64,000 bases of DNA from Mesostigma viride (taxonomy: Eukaryota > Streptophyta > Mesostigmatophyceae > Mesostigmatales > Mesostigmataceae). The translations under genes and the position numbers were made by a program. The stretch covers positions 477,742 to 541,741 of the forward strand of contig RPFO01000938.1 of assembly GCA_009746045.1 (NCBI GenBank), in the 5' to 3' direction. Positions 1 through 64,000 of the stretch are shown here, piece by piece. The notes under the pieces were generated by a model, which did no database searches, was not told the DNA's origin, and saw only the letters and a program-made list of their open reading frames with translations. The number at the start of each line of letters is the position of its first letter. Position 1 is the stretch's first letter.

Positions 1-1465
1 TGGCGAAGCTGGGGATGGCGGAAAGCGAAGCTGCCCTAAAGCCCACCGTTCGCGCTGTAACAACTCTTGCGATTGTGGCCATCGTGGAAGCCATAACCAT
101 TGACTTTGCGAGCCTCACATGCGCGGCGATATAAAAGGTGACTGTGGAGTTCCACACAAACTATTGATGAATTAAAGCAAGTATTAGTGGCTTGAAGTAA
201 CAACAGACCCGCAGTTATATAGCGGTGGCATACAGAGTTACGCAGTGGTGGACCGTCGTCACGCGACGTAGCATTAATTATTAAACCAGCAGCCGATGAG
301 CTGTGCCGAAAGTCCGCCTATTCCCAATCCTAATAAATTCGTACTGTATCACAACCTTCACAAGGCACAAATCACGCGGGAAAAGGTGTTCATACTACCC
401 TGTACGGAAAATGATGTTGCAATTGGCAGAAAGTGCTTGGTATTATGCCTGCCCACGTGATCTTGCTCTTTCGTGCGATCCACCATGGCTGGAAGCGACG
501 CACGCAACTAGAATGACGAATTTCGGGGAAATGGGTATATTTTATTAGCCAATTATGGACCAAAGAGGTGAGAGGGGAAATGAGTATCAGCGAATCCTAA
601 TGAAGGTGGGCACACACACGTGTGGCGGTGACAGGTGAAAGGCTAATAGGGCGCGTTATTAGACCAGGGAAGCCATTGGACCTGAGTAATGTCGCCATGA
701 GGCACTAGACTAGAATGACGAATTAGTTTTATCTGTCACCTCGCCTGTGGCTGGATCAATGCCATCGGAGGAACACTTAACTAACATACATAGTCAGTGC
801 CATCACATTTAGCACAACATACCAATAATGTGCATGAGATCTACCTTTTAATGTATTCCGGTAGGTAATTGTTACCCAGAAGGCACGAGGCGACTGTTGA
901 TCGTTGTGGACGGAGCGTCACATGGGCAATGTGAAGTCGGACGTCGTGTTTTGAGTAGTGAAGGCGTCATACTAGAGCCAACATGACCGCGACTTGCACG
1001 TTTACGAGGTCAGGCACGACCGACTGTCTTCGATGCAATGATACTGGTACGTCATCTTAGGTTTCCGCGGTCTTTCCAGTGCACTCTCCACCTGGGGAGA
1101 TGTCGCTCAGGGTTGCCGAGGGCAAGTGACGGTCGCACACGGAATTTTGCCGCGCGAACCTTGACATCCATGACGGCATTAGACCGCGTCGCTGGCCACA
1201 TAAACATCCCAAGCGATTCGGGCAGAGTCCACGATACTATCCACTTCTTATGCGCTAAAATCCCAGTAAGTGCCATGCAAGCTTTTGATCCTCTCGCTGG
1301 TCGCATGCCTCGAAGTTTCGCGATGCGTCCGATGTTCCTGCGTTGCCGCTTTTCATATCGACGCCAGGCTACGCTTAGATTACTTTCTATAAGAATAAAA
1401 GCCAACAGGCTTACTCGCGCATTCCTCTCGCCTGCCTTCCCTGCCCTGAACCTGTAATATCGCAG
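1..1465. other. No gene recognised; possible 5' part of the C2orf69-like gene
   Basis: Nothing with recognisable homology is seen. The hydrolase coding frame that starts at 1466 has no convincing ATG near it and is preceded by a splice-acceptor-like TATCGCAG, so a 5' exon of that gene may lie in this stretch, but I could not identify it. The open frames here look like chance frames. Confidence 0.4.
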
Positions 1466-2250
1466 CCCGGTACCGCGCCCGCCGGCAGCGTCGTCTATTT
1501 CCCCGGCGATAACGTCCTGCACGCCCAGGAATGGGACCCCGTACACCACGAGCCAATCCTGCGCCTGTCCGACCCCGACTGTGTCGCGCAGCTCCTCGCG
1601 TCCAAATTTAGCCCGCACCAAGACCCCGCCGCCCCCGGCGTGGACGTCTGGGTGGTGCTCCCATCCCGGTACGATGGGGACATCTGGGCGTGCTACGAAC
1701 ACTTGCTGCCGTCACTCACAAAATCGGGCGACCCGCTCGGCTACAAACCCGCCTCGCTACCTGCTGCACGTCACTTGGTCACCATCCTGCAGGCCGCATA
1801 CCTCCACGTGCGGCCACCCGCATGCCCCCTCGTCGCAGAATCTCCGGCACCATCACCGACACTGGAAGGAGGTCATGATCAAGCGCCAAAGTTATCATCA
1901 TCCCATCCTTGTGACAAGCCAAATGTTTACAAGGCACAGCCACATGCCGACGAGCCACAGGGGGAGAGCCAGCAGCCACCGCCAGGAAATCTCAGCCACC
2001 GGGAGCCAGGTTCTCCCCAGGCAAGTTCCACGCAGCAGCGCCAGCTGGCGCATCCTCCCTCTGCAGACGGCAGCACAAGCTCGTGCTCGCCACCCACGTA
2101 CAGCAGTCACTATCCCTCCCCCTGGGAGCTCCCGCCACCTGTCACGCTTGTGGGCCACAGCAAGGGTGGCATCGTGCTCAACCAGCTGCTGTCTGAGATG
2201 GCATCCGTACGAGGGGGGGTTGCTGGCGCCGCCGCCACCGCAGCAGCACC

Positions 2251-2281
<31 letters not shown>

Positions 2282-3250
2282 CCAGCAGCAGCACCAGCGC
2301 CACCAGGAGCAGCTGCAGGAGGTGGTGGAGCAGGAGGGGCTTGGGGAGGAGGAAAGGAAGGAGCAGCAGCAGCAGCAGGTGGGGAAGCAAGGGTGGGTCG
2401 CGCCAGCCAGGGCGGTGCGGACGTGCTGGCATCCGCGGCCTCCTTCCTGTCATCCGTCACGTCGCTCCACTGGGTGGACGCGGGACTCAACTGCCGCGGC
2501 GTCTTCGTGACCGACCCGGCGGTCTTGGCCCAGGTGGGGGATGGGCGACCGCCCACGCTGGCGCCCGTGGCCGTGCATCCATGTGCACCGGCAGCAGCCC
2601 ATTCATCGGCACCAGGGGTAGCGAATCCTGTAGCAACCGAGACAGCACATCCCGCGACAGCGGCCGCAACAGTTCATCCGTTGGCGCCCGCAGCAGCACA
2701 ATCCGCAGCATCATCGTCATCAGCATCAGCAGTGGCGGAAGCAGCAGCATTGCACCCATCAGTGCCTCCAGGAGTACATCCGTCAGCCCTGCCAGCGGTG
2801 GCAAACACGCAGGGCGAGGGCGGCACACGAGTGTCCAGTGATGGCACGAGAGGGCACAGTGAGGGCACGAGCGCGCCGCATCGTGAGGGCGGGGGAGGGC
2901 ACGGGGGCGGCAGTTTGCGGCCACCCGCGCGGCTCTACTTGCACGGCACGCCGAGGAGCTGGGAGGACCGCCGGCGTCCCTGGATACCCGAGGAGAAGCG
3001 ACGATTCGTGGCCCACCTGCGTGACCACGGGGTCCCTGTCTGGGAGAAGCTGTACTTTACGGGCCAGCCGGCCAGCATGACGATGCACTTTGCGGTGTTG
3101 GATGAGATGGTGGTGGAAGAGGCGGGGGGAGGAGGGGGGGTATACCCCCGGCATGAGGCAAGGGGCGAAGTCTTGCTGCATGTTATATACATGCACTGCT
3201 TCCCATGCATAATGTGCCGCAGAGGGATTGTGGAATTCGTGCTGCTGTAA
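1466..3250 (+). CDS. C2orf69-family (UPF0565) alpha/beta-hydrolase-like protein, 5' end incomplete
   Basis: Predicted serine-hydrolase-fold protein; animal C2orf69 is mitochondrial. Seen directly: an N-terminal SVVYFPGD motif (about 1484–1507), a central GHSKGG nucleophile elbow followed by VLNQLL (about 2150–2190), HWVDAGLN (about 2467–2490), a C-terminal stretch with RSWEDRRRPWI (about 2950–2990), and MHFAVLDEM with the likely catalytic histidine (about 3080–3110). The order and spacing match C2orf69, which has FSKG, YWLDGG, RSWI and NHF at these places. Between the blocks are long Ala/Ser/Pro/Gly-rich insertions (about 2215–2400 and 2550–2900) that make it much longer than the animal protein. 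The frame is open from 1466 to the TAA at 3250; 1466 is chosen as a probable splice acceptor. The last ~40 codons after the conserved end are not family-like, so a 3' intron is possible. Confidence 0.72.
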
Positions 3251-3787
3251 TTGTCCGATGGCAACGAGAAGCGGGGCCGACCGTGTGGGGATCGAGCATG
3301 GTGTCGATGGTAGGTACCGGGGTCAAACCTTTAACCTTTTTCTTGCATGTGTGGGAAGTCAGCGCTCAACGAGCACAATTTTTTCATACGTCGCAGCGCA
3401 AGCAACTGATCTTTTATGTTTTGCACATTGATGTACAGTTATTTTTGACTTACGCAGTATGCCCCGTTGGGGAGCCACGGATTATGATCATGATATGCCT
3501 GTAATGCCCCATGGTCAACGTGCCTGATGTCCCGTTCGCAGTACCAAATAGGTTATGGAAGAAAGCTTGCTATGTACCTTTTTAGTTTATATACATAGAA
3601 TCGCTACATGCGGCATTGCCTAGCTAGGTTATACATGCTGCAGATCTTAGTGGCCTGCATCCCGCGGCATGTGAGATCGAAGGATCACGCAACCGGCCAT
3701 GCACATGCACTCGATGATCAGATCTCTATCGAGCTGCAACGAATGCACTTCTAATGGGTTTCCAGCTTTTTTTGAACATGTTATATA
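3251..3787. other. 3' flank of the hydrolase gene
   Basis: No coding signal. TGTAA occurs at the stop codon (about 3245) and again near 3501; this is the polyadenylation signal used in chlorophyte algae, but such a short motif is weak evidence. A degenerate copy of the LINE-A hairpin (CCCCGTTGGGGAG, about 3463) sits here on the minus strand. Confidence 0.35.
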
Positions 3788-4275
3788 GTAGGGCTCGCAC
3801 CAGCCAGGTCGACACTGCCCTTGGTCTGGCCGGCCCCCAGCGGCTCGGCCAACCAGGGCGGCATATCTTGACCTAGCCTGGCCCCAAGGACATTCCCAGG
3901 AAGCTAGGTAAACCTGCCATGAACTACACCCAGATGTTGCTGGCCGACCTCGCGTGGTCCCAGCTCAGTTTGTTCAAACACCGCATCCACTCCCTCTCCC
4001 ATGCTTGGACTGCCATGTGCACAGAACAAGAAGAGGTGGCAGAAGATTGTCCAGGCTCACACGCCAGCCCCTGTGGGCAAGCCACCCCCCCCCAAGAGGA
4101 AGGGGTGTTTTGCTGAGTAGCGTAGTTAGGATTTTCTAGACTAGATAGCTTAGAGTTAGGTTCCTGTTGATTACGCGGCTACTCCCACCTCCACCCATCC
4201 AACATGGAATATGTGCTACTATGACCTCCCAACGGAGAGGAGGCATGTTATATAATTTAATTTAATTTAAGGGGA
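3788..4275 (+). mobile_element. LINE-B 3' fragment, 5'-truncated
   Basis: Starts with the conserved segment for GxARTSQVDTALGLAGPQ and runs through the family's C-terminal region (Arg/Lys-rich end near 4110), a 3' UTR, the stem-loop CTCCCAACGGAG (about 4227) and a tail of TTTAA repeats to about 4270. The same order recurs at 20200–20440, 40380–40925 and 56377–56780. The reading frame is broken by small indels, so it is a dead copy. Confidence 0.75.
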
Positions 4276-6295
4276 GGTGGCACCCCAAAACCCTTAAAAA
4301 TTGAACTAAGGTAATAACACTTGAAATTCATTTGCACAATGCTGAAATATGATTGCGGGCACTAAATAACATCTCTTGTGAGTTGTCCATGCACTTGTTG
4401 GGGGTACTACCCCCAAGTATACGCCAATATTGCGCTATAAATAGAAAAAGACGCTAATTAGGGCTGGGTATGCCCCAGCCAATGCACACATTTGTTGGCA
4501 ACCAAAAATCAACCATTTGTAGTTCCCTGAGTGTGTAGCTTGCTGAGCTATTTACATCATGGAAATGGCAAAACCTTGAACAGTTATTAATTTTCCCGCA
4601 AAACAGGTCTTTTTTTACCGGACATTGGGAATAAACATATCATAAACACTTCAGATAAGGCCACAAAATCAAGCGAAAATCCGGCTAACAGGGGGACAGC
4701 AGTGGTCCAAGTCCCAGGTCATTCCGACAAGTCTAGCTCAAGTTATAAGGTTTTGCGTGCTAAAACCTGAACATACGCTAAATGAGGTTTTTCTGTGTAT
4801 AAGGCCACCTAGACATCATGTTTTCCATCCAAGAAGCCAAAAAACATGCCCAACTCGATCACACAACATAAGAAAAGGCTAGGCACCTCATCTGCCCTCC
4901 CCTGCCCTCAGCATGGCCAGCCTTGCCAGCGTGCGCATAGCAACACCATCGCTAGGCATACACGCACCAAGAGAGCATACACTAAGCTCAGCCCAAGGTT
5001 ACCATGTAAATTTATGCCAAGAACTCAGCAAGTATACGTGTAAAAACCTTAGAAAGACTGCCCAAGCAATAGAGGCAACTGCAGCCTGCAAACTTGGCAG
5101 CAAATCATACATGTTGTCTGCCAAGCATTCACATCCTATCCAGCTTGCCTTGCTGCACACATAGCAGGGAAGTCTTAATGGTTATAGCTCAAGGAAAGCA
5201 ATGGAAACACCTATCTAATGCAATGCCACTCATGCAGTATGGCCAGCAAAAGAACCACTCTCACCTTCCTTTCCAATAGGGCAATTTGCTAAGAAGCTGA
5301 TGCCAGCTTGTTAGCCTCTAGGCACATGCCGGATGTCGTTCTAAAACAGGCGTGTCAGATCCGGCACATAACAAAGCGTCTGAGCAAGCTCACGTCCAAA
5401 GGATTATGGAAAACAAATGTCAACACATTACCAACAACTTGACCTCGGCGCATTAGCATGCCAGCCACAAACTACACGAAATTGTACGAAATAGCTAGGA
5501 ATCTGACGATGCAACCGAAAGAAATGGAGCGCTTCCTGCAGGGAAACTGCCCGAAAAAAAGGCGAAAGGCCGACGTTAATGCACCTGCCTGCGTGGAAAT
5601 GTTTCATGCATAAACTGGCACGCAAGCTCGAACAATAAAAGACATCATCCATTGATCAGGCGAACAAGGAAGGTGCGCCTTCCGTGAATACGTCGAAGGC
5701 GACATGCGCAGGCCTGCGTAGGTTCTTACCTTGAATGCCGGAAATGTAAAAGAAACCGGGAAGCTTCGGCACAAACTCGACAACACCATTAAGCTAGCTT
5801 CATAATCGCTCTTTAGATCCTACGTTGCCTCACAATAGCTGCCGTAAACCTGCATTAAATTTCATGATCCGCAAGAGAAATCATATCCTGGACCCCCGCG
5901 CCCGTAGCCGTTCGAGAAATTAGCGATATTGCAAACCGTAAACTTTCCGCCACGAAATGAGGTCATCAACTAATCTTCTGCGAAATTCAATCATTTTTTC
6001 TAGCTGTTTACGTGCCATATCGATTAATATTGCATAAAGGCATGCCGCCATGGCCGCTTCCGCGAGGGTTGAGCGGTCCGGGCACACATTATACACCGTA
6101 CGGACGGTACCGCGAATTTTTTGGCGCGGGAAATATTCGGCGCGCCACGTCCCCTTAATTTAATTTTAATATAGTCCTGACCTCGGGCGCGATCCTCCCC
6201 ATCCATGTGCATGCTCAACACCGGCCTGCATGTATGCATGACTGCATGCATACCAGGGTATAATACCCTACACTACGAAAAGGCCCAACATTTTT
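4276..6295. other. Unassigned single-copy DNA
   Basis: About 2 kb without recognisable coding sequence or repeats. Open frames are short and show no family motif. Composition is close to the window's non-repetitive background. Weak exon-like stretches around 5430–5790 on the minus strand have no homology I can name. Confidence 0.4.
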
Positions 6296-6352
6296 GCCCC
6301 TGAATTAATTAATTAAACACGTGCTCCCGTTGGGGAGTCACGGAGCACCGAA
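6296..6352 (-). repeat. Solo LINE-A 3' terminus (hairpin plus AATT tail)
   Basis: AATTAATTAATTAAAC followed by GTGCTCCCGTTGGGGAGTCACGGAGC is the reverse complement of the LINE-A 3' end seen at 25268–25320. Only the last ~50 bases are present, as expected for an extremely 5'-truncated insertion. Confidence 0.6.
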
Positions 6353-6726
6353 GTGCTTTTAATCCCTGTGTATGCACAACAGGAGAAAGGGCAGAGACCC
6401 CCACTCTCCTTCATGCCAAAGGCATGCCACAGCTGCATGCGGGCACGCTATAGCTAAACGGACACGCTAACGATCCGGCCGGCAGTCTGTGGGTGCAATA
6501 AGACCCATGTGAGCATATCATAGCAAGGAGCGTGGGCAAGTAATCTGATCGAAGCCATGACGTAGCATGGCTGTACAAGGACTAAGCTAAGGCTATGGCT
6601 GGTTGTGTACCGTGCGTGAGCGGTGCACGCGTGACTAGGTATGGTGGCACAGCTAGGCATGCAAACATTCTAAGCATGGCTGCCATGGCGGCAGTGACTA
6701 CCAATGAAGTTAAGCTAGGGCTATTC

Positions 6727-7258
6727 TAGTCTAGCCCGCTGGGGGCGTCCACATCTTGTGGTTGATCATCAGGTCCCCGCCCCTCCAGTACACCTTGGGC
6801 TTCTGGGGGTCCTGCTTGTGGCGGAGGTATTCAGGCCACAGGTCACGTCGCTGCTGCTGCTGAGCGGGGGTCAGGTCGTCGTCCAGCGTCCAGGTGAGGT
6901 CGTGCAACCGCTTGCGACGAGAGAGGAACTGCTGCTTGTCCTCACGGGAGGGGAAGGTGAGCAGGACTGGTGGGGGAGCCGCCTTGTCCCGTGAGTGGGG
7001 AAGGCGGTGGCACCCACGCAGTTCTACCTCACCTACCAGGCCCATGAGGGTAAGGAGCTGGTCCTTAAGCTCGTCGGCAAGGGAGGTTGACGTCTCACCT
7101 GGCTTCTGGGGGAAGCGACGCAGTGCTCACCACGCGGCAGTCGCGGCGGGCGCGGTCGGTGGCCTCCCGTTGTTGAGCCTGGCGAAGGTCTTCAAGCTCC
7201 TGGAGCTTCGTAGCGATGGCCGCGTCGGTGGTGGAGGCGGTCGCTGTCCGCAGCAGTT
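6727..7258 (-). pseudogene. LINE ORF1 fragment
   Basis: Reverse-strand coding remnant related to the intact ORF1 at 20515–21378. It has FLSRRKRL, LDDDLTPAQQQQRRD, YLRHK and VYWRGGDL at about 6740–6930, then upstream TKLQELED and RARRDCRV at about 7130–7200. The two parts are in different frames around 7100, so at least one frameshift has occurred. The conserved end block (basic residues, then QQQQRRD, then YWRGG) is the C-terminal region of L1-type ORF1 RNA-binding proteins. The copy abuts element C at 7259. Confidence 0.75.
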
Positions 7259-7312
7259 TTGCCCCTTGGTGTATGTGTGTATGCGTTCCCTCTTTTCCTT
7301 CTTTTTTTTTTT

Positions 7313-7399
<87 letters not shown>

Positions 7400-7665
7400 A
7401 TGTGTGTGTGTGTGCACGTGTGTGTGTGTGTGTGCATGTGTGTGTGTGTGTGTGTGTGTGTTTTCCCTACATCAACCTAGGCCTATCTTGTTACGGCCCT
7501 CTGTCTCCCTCCATATTTGTCTCGCTTCATGCAGGTTTTCCTAGAGATAGCCACGCGGCGCTCCCGCGGCCTTCGCGTCTTTCCTCTCAGACAACTACCC
7601 TAGTCCTTCCACGGCGTTGGATCGCCATGCGTCCAGGCATAGTTGTCTCACTTCACTCCTCCATG
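7259..7665 (+). mobile_element. Element C copy 1, with internal (TG)n
   Basis: GTGTGTATGCGTTCCCTC, a poly-T run, (TG)n at about 7326–7460, then TTTTCCCTA, CTCTGTCTCCCTCCAT, GCAGGT, GATAGCCACGCGG, TCTTTCCTCTCAGACA and the block ending GCGTCCAGGCATAGTTGTC. The same blocks in the same order recur at 42686–43086, and the last block alone at 23705–23770. No coding capacity is evident; it is a dispersed non-autonomous repeat of unknown class. Confidence 0.7.
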
Positions 7666-7766
7666 CAACTACCGCGGAAGCGCAGACCAATGATCTGTAT
7701 AGCTTTCTATTTACATTCCAAATGTGTAGACCCCATCATGCAGCTAGATCTAATAGATCAGTTCGG

Positions 7767-8200
7767 ATATCAAGGAGACAACCAGCGCGGGTCAGAAATT
7801 GGGAGAATCCGGACCATGGTAGCTCGAGCCTGCCGTTATCTTGTCCGCGTTTTCGAGTCGTTCAGGATGATGAATAGGAATGGAGATGGAAATGTGTAAC
7901 CTTGTGCATTGAAATTATGGCTGGCGTACGTGTAGAGCGACTAGATGACCTCTAGAGACGGTGGGGTCGTAAACAGCTTGCTTGATCAGGGTATGTGTTT
8001 CGAGCCCAACTGGCCGGAAGTGTCTAGTGGTGAGCACCATTGCTGCGATCGCTCTCCCACCATTTTACGAGGAAATACCCGCAAATGGAAAACCACTGCA
8101 AACGTCTAGTTAGTCAGTCATTGCGTTAGCCACACGTGCGTTTCCAAACGTCCAAGAACTGCACACGGTGGAAAGGCAAAAATCCGGAGATATTCAGCAT
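7767..8200 (+). mobile_element. Element D copy 1
   Basis: Begins ATCAAGGAGACAACCAGCGC and passes through GAGAATCCGGACCATGGTAG, TTTTCGAGTCGTTCAGGATG, GCATTGAAATTATGGCTGGC, GTGTTTCGAGCC, GCACCATTGCTGCGATCGC and TTTACGAGGAAATACCCGC, ending near the block AAACGTCCAAGAACTGCACA. The same chain recurs at 39679, 55487–55980 (reverse) and 56248–57005, with shorter pieces at 43890, 52285 and 53635. GTTTCGAGCC resembles a pol III B box, so a SINE is possible; this is inference. Confidence 0.75.
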
Positions 8201-8537
8201 ACAGTTCGGATATGCGTCCTTTCACCATGCACGCACATGCATGCAATCACTGCCTTTCTGTGCAAGTGTATACCACGTAACACGCCACACGATGTAGTAA
8301 AATAAGATTAAGTAAGCCCAGGCTGCCATGCGCAGCTGCATGCATGTGCATTGCATGTCATAGTATAACACAATGTAAAAAGATGAAGTCACACAAGGCC
8401 AACGTGGAGGTGACGGGAAAGGGATAACATACAGCCATCTGTTCCCTTCGTGCCCCATTACAACGTTCATAGTTTGCTGGACTCAGTCCAGTTGAATGCC
8501 GTATTAGAAATCCTCCTTTCTTTGGGTGCACTCTGGT

Positions 8538-11500
8538 CTACCGGCGGCGCGTCCCAGCATAAGCCGTTGAAGTGTGCGTGCCTCCAAACGAGGACGACGC
8601 GCTAGAATTATGCCGAGGGCTGGTGGTCGTGGTGGTCGCAGTAGCAGACCTTCCCCAGCCACCCCACCCCCAGCCCCCCGTACGCCCGCCATACGCCGGC
8701 TGCCCATAGCCATAGCCATGCATGGTGCCCCTGGGGCGCCCGAGTAGGTAGCCGAGGCCCAGGCCACCGACCAGACCACCCCACCCACCCAGGCCGCCCC
8801 CGGCGGCGGGCGCTGCCTGCTGGCTCCAATAACTGCCGCCACCGTAACCACCGTAGCCTCCACCACCAGGGGGTCCCCCGGGACCATAGTCATCGTGGGG
8901 GTAGCCAGGTGGCGGGGGGGCGGAGGGGCGGGTATCCCCCGCCGCGAACCCACGGCCGAAAGTCCGAGGCTGGTTCCGGGCTGAAATTGTGGTCAGGCGT
9001 AATGGGGGGCTTTCCCCAGAGAAAAAAAGTAACAGCACGGTACAGGACCAAATACGGAGGCAACGGAGGGTCCCAGTCAGGGTAGAGTCACAAAACACTG
9101 AAACAGACATGTTCACCAGATGGGAGTAGAACATGGGTACATGGTTCTTGACAGCAATCTAGTACTTGCAGAGGACACCAATCTGCATGGTGAGTTTGAG
9201 GCCGTGCGCCGAGCATTTCCATGCCGGAACATGCCAGACCGAGAAGACAAGAAATGTGCTTAGCGATTATGCAAGTTCTATGAGCTGAGATCGATTAAAT
9301 GACCCTTGGTAAGACTACCACTAGTTACTGGCCATGAGTCGCGCCGGGTTTGTTGTCCGCATGATGCGTACGTTTGCGTAAACACGCGGGTGCATGCACG
9401 CATGCTGGGATGCGGAGGACGGGAGCGTGGTCGGGGAGGGAAGCCGTGGGGAAAGTGCACAGAAGCTACCCCTGTGCATGCACTTAAAACGTGTGAGCTC
9501 TGACAGTCACTTCACAAAAGGTGGGGAATAGGGGGAAGGAAACAACCAGAAAATGACCCGAGACGAAAGACGGCAGGCAGCCATGCTTGCCTTGCTGTGA
9601 GCCGGGCTCCTTGTGGCAGTTACACATGTGTTTCATTTCACTTGGCGGGATCCTGTGTATCCTTCGCGATGCTTATCGTGATGATTTTATCCTTCTTTGC
9701 ATCATGTCGACATTGTCTCTATCAGGCTATGACCAACATCCAGGGACGCGCGATTAGCGAAACAAGCCACTAGCAAACCACGCCACTGGTAACCACAATA
9801 CCCTCGCGTGGTGCCCGCGCGCGTCCCCCTCGCTCGTTGCCTGTACGTGGGACAACTGTAGCTCAACAGACTGTGAACATGCAGTCAAAGATGCCCCCCC
9901 CCCCCTTTTGCTCACCTCCCGTGCACTGCTTGTAGAGGCCGTACGCGATGAAGGCCAGCACGCCGTACATGAGCCACTGGCCCAGGTTGGTCTGGGGCAC
10001 ACGATCCATGGGTAGGGGTGTGTGCGGGGGGGGGGGGAGGGGACAGTGGTTGAGGGGCGGGGAAAGGGAGGGGGGGAGCACCAGCGGTAAGTCCGGGTGC
10101 ATTCATAGGAGGTGGGTTGGTAACCATGGCACACGCCACACGAGCTCATGGATTTGGTAATAGTAATAATAATAATAATTACAATAATAATAACAACCAC
10201 AATAATAATTTGTAAAAAAGTAATAGCACAATTAAAGTTAATTAAACAGTGAAAACCGCTGCCAACCGATGGGTCCTTGCCTATGCCAGTTAGGCCATGG
10301 GTAAAGATAGTGTGGATGGGTCAGATATAAGGTCATAAAAGTTGGGCACTATGGGGCCAGCCAAGGTGGGTATGGAGAGTGGTGGGGGGCATACTGGTTT
10401 CATAGCTGCGCTGAAGACCTTGTTGCAGCGCTGCTAGAAACACCTAGTAACAGCCAAGGAAAGGGCCTAGTAATCGCCAACCTAGCATCATCCTAGACAT
10501 GATAAAGATTCACCCCGGTGCTTGCGGGCATGCGGCACTAAGCACTCACCCCGGTGCTTGTGGGCATGCGATAGCGCTCATGGTGGCGGTGGCTGTGCTC
10601 GTGGCCCCACCCATCTTGGCTGCGGTGGCTGTGGCTCGACTCGTACCCATACCCACTCCCGGCGGCTGCATGGGCGCGGGGGGATGCCAGCAGACAGTGT
10701 GAGTGGAAAGGCCGGAAGGGCCAACGAGAAGAAAGGCCAGAATCACAAGCACCGGACAGAGTCAACAACAAGAAGATGGCCCAAGAAGAAGATGGTCCAT
10801 GGAGAAGATGGCCCAAGAAGAAGATGGCCCATGAAGAAGATGGCCCATGAAGAAGATGGTCCATGAAGAAGATGGTCCACGAAGAAGATGGCCCACGAAG
10901 AAGATGGCCCATGAAGAAGATGGCCCATGAAGAAGATGGTCCATGAAGAAGATGGTCCATGGAGAAGATGGTCCATGAAGAAGATGGTCCATGAAGAAGA
11001 TGGGCCATGAAGAAGATGGCCCATGGAGAAGATGGCCCATGAAGAAGATGGGCCATGGAGAAGATGGCCCATGAAGAAGATGGGCCATGGAGAAGATGGT
11101 CCATGAAGAAGATGGCCCATGAAGAAGATGGTCCATGAAGAAGATGGGCCATGAAGAAGATGGTCCATGAAGAAGATGGGCCATGAAGAAGATGGCCCAT
11201 GAAGAAGATGGGCCATGAAGAAGATGGCCCATGAAGAAGATGGTCCATGAAGAAGATGGTCCATGAAGAAGATGGTCCATGAAGAAGATGGTCCATGAAG
11301 AAGATGGCCCATGAAGAAGATGGTCCATGAAGAAGATGGCCCATGAAGAAGATGGTCCATGAAGAAGATGGCCCATGAAGAAGATGGTCCATGAAGAAGA
11401 TGGTCCATGAAGAAGATGGTCCATGAAGAAGATGGTCCATGAAGAAGATGGCCCATGAAGAAGATGGCCCATGAAGAAGATGGTCCATGAAGAAGATGGG

Positions 11501-14500
11501 CCATGAAGAAGATGGTCCATGAAGAAGATGGCCCATGAAGAAGATGGCCCATGAAGAAGATGGCCCATGAAGAAGATGGCCCATGAAGAAGATGGTCCAT
11601 GAAGAAGATGGCCCATGAAGAAGATGGTCCATGAAGAAGATGGGCCATGAAGAAGATGGTCCATGAAGAAGATGGCCCATGAAGAAGATGGCCCATGAAG
11701 AAGATGGTCCATGGAGAAGATGGGCCATGAAGAAGATGGCCCATGAAGAAGATGGTCCATGAAGAAGATGGCCCATGGAGAAGATGGTCCATGAAGAAGA
11801 TGGGCCATGAAGAAGATGGCCCATGAAGAAGATGGTCCATGAAGAAGATGGTCCATGAAGAAGATGGCCCATGGAGAAGATGGCCCATGAAGAAGATGGT
11901 CCATGAAGAAGATGGGCCATGAAGAAGATGGCCCATGAAGAAGATGGCCCATGGAGAAGGTGGTCCATGAAGAAGATGGCCCATGAAGAAGATGGCCCAT
12001 GAAGAAGATGGGCCATGAAGAAGATGGCCCATGAAGAAGGTGGTCCATGAAGAAGATGGGCCATGAAGAAGATGGCCCATGAAGAAGATGGCCCATGAAG
12101 AAGATGGCCCATGAAGAAGATGGCCCATGAAGAAGATGGCCCATGGAGAAGGTGGTCCATGAAGAAGATGGCCCATGAAGAAGATGGCCCATGAAGAAGA
12201 TGGGCCATGAAGAAGATGGCCCATGAAGAAGATGGTCCATGAAGAAGATGGCCCATGAAGAAGATGGTCCATGAAGAAGATGGGCCATGAAGAAGATGGT
12301 CCATGAAGAAGATGGCCCATGAAGAAGATGGCCCATGAAGAAGATGGTCCATGGAGAAGATGGTCCATGAAGAAGATGGGCCATGAAGAAGATGGCCCAT
12401 GAAGAAGATGGTCCATGAAGAAGATGGGCCATGAAGAAGATGGTCCATGAAGAAGATGGCCCATGAAGAAGATGGCCCATGAAGAAGATGGTCCATGGAG
12501 AAGATGGGCCATGAAGAAGATGGCCCATGAAGAAGATGGTCCATGAAGAAGATGGCCCATGGAGAAGATGGTCCATGAAGAAGATGGGCCATGAAGAAGA
12601 TGGCCCATGAAGAAGATGGTCCATGAAGAAGATGGTCCATGAAGAAGATGGCCCATGGAGAAGATGGCCCATGGAGAAGATGGCCCATGAAGAAGATGGT
12701 CCATGAAGAAGATGGGCCATGAAGAAGATGGCCCATGAAGAAGATGGCCCATGGAGAAGGTGGTCCATGAAGAAGATGGCCCATGAAGAAGATGGCCCAT
12801 GAAGAAGATGGGCCATGAAGAAGATGGCCCATGAAGAAGGTGGTCCATGAAGAAGATGGGCCATGAAGAAGATGGCCCATGAAGAAGATGGCCCATGAAG
12901 AAGATGGCCCATGAAGAAGATGGCCCATGAAGAAGATGGCCCATGAAGAAGATGGCCCATGAAGAAGATGGTCAGAGGCACGAAGACCGGGCAAGGAACG
13001 AGGCCAGAGGCAGTGAGCTGACCGGCCAGCACGAGGGTGTGGGCATACCGCAGGGATCGCGAGCAGGAACGGGAGCGAGACGCGCGTCAAGGAATAGGAA
13101 ATGCAGGACAAGGAATAGAAATGCAGAGAAAGAAAATAGGGACGCGAGGCAAGGACACTTAATAATAGGAACCGCAGGACAAGGAATATAAATGCAGAGC
13201 AAGAAAATAGGGACGTGAGGCAAGGACACTTAGTACACACCATAGGAGAAGGACAAAGAGATTCATAGGCAGCATTAGCAACACATGGAGGTAGCCGGTG
13301 CTCCCATTTGCCCCGCCAGCATTAGCAAAACATGGGGGCAACAAATTCTGCTCACACTTGTCACGCTTGAGCGAGTACTCAAGCCCGCAGCTGCCCTCGA
13401 GGATGTCCGGGTCGTCAGGATACGAATAGCCCTGGTTGGGTGGGGTGGGTAGAGCACGCAATTACGCTCCGCCATCATCTACACACTCATCAGTCATCAT
13501 TCGAACAAGAGCTTAGGGCAGCGCGCAAGGACATAACCAGCAGCGCGCATGCCCACAGCAAGCCGCGCGCAAGGACGCAGCTAGCCAAAACCACGCCCAC
13601 GACCACACAGACGGTAAAATGGAAAATGGCACCCACAATGATGGTCGGGAAGGGAACGGGATGTCAGCCACAAGGACGTCCCTGACTAACTGAGAGCAAA
13701 AAGCAACTCTGCCTGGCTGTACGCGCATGTAGCTGCCCCGAGTGTTTGCCATGGCATACGCTTTAGCTCGTAGCGCTGGACCGATCATATCTATCCTGGT
13801 AACCCTGTACAAGGCCTGAAGACGACCACTTTACTGACTAGAGTTAGTTTCGTAGCGCTGGACTGATCATATTTATCCTGGTAACCCTGTACAAGGCCTC
13901 AAGACGACCACTTTACTGACTAGAGTTAGTTTCGTAGCGCTGGACCGATCATATCTATCCTGGTAACCCTGTACAAGGCCTGAAGACGACCACTTTACTA
14001 ACTAAAGTTAGTTTCGTAGCGCTGGACCGATCATATTTATCCTGGTAACCCTGTACAAGGCCTCAAGACGACCACTTTACTGACTAAAGTTAGTTTCGTA
14101 GCGCTGGACTGATCATATTTATCCTGGTAACCCTGTACAAGGCCTGAAGACGACCACTTTACTGACTAAAGTTAGTTTCGTAGCGCTGGACTGATCATAT
14201 TTATCCTGGTAACCCTGTACAAGGCCTCAAGACGACCACTTTACTGACTAGAGTTAGTTTCGTAGCGCTGGACCGATCATATCTATCCTGGTAACCCTGT
14301 ACAAGGCCTGAAGACGACCACTTTACTAACTAAAGTTAGTTTCGTAGCGCTGGACCGATCATATTTATCCTGGTAACCCTGTACAAGGCCTCAAGACGAC
14401 CACTTTACTGACTAAAGTTAGTTTCGTAGCGCTGGACCGATCATATTTATCCTGGTAACCCTGTACAAGGCCTGAAGACGACCACTTTACTAACTAAAGT

Positions 14501-17500
14501 TAGTTTACTAGGGGGGATGACTAGGGGCTTGGTTGATCAAACAGGGGGGGCTTGGTTGATTAAACAGACGGTGGCTATCCCTGTGGCGCAGGTGGCGCCC
14601 AACGCCGTCCCCGAGGTGGCCACGAAATATTTTACTGTTAGCTTTGCCAGTTAGTCAAGGGTGGCGTTTCCCTGCTTTCTCAACAGAGATCCATCGTGCC
14701 GCCTCACTTCGGCCCGTCCTTTCGCATGCAGCACAGACACACCCCTACGGGACCCTACACCTCTCCCCCTCGGTGCTGCATGCCAACCCTTACTCACGTA
14801 CTCAACACCGCAACCGCAACCATCCCAACACAGCCAGCTACCTCCCCTGTCGCACCAAGGTAAACCGGTTGTATCACCACAACAGCAGGAGCGAACACGA
14901 GAAAACCCACCAAAATTATCCCTCTATACAGCACACCACAACCCCATAACACTAACAATACTATACCATACCCTAATACTATACCATCCATGATACTATA
15001 CCGTACCCTGATACTATACCCTAATACTAAACCATCAGTGCAACATCTCAGTCTGGGTCCCATCAGTACAACATCCCGCTAATAAATGCCATCACTGCAT
15101 TCACAAGGCTCTCTGGCAGACCTGCATCTCATCCCCCCCCCCCCCCCCCCCCAAACCACAACCTGCATGCTGTCTAGACATCTTGCGTCGGGGTGGTGGC
15201 CCTGGACATGCACCAACCAGAAAAATCCAGGCATCTCTTATCACCCATCATCGGTGGCGTCAATAATCTTGTCAGTTCTTTGAGAATTTCAAGTTCCCCC
15301 CAACACAGCCTCCTGGCTAGCCGCGCGCTGCTCATCTCCCACACAACATCTCACCTCCCATGCCACCTTTCCCTCGCGCCCCCCCCGCCCCTTAATACCC
15401 TTTGTGTTGTCCAGACACACCATGGGCCATTCTCGTATGAACACCGCATGCACTACGCCGCATTATACACTGTATGATTTATCACTCTAGACAGTCCCGA
15501 CCGACCACGCTCACCTCGCACATCCATTCTCATCTCACATGCCACCACTCGCTTGCCATGCCCTCTCTCACCTCACACGTCACCTCGGTCTTGGCAAACC
15601 GCAGGTGCCTGGGCAGATCGGCCTCACACTTCCACTGGATGTCGCGCCCGTCGCTGCCCACGTTGCGGCATTGGACCGCGTCTGAGGCCGCCAGGGCCAC
15701 GGCGCGGGAAGAGGGGACAAAAGAACACAGAGAGGAGACACAGGGAGGAAAAGAATTAGCAAGAAAAGGAGAAGGGACGCAGGGAGCAGGCACTGGACTA
15801 AGCCTGTGGTCACCAGGGCCGGAAGTGCAGGGCAGCAGAGAACAGAGCAGAGCAGGGAAGCAGAGAACAGAGCCGGTGACACGAGCAGGGCAGCCGGAGT
15901 GATGTGAGGACTGAGATCATGCCATCATGCACAGGCCGCTCCAAACAGACAAACAAACAAACAAACAAACCGACCGACCGACCCACCGACCGACCGACCG
16001 ACCGACCGACCGACCGACCGACCGACCGACCGACCGACCGACCGACCGACCGACCGACCGACCGACCGACCGACCGACCGACCGACCGACCGACCGACCA
16101 ACCGACCGACCGACCGATCGACCGACCGACCGACGGACCGACCGACCGATGGACCGACGGACCGACGGACCGACGGGCTGACGGGCCGGCGGACCGACGG
16201 AGCGACGGAGCGACTGACCGACCGAACGGCGGACCGACGGACCGACCGACGGACCGACGGACCGACGGACCGACGGACGGACCGACCGACCGACCGACCG
16301 ACCGACCGACCGACCGACCGACCGACCGACCGACCGACCGACCGACCGACCGACGACCGACCGACCGACCGACCGACCGACGACCGACCGACCGACCGAC
16401 CGACGACCGACCGACCGACCGACCGACCGACCGACCGACCGACCGACGGACCGACCGACCGACGGACCGACGGACCGACGGACCAACGGGCCGACGGGCC
16501 GGCGGAGCGACGGAGCGACGGAGCGACTGACCGACCGAACGGCGGACCGACGGACCGACCGACCGACCGACCGACCGACGGACCGACCGACCGACCGACA
16601 GACCGACCGACCGACCGACGGACGGACCGACCGACCGACCGACCGACCGACCGACCGACCGACCGACCGACCGACCGACCGACCGACCGACCGACCGACC
16701 GACCGACCGACCGACCGACCGACCGACCGACCGACCGACCGACCGACCGACCGACCGACCGACCGACCGACCGACCGACCGACCGACCGACCGACCGACC
16801 GACCGACCGACCGACCGACCGACCGACCGACCGACCGACCGACCGACCGACCGACCGACCGACCGACCGACCGACCGACCGACCGACCGACCGACCGACC
16901 GACCGACCGACCGACCGACCGACCGACCGACCGACCGACCGACCGACCGACCCACCCACCCACCCACCACCCACCCACCACCCACCCACCCACCCACCCA
17001 CCCACCCACCCACCACCCACCCACCCACCCACCCACCCACCCACCCACCCACCACCCACCCACCCACCCACCCACCCACCCACCCACCCACCCACCCACC
17101 CACACCACCCACCCACCCACCCACCCACCCACCCACACCCACCGACCGACGGACCGACGGACCGACGGACCGACCGACCGACCGACCCACCGACCGACCC
17201 ACCGACCGACCCACCGACCGACCGACCGACCGACCGACCGACCGACCGACCGACCGACCGACCACCGACCGACCGACCGACCGACCGACCGACCGACCGA
17301 CCGACCGACCGACCGACCGACCGACCGACCGACCGACCGACCGACCGACCGACCGACCGACCGACCGACCGACCGACCGACCGACCGACCGACCGACCGA
17401 CCGACCGACCGACCGACCGACCGACCGACCGACCGACCGACCGACCGACCGACCGACCGACCGACCGACCGACCGACCGACCGACCGACCCACCGACCCA

Positions 17501-18437
17501 CCCACCGACCCACCCACCGACCCACCCACCCACCCACCCACCCACCCACCCACCCACCACCCACCCACCCACCCACCCACCCACCCACCCACCGACGGAC
17601 CGACGGACCGACCGACCGACCGACCGACCGACCGACCGACCGACCGACCGACCGACCGACCGACCGACGACCGACCGACCGACCGACCGACCGACCGACC
17701 GACCGACCGACCGACCGACCGACCGACCGACCGACCGACCGACCGACCGACCGACCGACCGACCGACCGACCGACCGACCGACCGACCGACCGACCGACC
17801 GACCGACCGACCGACCGACCGACCGACCGACCGACCGACCGACCGACCGACCGACCGACCGACCGACCGACCGACCGACCGACAAACCAAGGAGACAAAC
17901 GAGAGCTGAAGTCAGCACCTCACCACGTCAGGTAACGTCACCATGCACAGGTCAGGTCCTCACAAAATCTGCCATGGCTGCCCGAGAGACGGCGCACAAA
18001 AGAAGTGCCAAGTGGCGGGGTTGAGAGTAGAGGACGTGCCCAGGCAGGTTCATATCCACAAACGACCCGCCCCACCCAAGCCCCCCATCATCATATGCCA
18101 AGCCACCAGCCTATAAACCCACACGGTCAACTGAATATTTTGGATACCTCCCACCGTGAACGCTTCCAGCTGTCAATACCCTCGCCCCCCACGCCGTCAG
18201 TACTTCATCTGTGGCTGGCTTTCTCACCCGTTCGCACTATTATTCGTACATCCGTGGTGGCAGCCACACCCATCTTACTCGTACATCCGCAGCGGTAGCC
18301 ACACCACCACTAGAACTTCTATATGACAAAAAAAGGGCTTACCCAGCTCTACCTCGCAGCCACCGGTACAGACGAGCTGGGGAACGGGGTCCGACCGCCG
18401 GCCGGCGGTCATCTTGCCGCTCTGGAGGGTGAGAACC
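8538..18437 (-). CDS. SARAF: SARAF-like store-operated calcium entry regulator (5' exon not found)
   Basis: In animals SARAF is an ER membrane protein that slows store-operated calcium entry. Six exons on the minus strand join in phase: 18437–18343, 15681–15572, 13431–13365, 10665–10550, 9991–9916, 8980–8538. Seen: RRSDPVPQLVC (lumenal start), DIQWKCEADL with paired cysteines, GSCGLEYSL (family signature), a His/Tyr-rich stretch, one membrane segment (WLMYGVLAFIAYGLY, fifth exon), then a Gly/Pro/Tyr-rich cytosolic tail ending GTRRR, as in animal SARAF. About 300 residues are recovered. The signal-peptide exon upstream of 18437 was not found. The first exon's donor is placed at 18343 (GTAAGC) because only this keeps the frame. 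The introns hold about 5 kb of satellite repeats. Family assignment is firm; function in this organism is inferred. Confidence 0.82.
10776..12973. repeat. 16-bp minisatellite, about 137 copies, inside a SARAF intron
   Basis: Unit ATGAAGAAGATGGCCC, with GGC/GGT/GGG and AAG/GAG variants mixed through the array. Because 16 is not a multiple of 3 and the unit has no stop on the reverse strand, all three reverse frames stay open for over 700 codons, giving a spurious 16-residue protein repeat. The array lies in the intron between the exons at 13431–13365 and 10665–10550. Confidence 0.95.
13750..14510. repeat. 82-bp tandem repeat, about nine copies
   Basis: Unit runs from TTTCGTAGCGCTGGAC through TATCCTGGTAACCCTGTACA and GACGACCACTTTACT to AGTTAG. 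Copies tend to alternate at CCTGAAG/CCTCAAG, hinting at dimeric higher-order units. It lies in the SARAF intron between exons 15681–15572 and 13431–13365. There are no unique spacers, so it is not a CRISPR array. Confidence 0.93.
14511..15571. other. Rest of SARAF intron
   Basis: Contains ATACTATACC-type short repeats (about 14955–15040) and a poly-C run (about 15127–15152). No coding signal. Confidence 0.6.
15940..17883. repeat. (GACC)n tetranucleotide satellite with (CACC)n blocks, 1.9 kb
   Basis: Starts as (AAAC)n, changes to (GACC)n, has a diverged GGAC-rich stretch at about 16130–16560, then long perfect (GACC)n. Embedded (CACC)n blocks lie at about 16950–17140 and 17505–17595. It lies in the first recognised SARAF intron. 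All frames lack stops, giving spurious Arg/Ser/Val/Gly or Asp/Arg/Pro/Thr repeat proteins. Confidence 0.97.
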
Positions 18438-19689
18438 CTGCCAGGCGTGCACACACGGGTGCGCCGGGGTGACGCATGCCAACGGTCACCGCGGGGGATC
18501 AGCACACGGTGGGCATGAGAGATAGTTTTCGCACACGAAGCCGCAAAGCCAGTCGTGTGCATCGGCTTGCCTTCAGCGCGAGCATTTGACAGCAGCCAAG
18601 CAAAATATCAATGGCCAGAAAAATATCAATGGCAGCCTTTTCGTATTTACTCATCACACATTCAGGAAAGCCGTTGCTGCTTTGAAACGAGCTTCCTTTA
18701 TTCATGAAGGCAATCATCCCGTAGTATGAAACACACAAGTCCTTTCTAGTCTTAAACCTGTATAAACCGCAAGGAGAGGCCAGGAGGAAGCATGCTTTGC
18801 ATAACAACAGGAATACAGGCGTGGATCGTTGAACCTCCTGAGCCCGTGGACCGGAGTGCTATAGCCAAGGATGTTTTGTAACACACGGAGTACTAATAAG
18901 GGGACTCTTCTAAAGTATTTCCCCGTACATATTACTTCCAAGAAATTCGGCAGGCCATGACAAGCCAATTCCTACCGACAATTACACAAACAAAAAATGG
19001 GTAAGTGACGAGAACTTACTTAACGTTCGCGATGGGAACGGATCGTCCATAGTAGTCTGCCCAGGCGGTACCCGCGCAAAATAGGAGCCAAGTGAACACC
19101 GCCGTAACAAACGCAGTGTTCACGTTTGAAGGCAACCGAAGCATCGCGTCTTGAACCGCTGCTATGCAAAAAATGACGCTCTCTCGCCGTAAGCTTTCTG
19201 AAGTTCAATATTCTCGGTGTAACTGCGTAGAAAGCCGAAGTCTGGCCTGCCACGCTCAATCAATCCAGCCACAGCGATTATGCGAGAATCATTGGACAAA
19301 CTTCTGTCATACCGGTATTCTTGCGATTTGTGGCTGATTAAATTGCAACGTTACTCGTTAGGTGCATCGTCCACAACAAAATTCTATGCACAAATTGGCT
19401 CAATAATCTCCGGAAAAGGAGCGATATTTCCCGAAGTTGACAACCCAGTTCGCGCGCAACCGCTGGCCTTACGTGGCATTTGGGTGGCCATGTTTGGGGA
19501 ATGGGGACTATGACGCGCAGAGTCCTTCTGGTCACTGCCGGCAGCGCTAGCCGGACGTAAATGCGGTGTTCGACCGCCGCCCGGGCGCGCACGCAGATCG
19601 CCAGATGCGCGCCAGCCGCACGACCGGCTGTGAAGTATCTTGCGACGACCGCCCCTAGAGGCTTCATAAACTGGTCGATCCGTTTCCAT
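18438..19689. other. Upstream of recognised SARAF exons; missing first exon expected here
   Basis: The SARAF exon at 18437–18343 begins one base into a codon after an acceptor, so an exon with a signal peptide should lie upstream on the minus strand. Several short open frames exist here but none gives a clear signal peptide with a matching donor. No repeat is recognised. Confidence 0.4.
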
Positions 19690-20060
19690 TAACTAATTTT
19701 AATAATTAATTACTAATCAATTATTTAATTTTAATCAAATTAATTAATTATTAGTTATTAATGATAAATTAAATTAAATTAAATGATAACATGACTCCGT
19801 TGGGAGATCATGTAGCACATATATTCCGTCCTTGCTGGATGGATGGAGGTGGGCGAAGCCGCGAAACCTAGCTAATCAAACTCTAAGCTAATATACTCTA
19901 GAAAACCCTAGCTACTCTACTCAGCAAAGCGCCCCTTCCTCTTGGGGGGAGGGGGCTTGCCCACACTGACAGGGGCTGGCCGGCGTGTGAGCTAGCCTGG
20001 GCAATCGTCTTCCACCTCTTCTTGTTTTGCATAGCAGTCAAAGCAAGAGAGAGGGAGTGA
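19690..20060 (-). mobile_element. LINE-B 3' fragment (outer copy)
   Basis: Reverse-strand LINE-B: AT-rich TTTAA-type tail (19690–19790), hairpin ACTCCGTTGGGAG (about 19794), 3' UTR, and the coding end with Pro/Lys-rich residues (about 19920–20055). It is directly followed by a second reverse copy. Confidence 0.7.
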
Positions 20061-20440
20061 ATTAAATTAAAATTAAATTAAATTAAATTATAACATGCCT
20101 CCGTGGGGAGGTCATGTAGCACATATTTCATGATGGATGGGGTGGAGGAAGCCGCGTGATCGAACTGTCCTAACTCTATCTAGAAAATCCTACCTACACT
20201 ACTCATCAAAACGCCTCCTCCGCTTGGGGGGAGGTGGCTGGCCCACAGGGTCGGGCGTGTGCGCCTTGACAATCTTCTTCCACCGCGTCTTGTCCTGCAT
20301 GGCAGTCCCGGCAAAGACGGGAGAGAGAGTGGATGCGGTGCTCAAACTGGGCTGGGACCACTAGGTCGTCCCGCAACATCTGAACGTAGTTGGTGACAGG
20401 TTTCCCTACCCTTTGGGAGTGAATGGGAGAGGGAGTGAAT
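20061..20440 (-). mobile_element. LINE-B 3' fragment (second copy)
   Basis: Tail ATTAAATTAAATTAAATTA (about 20062–20090), hairpin CCTCCGTGGGGAGG (about 20098), then the coding end, including VGKPVTNYVQML and LVVPAQFEHRIHSLS on the reverse strand (about 20210–20410). The tail of this copy sits at the interrupted coding end of its neighbour, so one inserted next to or into the other. Confidence 0.7.
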
Positions 20441-20514
20441 GCGATGTCCAAACGGGGCTGGGACCACTAGGTCGGCCAGAAACTGCTGTGTATAGGTCAT
20501 GGCAGCTGGCGCCG

Positions 20515-21378
20515 ATGGCTGAGCAGCTCGCCGCCCTGAACGCGCCTGACGGCCCACTCAACACTCTCTCGGCCAAGGTCAACAACATTGAAGCCAGAGT
20601 CGCCCTTAAGCTCCAGCCTCAGTTTACTGCTACGCAAGAGCACATTGCCACCAAAGTTTCCGAGGCCACAGCCACTGTGACCACCCGCCTTAACCAGGTG
20701 GAAGGCCGAGTCGGCCAAGGCACCGTGAAACTTGAGGCAGTTGCCGCCAAGGTAGACGCCCTGGCCACGCAGGTCCCCGAGATCGCCGAGCGAACGGCCA
20801 CCATCGCCGCCCAACCTGCTGGTAGGGCTAGTGATGACCCCTCGACTCGCGCCTCCTGGGCGGACCTGCTCAAGAGCCAGGCATCCTCTACCACGACCGC
20901 CATCACCACCAAGCTCCAGGAGCTGGAAGACACGCGCCGCGAGGCCGCTGACCGCGACCGTCGCCGCTGCCGGGTCATCCTCAGGCGCTTCGACATGCTG
21001 CCGGAGGAGACCCCAGACTCTCTTCTCGACGAGCTGAAGAAACAGCTCTTGGCGCGCATGCAGCTGCCAGGTGCGATACTGCAGGGCGCCTACCGCCTGC
21101 CCCATCCACGGGCCAAGGCTGGGCCCCCTCCAGTGGTCCTCACCTTCAGCGACATCACAGCCCGAGTTCGGTTCCTCTCTCGCCGCAAGAAGCTGGTGGA
21201 CACCTCCTGGTCGCTTGACGACGACCTGACGCCAGCCCAGCAGCAGCAACGCCGCGATCAGTGGCCCGACTACATCCGCCACAAGACCAACCCCGAGAAG
21301 CCCCAAGTGTACTGGCGGGGCGGGGACCTCTACGTCAACAAGAAACTGTGGAAGCCCCCCCGGGCTTCCCCGGGATAG
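20515..21378 (+). CDS. LINE ORF1 protein, apparently intact
   Basis: 287-residue open frame from the ATG at 20515. ORF1 proteins of L1-type retrotransposons coat the element RNA as trimers and act as nucleic-acid chaperones. Seen: an N-terminal region rich in heptad-like Ala/Val/Leu/Lys/Glu (residues ~10–100, likely coiled coil), a linker with RASWADLLKS, a basic RDRRRCRVILRRFD strand starting the RRM-like part, FLSRRKKLVD, LDDDLTPAQQQQRRDQWP and YWRGGDLYVNKKLW at the C-terminus. That final block matches the conserved C-terminal domain of ORF1p-like proteins. The open frame also extends upstream into LINE-B antisense sequence, but that part is not family-like. No reverse transcriptase follows directly. 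Confidence 0.78.
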   Translation: MAEQLAALNAPDGPLNTLSAKVNNIEARVALKLQPQFTATQEHIATKVSEATATVTTRLNQVEGRVGQGTVKLEAVAAKVDALATQVPEIAERTATIAAQPAGRASDDPSTRASWADLLKSQASSTTTAITTKLQELEDTRREAADRDRRRCRVILRRFDMLPEETPDSLLDELKKQLLARMQLPGAILQGAYRLPHPRAKAGPPPVVLTFSDITARVRFLSRRKKLVDTSWSLDDDLTPAQQQQRRDQWPDYIRHKTNPEKPQVYWRGGDLYVNKKLWKPPRASPG

Positions 21379-21399
21379 AGCACTCCAGCTAGTTGTCTA

Positions 21400-21785
21400 G
21401 ATGGGGGCAATCGATGATGGGATAGCTTAGGCATTACAGCACTTGAAACGATATTAGCGCACAGCGTTATAGTACCTTCAATTAGCTCTGGCACCTTGTG
21501 GCCATCAGCTTGCGCCTTAATTAGCCGACGTCTTGAGCCCACCTCACATTTGTAGCATAAGCTATGCGTCAGCCTACCTATGGTATTGCACTGGTTGTAT
21601 TGCACCCACAGTGTTGCGCCCCGGCACCATGCCGTGGAGAGAGCGCTCTGTGGCCTGCCCACCTGCGGCAGTGAGAGAAGCTAGGGCGCCCTCCCTCCTT
21701 CTCACTGTGTATATAGGGTTGAAGGTTCCTTTACTCTGTATTGGCACCCACGTGACGCAGTCACGTGCTTATTAATTATTAATTA
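21400..21785. other. Unassigned flank of ORF1
   Basis: No reading frame of the reverse transcriptase expected downstream of ORF1 is found; the LINE is truncated or rearranged here. It ends in a TTAATTAATTAA run at about 21772–21790. Confidence 0.4.
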
Positions 21786-21794
21786 ATAGGTCAT

Positions 21795-21990
21795 GGCATG
21801 TTTACCCATCTTTCTAGGAATGTCCTTGGGGCCAGGCCAGGTCAGGATATGCCGCCCCGGCTGGCCAAGCCGCTGGGGGCCGGCCAGGCCGAGGTCCGCG
21901 GCGTCTACCTGACTGGTGCGAGCAAGATGTCCTACAAATGCTATCCTACGCTGTCAAATCTCGTCCGAAATGCGAGGCCTGCCATGGTAC
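21795..21990 (-). mobile_element. LINE-B internal fragment
   Basis: Reverse strand matches the LINE-B block also present at 40735–40920 (segments for RQRRIAFVGHLAR, LGLAGPQRLGQPGRHILTW and neighbouring residues). The frame is damaged. Confidence 0.65.
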
Positions 21991-23700
21991 AAAGATTCTA
22001 AAGACCTATGTGTGGAAAACCCTACATTCAGGGCCTGATGGTAGCATCCTGGTTACCGTGCCGTCTACTAAGCTTGGCGGCCAGTGTTTCCGTGAGAATG
22101 ATCAATTGACTAATTATTCATTAATTAATCGCCAACATCATTTCACTTTTTTGTTGCTTTCCAGTGAGGACAGTATATATCATATTCATATTATTTCATG
22201 GAAACGGCGGCGGTCATGCCATGAACAATGACCATAATGGCGCGACCGACCGCCGACGTTTCCACCATTACCTGATGATGACGTTGTAGCTGCGCTTGTC
22301 GAGCTCCAACGCCCGCCTCATCGCGGAGGTCGAGCGTTCGTTGCTTAAGCTCTGGGCAGCGATGGCGGAGGTGTTATGGGATGTGACATGGTTTTGCGGT
22401 CTGGATGGGAAAAGCCTTGCCTGAGCTGGGCCACGCAGCAGGGGCTGGCCTTGCGACAATGTTCTTTGTGAACCGAGGCCTGGGCGGTGAGGCCCGCGGT
22501 GTTTTGCAGGCAGTAGTCGATGACCGGCGATGGCATGGTGCTCGAGCCGCTTGTCGAGCTTCAGGCGCTGGGCGGTGATGGCGTCGGTGGTGGCGGTGGT
22601 GGCGGTGGAGGCGAGGAGCTTCCGTTCATGGAGGTGGCGGACTGGCGGTGGTGGTGGTGGATCGAGGAGGGGAAGCTCGGCAGCCAGCGTGCCTCCCATG
22701 GCTGCCACATCTGCAGCGAGGGGGGTCACGTGCTGCTCAACTGAAGGCCTCCTCGAGGAGGGCGCGGAATTAAGGCGGAGTCGGTCGTGGCGGAGGCCGG
22801 GAGGAGGGGAGGAAGCCTATAGCTGAGATCTCGGCGTCGGAGCGCCCAGGGATGGAGCAGAGGGCAATGTGCATGCACTGAAGGAGGTGTCGGCACCTGC
22901 ATGCAGCGATTCACTAGCCTCGGCACGTCGGAGAATCATGTCACGAGTCGGCATATGGATGCGCGGCTGTGTTGATCAATTAATGCGGGAGGGTGGTGCA
23001 CAGGGTTCGAGAAGTGACAGCTAGTGTCGTACAAAGGACGTGCATCTTTATTTCAGGCCCTGATGCCAAAACCTGTCGTCGATGGCAAAGTCGGAAAAGA
23101 GGCTGCGCGCGGTTTGGCAGGGCGTTTGGGTTCAATCAGGCGATGCTGAGGGCGAGGCCGCAGTAGGCTCAGCCGAATAAACCACTAAATCTTGATTAGC
23201 TAGTGGCACCGCTGCCTTCCAGGCTGGGGGGCGGGGCTGCGCAGGCGTAGCTTCACGGCTCAGCGCTGCAGCCACCGGCTGCGCGCTGCGTCGTGGTGCG
23301 TTTGCTGGTAATTATTTTGCATAAAAGCTTCAGGCTCGGTACGTACAAATACGGCATTACAATCCGTAACCGATTATAGTAGCAGACTCGCCTTGAAAAG
23401 ACGCAGGCGCCCATCGATCGGTTGCAAGTGATTTGACTGAATTTGGGGCTCAGCCGCAAAAGTTATCACGGGCTCGATCCACCATCAGTACGTGATCGAG
23501 CCATGTCCACTTGTGGCTCGTGCCTGGGGTGCATGGTGGCTCGTGCCCATTGGTCGTGGCTCGTGCAGGCATCCGATAGATATGTACAATATAGATCCGT
23601 GGGATAGTTTTTCCATCCATCCATTGGGTTAATACTCCGTGACTCCCCAATGGGAGCACGTTCCGTTTGAAAATTATTTCCGGGGAAATGGGTGTACGTT
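21991..23700. other. Unassigned region
   Basis: No confident gene. A reverse open frame at 22729–22268 is Ala/Thr/Leu/His-rich with a short stretch (TDAITAQRLKLDKRL) loosely like the coiled-coil part of LINE ORF1; I do not call it. GGTGGC-rich sequence at 22560–22670. Confidence 0.35.
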
Positions 23701-24000
23701 GTTTGCTTCCACGGCGTTGGATCGCCATGCGTCCAGGCATATTCTGAGGCATATAGTTGTCTCACTTCATATACCCGTTATACACACACAGACAGGTCCC
23801 CTAGGGTACCTAGAGAGCTTAGACTAGTTGTTGTAGATAGATCTCAATTGTAGATTCTGATTGTAGATAGCTATAGACCGGTAGGACTGTTTGCACCCAT
23901 ATCCATCCACCGGGTTTAATGCTCCGTGACTCCCCAATTCGGGAGCACGAGTCTAATTAATTCATTAATTAATTAATATACCCGTTAAGTATGCCACAAA
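23615..24000 (+). repeat. Two solo LINE-A 3' ends and an element C fragment
   Basis: LINE-A hairpins at about 23638 (GACTCCCCAATGGGAGCACG) and 23925 (with TTAATTAATTAATTAA tail to about 23980). Between them, 23705–23770 repeats the element C end block GGATCGCCATGCGTCCAGGC. Confidence 0.65.
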
Positions 24001-24297
24001 TAGCCAAGGTATGCCACAAATAGCCAAACGCCCCTTAATTAAATTATTGATGTCATGAGAACTAGTTGTCTCACTTAATAAACTACTCTAATAAGCCGGC
24101 TAGAACAGAGTTAGCGATGCAGGTTCAAGACCTGCGCTCCCGGTCAGTAGATGACGCATGACCTAATGATTTTGAATAAAAAATTTGATCTGAAAAAACA
24201 AATTTGATCAATAGCTCCAGATTTCCGTGGCTTTCAAATGCGGCCAACCGCATGAATAAGATTGTCACGTGAATATTTGATATGATAATACTAATAG

Positions 24298-25320
24298 ACG
24301 ACGTTACGCAGACGACACCACCCTCTTTGAGGACACTGAGCACGTGCAGACATGGCTTGACTGCCTGGCTCTCGAGGCCCGTGCAGTGGGGCTTGAGGTC
24401 AGCAAGAAGACAGAGGCTCTGGCGGTTGGGCTCACCACCTCAGCGCCGCCCCTCTATCTCCTAGACGGCTCTCGAGTCCTGTATCGGGACCGCGTTAAGC
24501 TGCTGGGCAGCCTGCTCCCTAGCTGCGAGGTGGATGTGGACCACCGCATCTCCCTCGCCTGGCACGCTGTACGCCAGTACCGGGCCCTATGGCGCAAGCC
24601 CCTGGGCAAGATCGAGAAACAGGACCTGTTCAAGGTCCTCGTCCTTCCTGTTCTCACGTATGGCGCCGAGACGTGGACCCTCACCGCCGACCTGGCCCGC
24701 AAGCTGGACGGCGCGGTCACCAGCATGCTGCGTTCCATTTTCAGAGTAGGATATGCTGCTCATGTCCGCAATGAGGACCTGTACCAGGGCATGCCCTATA
24801 TCACCAGCACAATTAAGCAACGCCGCCTGCAGCTAGTAGGGCACCTAGCTCGCACCAACCAGGTAGACACCTCACGTGGCCCCCCGCAGGACTGCGACCA
24901 GCCCAGCCTGGCCGGCACCTCCTGACGTGGGCTGGGCCCAGTGATGTTAGACGCCGCAAGGCCCGCACCTTCAAAGAACAGCTAGTAGAGGACATGGGGG
25001 GCCTAGGCCTCTCCGTGATTTGGAAGAAGATGATGGACAAGGCCAAGTGGGCCCAGGTCATAGAGGACAACGAGCCCCCCCCAGTGGGGAAGCGCCCGCG
25101 TGTGCAATCCCGCGGGAGGCACGCTAGATAGCTCCCCCTAGGGCAGCGTGCGGCTGCCTAGATAGATGACGTAGATAGAATGTTGTTAGATAGATGTAGT
25201 ATGTAGCCAATGTAGATAGATTAGACCGGTAGGAATGTGTGCACCCATCCATCCATTCATCGGGGTTAATGCTCCGTGACTCCCCAACGGGAGCACGAGT
25301 CTAATTAATTAATTAATTAA
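24298..25320 (+). mobile_element. LINE-A, 5'-truncated copy with target-site duplication
   Basis: Encodes the end of a reverse transcriptase: YADDTTLF (catalytic YADD, about 24305), VKLLGSLL, the thumb-like LPVLTYGAETWTL (about 24645–24685), RRLQLVGHLART (about 24820–24855), then a basic C-terminus. Near 24885 a one-base loss in a C-run, compared with the copy at 42040, shifts the frame; the C-terminal part continues to a TAG at 25131. The 3' UTR ends with the hairpin CTCCCCAACGGGAG and (TTAA)n. The copy is flanked by TAATACTAATAG at 24286–24297 and 25318–25329, a 11–12 bp target-site duplication marking its 5' end. Confidence 0.88.
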
Positions 25321-25507
25321 TACTAATAGCTCTAAATTTCCAGCATCCAGCATCATAAGCTTACAATTTACATCTTTCCATCTTACCATCTCACCTACAC
25401 CGGATGAATGTTAAAAAAAAACATTAGTTTTATCACTTGTTATCTCATTTCTTGCAGCTGCCCTTCGGCAGCAAGCAGGCATCCATTCTGTGCTTGGGGA
25501 CCAGGCT

Positions 25508-28500
25508 TTATATCAGAACACCAATTTTATACTTGGCTTCCTCCAAGTAGGAGACTTGGACCACCCGGCCACCGAAATGGCGGCCATGAAGGGCAGTGGC
25601 AGCCACTGCCGCCTGTGATAGTTCGGCATATTCCACGAAAATCTGGCCCAGGGAACGAGGAGAAACAGAGGACCAGTCAACCGAGACATGGGCACATAAT
25701 GGACGGGTGAGGCAACTCTAAAATAAAGGACTGATTGAAATGATCATCCATGGCCATTGCACATTAGTCTCCTTCTATTTCTTCTATAGCTTGTCGGAAA
25801 GCGAACAGCGGACAACCCACCCACCAGCCCACCTTCCGACAACGACCAAGTCAACACTACAAGCAAAGACGTGTCACATCTATTATGGTGAGAACCAGAA
25901 CTCAAAACGTGAGAACCAAGTCTCTGTCTAACGTGAGTGCAGGGGAGGCAAAATGCGTCACAGAAAAAATTGCTGCTGTCACTCATAATGAAGCCGAAGT
26001 CTGTAAGTTATTGTTCTAATACGTAACTTATCATATCCCATTCCCGGTCCTTCCCTTTCCCACGTACCTCTGTGGTGCTACCCTGTGGTGCTCTCCACTC
26101 CTAATTCTACTCCCCCCCCCCCCCCCCCCCGCCCACCTCCTTCCTCTTCCTCCCTCACCTCACCCATGTGCTCCCGCTGCCCCCCCCCCTGCCCCTCACC
26201 TTGCCCACATGCTAGCCCTTCTCCCCCCCCACACCTTGCCCACTTGCTCGCGCTGCTTGATCACCAGCTCCCCTTCCGTCTCCCCCTCCTCTTCGTCCAC
26301 GAGTGGCCGCTTGGGCCGAGGGATGGTGATGTTGACCACCTGCCCGTGCTTACTGCACTCGTCACGCACGTCCTCCTTGATCTCCTCGTACTCGTCATCT
26401 TCCATCAGCTCTTCCGCCGTCACCTGCGCAAGCGAGGCGTATCGTCCACGAGGGGGCCTTCCACCCTATCAGTAAGAGGAAGCAAAACGACTAGACCAAA
26501 ACGAACGCTTACTTTTCCTTCCACCCCCCTAACGTGGCACGAGCACCCTACCATGATCTCCAGCACGATGGTAATCATTAATTACTGCACCAACTTGTCC
26601 CTTCCACCACCGGCATCATACCACATGGTACCAGCGCCGTACCATGTTGTCCAGCACGATATCGTTATACCCCCCTTTTCCCTCCCCCCCCTAATATGGT
26701 ACCAGCACCCTACCATGTTCTCCAGCACGATGACCCGCGACGATGCGCCCTTGGGACCTGCAGCGTCCAGCCCTGCCCCGGCCGCCCCCACGCCCGGGGA
26801 AGCGATACCGGCGCCTAGGCCGATGGCGTTGGCCCCCGTGGCAGAGGCAGCACTCGCCCCCGGCTGGCCCAGCAACCCCGTGAGGCCGCCGGTGAGGGAG
26901 GGCAGCGCGGTGGGCGTCGCGGCGGTGCCAGGTGGCGGCACGTAGTTCTTCGGCCGCCGAATGCGCAGAGTCTGCAGTGAGTTGACGGGCGAGCCAAGGC
27001 GGAAACAGAGGCACAAAGAGATGGAGATTGGGAAATCAAACGTCAGCACAATCGCAAATCACCGAGATGTTATCCGCATGACACGCAAGTACTTACTTAT
27101 TCAACGTCTAGACTAAAATGCCATACCCTGGAAAGTTCTAGCTTGCTCAGATATGACAAGCTGCCGCCCTAGACATGCCGTGGTCATAGGCGTGCCAGGA
27201 GAGGGGAGACGTGAGAACATGCCCAACAGAAAGCACATAGAGGCGCTTTCACGCTGGCCATTGACATGACATTTCATTCATTCATCCATTCATCCACCCA
27301 CCCACCCACCCACCCACCCACCCACCCACCCACCCACCCACCCACCCACCCACCCACCCACCCACCCACCCACCCACCCACCCACCCACCCACCCACCCA
27401 CCCACCCACCCACCCACCCACCCACCCACCCACCCACCCACCCACCCACCCACCCACCTACCCACCCACGCACAAACGCACAAACGCACAAACGCACAAA
27501 CGCACAAACGCACAAACGCACAAACGCACAATCGCACGCACGCACGCCAGCACGCACAAACGCCACACGCATGCCAGCACGCCAGCACACACGCACGCCA
27601 GCACGCACGCCAGCACGCACGCCAGCACGCACGCACGCACGCGCGCGCGCGCTCCCTCCCTCCCTCCCTCCCTCCCTCCCTCCCTCCCTCCCTCCCTCCC
27701 TCCCTCCCTCCCTCCCTCCCTCCCTCCCTCCCTCCCTCCCTCCCTCCCTCCCTCCCTCCCTCCCTCCCTCCCTCCCTCCCTCCCTCCCTCCCTCCCTCCC
27801 TCCCTCCCTCCCTCCCTCCCTCCCTCCCTCCCTCCCTCCCTCATTCATTCATTCATTCATTCATTCATTACTTCATTCACACGCCTTTGCAGGGAGAGTC
27901 ACACATTGACATAACAATACATGAAACTGGCAATTGACATGACATATGCCTGACATTGGCCAGGGTGCCCTACCGGGTATGCATCTCAAGCGACAAGTGC
28001 ATGACTATTTATGCAAACTTTGCCAGGCCATCACTGGTCATGGTCGGCAGGAGCACCAGGCTTCGCGAGAGCCACCCCTCTCACAGGGGTCCGCATGGGC
28101 CGAATCTAGCGAGGGGGACCTGCGGCCATGAGGCACGTACCAGTACCAGCACAACCAGGGAAAGGGCGCTCCCCATTGACACGGTGGATGCTAGTAGCCA
28201 GGACCAGGGCGCTCACTATCAACACGGCGGATGCTAGTAGCCAGGACAAGGGCGCTCACCTGCCCCCCCGACGGGCATCATCACGTCGGCGGCCTCTTCA
28301 CCCCATCAAGTTTCGTTTAAGTGGCCAGCCGGAGCGGCTGCTTAGGTTTTAGCGGGCAAGTGTTCGAAGCGCGTCATTGGTGAATTACTCGGGAACTTGG
28401 GTTTCCCCGCGAAACTCCAACCGCACGTTCAGATTTCCAAATCTCAAGTAAAGTTCGGCGCAACTTTCTGAACGGGGGCAGTTGACGAGCAGCATTCCTC

Positions 28501-31500
28501 CGGACGAATGAATTGCGTTCCATACTTGCGCAAAATTTTGAAAGGTAGCTTGCGTGCAGCCCTACTAAAATTTGCGCGGACGTTCAGATTTCCAAATCTC
28601 AAGTAAATTTCGGCGGAACTTTCTGAACGGGGGTAGTTGGCGGGCAGCGTTCCCCCAGACGAATGAAATGCGTTCCATACTAGCGCAAAATTTTGAAAGG
28701 TAGCTTGCGTGCAGCCCTACTAAAATTTGCGCGAAGTGTGGGACTGAAAATTCGTAACGGAAACTTTTTGGTAGTTGCCGTCACTTCCTCTTGTGCAAAC
28801 GTGTGGGAGTGAAAATTCGTAACGGAAACTTTTTGGTAGTTGCCGTAACTTCATTCTGCGCGAGTGTTGGGCTGAAAATTCGTAACGGAAACTTTTTGGT
28901 AGTTGCCGTCACTTCCTTTGGTTCGACTGAAAATTCGCTGAAATTCGCTGAATTCGTACCGTAGCCTAATTTTTAGTACCTCGAAGTGACGGGGCACCTA
29001 TAAATTTGCCCACAAGTACACTTGGCAGCGCGCTCACTGGGAAAAATTGTACAGCCGCTCCGGCGGGCCACTTGAACGAATTGTAATGCCTACCGCCTCA
29101 TTCCCTCGCCCCCTACCATCAATACGACCTCATGCCTCCTTCCCTATCCCCCCACTAACATGTGCACCCGGCACGTCTCACCTGGCCCCCGATGGGCAGC
29201 CCATCGAGCATCATCGCGTTGGTGGCCTCCTCGGCCGACCGGAGCTCGATGAAAGCAAAGTGCTGGTCCTGCTCAGGTGCATAAAAGGGGGGGGGGAGAA
29301 GGGGGAGACGCAGCAGGGGGGGTACAAGGGGGGCAGGGAGGTGGAGACGAGAAGATTAGCACAAGCAGGACCGCAGCTCGATGAAAGCAAAATGCTGCTC
29401 CTGGTAGGGGGGTGGAGGGTGGAGGGAAAATATACAGGGGGAGGATGAAAGGGGGGATGAGGAGACAAGGGAGGAGGGGAGGAGGAGGGAGCAGACAAGC
29501 AGGTTGGCACGTGGGGGAGTGCGTGGGTGAGCCGGTGGGCAGGTGAGTGAGCGGCTAGGCAGGTGGGTGGGGTGCATGGGTGGGCAGATGGGGTGGGGCA
29601 TGCAGAGATTGGTTGGCTGGTTGGTTGGTTGGTTGGTTGGTTGGTTGGTTAGTTGGTTGGTTGGTTGGTTGGTTGGTTGGTTGGTTGGTTGGTTGGTTGG
29701 TTGGTTGGTTGGTTGGTTGGTTGGTTGGTTGGTTGGTTGGTTGGTTGGTTGGTTGGTTGGTTGGTTGGTTGGTTGGTTGGTTGGTTGGTTGGTTGGTTGG
29801 TTGGTTGGTTGGTTGGTTGGTTGGTTGGTTGGTTGGTTGGTTGGTTGGTTGGTTGGTTGGTTGGTTGGTGGGTGGGCGGGTTGGTGGGTGGGTGGGTGGG
29901 TGGGTGGGTGGGTGGGTGGGTGGGTGGGTGGGTGGGTGGGTGGGTGGGTGGGTGGGTGGGTGGGTGGGTGGGTGGGTGGGTGGGTGGGTGGGTGGGTGGG
30001 TGGGTGGGTGGGTGGGTGGGTGGGTGGGTGGGTGGGTGGGTGGGTTGGTTGGTTGGTTGGTTGGTTGGTTGGTTGGTTGGTTGGTTGGTTGGTTGGTTGG
30101 TTGGTTGGTTGGTTGGTTGGTTGGTTGGTTGGTTGGTTGGTTGGTTGGTTGGTTGGTTGGTTGGTTGGTTGGTTGGTTGGTTGGTTGGTTGGTTGGTTGG
30201 TTGGTTGGTTGGATAGGCAGGGAGGTTGTGAAGGAAGCGTGACTGGGGTGACAAATGAAGGTCCGCTTGTAAGGGCTCGAGTACCGCTTGTAAGTGTCCG
30301 AGTACTGCTGCGAGGATACCCACGTTCCCCACACGAGCTTAGAACGTTGCAGTGTCCCCATGAGGATGTTAGCAAGGAGGCATTCGCCAAACCATAGCAA
30401 CACCATCTCCTTGCTATGGCACGAGGGCCTCTGCTCTGCACACGCATACCACAAACTCGGTCTCTTTGTTCTGGCACACACAGGCCCCTCTTTGTTCTGG
30501 CACACACAGGCCCCTCTTTGTTCTGGCACACACAGGCCCCTCTTTGTTCTGCCACACACAGGCCCCTCTTTATTCTGGCACACACAGGCCCCTCTTTGTT
30601 CTGGCACACACAGGCCCCTCTTTGTTCTGGCACACACAGGCCCTTCTTTATTCTGGCACACACAGGCCCCTCTTTGTTCTGGCACACACAGGCCCCACCC
30701 CCACCTGTGAGATCCAGGCCTTGGTCACCGGCCCCGGCCCCGTCGCGTTGGGCAGCGTCAGACCCGCGGCCGACAGCGCGCTGTTGAGGAAGGTGATGAG
30801 CGCCGCTTCGGTGATGCCTTGCGGCAGGCTGCCCACGTACAGCTCCTGGAGGGGGGGGGGGGGGAAGGGAGAGAGAGAGGGTGAGAGACCCAAAGGGGCA
30901 GAAAGGAAATCGGGGAGGAAGAATGGGGCAGAAAGGGGGAGGGGATGGGCAGAAGGGGGGTAAGCGAAAAAAGTCGGACGGGGCAAACAGGGCCAGAAAA
31001 TATCTTTCCCTTCTTGTCCAGGGCTTCGGGTTTAGGGATGGGGCGGAAAGCGAAGCATGGGAAGAGGGGGCACAGGGGACAAGGGTGGCGCGGTGTTGAA
31101 GGAGTCTGAGGGAGGGAAGGAACAAAAACGAACAGATGCAGGAGACGGGCGGGCAAGGAGGGAGACGACGAGCCTCTTGAAAGTTGACAGCGAGAGCGTA
31201 ACGTGGCTGACCAAATGGATGCGGCGCAGCATCCATGATATGGGGATGCAAAGGGGCTTGCTACCAGAAAAATGGGCTGATTCTCTCAATTATGTTCTGA
31301 AATATGAGATACGTATGCACCCGCCCTCAGCAGCTCACCCCCTATTGCCCTGCCCATCACCCCCACCTCCACCCACACGCCAACCCTGACCCTTTCCCAT
31401 TCAGGTGTCCTTGATATCTCCACCACCCGCACCAGGTGCCAAGGTACCAGGGATTTATTGAGTAGTTATTAGTCACCGATGTAGCAGGTATTGGTTAGTT

Positions 31501-34500
31501 AATTAATTGGCAAGGTAACGGGATGGCTACACAGCCTGCATGTGGGTGATACAGTGTCATGCACGAACGGTTGGCCGATGGAAACTAATCACGGCTGGGT
31601 CATGAGGAAAGCATGATGATACGCATAATGCCATTCCCCGTCACATTCATCTCAGGAACAGGGCGCCTTGCAGCCAGGCACCCCTCACACAAGCAAGAAG
31701 AGCCGGAGTACACCTAACGCTGGCATCCGCATCGATGCACCCCCCCAGGGCTCTCACCCCCCCCTGAGTAACCTCCCAACCCCGCACTGGCATCCACAGG
31801 GGGAACGTGCCCTGCTTGACGCAAGGCAGATGATCCCACCTCCCTCCGAGGGCAAAGGCAAAGTCACATCCGCAGGGCCCGTTAGCCAACTGCAAACCGC
31901 GATCAATCCGTCCTGACCACGCCCGCGAGCGTACCTCAGAGAGAGAGCAGCTACCCGGAGCTGTGGCTAGATGACAGTCATGCAATGGGGGCAAGTACCA
32001 AAGGTCAAAAGCCTAGCCAGTTGTGGGTACAACGTTCATGCTCTTCCAGGGCTGTCACCGATCACGTGTCCTTAGCTACTCGACGCATATTTATTTATTG
32101 TGTATATGTATTCATTGTGTCCTTAGCTACGCATGTTGCAAAGGAGACTAGGCGGCAGAGTGAAGCACAACAGCACCATAGCACACAACGGCAAACTTCG
32201 TGCCCCTGCCACTTATGGGCCTCATCCTTTGCCGGCAGATGAACCTGAAGGCTTGGACTCATGCATGTAAATTACTATCCCCCTGCTTGATTCCCATCGA
32301 ACCGCGTGCCTACACAACACACACAACACACTTTTGTGGCCACTGGCCTGCTGGCTGGGCCAGCGGCACTATTCCAGCCACACATCGAAATAAGCAAAGG
32401 CCCCAGGAAACTTCCACCAGCCTGCATGCACGAGCTGTCAAGCGCACCCTGGGGGTGTCAAATCCCTCTCACTCACATGTGACCATGGCCGTGGCCTGAC
32501 GGGGGCAAGGATACTTTAGCCGGCCGCGTATTGTATCCATATTTCCCAACTACGGTGCAGGTAAAAGACACGTAAACATGACCATGAGACAGCCACGAGT
32601 AGCACCAATCCAGCAAACCAGCCCCCCCCCCCCCCCCCCCCCCCACCCACCCCACACAGCCACCACCACCACACACACACAATTCTTAAGCCCCCCATGA
32701 ACATGAGATCCAGTGTCCCATAGACCATTATATATCCCCGTGTCAAAAGTGGGGAAAGGTCAAAGAGCAGTAAGCACGTAGGCGCACAGGCAAGGGATCA
32801 AAGCACATGGCACAAGGCACAGAGCACGCAGCACAGGGCACAAGGCACAGGGCGCCCGGGGGGCAACAAGGCAGGGCACGCATCACACAGCACAAGTCCA
32901 ACGCACAGGGCAGCAGCAGCAGCAGCCAAAGGTGATGGGTCATGGCAACCCAGGGTGGAGCCTAAAATATCACAAGTCAAATAGCTTTCGAACGGAACCC
33001 GGGCGCCCATGGACGACATCAATCCCAGATCCAAGCCGTTCGACTGCATATTTGCCAGCGAAATCTACCTACGATGAAAGAATGATATGAGACAAGGAGG
33101 GGGGCTGGCATGACAAAGACTGGACGAATGCACCTAAGGAGCCTTTGCTGGGACTTTGAGAGCTCTACCCCCACGAGCCCCCTCGCTTACCCTCCCTATA
33201 CCAATCTTAGCCAGCCCTGCCAGCCCTCCACCCCATCGTAATAAGCGGCCAGCGCTCACACAGCTACTAGGTGAGCACCCTCGCATTGCCGCTATATGTA
33301 ACATCACCACTATACATATCACCGTTACATATCTCGCCGCAATACAGCGCCGCCGCTATAAATATCATCGCCGCAATACATGGGCGTTGGCATCCCGCAG
33401 GGCATCCTCTTTCAGGCCCCATCAAAGGTATGTCGGATGCCGTGTATGATCCAGCGAAGGACATGGGTACGCACAACCCATCATGGTCACCCTGCGTATA
33501 TGGCCTGTGTATATGGCCTGTGTATATGGCCTGTGTAAATGGCCTGTGTATATGGCCTGTGTATATGGCCTGTGTATGTGGCCTGTGTATCTGGCACCCC
33601 AAGCCTAGTGCCGCCATGCGGGCGCAACACACACATCGCCATGTGGGGGGCATACCACCATCCAAAAGCAGCATCAAAGCCACTATCCGAATACCCGTCC
33701 AAACAGGCATTCAAATGTACTAACGGTACTTCAAATATAAACCTACACGTAACACTATACATATTATGATCCCATCGTGTAGAAACAGCCCTACCTTGTG
33801 CGTCTTGTTCACAGTCGCACTCGCCGCCGAGAGCGCCTGCAGGTGCGAGATGAGGGCCAAGTTGGGCTGACCCGGGAGCACAGGAAGGGCAGGGCTCTGG
33901 CTCGCAATGCCGCCCAGCAGTGACGACATGCCCGCGGCCGCCGCGGAGGCTCCCGCGAGTCCTGGGAAAGGGGACATCCCCGGAATCCCTGGGAGCAGCC
34001 CTGAGAGTCCCGTCGCCGAGGGGAGGCCAAAGGGTGACGCTGCTGGCATTAGCGGGTTGAAGCCAGCCAGGCCCGTGGCTGAGGGCAGTGTGGGGGTGAT
34101 CGTGGGAAAAGTTGGCGTGGGGGTCGACGCTGTTGGCAGGCGCGCCGAGATGGCCGCCGCGGCAGCAATGGCCGCCTGAATGGGGTCCGTTTTGGGAGGC
34201 GCCGGCGCGGGCGCGCTGGCAGGCGCTGGCGCCGTGGCCGCTGGTTTCTCCGCGGGCCTGTCCTCCTTTCTACCCTTGTCTGGCGACCTCCTGCGCTCTC
34301 GGCTCCTGCTCCGGCTCCGACTGCGGCTGCGGCTGCGGCTCCGTCGTCGGCTTCGTCGACTGTCGTCCCTGTCTCGACCTCGCCTATCCCTGTCTCCGTC
34401 CCTATCTCTGTCCCTATCTCTGTCCCTATCCCTATCCCTATCCCTATCCCTGTCTCTCTCCCTATCTCTGTCGCGGTCCCGGTCCCGGTCCCGGTCCCGG

Positions 34501-34565
34501 TCCCTTTCTCTATCTCTGTCCCTATCTCTGTCCCGGTCATCATCTCTTCTACGATCGGAACCCAT
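25508..34565 (-). CDS. U2AF2: U2AF65-like splicing factor lacking RRM2
   Basis: The U2AF large subunit binds the polypyrimidine tract at 3' splice sites and recruits U2 snRNP. Six exons, all phase 0: 34565–33795, 30845–30705, 29268–29182, 26971–26714, 26423–26235, 25642–25508, giving 526 residues. Order: N-terminal Arg/Asp and Arg/Ser repeats (residues ~5–95), Ala/Pro/Gly-rich linker, RRM1 (RNP2 LYVGSL ~259; RNP1 HFAFIELR ~307), last RRM1 strand LRIRRPKNY (~335), a Gly/Ala linker, then the UHM (VIVLENM ~413, [31 protein letters not shown] with the R-x-F motif). Canonical U2AF65 has a second RRM between the RRPxxY strand and the UHM; here one exon holds both ends with only ~70 low-complexity residues between. 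No Trp is seen in exon 1, so the usual U2AF35-binding tryptophan is not evident. Confidence 0.88.
27293..27868. repeat. Compound microsatellite (CACC)n–(CGCACAAA)n–(CTCC)n–(ATTC)n
   Basis: Blocks in order: (CACC)n at 27293–27458, an 8-mer CGCACAAA array to about 27530, irregular ACGCACGCCAGC units to about 27645, (CTCC)n at 27650–27841 and (ATTC)n to 27868. It lies in the U2AF65-like intron between exons 29268–29182 and 26971–26714. Confidence 0.95.
28400..28950. repeat. Short tandem duplications in U2AF65-like intron
   Basis: Two ~155-bp copies beginning GTTCAGATTTCCAAATCTCA (about 28425 and 28581), followed by three ~65-bp copies of TGAAAATTCGTAACGGAAAC plus TTTTTGGTAGTTGCCGT (about 28745–28915). 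No coding signal. Confidence 0.85.
29356..29400 (-). pseudogene. Duplicated RRM1 exon fragment (possible poison exon)
   Basis: Just upstream (in gene orientation) of exon 29268–29182 lies a second copy of that exon's start. It follows a strong polypyrimidine tract and CAG acceptor and encodes [11 protein letters not shown], against [11 protein letters not shown] in the real exon. It then runs Cys-Leu-Cys and a TAA stop at 29358–29356. The phase matches the preceding exon, so inclusion would truncate the protein inside RRM1. Confidence 0.7.
29605..30211. repeat. Symmetric (GGTT)n–(GGTG)n–(GGTT)n microsatellite
   Basis: (GGTT)n at 29605–29866, (GGTG)n at 29867–30044, and (GGTT)n again to 30211. 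Nearly perfect. It lies in the intron between the two RRM1 exons of the U2AF65-like gene; on the transcribed strand it reads (AACC)/(CACC)/(AACC). Confidence 0.97.
30460..30697. repeat. 26-bp tandem repeat, about nine copies, next to an exon
   Basis: Unit GGCACACACAGGCCCCTCTT plus TGTTCT. The array ends within 10 bases of the 5' splice site at 30705, so in the transcript it forms the first ~240 bases of the intron. Confidence 0.93.
33494..33598. repeat. 13-bp tandem repeat in first U2AF65-like intron
   Basis: Unit GTATATGGCCTGT, about eight copies with minor variation. Confidence 0.9.
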
Positions 34566-35359
34566 TTTTTTGTATTCAAAGAAAGGTCAAGCTAAGTGCG
34601 AAATGCCCAGACGGGAGGGCGGTCGGTCCTGTGCAAGGTAGGCAGCTTGATACTAAAACTTCCCGCAAATGCTGGGCAGTGTGCTACTACACGCTTTTGG
34701 TATCCCCGTTTCAGCCGCGCGGATAGTGCTTTGTCAAATCGGAAATACCTGCCTCCCTCACGAACGCAAAACTACGTCACTGCAGCGCTGTCTGCGTCAA
34801 AGCTTCGTGCTACCGGCAACAACGCAACTATTCACCTACGCAGCTGCGCTGTGGACGAGATTTCCCCGCGTTGGAAACCTGAAAAGCCGTGCTACTTTAT
34901 AGAGTTACCACGGTGCAGCCATAGCCGAGAAATTGGGCGCCAAATCTTCTTGTGCACCCTAGGGACCTCCATGCGGTTTCCGCTCCTGGCAGCGTGGAAC
35001 TACAGTACAGTACGAGACCTACAGTGAGTACCAATAATAGTAATTACAGTAGTAGGCACCAATGCTGGCAGCGATGATAAGTATTTTAATGCTGCTTTCG
35101 ACACAATTATGACGGCCGAGGGCCGACCAGGCAAAGTTGTGAGGGACGCGCGCGTGCAACAGACGTAATGCGGAATGCCGCAATTTGCCGTGCCACGGTG
35201 CATGCCAGTAATTCCCCCACGTTGGGACCAAACTGCTTGGGGCGGCAGTGCGCTAATTGCCCACAGCAGAGCCGCCGGTCACCAGCATTGCTGCTCACCC
35301 GGGAAATCCGGACTTGTGCGTTGCATCAAACCTGCCTGGGTAATAGTTAGCCGCACGTT
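34566..35359. promoter_or_regulatory. Shared intergenic space between divergent genes
   Basis: The U2AF65-like start codon (34565, minus) and the exonuclease start codon (35360, plus) face away from each other across 794 bp, so both promoters must lie here. I see no clear TATA box or other named motif. Confidence 0.5.
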
Positions 35360-38300
35360 ATGGTGGGGAGGATCGCGTCATCGGCGGACGCTGAGGTGAC
35401 ATTTATATCTAGCCCCGCCGTTAATTATCTGGAAATACGCTGTCGCCAGCTATGGGGGGTGGGTCCAAAGTTTAAGTCTGAGCGAACTATTTATTCTCGT
35501 GACAGTTATGTGTGGAAAGTGAAGGCAGTTTTACCAGACGGATTTGAGGTCGCAAACGAGGTGTCCAGCTTGAACAACGACGAGCAGGAAGCTCGAATTT
35601 GGGTAGCGGAGACTGCACTCGCCTACCTTGCAAGGAGAGCTGCGGAGACCGTAGGAGATACCATGAATTCTAGTGGCGCCACAAGAGACATTTTTAAACC
35701 CGCCAATAATGGCAGTAACTGGCGCAAGCGAGCCGAGTCGGACAGCTCGGCTCCGGCGGGTACCGACTCGAAACGGCGCAGGATGGATGGCGTCGATGTG
35801 TCCGTCGCTGACGTCGCCGTGAGAGAAAGAGACAGCCATGTCGCCGCTTGTGAACCTGCAATTCGTCTTCAAACCGACAGGAGCAGAACTGTCCGCACCA
35901 TGGTTTCTACGGAATCGTTTAATGGCTGCCGGGTGGAGATCACGACGACAAATCACGCAAAGGCGTGCGACACGTGGGTGGACACGTACGCCCGGACTGC
36001 AGATGGAGGCCTTCTTGGTTTGGATCTAGAGTGGTGAGTGCTTGTTTGTTATGGGTGTGCAATTAAGATGACCATCGGAAGTGTCTTGGCCGGGGGGGGG
36101 GGGGGGGGTGGGGGTATGGCAGGGACGTTGCATCATACAATTAACAGTAGTAAACGTTAGCTGCAGTGGTTGACTGCTTTGTAGTCAGGGTATATGTATT
36201 GCCTCGTGGAGCCTGCAGCTTTAAATGGTGTTTGTGGGCATGGCGAGGGCATGCATTTGCTGTACCCAATAGCTCGAAGGAGTGCCACGTCTAATTTTGC
36301 TAGCGTTCGCAACCACATATCCCTCAGATGCTTGTTTTGATTCACATGCGTGCGGTGCTGCGATCGTAGCCTGTAGCATGTGCTTTCTATGGTCCCTTCA
36401 ACACTCCGTCTGTGACATTCTGTCCGGTGTGGCCCGTACTCAGAAGTGCACCTGTTGGCATGGGGTGGCCACGGCGCATCTGACATGGGATGGCCGTGAA
36501 AATAGGATTTTCTTGGTGGCATTGAAGTGAGCTTTCATCCTATCCAATAAAATCTTAACTTTGACTAATAGGTAGGTAGTAGCCTCATTACGGGTGACAC
36601 CCGTATTACGGCCACGCCCGTGATTACAGACGGAGTGTTAAATAAGCAAGTTAATGTATTACTAATTCTGTGTTAGGGTGTAGGGTGTAGGGTTTAGGGT
36701 TCAGGCTCCGAGCTTCAGCTCCTTGCTCCCCGGTCAGTTAAGGTGGTAAGGCTTAAACTAGAAACTCGTGCTTTTAATACTGGACTTCTTGAGGCACACG
36801 GGCTCCCTGCACTAGTGCCAGAATACCATCGCTGATGGGAAAGGCACGGCGTGTCGGCAAGGGGCCTTGAGAGCCAAGAAGCTCTGGCCTAGCATCTGAC
36901 ACGGTGCCGGTGCTTGTTAGCACCTCCCTGTCCCACAGCTTGCAAGGAGAAAAAGCAATAGCTTAAAGGATAATTACAATTTTCAAAGGGTCTGGTTGGT
37001 TTGTTCCCATGCTTAGGCAGAACTTTAGCAATGCTTTGTCATGCGAGTTGGTTTCCTTGTGCAATCGCATCTGCAATGGCCTTGTGTGCACGCACGGCCT
37101 CAGGCGTCCGTCCTTCACCAAGGGCGTCTCCCACAAGGTCGCCCTCCTTCAGCTGTCCACGCGCTCCCACTGCCTCGTGCTGCAGCTGCTGCACCTCGAC
37201 GCGCCGCCCCTCAAGCTGTTTGCGCTGCTGGCCGACGCGGACTACTGCTTTGGCGGTGTCGGCATCAACGGGGTAGGCACACTTGTGTGTTTTACGCGTG
37301 TGTGTCATGCACACAAGTGTATTTCGTTGTCTCACGGATACTAGCCCGTTTACTTGGTGGATGGGCAGCGATACGTTCGCGGATGGATGGCTGCTGGACT
37401 CGGATGACTGCTCCGACAGTGTCGTCAGTGGGGTACGCACTCGTGTTCGGGTGAATGCATGGGCAGGGGTATGTGCGTGGGTGGCTGTTTGCACTGCTGG
37501 CTGATGCGGATTGAGCTTTGGAGCGGTCGGCATCCCATCCATGGGCTACGATGGGAATGTTCTTGGTTTTGCATTACGCCTGGTGAGGGGTGGCTGCTGG
37601 CTAATTAGTGGATGTGTCTGCAACTAAAGAAAAAGATTGATCAGTGGTCTTAATAAGAGTGTGAAGCATGATAAGGGTGCTGTTGACTTTGTGTGTGTTA
37701 ATCAGTGGTCTTAATAAGAGTGTGAGGCATGATAAGGGTGCTGTTGACTTTGTGTGTGTTAATCAGTGGTCTTAATAAGAGTGTGAGGCATGATAAGGGT
37801 GCTGTTGACTTTGTGTGTGTGAATCAGTGGTCTTAATAAGAGTGTGAGGCATGATAAGGGTGCCGTTGACAAATTAATCAGTGGTCTTAATAAGAGTGTG
37901 AAGCATGATAAGGGTGCTGTTGACTTTGTGTGTGTGAATCAGTGGTCTTAATAAGAGTGTGAGGCATGATAAGGGTGCTGTTGACTTTGTGTGTGTTAAT
38001 CAGTGGTCTTAATAAGAGTGTGAAGCATGATAAGGGCGCCGTTGACTTTGTGTGTGTGAGAGAGAGACCATCTCCTCCGAGACATGATTTTTTTGGGGGG
38101 GGGGCGGGGGAGAGGATCCCTTACTCTCCTGGGCTAATCTTTTAGGGGGGGCGGGGGAGAGGATCCCTTACTCTCCTGGGCTAATCTTTTAGGGAGGGGG
38201 GGGGGGAGAGGATCCCTTACTCTCCTGGGCTAATCTTTTAGGGAGGGGGGGGGGAGAGGATCCCTTACTCTCCTGGGCTAACCACCACCTGGGCTAACCA

Positions 38301-39128
38301 CCACCTGGGCTAATCACCACCTGGGCTACAGCCACGCGTGGCCCACCCGCGCACCCTCTCCTTTGACGGGTGTTTCAGTTTTGTGGATGACAGGGCATGT
38401 AACCGTCTCAACGGTGGTGGGCATAGTCTGATTGATCCAGTTGGTTTTCTTCTGCACTGGCTGCCTATCTACCTTCTTCCTAGGAGTGAAGCAAACGTAT
38501 CAGCCTAACATATTAGTGAAGCTCCCTATTTGACCCGTGCACTCCACCCAGCATCTCCAACACCCTTGCAGGGCACGATAGTGTTGTGTGCAATTTATGT
38601 TTTCTCGCGGGTTCACGGTCCTAACAATGAGACGGGCTATCTGCCCATTGACCGCTAGTAGTTGTCTCACTCATTTTGCCTGCTTTATGTAGCCCAGCAT
38701 TCCACCAAGTATCACGCACCCCACAATTGACGCGAAGAACCCGTATCCGCTCACGCCCACCAAACCATCTGCCTGTCTGCCTGCTTTACTTGCGCATTCT
38801 ATCAAAATGAAATATGCTATTGATATGTAATCTCAACCCACCCATGCAGGACACGAAGAAGCTTCGTGAGGACCACGGCATTCCCTCCAATGGCGAGGTT
38901 GAGCTGTGCACGCTGGCCATCCGCCGGCTGGGCGACGCTTCGCTCAAGGGTGTGGGGCTCAAGCACTTGGCGCGCCGTGTGCTTGACTGGGATATGCCCA
39001 AGAACCGCAAGCTCACAATGAGCAACTGGGCGGTGCGAGATCTCAACCAGCGGCAGGTGCACTACGCGGCGCAGGACGCGTGGGCGTCGCATGCGATCCT
39101 CGACCGGCTCATGCGCATGAGGTCTTGA
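35360..39128 (+). CDS. WRN-type 3'-5' exonuclease with N-terminal dsRNA-binding-like domain
   Basis: DEDDy-family nuclease removing nucleotides from 3' ends. Three exons join in phase: 35360–36033, 37104–37272, 38850–39128, giving 373 residues. The C-terminal half has Exo I (LGLDLEW, residues ~218–225, catalytic Asp and Glu), HKVALLQLSTRS, Exo II (GVGINGDTKKL, ~278, Asp) and Exo III (HYAAQDAWAS, ~356, Tyr and Asp), all expected residues present. The N-terminal ~85 residues (PKFKSERTIYSRDSYVWKV, then EARIWVAETALAYLARRAAE) look like a double-stranded-RNA-binding motif: an aromatic/basic beta stretch followed by an Ala-rich helix. A low-complexity linker with a KRRR basic cluster (possible nuclear signal) lies between. 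The exonuclease call is firm; the dsRNA-binding part is inference. Confidence 0.83.
36672..36706. repeat. Short telomere-like stretch in exonuclease intron 1
   Basis: GGGTGTAGGGTGTAGGGTTT then AGGGTTCAGG: degenerate GTGTAGGG/TTTAGGG units. Plant and many algal telomeres use TTTAGGG. It is too short to call an interstitial telomere. Confidence 0.4.
37640..38060. repeat. 61-bp tandem repeat, about seven copies
   Basis: Unit starts ATCAGTGGTCTTAATAAGAG, then TGTGAGGCATGATAAGGGTG, CTGTTGACTTTGTGTGTGTT A. One copy (about 37861–37875) lacks the TTTGTGTGTG part. It lies in intron 2 of the exonuclease gene. Confidence 0.93.
38075..38325. repeat. G-run-containing ~48-bp tandem repeat plus 16-bp repeat
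   Basis: Four copies of GGGCTAATCTTTTAGGG, a run of 8–10 G, then GAGAGGATCCCTTACTCTCC (38090–38275), followed by four copies of CTGGGCTAACCACCAC (38270–38325). Copy-length changes are in the G-run. Same intron as the 61-bp array. Confidence 0.92.
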
Positions 39129-39419
39129 TGATTTGATTAAACACGGTCCAGTCAAGCGGTCAACCGCCTCATGAGCATCATGAGGCCTTGCATCGCCAAA
39201 TGAGGCTCGGTCCCGTGTGTTTGTCAAGGAGCCGCGTGTATGTTAGTGTATTAGTGTACTGCATATTTTCGCGAAAATACTGAGATACTGTGTGGTTGTC
39301 TCCTTGATAAGTACTGTGGATGCCTTTACCCGTATTTTCTCCGTATTTACCGTGTTTACATGTCGTATTCCGCCCAGACATGCCGTACCGAATTCGGCCG
39401 TACCCTTACGGGGATTAAA

Positions 39420-39678
39420 TCAAATTAAATTGCAACATATCAAGGAGACAATTAAATTCAATTGTAACATATATCCGTTGGGAGCACATGTAGCACATAT
39501 CCCTGAGAAATCTCCGCTCTTCGCTACTCGCCGACTTGTGGAGGAACTGCAACGCCTTCAGCCTGGTGAGTCCCCTTTGCACCTTGTGCTGGTGGACTTC
39601 ATCAAAGCCTTCGATTCGGTTTTCTGGCCTGCGCTATGGGACATCCTCGAGCTGTTCCGGATCCCCCGCCCCCTTATC
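39420..39678. mobile_element. LINE-B 3' end (minus) beside a reverse-transcriptase fragment (plus)
   Basis: 39425–39500 holds a reverse LINE-B tail and terminal stem (ATCCGTTGGGAGCACATGTA). Immediately after, on the plus strand, 39511–39678 encodes HLVLVDFIKAFDSVFW, the motif-A region of a LINE reverse transcriptase (catalytic Asp in VDFxKAFD). Element D follows at 39679. The fragment is too short to tell which LINE family it belongs to. Confidence 0.7.
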
Positions 39679-40110
39679 AAAGAGACAACCAGCGCAGGCC
39701 AGAAATCGGGAGAATCCGGACCATGGTAGCTCGAGCCTGCCGTTATCTTTTCCGCGTTTTCGAGTCGTTCAGGATGATGAAGATGAATGGTGATGGAAAT
39801 GTGTATCCTTGTGCATTGAAATTATGGCTGGCTTACGTGTGGAGCGACTAGATGACCTAGACGGTGGGGCCGGAAACAGCATGCTTGATCAGGGCGTGTG
39901 TTTCTAGCCTAACTGGCCGGGAGTGTCTAGTGGTGAGCACCATTGCTGCGATCGCTCTCCCACTGGTCATTTACGAGGAAATACCCGCAAATGGAAAACC
40001 ACTGAAAAGGTCTAGCTAGTCAGTCATCACGTTAGCCATGCCATGATTCCAAACGTCCAAGAACTGCACACGGTGCAAAGACAAAAAGCCGGAGGACAGC
40101 ACTTTCAAAT
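39679..40110 (+). mobile_element. Element D copy 2
   Basis: Same block order as 7767–8200, starting ATCAAAGAGACAACCAGCGC and ending in GCACACGGTGCAAAGACA and GGACAGCACTTTCAAATGTG. A short open frame (40137–40394) follows but shows no recognisable family. Confidence 0.75.
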
Positions 40111-40379
40111 GTGCGGCGGGAACCAAAAGCCCGCGGATGCCAGAAAACATCGTGTTGCGGCAGCGACGCGACGATGTGGACAACGAATCCAGTGCCAAGC
40201 TCGGAACGGCCGCAAAGGAGATCTGGCATCATGTGCAGGGTTCAGATGTGCGGAGATACTATGCGATCCAGCCGGTCCACGACCTGTTTGTAGAGCTTGT
40301 GCCAAGGGGCAGCACCGAACAGATGTGGGTGACGTTGCAAAAAACATCGGACTTGACGACACTGCCTACCCCTTTTCAT

Positions 40380-40925
40380 AAAAAATTAAATTAAATTATA
40401 ACATGCCGCCGTTGGGAGGTCATGTACATAGCACATATTCCATGATGGATGGGGTGGAGGAAGCCGCGTAATCGAACTATCCTAACTCTAAGCTATCTAG
40501 TCTAGAAAATCCTAACTACACTACTCATCAAAACGCCGCCTCCGCTTGGGGGGAGGGGGCTTGCCCACAGGGTCGGGCGTGTGCGCCTTGACAATCCTCT
40601 TCCACCGCGTCTTGTCCTGCATCATTGGCAGCCCAAAGACGGGAGAGAGAGTGGATGCGGTGCTCAAACTGGGCTGGGACCACTAGGTCGTCCAGCAACA
40701 TCTGGATGTAGTTCGTGACAGTTTTCCCTACCCTTTTGGGAATGCCCTCGGGGCCAGGCCAGGTCAGAATGTGTCGCCCTGGCTGGCCAAGCCGCTGGGG
40801 GCCGGCCAGACCAAGGGCGGTGTCGACCTGGCTGGTGCGAGCAAGGTGTCCTACAAATGCTATCCTACGCTGCCTAATCTCGTCCGAAATACGGGGCATG
40901 CCATGATACAAAGACAGTCTGATGG
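40380..40925 (-). mobile_element. LINE-B 3' fragment, best preserved copy
   Basis: Reverse strand: an open frame of 127 codons (40911–40528) with RQRRIAFVGHLARTSQVDTA, then LGQPGRHILTWPGP, TNYIQMLLDDLVVPAQFEHR and a Pro-rich end. The 3' UTR and hairpin CCGTTGGGAGG (about 40411) precede an ATTAAATTAAATT tail at about 40383. VGHLART is shared with LINE-A, so the two families are related. Confidence 0.8.
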
Positions 40926-41155
40926 CGGACGTTCTGAAAACCCAACGTTAAGGACCCCTTTTCATGTTTACACTTTTTCATTGGACTGAGCTGGGCACGA
41001 GGCTTTAGACCCTGTTGGATAGGAGACCCCCGTCCGCACTCCGCAGGCACCATGGGTGCTGAAACATCGAACTCCTGGCCCATACTCCAACATCGCCGGC
41101 CTGTGCCTCACCACATCCCAGTCGGCTAGCAATGACCTCTTTCTTTATTCCATTT

Positions 41156-42497
41156 AGATGTGGACCATCGCATCTCCCTCGCCTGGCACGCTTTACGCCA
41201 GTACCGGGCCCTGTGGCGCAAGCCCCTGGGCAAGATCGAGAAACAGGACCTGCTGTTCAAGGTCCTCGTGCTTCCTGTTCTCACGTATGGAGCCGAGACG
41301 TGGACCCTCACCGCCGACCTGGCCCGCAAGCTGGACGGCGCGGTCACCAGCATGCTGCGTTCCATTTTCAGAGTAGGATATGCTGCTCATGTCCGCAATT
41401 AATTAATTAATTAATTAGACTCGTGCTCCCGTTGGGGAGTCACGGAGCATTAACCCCGATGGATGGATGGATGGGTGCAAACATTCCTACCGGTCTAATC
41501 TATCTACATTGGCTACATACTACATCTATCTAACAGCATTCTAACTACAAAGTTCTTCTAACTACAACATCTATCTAGGCAGCCGCACGCTGCCCGAGGG
41601 GGAGCTATCTGGCGTGCCTCCCGCGGGACTGCACACGCGGGCGCTTCCCCACTGGGGGGGGCTCATTGTCCTCTATGACCTGGGCCCACTTGGCCTTGTC
41701 CATCATCTTCTTCCAAATCACGGAGAGGCCGAGGCCCCCCATGTCCTCTACTAGCTGTTCCTTGAAGGTGCGGGCCTTGCGGCGTCTAACATCACTAGGC
41801 CCAGCCCACGTCAGGAGGTGCCGGCCAGGCTGGGCTGGTCGCAGTCCTGCGGGGGGGCCACGTGAGGTGTCTACCTGGTTGGTGCGAGCTAGGTGCCCTA
41901 CAAGCTGCAGGCGGCGTTGCTTAATGTCCGCAATGAGGACCTGTACCAGGGCATGCCCTATATCACCAGCACCATTAAGCAACGACGCCTGCAGCTAGTA
42001 GGGCACCTAGCTCGCACCAACCAGGTAGACACCTCACGTGGCCCCCCCGCAGGACTGCGACCAGCCCAGCCTGGCCGGCACCTCCTGACGTGGGCTGGGC
42101 CCAGTGATGTTAGACGCCGCAAGGCCCGCACCTTCAAGGAACAGCTAGTAGAGGACATGGGGGGCCTAGGCCTCTCCGTGATCTGGAAGAAGATGATGGA
42201 CAAGGCCAAGTGGGCCCAGGTCATAGAGGACAACGAGCCCCCCCCAGTGGGGAAGCGCCCGCATGTGCAATCCCATGGGAGGCACGCCAGATAGCTCCCC
42301 TAGGGCAGCGTGCGGCTGCCTAGATAGATGTTGTAGTTAGAATGCTGTTAGATAGATGTAGTATGTAGCCAATGTAGATAGATTAGACCGGTAGGACTGT
42401 TTGCACCCATCCATCCATCCGGCATCCATCGGGGTTAATGCTCCGTGACTCCCCAACGGGAGCACGAGTCTAATTAATTAATTAATTAATTAATTTT
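41156..42497 (+). mobile_element. LINE-A host copy, interrupted by a nested LINE-A
   Basis: Host parts are 41156–41399 and 41935–42497; joined across the insertion they follow the LINE-A sequence at 24530–25320 without a gap. It encodes LPVLTYGAETWTL, RRLQLVGHLART and the basic C-terminus to TAG near 42294, then the 3' UTR, hairpin CTCCCCAACGGGAG and (TTAA)n. Flanked by TTCCATTT at 41148–41155 and 42498–42505, a likely 8-bp target-site duplication. Confidence 0.85.
41400..41923 (-). mobile_element. Nested LINE-A insertion, 5'-truncated, with 11-bp TSD
   Basis: Reverse-strand LINE-A: (TTAA)n tail at 41400–41418, hairpin, 3' UTR and C-terminal coding region up to the AATTAAGCAACGCC region. The repeat ATGTCCGCAAT lies on both sides, at 41389–41399 and 41924–41934. 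With the downstream host part it forms an inverted repeat with ~520-bp arms and a ~50-bp spacer. Confidence 0.9.
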
Positions 42498-42685
42498 TTC
42501 CATTTTTGTTTTTGTAATTATTATTACTCTTTACTTCACGTATTATTACTCTTTACTTTGTCTTTATTTATTATTGTTCGTATTATTACTCCTCACATTT
42601 TCTTTTCTTTCTTCTTTCTTTCTTTTTTCTTTTTTCTTTTGTAATGTATACTTCGTACTTTTTCTTTTAGCCCCGGCCTTCGTGT

Positions 42686-42818
42686 AGGTGTGTATTAATT
42701 AATTAATAAGCAGGTGTGTATGCGTTCCGGCTTCGTGTAGGTGTGTATGCGTTCCCTCTTTTCCTTCTTAATTTTGGTTGTTTTTGTTTGTGTTGTTGTT
42801 TTTGTTGTTGTTGTTGGT

Positions 42819-42878
<60 letters not shown>

Positions 42879-43086
42879 CGTGTGTGTGCATGTGTATGTG
42901 TGTGTGTGTTTTCCCTATCAACCTTTCTCGTTACCCTCTGTCTCCCTCCATGCAGGTCTTCCTAATAAAGATAGCCACGCGGCTCCCGCGGCCGTCGTGT
43001 CTTTCCTCTCAGACATGCAACTACCCTAGGTAGTCCTTCCACGGCGTTGGATCGCCATGCGTCCAGGCATAGTTGTCTCACTTCAT
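42686..43086 (+). mobile_element. Element C copy 2, with internal (TG)n
   Basis: Same block order as 7259–7665, with a TTG-rich stretch then (TG)n at about 42820–42910, ending GGATCGCCATGCGTCCAGGC ATAGTTGTCTCACTTCAT. Preceded by AT-rich CTTT-type low-complexity DNA (42495–42670). Confidence 0.7.
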
Positions 43087-43170
43087 ATGTCAGCGCGCCT
43101 GGGCCGGCACAGCTGGCCATACATGACCTCCTTGATATATGGCCTGCATGAGCTATAGGGTTGTCTCATT

Positions 43171-45026
43171 AACCCGTGTTTTTTTACAACGCGATACATT
43201 GCGTTGTAGGGTTAGAACGCGATGTATCGCGTTGTAATCTGACACGTGGCAAACCTAATAAACATGCGATTTTTGGTCTGAAACTTTCAACATAGGTCAG
43301 AAACATCTCATAGAATTCAAGAAAAAAATCCTGGTATTTTTGGTATTTTTTTTGTGACAGCTGCAATTAAACAAATATGTACCACTGAAATAACGCATTT
43401 TCGCGGGACGAAGGTGAAGACGACGGCGATGGCGGCAGGTAGATCTCGCCAGTTTTCGCGTGAATTTCAGTGGCTGTTGGGTGGAACGACCATGATGATG
43501 CGTTCAAAGGTTGATAATTAGGTTTCTACGGGTTTGTTGAGGTACTGGGGCAAAGGAAACGTAGTTTTTTCCAGTTTCTCACCCAACTTTCACGCGGAAA
43601 CCCTGGAAACCGGCATACATATTATTACGTCAAGACTCGGGTCTGCTGCGGTACCATGCTTGGTATTTCCATGGTGTTTCGACTTCTTAACACATGTTTA
43701 TTTATTCCGAACGCCCGGACTCTCGGCTAAACCGAGATTGTGCAGACTTTTATTGGGTAGCTCCGGGCATGATGGTGCCTGCAAACAGCGTAAGGCGTGA
43801 CCGTGGCTATTGCTACGGTAAGCTGTATTTTCCTGGAAATGGCCTCTGCCACCGGCCTCAATAGTGCTTGCAGGCGTAAGTATATCGCGGAAAAGATAAC
43901 GGCAGGCTCGAGCTACCATGGTCCGGATTCTCCCGATTTCTGGCCTGCGCTGGTTGTCTCTTTGATATCGTGTTTCTACCTAGTTTCTGCCAGTTTTCCA
44001 CTTATTTCTACCGACGGCCTCTGCCCAGCCTCTCTAAGACCGCCATCCTACTCGACGTTGCTTGCATGTCAGCCATAGCAGGTTGCAGTTGTGCAGTATT
44101 TAGGTGCTGTATATGTCGTCAAGCCGCGCATATATCGTGAGGATTGGATGTTGATGGTTTATACTGCGTTGATTGTGCAAGAAGATCAGCTAGGTGCCCA
44201 TAATCATGGTGTATAATCATGTGTTGTTAGCATCTTGCCACCATTTGCTAGCATGCATTCCAGCGTCATCTTTGCCTGCATGTAAGCTCATGGATCACTC
44301 AACCTATCCAAGCCTTGCATTACACGTGCCTCTTTCTTTCAGTATTGCACGCGTTATGGAATGAAAACCCAGCACCTCCGTTCCCACGAGGCATGTGCTC
44401 AACACGTTGTGAGAGTGGATGATGCTTTGGCTATGGCTGCCTGATTCAGTCGTATTAGGTCATCCAGTCATGATGTTTGATGCATGCTTGATGCTGTATA
44501 ACTTAAATAAGTTATACGCCGTATATACAACACCTATTTTCAACGTTTTGAACCTCCAAGCTCACTATGGCCCCGTTTATGGGGCTCGTGTCGTTGCGTC
44601 ATGTTGTGAAGGGCTCTCATTTTTTTTCCACTGCGTTGTACTGCGTTGTAATTGTGATGCTAATGAAAAAAAGCTCCAGTGGCCCAATGGGCCTGAGTTT
44701 TGTTTCACAGAGCCTGCATATGTTGCCCATAGCTCGTGCAAGAAGCGCCAGATTTTTTTCATGAACCATTTGTGAATAAGCACAAGACTTGTGACCTAGG
44801 GTCAAGAAATCGCGGTCATGGTCAGACCCCCCTGTATTCAAACCAGTGTATCTCTCTAATGAATTAGCATTTTGTAGGTCTGAGTAGCTCAAAAAATCCT
44901 TTGATTTATGGGCTTTCAGGAAAGTATATACATGACCATGAAAAAAAATTTTCCTTAGGTGCTATACGCGTTCTAAAAAAAGCTTACAACGCGATATATC
45001 GCGTTCTAATTAAAAAAAACACGGGT
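43171..45026. mobile_element. DNA transposon with terminal inverted repeats, TA target site
   Basis: The left end ACCCGTGTTTTTTT (from 43173) is inverted at the right end AAAAAAACACGGGT (to about 45026), and both are flanked by TA. Just inside each end are palindromic blocks: CAACGCGATACATTGCGTTG and AACGCGATGTATCGCGTTG on the left, CAACGCGATATATCGCGTT on the right. Length is ~1.85 kb. TA duplication and simple ends suggest a Tc1/mariner-like or similar element. No transposase is recognised; a cysteine/histidine stretch at about 44340–44440 (YGMKTQHLRSHEAC) is zinc-finger-like. A reverse element D fragment (43890–43970) sits inside. Confidence 0.75.
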
Positions 45027-45029
45027 TAA

Positions 45030-45378
45030 GATATGGTGCTGTGACTTTTTCACTTTGAAGCTGCATGGTATTCACAAATGAACATTGGCGACAAATCCGA
45101 GCTTTCTTGCCAATGAACAGAGATCACCTGTTTAAAAATTCACCTCTGAATGAAAGAAGACAAACACGCGAAATTAGGGGCCATGCCCCTTTCATGATAA
45201 TACATGTCGATTATTAGCCCTCAAGAGTAGGCTAATCACTATTCATTTACATGTTGCGTTCGTTTACATATGGCCTCCAAGCTGCCCCCCCACACATCAA
45301 CCCACTGCCTTCCGACCCACGGAGATGGCCTTAGGCTCCACGCTCATCAAATAAGATCAAGTAGCCACCCAACTCTAG
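45030..45378. other. 3' flank of citramalate synthase gene
   Basis: No coding signal or repeat; presumably 3' UTR and spacer before the DNA transposon. Confidence 0.5.
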
Positions 45379-48300
45379 TTAATTAAGGGCCATCAGCTCG
45401 CTGTCCTTGGACACCTCAGGCCCCCGCAGCGTGCCGTCCGCGCCACAGTACAGCACCGCAAACTCCAGCCCATCAATCAGCGCCCGGAAACTCGACTCAA
45501 CGATACTCGTGTGTGCACCCACGGTGGACCAGGTGCCCCCCCCCGAGGACTGGAACTTGATGGTGACACGTGTCGTGGACATGGATCCCCCCTCCGCGTT
45601 GCCACCCGCGCCCACCTCGAGCAGGCGGACGGAATAGTCCGCGATGCGCACATGGTCGAGCTGCGCGTAGCGGGGGCGCAGGCCGGCGTAGAGCGCCTTC
45701 CAGAGCGCGTCCACGGGGCCGTTGCCTGCAGAAGTTTTGTTTGTGTGGGGGGGGACAAGGACGGAGAGGGATGGAGGGGGAGGGAGAGCAGAAGCAGACG
45801 GCATTAGGAGGGGATGGAACAAGGAGCAGAGAAGGGGCACGAGGGGATGAAAAAGGGAACATGTAAAAGAGACGAGGGGACAAAATGGGCCACATGGAGG
45901 CGGCGTGGCGGGATGAGACAGGGCACAGAAAAGGGGCATGGGCTGGGCTGGGCTGGGCTGGGCTGGGCTGGCGGACCTAGCTTAGTCCATTGCTGTAAAG
46001 ATGAGCTGCCAGCCCCATAGGCCAGGGTGGATGCTGTGACAAGGACCCCGGGCCAGTTGAACCGATGCATAACTTGAGAAGGAAAGACAGGGAGGACAAG
46101 AAAGGACAAGGGTTGCGAACCGGGTTGGTCCATACTGCAATACGGTGATTACGCGAGCATTATAAACCCCCATGTGAAGCATGGACCAACAAGGGTGGCG
46201 AGCAAGAGGGGCGCCCATGGGTGGCAAACAAGGGTTGCGATAAGCCCCCATATCATATTGGGACAAGCCATATGGGCGGCAAGACGATGCCGGGTTGGCT
46301 GACCTTCTGCGGCGTGGAGCGACGGTCTGGCGCCGTCCCTTGTTTCGATCTTGACGATGGCCTGCATGACACGCCCACAGATAGCGAATAGTGCGGCCCC
46401 ATCAGTGCCGCATAACAATTGCTAAGAAAACACTGCATCACACCCAGGCAGGCAGGCAGGCAGGCAGCAGGCACCAACGACACCATCCAAGGCAACCCTG
46501 TGAGAGCTATGGAGCTAAACATCGAGCGGCGTGAAACCGTGGCAATGGCCAGCAAACAGCCTCCCCAAATCCGAGGGAACAAAGGAAAGAAGGAATCATT
46601 CCCTTCCGTTCAGAACAACCTCTCTTTTGAAAGAATATTCCATGCCCACCTTGCTTTCCTCACGCACACCAACACCAGCATCCTACTTGGCGGTGCCCTT
46701 TCCACGCCACCCACCCCACCCCCACGCACCCCAACACCCACCCCACCCTCACGCACCCCAACACCCACCCCACCCTCACGCACCCCAACGTAATGAAGAC
46801 ATCTGGTCGACGCCGGCGGCGCTGCTCCTACTTTTCTTACAGACACGCCTTCGGCCCCCACCTGGTTGACGTTAGCGGTGCTGCTGGTCTCCTCGACCGA
46901 CCCGATGCTCTCGGCGTCACGGTTGGACGAGACGACCGAGTATTCGAGCACGTGGAACTTGCGCACGTACCTGGGGGGTGGTGTGGCCAGGGATAGGTCG
47001 AATGTGCTAAGGGGACACCAGAGACATGCGAGGGAAGTGCTAGATAAGGACATACGGGACGGGAACTCGTGCACACACCTGGGGGTGTATGGCATAAGGA
47101 AGACAAAAGGGAGCCCGCACGCGGGCAAGGCAAGGGGATGCTGAGGCCGTACAAGGTCCCTGGTACAAGAACACCGCGCCAACGGAATAACAAGAAAAAC
47201 AACAAGCTGGAACTTGCGCAGGTACCTGCACAGAGCTTAAGACAATCTGACAGAATAACATCAGATGAAAAATATAACCATGAGTTGGGGAGAGATGAGT
47301 ACCATACCCGTGCATGGAAGCAAGCAGGGCAAGACATTCAACAAGGAGCATGTGCTGGAATTCGCGCACGTGCCTGGGGGGCAAAGAAAGCATGGGAAAA
47401 CATGGCGGGGCATCGCCCAGGGGAAACATGAGCGAGACAAGGCCCGCGCGGAGCAAGCTCATGAGCGACACCAATACTGAACATGGTAATCACAACAACC
47501 AGTGATAGGGTACGCACTAACTTAGTGGCAGCTCCCTCGTCCATGCGGCGCAGGACCATATGAAAAAATGGGCTAGCATTCAATCAATGACAAAAACGAT
47601 AACCAGGACCACCGGGGATGCTAACCATGGTTACAACCACTACTGCCACTCACTTGTCCATGCGCCGCAGAATCATGAGCGACACCGAGGCCGACGCGCC
47701 CTCGAACGCGCACCCCTCATTCTCCAGCTGCTTGATGCGCGACAGCACACTGCCCGCCGTCACTTGGTCGATCTCGAAACCGGATCGCTGCGCGCTGTCC
47801 AGCACGTTCGCACGCCCGCTCAGCTCGCTCAGCACGCTCGTCATCCCGTTGCCGACGAGCGTCGGGTCGATGTGGTTGTACGAGCGCGGGTTCTTGCGGA
47901 TCGCCGACACGTGGACGCCGCCCTTGTGCGCGAACGCGTTCGCGCCCACGAAGGGCATCGAGGGCAGCCAGGGCTGGTCGGCGATGGCCGCGATCGCCTC
48001 GGAGATGGCGGACAGGGACGCCAGCGAGGACTCGGGAAGGCACGGGTGGCCCATCTTGAGGTGGAGGGTCCCGATCACGCTCACCAGGTTGGCGTTGCCG
48101 GTGCGCTCGCCGTAGCTGGGGAGGGGGGGGGGTTAATGGGGGTGTCAGGTAGGCAGGGTTGAGGGGATGTTAGTGAAACGAGCGTGCTTGATGACCACGA
48201 GTGTTGCCGGTGTGCTCGCCATCGCTGGAAAGAACAGAGTGAAGGTACTGTGGAGGGGGGATGGGCAGACTGGCGCATGAGAAAGGATGCGGTGCGACTA

Positions 48301-51300
48301 TTGGCACATTACTATCACTTCTAAATACAAGGTTGCTACCTAACAACTACTTAGCAACACAATGCGCTCGCCGTGGCTGGAAACAGAGGGGGAGCGAAGG
48401 CAGGGAGGCAGGAACGGCAAGGATAACTAAGACCATGTCAGAGATGAAAAGAGGGGGAAAGGGGAGGCGATACACCGTCAAGTCAAAGAGAGAAAGTTGG
48501 TTCAGGTTCATGAACTCATGGCAATCAGTTACTGCCAGCGCAGCGCATGGCAGATGCCACGCAGATATAAACCACATCCACCAACAAGGAGTAGCGAAAA
48601 AGAGAAGGGGGGCGGGAAGGGGGTTAAAGACGCACCCGTTCATGCAACCCTGCACGAGCGTGGCGCCCGCGTGCACCGCCGCGACGCTGTTGGCCACTGC
48701 CATCTCGCAATCGTTGTGCGTGTGGATGCCCACGCGGACCGGCCCGCCCGCCGAGTGGGGCATGGCGGCGACCACCCTCCGCACCGCCTCCTCCACGTTC
48801 CAGGGGAGGGAGCCGCCGTTGGTGTCGCAGAGGACGACGGTGGACGCGCCGGCCTCTGCGGCGGTGCGCAGGCACGCGATCGCATAGTCCGGGTTGGCGG
48901 AATAGCCGTCGAAGAAGTGCTCGGCATCGAGCATGACCTCACGGCCCAGGCGCGCAAAGTAGGAGACCGAGTCGCGGATCATGCGCAGGTTGTTGTCCAG
49001 GGTGGTCTCCAGGATCTCCGTCACTTGCATGTCCCACTGGGAGGGGGGGAAGGCGGGGTGGGGGTGGGGTGGGGTGGGGGTGGGGTGAGGGTGAGGTGGG
49101 GGGGGTGGGGGTGGGGTGGGGTTGGGGGTGGGGTGGGGTTGGGGTTGGGGTGGGGTTGGGGTTGGGGTGGGGTAAGGGGGATGTGAATGGGGGTGAGCGG
49201 CATGGCTGTGCGGGTTGGCAGTAGTTGGTCACTTGCATGGTCCACTGGGAGGGGGTGAGGGGCAGGGGGGGAGAGGAATTGGATGTGAATGGGGTGGGTG
49301 GGATGGGATGTGCGGGTAGTAGTTGGTCACTGGAATGGTCCACCGGGAGGCAAACGGGGGATTGGTATTGGGTGGGTGGGCGGGGTCCAATTGGGGTCAC
49401 TAGCACGTCAAGCTGTGATGCAGCACGGGGGTGGAGGGGGCGTTGTGGGTGGTGGGTGGGTGGGTGCATGTGGGGGTGTCAATAGGAGATCACTGCCATG
49501 TGTTATTGCGGGAGGGGGGGGGGGGGGGGGGGGGGAGGGTGGATGGATGCATCCCTGCCGGTGGATAGGTATGCGGGTGCATGGGTGGATTGGATGACAC
49601 TGCTCATGTGTCACCAATCAAGCCCGTCACCATCTTAACAAAAGGTACATAACGGGCACCCCATCTATGTAGGTGGATATGACTGTGGAATCGTGGGATG
49701 GGGTGGACGTGGTGCCATGTCTTGTCAGATGCATGCCTAGGCACGCCTCACCGCCCTGGCAAATAGCCCAGGCAAGACATGTGGGGGTGTCTATAGCTTC
49801 GCCGTCTTGGCGGAAAGTGTGGGCAAACCCTCACCGTCTTGGCAAACAGGGTGATGACGGGCGCTCCGCTCGCCACCAGCGCCTGGATGTTGCCGTCCTG
49901 CTCGCATGTCTTGTTCTGGCGGGCGCAGGTGGTCGACGAGATTGCAGTGACAGCATCGATGATTTCATTAAAAAGCTAGCCATGGCGGTGACGACGGCAG
50001 AATGACGGTGGACAGCAGGTTGCCAAAGACCGTCACCGTGAAGACCGCACCACGGCCGTGGTGGCGGTGACAACAACCATTGCCGTTCACTACATGAAAC
50101 TTGCTGCTTGACTACTGAAAAGAAGACGTGGCGGCTATGGCCCAGCAAGCAGACTCCACTGGCGATGGCATCAACCACGTAGATGGCAAGCTCAGAACAC
50201 TGAGGGGTACGGGGTGTGTGTGTCCAAAATCTTGGAATTTCGATATTGGGTGGCCTGCATTGTAGGGACTTGATGGTCTTGAGGGTGCGCCAATCCCTCT
50301 GCCTCGCACCTTCTTGCCTTCGGTGGGCACCCTAACCCTGAAAACTTCCTCTTCTTAGTGGGCATCCCTACCTGCTAACCCCTCCTCTTCTTGGTGGGCA
50401 TCCCTAACTGCTAACCCGTCCTCTTCTTGGTAGGGATCCCAAACTCCTTACCCCTCCTCTTCTTGCTGGGCATCCCTACATCCTAAACCCGTCTCGTCTT
50501 GGCGGGCATCCCTAACTCCTGAGCCCTCCTCATCTTGGTAAGCGACCCTCTTCCTTGTAGCGGCAGCCCGAGGCGACCACAAGGAAAAGCAAACCTCAGC
50601 ACACTCTTACCTTGTGGCGCGTGGACCCAAATGCCGCCAGCTTGGGCCCGTCCGGTGGACAGTACTGAGCGATGCGGATGCAACGTGGACGCAACGCAGG
50701 TGCAGAGCCGAAGCACAGCCGAGCCGCGGGGAGGCGCATCAGCCGACGCAGACCACGGCATTGGGGAGAACCCATCGTAGTGGGGGGGAGGACGCATCGA
50801 AGTGGGGGGGAGAACGCATCGAAGTGGGGGGGAACGCATCGAAGTGGGGGGGAACGCATGGAAGTGGGGGGAGAACGCATCGAAGTGGGGGGAACGCATC
50901 AAAGTGGCGGGGAGGACGCATCGAAGTGGGGGGAACACATCGAAGTGGGGGGAGAACGCATCAAAGTGGGGGGAGAACGCATCGAAGTGGGGGGAGAACG
51001 CATCGAAGTGGGGGTGAGAACGCATCGAAGTGGGGGTGAGAACGCATCGAAGTGGGGGGGAACGCATCGAAGTGGGGGGGGGGGCGCATCGAAGGGGGGG
51101 GGACGCATCGAAGTGGGGGGGACCGCATCGAAGTGGGGGGGGGAACGCATCGAAGTGGGGGGGACGCATCAAAGTGGGGGGGACCGCATCGAAGTGGGGG
51201 GGAAGGCATCCAAGTGGGGGGGAACGCATCGAAGTGGGGGGTTACAATTCATGCTGTTAGGGGGACAAGGGTATTTTTTTGGGGGGGAGTAAGCGCCACA

Positions 51301-54300
51301 TTAGGCAGGGGTCGACGCATGAGAGAGCCAGGAGCCACGCACGGGGAGGGGGGCAACCCCATACGGGTGGGAGGGCAAGGCGTACAAGGCCCACCGAACT
51401 CGGGCGGGAGGGCAAGGCGTACAAGGCCAACCGAACACGGGCGGGAGGGCAAGGCGTACAAGGCCAACCGAACACGGGCGGGAGGGCAAGGCGTACAAGG
51501 CCAACCGAACACGGGCGGGAGGGCAAGGCGTACAAGGCCAACCGAACACGGGCGGGAGGGCAAGGCGTACAAAGCCAACCGAACACGGGCGGGAGGGCAA
51601 GACATACCAGGTCAGGACGCATGCTTACAAGAGCGAGTGCGCAATAGCAAACACACATGCACACACAAGGGCAGAGAGGCGCACCCACAAGGGCAGGACG
51701 CATACTCACGATTAGGGTTGCACAACTAGGTTTTTGTGCGATGCTAGCGCAACACACAGAAGGGCAGGGGGGCAGAGCCCCCCTCGGAATATTGGCAGGT
51801 GCAACAAGTTGGCGTCCACATAAACGCGGGGTGAACCCAGGTCGTGCCAACCAGCAGTCCATAAAAGGTTGGCACAAGCAGAGGCCTATTTGTGGGGTGG
51901 GTTTGACACCACAGGCTCCTACATGTCACGCACGACGTTGGCATCGACTGCCACGCAGGCGGGGGCTCACCTGAGGATACGTGGTGAAGAATTCCGCATC
52001 CTTGGGGTTGGAGCCGGGCCTGCGCATGCCACGTGGCGCGTCCGCATTGGTCCGGGCGAGCAAATACGAGCCAGGTCAGCACGCACACGGCACCGGCACA
52101 AAGACGGCGCAGGCAATCACAGGTGCCTGCCTCGCACTTTGTGCATACATACAAAAGGGGGGAAAGAAAAAAGTGCTACTATACTGTCACTTGCGTTCCC
52201 ACCCATGCGGTTTCCATCATCTCTAGATAATAGGTGCTCCTGGCAGTCGGTGGAGGCGGAAAGACTCATTCAAGGCTGGGCTGCATCAAGGAGACAACCA
52301 GCGCAAGCCAGAAATCTGGAGAATCCGGACCATGGTGGCTCGAAAATGCCATAATCTTATCCGCGTTTTCGAGTCGTTCATGATGATAAATATGATTGGA
52401 GATGGAAATGTGTAGTATGCTTGTGTTTAAATTTGGCGAGCAAACATCAGCGGTGTACGGGGGCACACGGATTCCATGAATTCTGAGCCGCCCCCTCCCA
52501 CTCTTAACTAATAAAGATTAGCTTGCTACCTGATTCAGCTTAGCTTGCTGCCTAATTAAGCTTAGCTTGCTAACGAATTCAGCTTAAGCTTACTTATTTG
52601 GCTTGCTACCCAGATCGCGAGGCCCCTCGTCCATACACACAGCCACCTGATTGACCACGACGCCAACAAGGCTAATTGCGGCAGATCTGACACGGCCACG
52701 TCGGTCTACCGCAGCGCACTCATGTGTGCCCTATCCATAGGCAGACCACCAATACGCCCGCGACAGTGACCGCTACAGCAACCGCGGTCCCCGCTCGTTT
52801 ACCTACGCAACCACTTCTTGAACAGTGGTTTGACCTCACCATAATTCTACTCCAATTGATGGTGACACCCTGCCTGGGCATCGCCAGCCTTTGTGTTTAT
52901 AATAGCCTTTGCCGGCCAAGACAGTATCAATGGTTTTCACGTCATCGAAGACATTGCAACCTCGTTGGGTGGAGGGGAGGGCTCTTGATGCCGTCACCCG
53001 GGTATGCATCCAAACAAATATTAGAATGCTAATTATCTCATGGATGATGCTCAATCGATATACATTGTTGAAATACATTGTTGAAATAGCATACGGTGTT
53101 GCTTGTCTTGGTGGACGGAGGGGGTATGCTCTATGCCCAGAGCAACCCAACCCTCACAGCCTCACCATTCGGCTGGCCGTGTGGCCAGATGAAGCGCGGC
53201 CGCAGTGACACATCACACACATCTAGGCACACATCTAGGCACACATCTAGGCACACATCTAGTCACATATATCACACATTGGCAAGGACATCACTCCTGT
53301 GCAATGGTGTTGGGGACCAGGGGGCGGGGGGAGCACCAGGGAGGACCAGGGAGGACCAGGGGGCGGGGTGAGCACCAGGGATCCCGTGAGATATAATTTG
53401 TGGCCAAGAACAGATAATTAAACATTAAAATTAGATGAAGAGAGCGCACCACCCGCCCTCGATGTACGCGACGCCCAGCTTGATGAGCTCCATCGCAATC
53501 TTGCGCTTGTCTGATGACGTCAGCGACAGGCCCACCTGGCGGGCACAGTTCCCCGCGCGGTCAGCGGTCCACCACCGTGATGGCGTGGTGACGGGGTACA
53601 GAGGGATGGGGGTGCGCTTGGATGAGTATATATGAGTATCAAGGAGACAACCAGCGCAGGCCAGAAATCGGTAGAATCCGGACCATGGTAGCTCGAGCCT
53701 GCCGTTATCTTGTCCGCTTGTTCGAGTCGTTCAGGATGATGAAGATGAATGGTGATGGAAAGGTGTATCCGTGTGCATTGAAATTATGGCTGGCTTACGT
53801 GTAGAGTATATTGGATAAGTCTTCATGAGAATGGATATGTCTGTTTGAGTATGTATGCAAGCGTGGGCAAGGATGGGAAAGCATGGGCAAGCTCGGGCAA
53901 GCACAGGCAAGGATGGGCAAGCGTGGGCAAGCATGGGCAAGGATGGGCAAGTGGGGGCAAGCATGGGCAGCAATGGGCAAGCGTGGGCAAGGATGGGCAA
54001 GCATGGGCAATCATGGGCAAGCATGGATGTGCAGGGATAACATCATCCACCCCGCTACGTGATGGAGTTACGGTGAAAACCATAGAAGAAATTTACAAGG
54101 TAGCCAACGAAGACCGTAGCCGCGCGCAGTAATATCGGGTTGGCCGGCGTCATCCCTCGGACCAACGGAGGAATAGACATTGTCGTCCTAGCCAGGCAAC
54201 ACGGAACGCGTAATCTATAACACAGACATTATCTGCTGAAGTGCAGTTTTCTGGTTCGGTGACGTCTATATCCATGTGAATTTACTTCCATTCGGCGAGT

Positions 54301-54799
54301 AAACAGTTGCTGTCAACTGACCAGCGTCCTAAACGCCAATCGGATCACAAAGGAATCCTGAGGTCCCCATAGGGCCCAGCAAATTACGCAACTGTTCCGT
54401 GCATCTTCTCTGCAAAAGTACCCACCGCATACTAAAGTAGCCCAGTGGGGCTTTGCTTACCATTTGAGCTCCATCTCGGAGCGTAGAGTCGTAGATCTCG
54501 ACGAAACCCTTCCTCGTGGGCTTCCCGTGGGCTTGCGTCCATCCGTGCTCTGCTACATGACTATGTCCATTTCTAGGCTCCAGCGGTCCTATCGGGACCG
54601 AATGGGATGCAACCACACGAGGCTGCATATGCATGCCCCCATGTGACGAGATCCCACGGCTTCCCAATGCCACAGGGGCGCAACGAACAATGTCCCTGCT
54701 ACACCCGAGAAAGCTATTGCCCCTCGCATGCACGCCCGAGGGCTCGCATAGCGCGGCCAAGTAACAATTCACGCTGAGACGAGCGGAGAGTGCCTCCAT
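45379..54799 (-). CDS. cimA: (R)-citramalate synthase (CimA type), putatively plastid-targeted
   Basis: Condenses pyruvate and acetyl-CoA to citramalate, opening a threonine-independent route to isoleucine. Ten exons join in phase: 54799–54461, 53535–53450, 52019–51971, 50664–50611, 49915–49835, 49036–48636, 48115–47654, 46970–46862, 46361–46304, 45725–45379; about 661 residues. Seen: VEIYDSTLRDGAQ (~100–112, catalytic Arg/Asp), YIEGGWPGSNPKD (~138), DAEHFFDGY (~240), GIHTHND (~307, metal-binding HxH), GYGERTGNANL (~338), GANAFAHKGGVHVSA, and a C-terminal allosteric domain with EGNGPVDALWKAL. EGGWPGSNPKD and DAEHFFDGY mark the bacterial CimA class rather than LeuA. About 95 residues precede the enzyme and look like a transit peptide. 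An upstream in-frame ATG (54904) would add 35. Transcript support is needed for exon 50664–50611, whose acceptor is weakest. Confidence 0.88.
49041..49180. repeat. G-run tract in citramalate synthase intron
   Basis: Repeated GGGGTGGGG and GGGGTTGGGG units immediately upstream of the 49036 acceptor region (plus strand G-rich, transcript C-rich). Another 25+ base G run lies at 49508–49536. On the plus strand it is able in principle to form G-quadruplexes. Confidence 0.85.
50775..51245. repeat. ~20-bp minisatellite, about 22 copies
   Basis: Unit AACGCATCGAAGTGGGGGG with variable G-run length. It lies in the intron between exons 52019–51971 and 50664–50611, just upstream (in gene sense) of the latter. 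Confidence 0.93.
51363..51612. repeat. 37-bp minisatellite, about six copies
   Basis: Unit GGGCGGGAGGGCAAGGCGTA CAAGGCCAACCGAACAC. Same intron as the 20-bp array. Confidence 0.93.
52285..52413 (+). mobile_element. Element D fragment
   Basis: 5' part of element D only (ATCAAGGAGACAACCAGCGC to GGAGATGGAAATGTGTAG), in the citramalate synthase intron. Confidence 0.7.
53215..53275. repeat. 13-bp repeat, about four copies
   Basis: ACACATCTAGGCA units. In the citramalate synthase intron, followed by GGACCAGGGGGCGGGG-type repeats (53320–53385). Confidence 0.85.
53635..53803 (+). mobile_element. Element D fragment
   Basis: ATCAAGGAGACAACCAGCGC through ATTATGGCTGGCTTACGTGT, then sequence diverges. 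In the first citramalate synthase intron. Confidence 0.7.
53858..54028. repeat. 10-bp minisatellite, about 17 copies
   Basis: Units GGGCAAGCAT / GGGCAAGGAT / GGGCAAGCGT. In the first citramalate synthase intron. Confidence 0.93.
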
Positions 54800-54989
54800 T
54801 GCTGCCGGCGGTTCGCGAACACCGTCACCCCGGCAATGGCGGCAGGTTGTTAGTGACGAGGGCCTGACGAGGGAGATATTCCACGTGCGAAAAGGTTGCA
54901 CCAACTGGGAGTGCCCTTGTGCCCTTTTCTGTCAGCCTGCTCGTGCGACGTGCAGTCGTGCTCGTCCACAACTTGCCGCCTAGGGTTCG

Positions 54990-55070
54990 GGACGGTACCC
55001 AAAATCTGAGATTTTCACCCGGTACCGGTACCCCCAACTTCTGGTACTGGTACTGTACCCGGTACCGTCA
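54990..55070. repeat. GGTACC-rich inverted repeat upstream of citramalate synthase
   Basis: GACGGTACC at 54991 and GGTACCGTC at about 55064 form an inverted repeat enclosing further CCGGTACCGGTACC and GGTACTGGTACTG units. Located 90–190 bp upstream of the farther in-frame ATG. Regulatory role unknown. Confidence 0.55.
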
Positions 55071-55294
55071 CACCCCGGCCCCCCTTTGAGGTTTAAGATT
55101 CCCAGAAGAGGTTTAAGATAGCCTTTTAAGATCTTGAGACCCTGGATTTTGAAATTTTTTGTTTCAGATCGCAGGGCTGGTTTTGGCAAAAAGAGAGAAA
55201 GAGAGGACAGGACACCCCCGCCTAAACTGAAAGTGCACTTTTCAGGAAACCCTACATCACTATGCATGACATTGATGAAAATTCGGCAGTCCAG

Positions 55295-55440
55295 TGATTG
55301 ATTAAATTAAAAAATACTGAAAGATCATGTAGCACATATTCTGGCTTGCTGGGTGGGTGGCCGAGGTGGAAGAAGCCGCGTAATCGAACTAACCTAACTC
55401 TAAGCTATCTAGTCTAGAAAATCCTAACTAGTACACTACT
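55295..55440 (-). mobile_element. LINE-B 3' UTR remnant
   Basis: ATTAAATTAAAAAATACTGA then GATCATGTAGCACATATT and the 3' UTR block AAGCCGCGTAATCGAACTAA, as in 40385–40520. No coding part remains. Confidence 0.65.
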
Positions 55441-55486
55441 CAGTGATCATGATTGGGCCATATAATGTCCAGTCATGATGATTGGG

Positions 55487-55980
55487 CCGCACATTTGAAA
55501 GTGCCGGCTGTCCTCCGGATTTTTGCCTTTCGTTGCACCGTGTGCAGTGCTTGGACGTTTGGAATCATGATCAGTCATGGGATGCCTAACGTAATGACTG
55601 ACTAGCTAGACCTTTTCAGTGGTTTTCCATCATTTGCAGGTATTTCCTCGTAAATGGTGGGAGAGCGATCGCAGCACTGAATGGTGCTCACCACTAGACA
55701 CTCACTCCCGGCCAGTTAGGCTCGAAACACAAGCCCTGATCAAGCAAGCTGTTTCCGGCCCCACCGTCTATGAGGTCATCTAGTCGCTCTACACGTAAGC
55801 CAGCCATGATAATTTCAATGCACAAGGCTACACATTTCCATCTCCGAAAATCTGATTATGAATGGGCCATTCATATTCATCATCTTGGACGACTCGAAAA
55901 CGCGGACAACTTAACGGCAGGCTCGAGCTACCATGGTCCGGATTCTCCCGATTTCTGGCCTGCGCTGGTTGTCTCCTTGA
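55487..55980 (-). mobile_element. Element D copy 3
   Basis: Reverse orientation, from CACATTTGAAAGTGCC to GCGCTGGTTGTCTCCTTGAT, containing all blocks of the full element with a small insertion (CATCATTTGCAGG in place of CCATTTGCGGG). Confidence 0.75.
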
Positions 55981-56247
55981 TGCTGTGCCCATGCAGAGAG
56001 CTACTCTCTGCTGAGATCGAAGCCATGCCCTAGCTTTTGTATAGCCATCAATGCTGATCTTCCACCCCATGTCAGGCCCCTTGAGCTCTGAGAGACGGAT
56101 CATGGTGGTGCAAGTGCACTTGGTGCACCTAGAGCAGGTGTAGTTTACATGCACCCTACCCTTGCAGGAAGTATAGCCCAGAGTGTATTAAAAGCCATAT
56201 GGCCCTTCTCAGGGATATGTGCTACATATACATATACTCCCAGCGGA

Positions 56248-57005
56248 GTTATCAAGGAGACAACCAACGCAGGCCAGAAATCGGGAGAATCCGGACCATG
56301 GTAGCTCGAGCCTGCCGTTATCTTGTCCGCGTGTTCGAGTCGTTCAGGATGATAAATATGAATGGTGATGGAAATGCTTGGCCAGCCAGGGCGGCACATT
56401 CTGACCTGGCCTGGCCCCAAGGGCATTCCCAAAAGGGTCGGGAAACATGTCACGAACTACGTCCAGATGTTGCTGGATGACCTACTGGTCCCAGCCCAGT
56501 TTGAATACCGCATCCCCTCTCTCTCCCTTCTTTGGACTGCCATGCAGAACAAGACGCGGTGGCAGAAGATTGTCAAGGCTCACACGCCCGACCCTGTGGG
56601 CATGCAAGCCACCTCCCCCCAAGAGGAGGCGTTTTGATGAGTAGGGTAGTTAGGATTCTTCTAGACTAGATAGATTAGCGATAGTCCGATTACGCGGCTC
56701 TCTCCACCCCACCCCCCATCAAGGAATATGTGCTACATGATCTCCCAACGGAGGCATGTTATAACTTAATTTAATTTTTAATGGAAATGTGTACACAGCC
56801 TTGTGCATTGAAATTATGGCTGGCTTACGTGTAGAGCGACTAGATGACCTAGATGGTGGGGCCGGAAACAGCTTTGCTTGATCAGGGCGTGTGTTTCGAG
56901 CCTAACTGGCCAGGAGTGTCTAGTGGTGAGCACCATTGCTGCGATCGCTCTCCCGCCATTTACGAGGAAATACCCGCAAATGGAAAACCACTGAAAAGGT
57001 CTAGA
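56248..57005 (+). mobile_element. Element D copy 4, interrupted by LINE-B
   Basis: Element D parts 56248–56376 and 56790–57005 are contiguous in other copies; LINE-B sits between them. Confidence 0.8.
56377..56780 (+). mobile_element. LINE-B insertion with 9-bp target-site duplication
   Basis: 5'-truncated LINE-B beginning CTTGGCCAGCCAGGGC. It encodes GRHILTWPGPKGIPKR and VTNYVQMLLDDLLVPAQFEY, then a 3' UTR, hairpin CTCCCAACGGAG (about 56741) and an ATTTAATTTTTA tail. Flanked by ATGGAAATG at 56368–56376 and 56781–56789. Confidence 0.88.
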
Positions 57006-57016
57006 GTTATGTTCCA

Positions 57017-58254
57017 ATTCAATTCACTTCAACTCACTTCACTTCGCCTCGCTTCGCTTCGCTTCGCCTCGCTTCGCTTCGCTTCGCCTCGCTTCGCTTC
57101 GCTTCGCCTCGCTTCGCCTCGCTTCGCTTCGCTTCGCCTCGCTTCGCCTCGCTTCGCTTCGCTTCGCCTCGCTTCGCTTCGCTTCGCTTCGCTTCGCTTC
57201 GCTTCGCCTCGCTTCGCCTCGCTTCGCTTCGCTTCGCCTCGCTTCGCTTCGCTTCGCCTCGCTTCGCTTCGCTTCGCTTCGCTTCGCCTCGCTTCGCCTC
57301 GCTTCGCCTCGCTTCGCCTCGCTTCGCCTCGCTTCGCCTCGCTTCGCTTCGCTTCGCCTCGCTTCGCTTCGCTTCGCCTCGCTTCGCTTCGCTTCGCCTC
57401 GCTTCGCTTCGCTTCGCCTCGCTTCGCCTCGCTTCGCCTCGCTTCGCTTCGCTTCGCCTCGCTTCGCTTCGCTTCGCTTCGCTTCGCTTCGCTTCGCTTC
57501 GCTTCGCTTCGCTTCGCTTCGCTTCGCTTCGCTTCGCTTCGCTTCGCTTCGCTTGGCTTCGCCTCGCTTCGCCTCGCTTCGCTTCGCTTCGCCTCGCTTC
57601 GCTTCGCTTCGCTTCGCTTCGCTTCGCTTCGCTTCGCTTCGCTTCGCTTCGCTTCGCTTCGCTTCGCTTCGCTTCGCTTCGCTTCGCTTCGCTTCGCTTC
57701 GCTTCGCTTCGCCTCGCTTCGCCTCGCTTCGCCTCGCTTCGCCTCGCTTCGCTTCGCTTCGCTTCGCTTCGCTTCGCTTCGCTTCGCCTCGCTTCGCCTC
57801 GCTTCGCCTCGCTTCGCTTCGCTTCGCTTCGCTTCGCTTCGCCTCGCTTCGCCTCGCTTCGCCTCGCTTCGCCTCGCTTCGCGTCGCTTCGCTTCGCGTC
57901 GCTTCGCGTCGCTTCGCTTCGCCTCGCTTCGCCTCGCTTCGCTTCGCTTCGCCTCGCTTCGCTTCGCTTCGCTTCGCCTCGCTTCGCTTCGCTTCGCCTC
58001 GCTTCGCTTCGCTTCGCTTCGCCTCGCTTCGCCTCGCTTCGCCTCGCTTCGCCTCGCTTCGCCTCGCTTCGCCTCGCTTCGCCTCGCTTCGCCTCGCTTC
58101 GCCTCGCTTCGCCTCGCTTCGCCTCGCTTCGCCTCGCTTCGCCTCGCTTCGCTTCGCTTCGCCTCGCTTCGCTTCGCTTCGCCTCGCTTCGCCTCGCTTC
58201 GCCTCGCTTCGCGTCGCTTCGCTTCGCTTCGCTTCGCTTCGCTTCGCTTCGCTT
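57017..58254. repeat. 1.24-kb pentanucleotide satellite (GCTTC/GCCTC)n
   Basis: Starts as AATTC, ACTTC, AACTC pentamers (57017–57045) and becomes long GCTTC/GCCTC arrays with rare GCGTC and TTGGC variants. It ends at 58254 directly against the LINE-B-type hairpin CCTCCGTGGGGAGG (about 58263, minus orientation). Both strands stay open in several frames, giving spurious Arg/Phe/Ala/Ser or Glu/Ala/Lys/Arg repeats. Confidence 0.95.
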
Positions 58255-58329
58255 CAATGTATACCTCCGTGGGGAGGATATGTAACACAACGTTACTTAT
58301 GATTTATGACATGGCACCGTGGTAGACAA

Positions 58330-59624
58330 CTATTCCTGGTAGATATTCGATGCACTCAATCTCTTGCTTACTCACGGTGGTGAGTGAAGGCTGCTCACAC
58401 TGGAAAAGCCGGGGGTGGGCTACATGGCCCCCTATTTGGACAATGCCAAGCAATTAAACATTCCAAAAAATAATAGCAGTTCTAGCTACTGGGAAGAGAA
58501 AGTATGGTGAGCAATCCAAGTGGACTGCCACAAGAAAAATTGCCTAGATTAAGTGCGACAACTAGATGCTTGGTTTCCTAAGTCAGAACCCAAGGGCCCT
58601 CCTGGGCTAATATATGCATTCTTTGCTCTCAAGTGATAACGCAGAAATAAATATACAAGTAGGGTACCAGGGTCTGCGCCCCAAGGAACAGGCAGTGATC
58701 CATAATGAAAAATCGTCCCGCCTTGTCGTCGTTTCCCTCTTGCCCCCGTAATGACAGCAAAAGTTCCAAGAGAATGTCCCCCGCCTGGTCCTCTGTACTG
58801 AGGACTTTGTTCCGTGCTACACCAGAGAGTGGTTGCACTTCATACGATCTACAAAGAAGCAACTGGGCAGGGGTTCACCCGCATGCAAAACCCATCCAAG
58901 CGAAATGGGTTGCTGCATCTCCTATGGCTAACAGGTTTTGTTCCCCATAAGCACGGAGTCTCCATGGCTGTTATGACCTCGGCAGTCGTTCGCACGGCGC
59001 TGCCTGAGCGAGGGCTGCTGTTACCATATGGCCATGTTCCATGGTTAAGACCACTTTTGCTAGCTCATCCAGCTGCAGACGCATTCAGACAATACAGTGC
59101 AACAAACACAGCATGGACATATATCAGCCACCATCACAGCCAGCCAATTTGGCTGAAGCACGTGTGCCCCATGTAGAAAGAAAAACCTAATGGAGATATT
59201 GGACATTCAATTCCAAATCAACAGCTGCCCAACTAAACACTCTGCATTCCCAATGAGAATTGGTGACTCTCATTATCTCTTCCCATCTCAAACCCAGCGA
59301 CAATGGCTGCAAGTCCCTCTTTGTTCGATTCAAATTCCAGAGCCCTTCTTATTGCAACCATGCCCGGATCTATTCAGTAAAACACAGCGCTGCAATCGAA
59401 CCACTGCAATCATCCCACATCGTCTACATGAGGAGCGCGATGACCAACTGACTGAGGCATGCCAACTGGCCAGGCGAATCATGGCATGGCATGGCATGCC
59501 ATGCCATGGGAAATGCGTATCACATCTGAAGAATCACACGACACAGAGAAAGCTTTCAGTGGCCCACCCCCACCCCCACAACACACACAGCCTTTGTTTA
59601 GTACTTTTTGCTAGACGGGCGGTG
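58330..59624. other. 3' flank of NF-YC; no gene recognised
   Basis: No coding signal with recognisable homology. A 26-base stretch of CATGG/CCATG repeats near 59480–59507 forms a palindrome (GGCATGGCATGCCATGCC). If NF-YC has another 3' exon (the last exon also contains CAAG|GTAAGC), it would lie here, but none was found. Confidence 0.45.
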
Positions 59625-62600
59625 TCATGGCTTACCTTGCGGGGGCTGCTGCCACACGCCCGGCTGGTGCATCTGCTGATGCGGCATGTACTGCATCCCC
59701 CGCACCTGCGGCTGCTGTTAGGAAGCCAAAAGATGGACCCAACCAGGGCAAAGCAAAGGGGCCATCAGACAGTAGCAACATGGCTAGGCGGGGCAGGCCA
59801 GAAGTCCCATGCCTCTCAGGGCACAAAGGCAGCGTGGTCATCAGTCCATGGTAGTGCAGGGAACTAGGTCAGTAATTCACAGCCACCCAAAATCGCAAGG
59901 CGAAGCAAGGAGAAGCTCAAGGATAAGCTGGTGAATTGATTTCCATTCTTTAAACTATGCATGGGCGCTGGCTGGTTGGCGGGCGGGCGGGCAGGCAGGC
60001 AGGCACGCAGGCAGACAGCCACGCAGACAGGCAGCCACACAAAAGCGACATGCGCTGCAGTGCAGTTCACACAGTACCAACTACTGGTGTAACCCGTGGG
60101 CGAGATGGACATGTCCCAAACGTAGACCCACACACAAGAAATCAAGAACCACGTTTGCGGCGACCCCATTCTCCACGCATACTTAAAATGGGACTGATCA
60201 AGTTGTGCGTCCGGAAGGGGTTGTGCAAGATTTCACACACTCCCATAAGTAAGCGACGAAATCAGGGACCCTAAGGTCCAAGGTCATCGTTGCCCACTAA
60301 ACGAGGAGCACCGAGTCACATTCCCCCCCCCCCCTACCCCCATCAACGCCGGCTATCCCCACCACCCTATTCCTCTGAACGTCCGCGATGTGATCCGAAG
60401 GCCCCACCTGCTGGTACATCATCGAGTGGTCCATGTGCACAGGCGGGCGGTTGACCATCATCTGCTGGCCGTGGTCACCCTGCTGCAACGAAGACAAGCC
60501 GGGGGGCAGAAAGCGACGGAATAATGAGAGGAAGGTGACGGGAGGACCGCGACACGGTTGGTAACGAGGCGATCATGGGGGCAAGGGATTCCATGCCCAA
60601 GGTCAACCTGCTGCGAAGAAGACAAGACGGGGGGAGAGGGATGGTTTGTGATTTTCATTGTTGGAAGCGGGTAGTTGCAATATTGACAGACAGGAGCACG
60701 GCACGGACAGGAGCGAGGTATGCAAGGGGACAAGATGATGACTGCCTGTGGTCACCCTGCTCCAAGCTCAGGGATGGGAGCATGGACAGGAGGGGTGCAA
60801 AAGGACACAAACAGGGGGAGGGGTAGACGGCAGCATAAATACACAAGAAGGAAAAGAGATGGGACAGCCTAAGAAAACAGCTTTAATAAAACAAAACAAA
60901 AAAGGCTATGACCAACAGGAAACAAAAAAACGAGAACGTCTCCTTTGTATAAACGTATTGATATGATAGAGGAGCAACAACCTTGAGCCGCACAGCAGGC
61001 ATGACAGCCCAGATGGCGGGAAGCGCGACCTCCTCGCAGGCCAGGGGACCAGCCATCGACCATGCATCATGTAAACAATCCCGCATGCCCTAGCATCCTC
61101 ACATAAAGCGGGAGAAAGTCCATCTGGCAAGCCCCCCAGCCCGTCACATGTGCGCAAATGTCCATGCTGCATCGTGCCTCAAAGTACCGCTTGCCCACCT
61201 GGCCATACCTAGGTCACAAGTGCCAGATCACCAGTGTCACACACCAGTGCGTGTGTGTGTGTGCCGTGACCACGCTGCCTTGGTGGCACGTTTGTGTGTG
61301 TTGAGTACTACGTGCCTGCACGAGCCATCAGGGATATTGGCATTAGGGTTGCCTTGGAAAGCCTAGAACTACCTGAACACGAAACGTATACGGTCCTGTT
61401 CAAGAGCTGGCATGCCCTATGCCGGGCGCCCGTTATCCCTGGTGCCACACCACTCCTTCGTATTCACGTACCATGACCCCGCCGCCCTGCTGCATCGGCG
61501 GCTGCTGTTGCTGCTGCTGCTGCGGGATGTAGTACATCGGGTACTGGAGCGCCTCCTGGCCCGGCATCGCGGCCTGGGGCCGGCTGCCCGCCACCATCGC
61601 CTCGTGCGCCTCCTGCCCTCCCCAGCAATTGCCCCGACACCCACCCCCGCGACCACCACCACAGTCGACCCCAGCCCGCCGCCGCCGCCACCGCGGTGTA
61701 TAGCGTAGAATGAGAAAATACACGGCCACCGTGTGCAACAGGATAATGAGACGAATGGAAGGAGATAGCAGGACAACGAAAGAAAGGGAAACAAGAAGAC
61801 GATAGCACGGGGAATGCCGCAAGTAGAATCCAGGTTAATGAGGACCAGGGATGGCAAATTGCCATTGGCACATGAATGGCTGAAAAGATAGGACAGGAAG
61901 CGCGCGGAGTTTGTGTGAACAGCACAAAGTATTAGAGGAAGCTACACCTCAACGTAGCGTGAATGACAATGGGCATGACTGCAGGCTGGGAATACAAGAG
62001 AAAGGCCTGACAGTTGGGAAAGAGAAAACTGCCCTTTTTAAATGTGCAGGTCATTGGCCAAGTTCCCAGAGGAGATCTCTCTACCCGGCGCCATGCTAGG
62101 GTACGGTCTGCCAGCTCAGCTGCCTCTCGTCAGCAAGCCTGAGACTCCTTGGCCTTGGCAAACCCTTCAAAGGAAGCTGATATGGGCCAAATAGTAGGGA
62201 ATCGGGATGAGCCTTGTCACCAAAGAAACTGCCAGCAAGCGCAAATGCTAGTGAAAGCCTGGCGGAAGCCAAATCCACGCGCAAAGTGGAGAGAAGGAAA
62301 ACGCTGGTGAGGGAGACAAACCTTTATTTCGTCGCGGGGCACAATGTCGACCAGAAAGTCGAAGATGTCGGTTTTGGTGATGGCGGCCGCGATGTCGTTC
62401 CGCTGCAGCGTACGCCGCTTGTTCTCCTCCGTGTGGATCCAGGACCGCAGGGTCAGCTCCAGGATGAACATCTCGCACGCCTTGGAGAAGAGGACAGGCG
62501 CCTCGGCGCTGATCATCTGTTGATACCGCCACGTCATGAATTCCAGGATTCAAAATTGAAGGAATCAATGCACTTCAAATTCCCCTTTCAATTTAATGGT

Positions 62601-63366
62601 CCAACCTATCCAAACAAGCAATTTAAAAACTTTCTGAGCAGTCAAGTCTTGAAAATATGAGGCAAAGAGGGACGAATCCCTAGAGAAATCGAACAAACTG
62701 ACACGATGGCAATATTCAAAAGTCCACCCTGAAAGGAAGGGAAAACCGAGCTCCTCGCGCGTTTACTCACCCGGACGTCCTCATCAGACTTCATGATCTT
62801 CTTGATACGGGCCAGTGGCAGCTGATGGTTCTTGAAGTCCGGCTCTGGAAGGTTTGTAGAAACATCGGGAGAGAGCAAATCGACGTGAGGTCAGGACCGA
62901 GAGCCAAAACCCACAGCAGCGAAAGTAGTGCCAACCTGTACAGTTTCCAAAAAAGACAGGGCAATGAGCTACCTGAGATGCTCTCCATCTCCAGCTGCTG
63001 TTGCTGCCAAAATTGCTGGAGCTGCAACCTCTGCTGGTTCTGTGCGGCCCCCGGCATCTGGTACTGGACTTGCGCAGGTGGCTGCTGCATATGCTGAGCT
63101 TGGTAGGGCACCTGCACGGCAAGATAAGTTGGCAAGGGAAGGAAGTCACGTGCGGTTTAGCGAGGCAGATATTATTGAGGTAACTTTTGAAAAAAACAGT
63201 CGTTCTCCTCGGCGCGAGAACCGCGTACCTGCTGCGTTATTTGTGTCTGCGGCATCTGCGACTGGGGAATCTGGGCCTGGTATTGCTGCATCTGACCATA
63301 GCCCATTTGTGGCTGCTGAAGCTGTTGGTAATGCTGTTGTGGTAGCATATTGCTATGACCCGACAT
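59625..63366 (-). CDS. NF-YC: Nuclear transcription factor Y subunit C (histone fold)
   Basis: Pairs with NF-YB through a histone fold to bind CCAAT boxes with NF-YA; nuclear. Seven exons join in phase: 63366–63229, 63111–62973, 62844–62771, 62516–62322, 61612–61472, 60482–60408, 59714–59625, giving 283 residues. Gln-rich N-terminus (residues 1–85), then [34 protein letters not shown] (~95–114), [20 protein letters not shown] (~118–137), [35 protein letters not shown], then a Met/Gln/Pro-rich tail. The FW-Q-E lead-in and [12 protein letters not shown] match plant NF-YC closely. An intron (62770–62517) splits the histone fold between DEDVR and MISAE. The last exon reads to a TGA at 59625; an internal GTAAGC offers an alternative donor. 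Confidence 0.93.
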
Positions 63367-64000
63367 GGCGACAGTTGGAACGATCTGCTGCGTCCTGCGC
63401 TCTTTTGCCTCGCGTTCCCGGAACTAACGATTCCTTCCTTCGGCCTCGTCCCGCTTTGCCTACCGTGTTTTCGCTGACTTGTATACACCCGCTTGCGAGC
63501 TTTCCGAAATTTGCGTCGCCACGTCCAGCGCCGGGCTGCGCCCAAACCAGCGGTAACTGCCACGTACGGGCCACCAAGCCGTAAATGCTGCGCCCGAAGA
63601 CGGATAATCGGTCGCAGATCGCTCAGAAGGGTTTCTTGGGCGCGGCGCGTTGGGCCTCGCCTAAATTTGAAAAAGTCCAAAATTTGAAAGTCGGCCCGTC
63701 ACCTCCCGTCACCCTGCGTGTTCTCTGGGCCAGGCAGGGCTGCCGTGTGTCGCATCCTCGCCAGACGGCAGGTGGTTGTCAGGTCTTGTCAACAGCTGTT
63801 GACGTCCGACGGTCCGAGTCACAAGCTCTCACAAGACGAGTGACGGCAACTACAGGCTGAACGACACCGGAGGAGCAACCGCAGGGCTGCTGCTGGTGAA
63901 CACTGAACAGTACCTAAGCACCGAAATAACTTATGCTGACGTATGGGACGCACCTTGATTCTTTGATTTCTTTCTGCTCTGGTGCAGTCTTGAGTCTGGT
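63367..64000. promoter_or_regulatory. Upstream region of NF-YC
   Basis: No coding signal with homology; should hold the NF-YC promoter and 5' UTR. No CCAAT or TATA box was confidently placed. Confidence 0.4.

Follow-up and report, generated by a model that had tools for sequence, protein, structure and literature searches.

The window analysed here, a 64,000-nucleotide stretch of Mesostigma viride DNA, carries on its minus strand a gene that is very likely an old paralogue of U2AF65 without RRM2. We favor, with moderate confidence, a fuller reading in which the product is a functional, old U2AF large-subunit paralogue that acts as a competitor or bridging factor and shifts 3' splice-site choice; this degree of confidence applies to the whole statement, structure plus mechanism. 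The structural part is described from the gene itself, and the expression, partners, RNA preference, and splicing effect of the protein we infer from it. By the accepted view, U2AF65 needs both RRMs for its grip on the pyrimidine tract, and a natural, retained paralogue that lacks RRM2 is a ready test of what RRM1 plus the UHM do alone, one that allows a clean comparison because an RRM2-bearing U2AF65 is present in the same genome. The window gene could also show whether a UHM protein with minimal RNA binding can define or veto 3' splice sites.

The gene extends from 34565 to 25508 and comprises six exons encoding 526 amino acids. The exon junctions were placed by homology and splice consensus, and all introns are in phase 0 with GT-AG borders.

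33795..34565, minus strand: exon 1, 257 codons; start codon, RS-like region with RD/RS repeats, then an Ala/Pro/Gly-rich stretch
30705..30845, minus strand: exon 2, 47 codons; first part of RRM1 (human RRM1 match, E 2e-6)
29182..29268, minus strand: exon 3, 29 codons; middle of RRM1 (human RRM1 match, E 9e-7)
26714..26971, minus strand: exon 4, 86 codons; RRM1 β4, a low-complexity linker in the place of RRM2, and UHM β1 (human RRM1 match, E 0.002)
26235..26423, minus strand: exon 5, 63 codons; UHM acidic helix and β2 (human UHM match, E 1e-13)
25508..25642, minus strand: exon 6, 44 codons and a TAA stop; the remaining UHM with the GRHF (R-X-F) motif (human UHM match, E 2e-4)

The span 26714–29268 of the initial annotation corresponds to exons 3 and 4 only. 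The encoded protein consists of an RS region, a U2AF65-type RRM1, a 68-residue Gly/Ala/Pro-rich linker, and a U2AF65-type UHM. Exon 1, which ends in a phase 0 GT donor, contains no Trp, and its RD/RS repeats give the protein the U2AF65-type N-terminal RS region that had been proposed. Exon 4 (borders ...ctgcag / gtaggg) is open and in frame and, as had been described, starts in the last strand of RRM1 and ends in the first strand of the UHM with the residues VIVLENM. The UHM is intact, as had also been claimed, keeping the acidic helix as well as GRHF, and exon 5 has an acidic insertion in the loop after β2. TGTAA occurs 136 and 143 nucleotides downstream of the stop codon.

The assignment of the protein to the U2AF65 family is based on both domains. 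The best PDB match of RRM1 is U2AF65 (1.6e-21), with no other protein matched there at E up to 0.001, and the UHM scores 70 bits against U2AF65, as compared with 38 for RBM39, 37 for SPF45, and 31 for PUF60. Against TIGR01642 (U2AF_lg) the protein scores 228.2 bits, under the curated cut-off of 310.3, whereas a sister protein encoded elsewhere in the genome scores 452.5, above it; the scores against TIGR01622 (RBM39 / CC1-like; 74 bits, cut-off 231.65) and TIGR01645 (PUF60 / half-pint; 45.3 bits, cut-off 443.95) are also under the curated values. Pfam at E up to 1 identified RRM_1 and RRM_occluded only, and the G-patch of SPF45 was not found in the protein. SPF45, RBM39, and PUF60 carry a UHM and act in splicing apart from the core U2AF heterodimer, as the window protein would, but it is far nearer to U2AF65 than to any of them.

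RRM2 was not found in the window, in line with the initial annotation, which had called it missing from the gene. In a loose tblastn search of the whole window with human RRM2 (E up to 50), the best of 60 rows was an RRM1 exon at E 0.24. In control searches, human RRM1 found its three exons (E 9e-7, 2e-6, and 0.002), and human UHM found two of its three (1e-13 and 2e-4) but missed the third piece, the few residues that close exon 4, so that an RRM2 fragment of like size would escape, whereas a 77-residue domain should not. A Pfam scan of the three minus-strand frames of 34800–25301 found no RRM except that the last UHM exon matched weakly (E 0.17); this is a weak test, because the split RRM1 was also missed. 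A scan for RNP motifs gave no RRM2 in the introns or in other parts of the window. Pfam RRM_1 matches two stretches in the window protein as compared with three in the sister protein.

The linker, estimated at ~70 Gly/Ala/Pro-rich residues when the exon was first described, has 68 residues from RRPKNY to RVIV, of which 78% are G/A/P/S/T, two are charged, and none is aromatic. An RRM2 remnant in it is unsupported (z 0.1 against the RRM2 of the sister protein and 0.0 against human RRM2), as is an origin by fusion of the two linkers of the sister protein (z 0.4 and -0.1). It scores z 1.4 against the N-terminal stretch of the sister protein and resembles only the window protein's own N-terminal stretch (z 2.9, 7/1000 shuffles). 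An AlphaFold2 model of exon 4 alone, from a single sequence, has a mean pLDDT of 55.7 and one short helix, and the linker is probably disordered.

A search of the 440 Mb assembly identified a second U2AF65 that has RRM2, on contig C1912 (C1912:2645089-2654200). The RRM2 of this sister gene is encoded by three exons, and the 5' end of the gene is interrupted by a run of N. U2AF35 is encoded on contig C2189, with 62–63% identity to the human protein in three matched stretches. With the window protein as query, all 27 genome candidates were scored and only the window and C1912 genes reach E 0.001; with the sister protein as query, no third U2AF65-type gene appeared among the 82 scored of 204 candidates. 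The RRM2-bearing gene on C1912 means that the window gene is a paralogue, and it rules out the window gene as the sole U2AF65 of the genome. The initial annotation had suggested altered 3' splice-site recognition or a specialised paralogue. As a property of the organism, the former is unsupported, since the genome still encodes the standard U2AF pair. The paralogue of the latter stands, given the second U2AF65 and U2AF35, and that it is specialised we infer. Its further observation, that exon 1 has no U2AF35-binding Trp, is correct, in that the ULM Trp is absent and the sole Trp of the protein model is residue 301, within RRM1. This absence is not distinctive, however, since the readable part of the sister gene also lacks the Trp, and it was therefore dropped as a special trait.

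The window and the C1912 stretch share 28 matches at 67–97% identity, of which one is a UHM exon and the others, outside the gene models, are shared repeats; because these repeats are common to both, a contaminating contig is unlikely. Cytosolic L3 and light-harvesting proteins are indicative of a green alga. The less green look of the window gene, relative to its sister, also raised the question of a host whose green plastid is secondary; this was judged unlikely, from the match pattern of cytosolic ribosomal L3 (first seven matching chains at 524–538 bits, several of which we take to be plant ribosomes, and the next at 461) and from the first U2AF35 exon, which is nearer to plant (72% identity to what we take to be a plant sequence, versus 62% to human). 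Against this judgment, the first five rows for a CP26-like protein are long chains of LHCI from entry 9vfj, and the CP26 chains come after them.

The window gene looks old: its distance from its sister is about the same as the distance of either gene from human. The pairwise identities among the window, sister, and human proteins are all alike (52/51/44% in RRM1 and 54/47/48% in the UHM), and the site patterns among the three number 25/22/19. A tree that groups the window and sister genes was rejected on RRM1 plus UHM (AU p 0.016), in a comparison that includes sequences which we take to be plant U2AF65 and which were chosen after the sister gene was known. A recent duplication was rejected on RRM1 alone as well, but not on the UHM alone (p 0.124). 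Between window and sister, 24 of 43 shared fourfold sites differ (0.56; random expectation 0.66). These same-residue sites are thus not fully random, and high GC3 restricts the possible difference. GC3 is 0.83–0.92 in exons 2–5, 0.70 in exon 1, and 0.51 in exon 6, and the introns have an overall GC of 0.557. RRM1 and the UHM have 49–54% identity to human although fourfold sites are near saturation, which suggests that both domains are under constraint.

In human numbering, RRM1 of the window protein keeps the aromatic RNP residues, Arg227, and Arg228, and it has Glu in place of Arg150, Lys in place of Arg149, and His in place of Asn196; when aligned without a gap, Gln147 corresponds to Thr. 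Human U2AF65 Q147A and R227A have five-fold weaker RNA binding (PMC4786784, excerpt), and R149W, R150H, and R150C reduce it three-, four-, and five-fold (PMC11542177, excerpt). The 3' splice sites of the 13 introns compared, a small sample, are C-rich in the window gene (52 C to 29 T over five sites) and in the sister gene (76 to 50 over eight), and therefore do not single out targets of the window protein.

From its domain content, the window protein is probably a specialised helper in choosing intron ends, and would work beside the RRM2-bearing U2AF65 and U2AF35. Its UHM, with the acidic helix and R-X-F kept, would dock on SF1 and SF3B1 ULM peptides in the manner of U2AF65 and SPF45, while RRM1 alone may bind weakly to the 3' portion of the pyrimidine tract, without the uridine-strict input of RRM2. 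In free human U2AF2, RRM1 is masked and the uridine-stringent RRM2 is left available (PMC7261175, excerpt); because this masking depends on the closed RRM1/RRM2 form, RRM1 of the window protein is predicted to be exposed at all times. The protein has an RS region but lacks a U2AF35-binding motif of the Trp type, and would be no straightforward substitute for the heterodimer. It could be an auxiliary splicing factor of the UHM type, with weak and relaxed pyrimidine binding, that acts as a competitor for SF1/SF3B1 or as a bridge and alters the choice of 3' splice site in some introns, probably C-rich or weak-tract ones.

A broader version, which we put forward only tentatively, is that the gene represents an ancient, distinct RS-RRM1-UHM class that predates the divergence of this alga from land plants and runs parallel to canonical U2AF in green algae. 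Proteins of this class would be free of RRM2 auto-inhibition and uridine stringency, with RRM1 alone reading C-rich or weak tracts and the UHM coupling to SF1/SF3B1, and the cell would define 3' splice sites by two routes in parallel. Should relatives keep the RRM2-less form, it would be an old second U2AF large-subunit branch in the green lineage. In viral_contigs, no relative of this layout was confirmed with the protein query (25 stretches matched) or by UHM alignment (600 stretches matched).

It is rather unlikely that the protein is mainly a dominant negative or buffer, whose UHM ties up SF1/SF3B1 with no productive binding at 3' splice sites and so lowers splicing of U2AF-dependent introns. 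The retained UHM signature, combined with an RRM2, a U2AF35-binding Trp, and several RRM1 contacts that are absent or changed, is consistent with such a role, and the SPF45 UHM competes with U2AF2 for SF3B1 (PMC9247205, excerpt, citing others). However, RRM1 retains its aromatic core and Arg227/228, which would be unneeded for pure sequestration.

Horizontal transfer from a non-green eukaryote into the alga, in place of an old duplication, is distinctly unlikely. The window gene falls outside the group formed by its sister and the sequences taken to be plant U2AF65 (AU p 0.016), and its protein is slightly nearer human than its sister, human being the only non-green comparison. In contrast, the window protein shares some residues (GPG, EExxNAMxLDG) with the green sequences, and a phase 0 intron lies at the same UHM position in the window and sister genes, just before IFVEY / VYVEY.

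We consider it improbable that the gene is a decaying U2AF65 duplicate or pseudogene, transcribed or not, that lost RRM2 on its way out and has no function. A recent duplicate of the sister is rejected as described above. Exon fragments and a MITE-like element in the introns point toward decay:

29369..29400, minus strand: copy of the first 32 nucleotides of exon 3, 91% identical, with its own pyrimidine-rich stretch and AG upstream; stop after 14 codons
28272..28299, minus strand: degenerate copy of part of the second half of exon 3, 82% over 28 nucleotides, in intron 3
26660–26643 and 26570–26552, minus strand: two copies of the last 18–19 nucleotides of exon 4 together with adjoining intron sequence
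28312..29080, strand not assigned: MITE-like element in intron 3, with 29-nucleotide terminal inverted repeats (93%) and internal tandem repeats

The low GC3 of exon 6, the altered RRM1 contact residues, and a sister gene able to do the work are in line with this. They are opposed by 526 codons open across six exons with GT-AG borders, all in phase 0, and by the RRM1 and UHM identity to human that persists despite near-saturated fourfold sites. An assembly artefact, with loss of an RRM2-coding segment from within exon 4, is very improbable: the introns flanking exon 3 contain long tetranucleotide arrays that could trouble assembly, but exon 4 is contiguous and N-free, its reading frame continues over the junction, it has no long repeats in the window (nothing but its final 18–19 nucleotides recurs nearby), its linker holds no RRM2 remnant, and the RRM2 of the sister spans three exons.

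The old, RRM2-less paralogue that we favor can be compared with several known systems. U2AF65 / U2AF2 (TIGR01642) is the best family by a wide margin, sharing the RS-type N terminus, RRM1, and the C-terminal UHM, but the window protein differs from it in lacking RRM2 and the ULM Trp, in the change of Arg150 to Glu, in the longer acidic UHM loop, and in a score below the family cut-off. A natural U2AF65 without RRM2 was not met in the literature searched, which covered subscription journals only to a small extent and other sources in part; one item "lacking RRM2" concerns an RBM39 mutant, and human RBM39 without RRM2 partly rescues splicing, whereas RBM39 without RRM1 does not (PMC10477243, excerpt). 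Mud2 of budding yeast is also a U2AF65 relative that keeps the UHM, its only recognisable portion (PMC8624252, excerpt), whereas the window protein clearly keeps RRM1 and coexists with an RRM2-bearing U2AF65 and U2AF35. The U2AF2 of Entamoeba histolytica is likewise an atypical large subunit, and is a reported splicing inhibitor, but it has both RRM1 and RRM2 and has gained a KH-QUA2 domain (PMC9247205, excerpt). U2AF2-beta of the tunicate Fritillaria borealis is, like the window protein, a diverged U2AF large subunit present in addition to a conserved one, although it retains the domain arrangement and is likely to stem from a recent duplication in that lineage; this divergent paralogue, expressed in mammalian cells, prefers weak-tract introns and provides a precedent for specialised 3' splice-site use (PMC13326754, excerpt).

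The U2AF65-like gene on the minus strand of the window (the window gene) consists of six exons that join in frame to encode a product of 526 residues, and all of its introns are GT-AG and of phase 0.

34565–33795 (−), exon 1: RD/RS-rich region and an Ala/Pro/Gly-rich stretch
30845–30705 (−), exon 2: part of the RRM
29268–29182 (−), exon 3: part of the RRM
26971–26714 (−), exon 4: first codons end the RRM, last codons start the UHM
26423–26235 (−), exon 5: UHM
25642–25508 (−), exon 6: UHM

Exons 2 and 3 and the start of exon 4 encode a single RRM. The linker from this RRM to the UHM has 68 residues, 78% of which are Gly, Ala, Pro, Ser, or Thr, with two charged and no aromatic residues, in agreement with the ~70 Gly/Ala/Pro-rich residues described in the initial annotation. 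The RS-like N terminus and intact UHM described there are likewise present, the former as the RD/RS-rich region of exon 1 and the latter with both its acidic helix and its GRHF motif. AlphaFold2 modeling of exon 4 alone, which as a single-sequence prediction is weak evidence, gave one short helix and a mean pLDDT of 55.7. The RRM1 part matched only U2AF65 chains in the PDB (E up to 0.001; best 1.6e-21), and the UHM scored 70 bits against U2AF65 as compared with 38 for RBM39, 37 for SPF45, and 31 for PUF60. The whole protein scored 228 bits against the U2AF large subunit model TIGR01642 (RBM39-type model, 74; PUF60-type, 45); this is under the cut-off of 310 bits, which fits a relative without one domain.

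The absence of RRM2, the main claim of the initial annotation, was upheld by tblastn of human RRM1, RRM2, and UHM over the entire 64 kb with deliberately loose settings. Human RRM1 recovered three exons (E = 9e-7, 2e-6, and 0.002) and human UHM two of three (1e-13 and 2e-4), missing the short UHM strand that exon 4 contributes; the best match of human RRM2 in the window was an RRM1 exon (E = 0.24). The linker did not score above shuffled sequences against RRM2 of the sister gene described below (z = 0.1) or of human (z = 0.0). In the open-access literature surveyed, we met no report of a natural U2AF65 without RRM2.

The window corresponds to positions 477742–541741 of contig C2233 (950,960 bases) in the 440-Mb assembly. 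When the genome was searched with the window protein (E up to 0.001, all 27 candidates scored), only its own exons and one gene on contig C1912 were found, and the same C1912 gene was the first match of human RRM1-RRM2. The second U2AF65 with RRM2 that the initial annotation had proposed to seek is thus present. This sister gene, modeled by hand, has nine exons encoding RS, RRM1, RRM2 (divided among three exons), linker, and UHM; its protein scored 452 bits against TIGR01642, over the cut-off, and has 526 residues as counted from a chosen start near an N run that truncates the 5′ end. No third U2AF65-type gene was found with the sister protein among the 82 of 204 candidates scored. U2AF35 is present on contig C2189 as three matched stretches with 62–63% identity to human. 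The N terminus of the sister protein has a basic stretch followed by SGFDQ (RRRPSGFDQLP), which the window protein does not have; at a guess, it perhaps substitutes for the Trp-type U2AF35-binding motif. TGTAA, the chlorophyte polyadenylation signal, occurs 136 and 143 nt past the window-gene stop and is absent within 500 nt of the sister-gene stop.

The window and the C1912 stretch very likely belong to one genome because they have 28 matches in common (67–97% identity), one of which is the UHM exon and the others repeats. A light-harvesting protein of the genome scored up to 251 bits against CP26 chains and related chlorophyll a-b binding proteins, below five longer LHCI chains from the single entry 9vfj. 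Five light-harvesting genes on two contigs have exactly equal scores and are probably a recently multiplied family. Cytosolic ribosomal protein L3 matched seven chains at 524–538 bits (next, 461), several of which are presumably from plant ribosomes. Taken with the TGTAA past the window gene, these matches suggest a green alga.

RRM1 identity is 52% for window-human, 51% for sister-human, and 44% for window-sister; the corresponding UHM values are 54, 47, and 48%. At sites where two of the three agree, window and human are alike at 25, sister and human at 22, and window and sister at 19. Of the human and the two plant sequences used for comparison, human RRM1-RRM2 and UHM were checked. To the plant RRM1, the sister gene has 74–77% identity and the window gene 42–43%, and the sister gene groups with plants whereas the window gene does not. 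A tree joining window and sister genes was rejected for RRM1 plus UHM with the two plant sequences included (AU p = 0.016); by domain, it was rejected for RRM1 alone (0.017) but not for UHM alone (0.124). The two genes have in common a phase-0 intron within the UHM, before IFVEY/VYVEY, and differ in RRM1 intron positions. Among shared fourfold sites in codons that encode an identical residue, 24 of 43 differ (0.56; random expectation, 0.66). Protein similarity has therefore outlasted most synonymous similarity, a pattern that would fit purifying selection.

The introns of the window gene contain the following elements.

29369–29400 (−): copy of the exon 3 start, located 132 nt upstream of that exon and preceded by a pyrimidine stretch and AG of its own
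28272–28299, 26552–26570, and 26643–26660 (−): short duplicated segments of exons 3 and 4, each in the intron after its exon
28312–29080: MITE-like element in intron 3; inverted repeats of 29 nt, tandem repeats in its interior
27290–27860: very long tetranucleotide array, intron 3
29600–30210: very long tetranucleotide array, intron 2

Because reading from the AG of the exon 3 copy reaches TAA after 14 codons, this site could serve an unproductive, self-limiting isoform. The short copies appear as if pieces of exons and their splice sites had been tandemly copied. The units of the arrays in introns 3 and 2 are GGGT and GGGA, and CCAA and CCCA on the minus strand. Elsewhere, the window contains four further features.

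47653–49228, possibly to 54931 (−): HMGL-like domain and homocitrate-synthase-type second domain (Pfam PF00682, PF22617)
62220–62549 (−): histone-fold protein (Pfam Histone, 2e-11; CBF/NF-Y, 6.5e-8)
1379–3247 (+): ORF with a C2orf69 (PF10561) match at residues 35–276
24281–24922 (+), also 40531–42300: reverse-transcriptase-end-like pieces (YADDTTLF) and tail

From its two Pfam matches, the first is read as a putative isopropylmalate, citramalate, or homocitrate synthase-like gene; 54332–54931 has no Pfam match. The reverse-transcriptase-like pieces recur in the window and on C1912, and 24281–24922 gave no Pfam match at 0.001.

In human U2AF65, RNA is contacted by Arg146 and Gln147 of the N-terminal extension and by Lys225, Arg227, and Asn196 of RRM1, and Q147A and R227A each lower affinity about five-fold (PMC4786784). 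Losses of three-fold for R149W, four-fold for R150H, and five-fold for R150C are given in PMC11542177. The window RRM1 keeps the aromatic core, Arg227, and Arg228, with Lys225 replaced by Arg; Arg149 is changed to Lys, Arg150 to Glu, Asn196 to His, and, on an ungapped reading, Gln147 to Thr. The sister protein has Arg at 149 and 150 and Lys at 196.

Free human U2AF2 is described in PMC7261175 as adopting a closed form that hides RRM1 and leaves the uridine-stringent RRM2 alone available. Because RRM1 is hidden in that form, loss of RRM2 would free RRM1 of the window protein and relax the demand for uridine, with lowered affinity. The visible 3′ splice sites of both genes are C-rich in the 22 nt preceding the last three intron bases (window, 52 C:29 T at five sites; sister, 76 C:50 T at eight). 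The retained acidic helix and GRHF make it likely that the UHM docks on SF1 or SF3B1. We infer that the window protein may, at a subset of introns, serve as an auxiliary factor, either competing with standard U2AF or bridging it. For RBM39, the form minus RRM2 partly rescued splicing, whereas that minus RRM1 gave no rescue (PMC10477243). The nearest functional precedent is a tunicate with duplicated U2AF2: expression of its diverged copy in mammalian cells is associated with splicing of introns whose tracts are weaker (PMC13326754).
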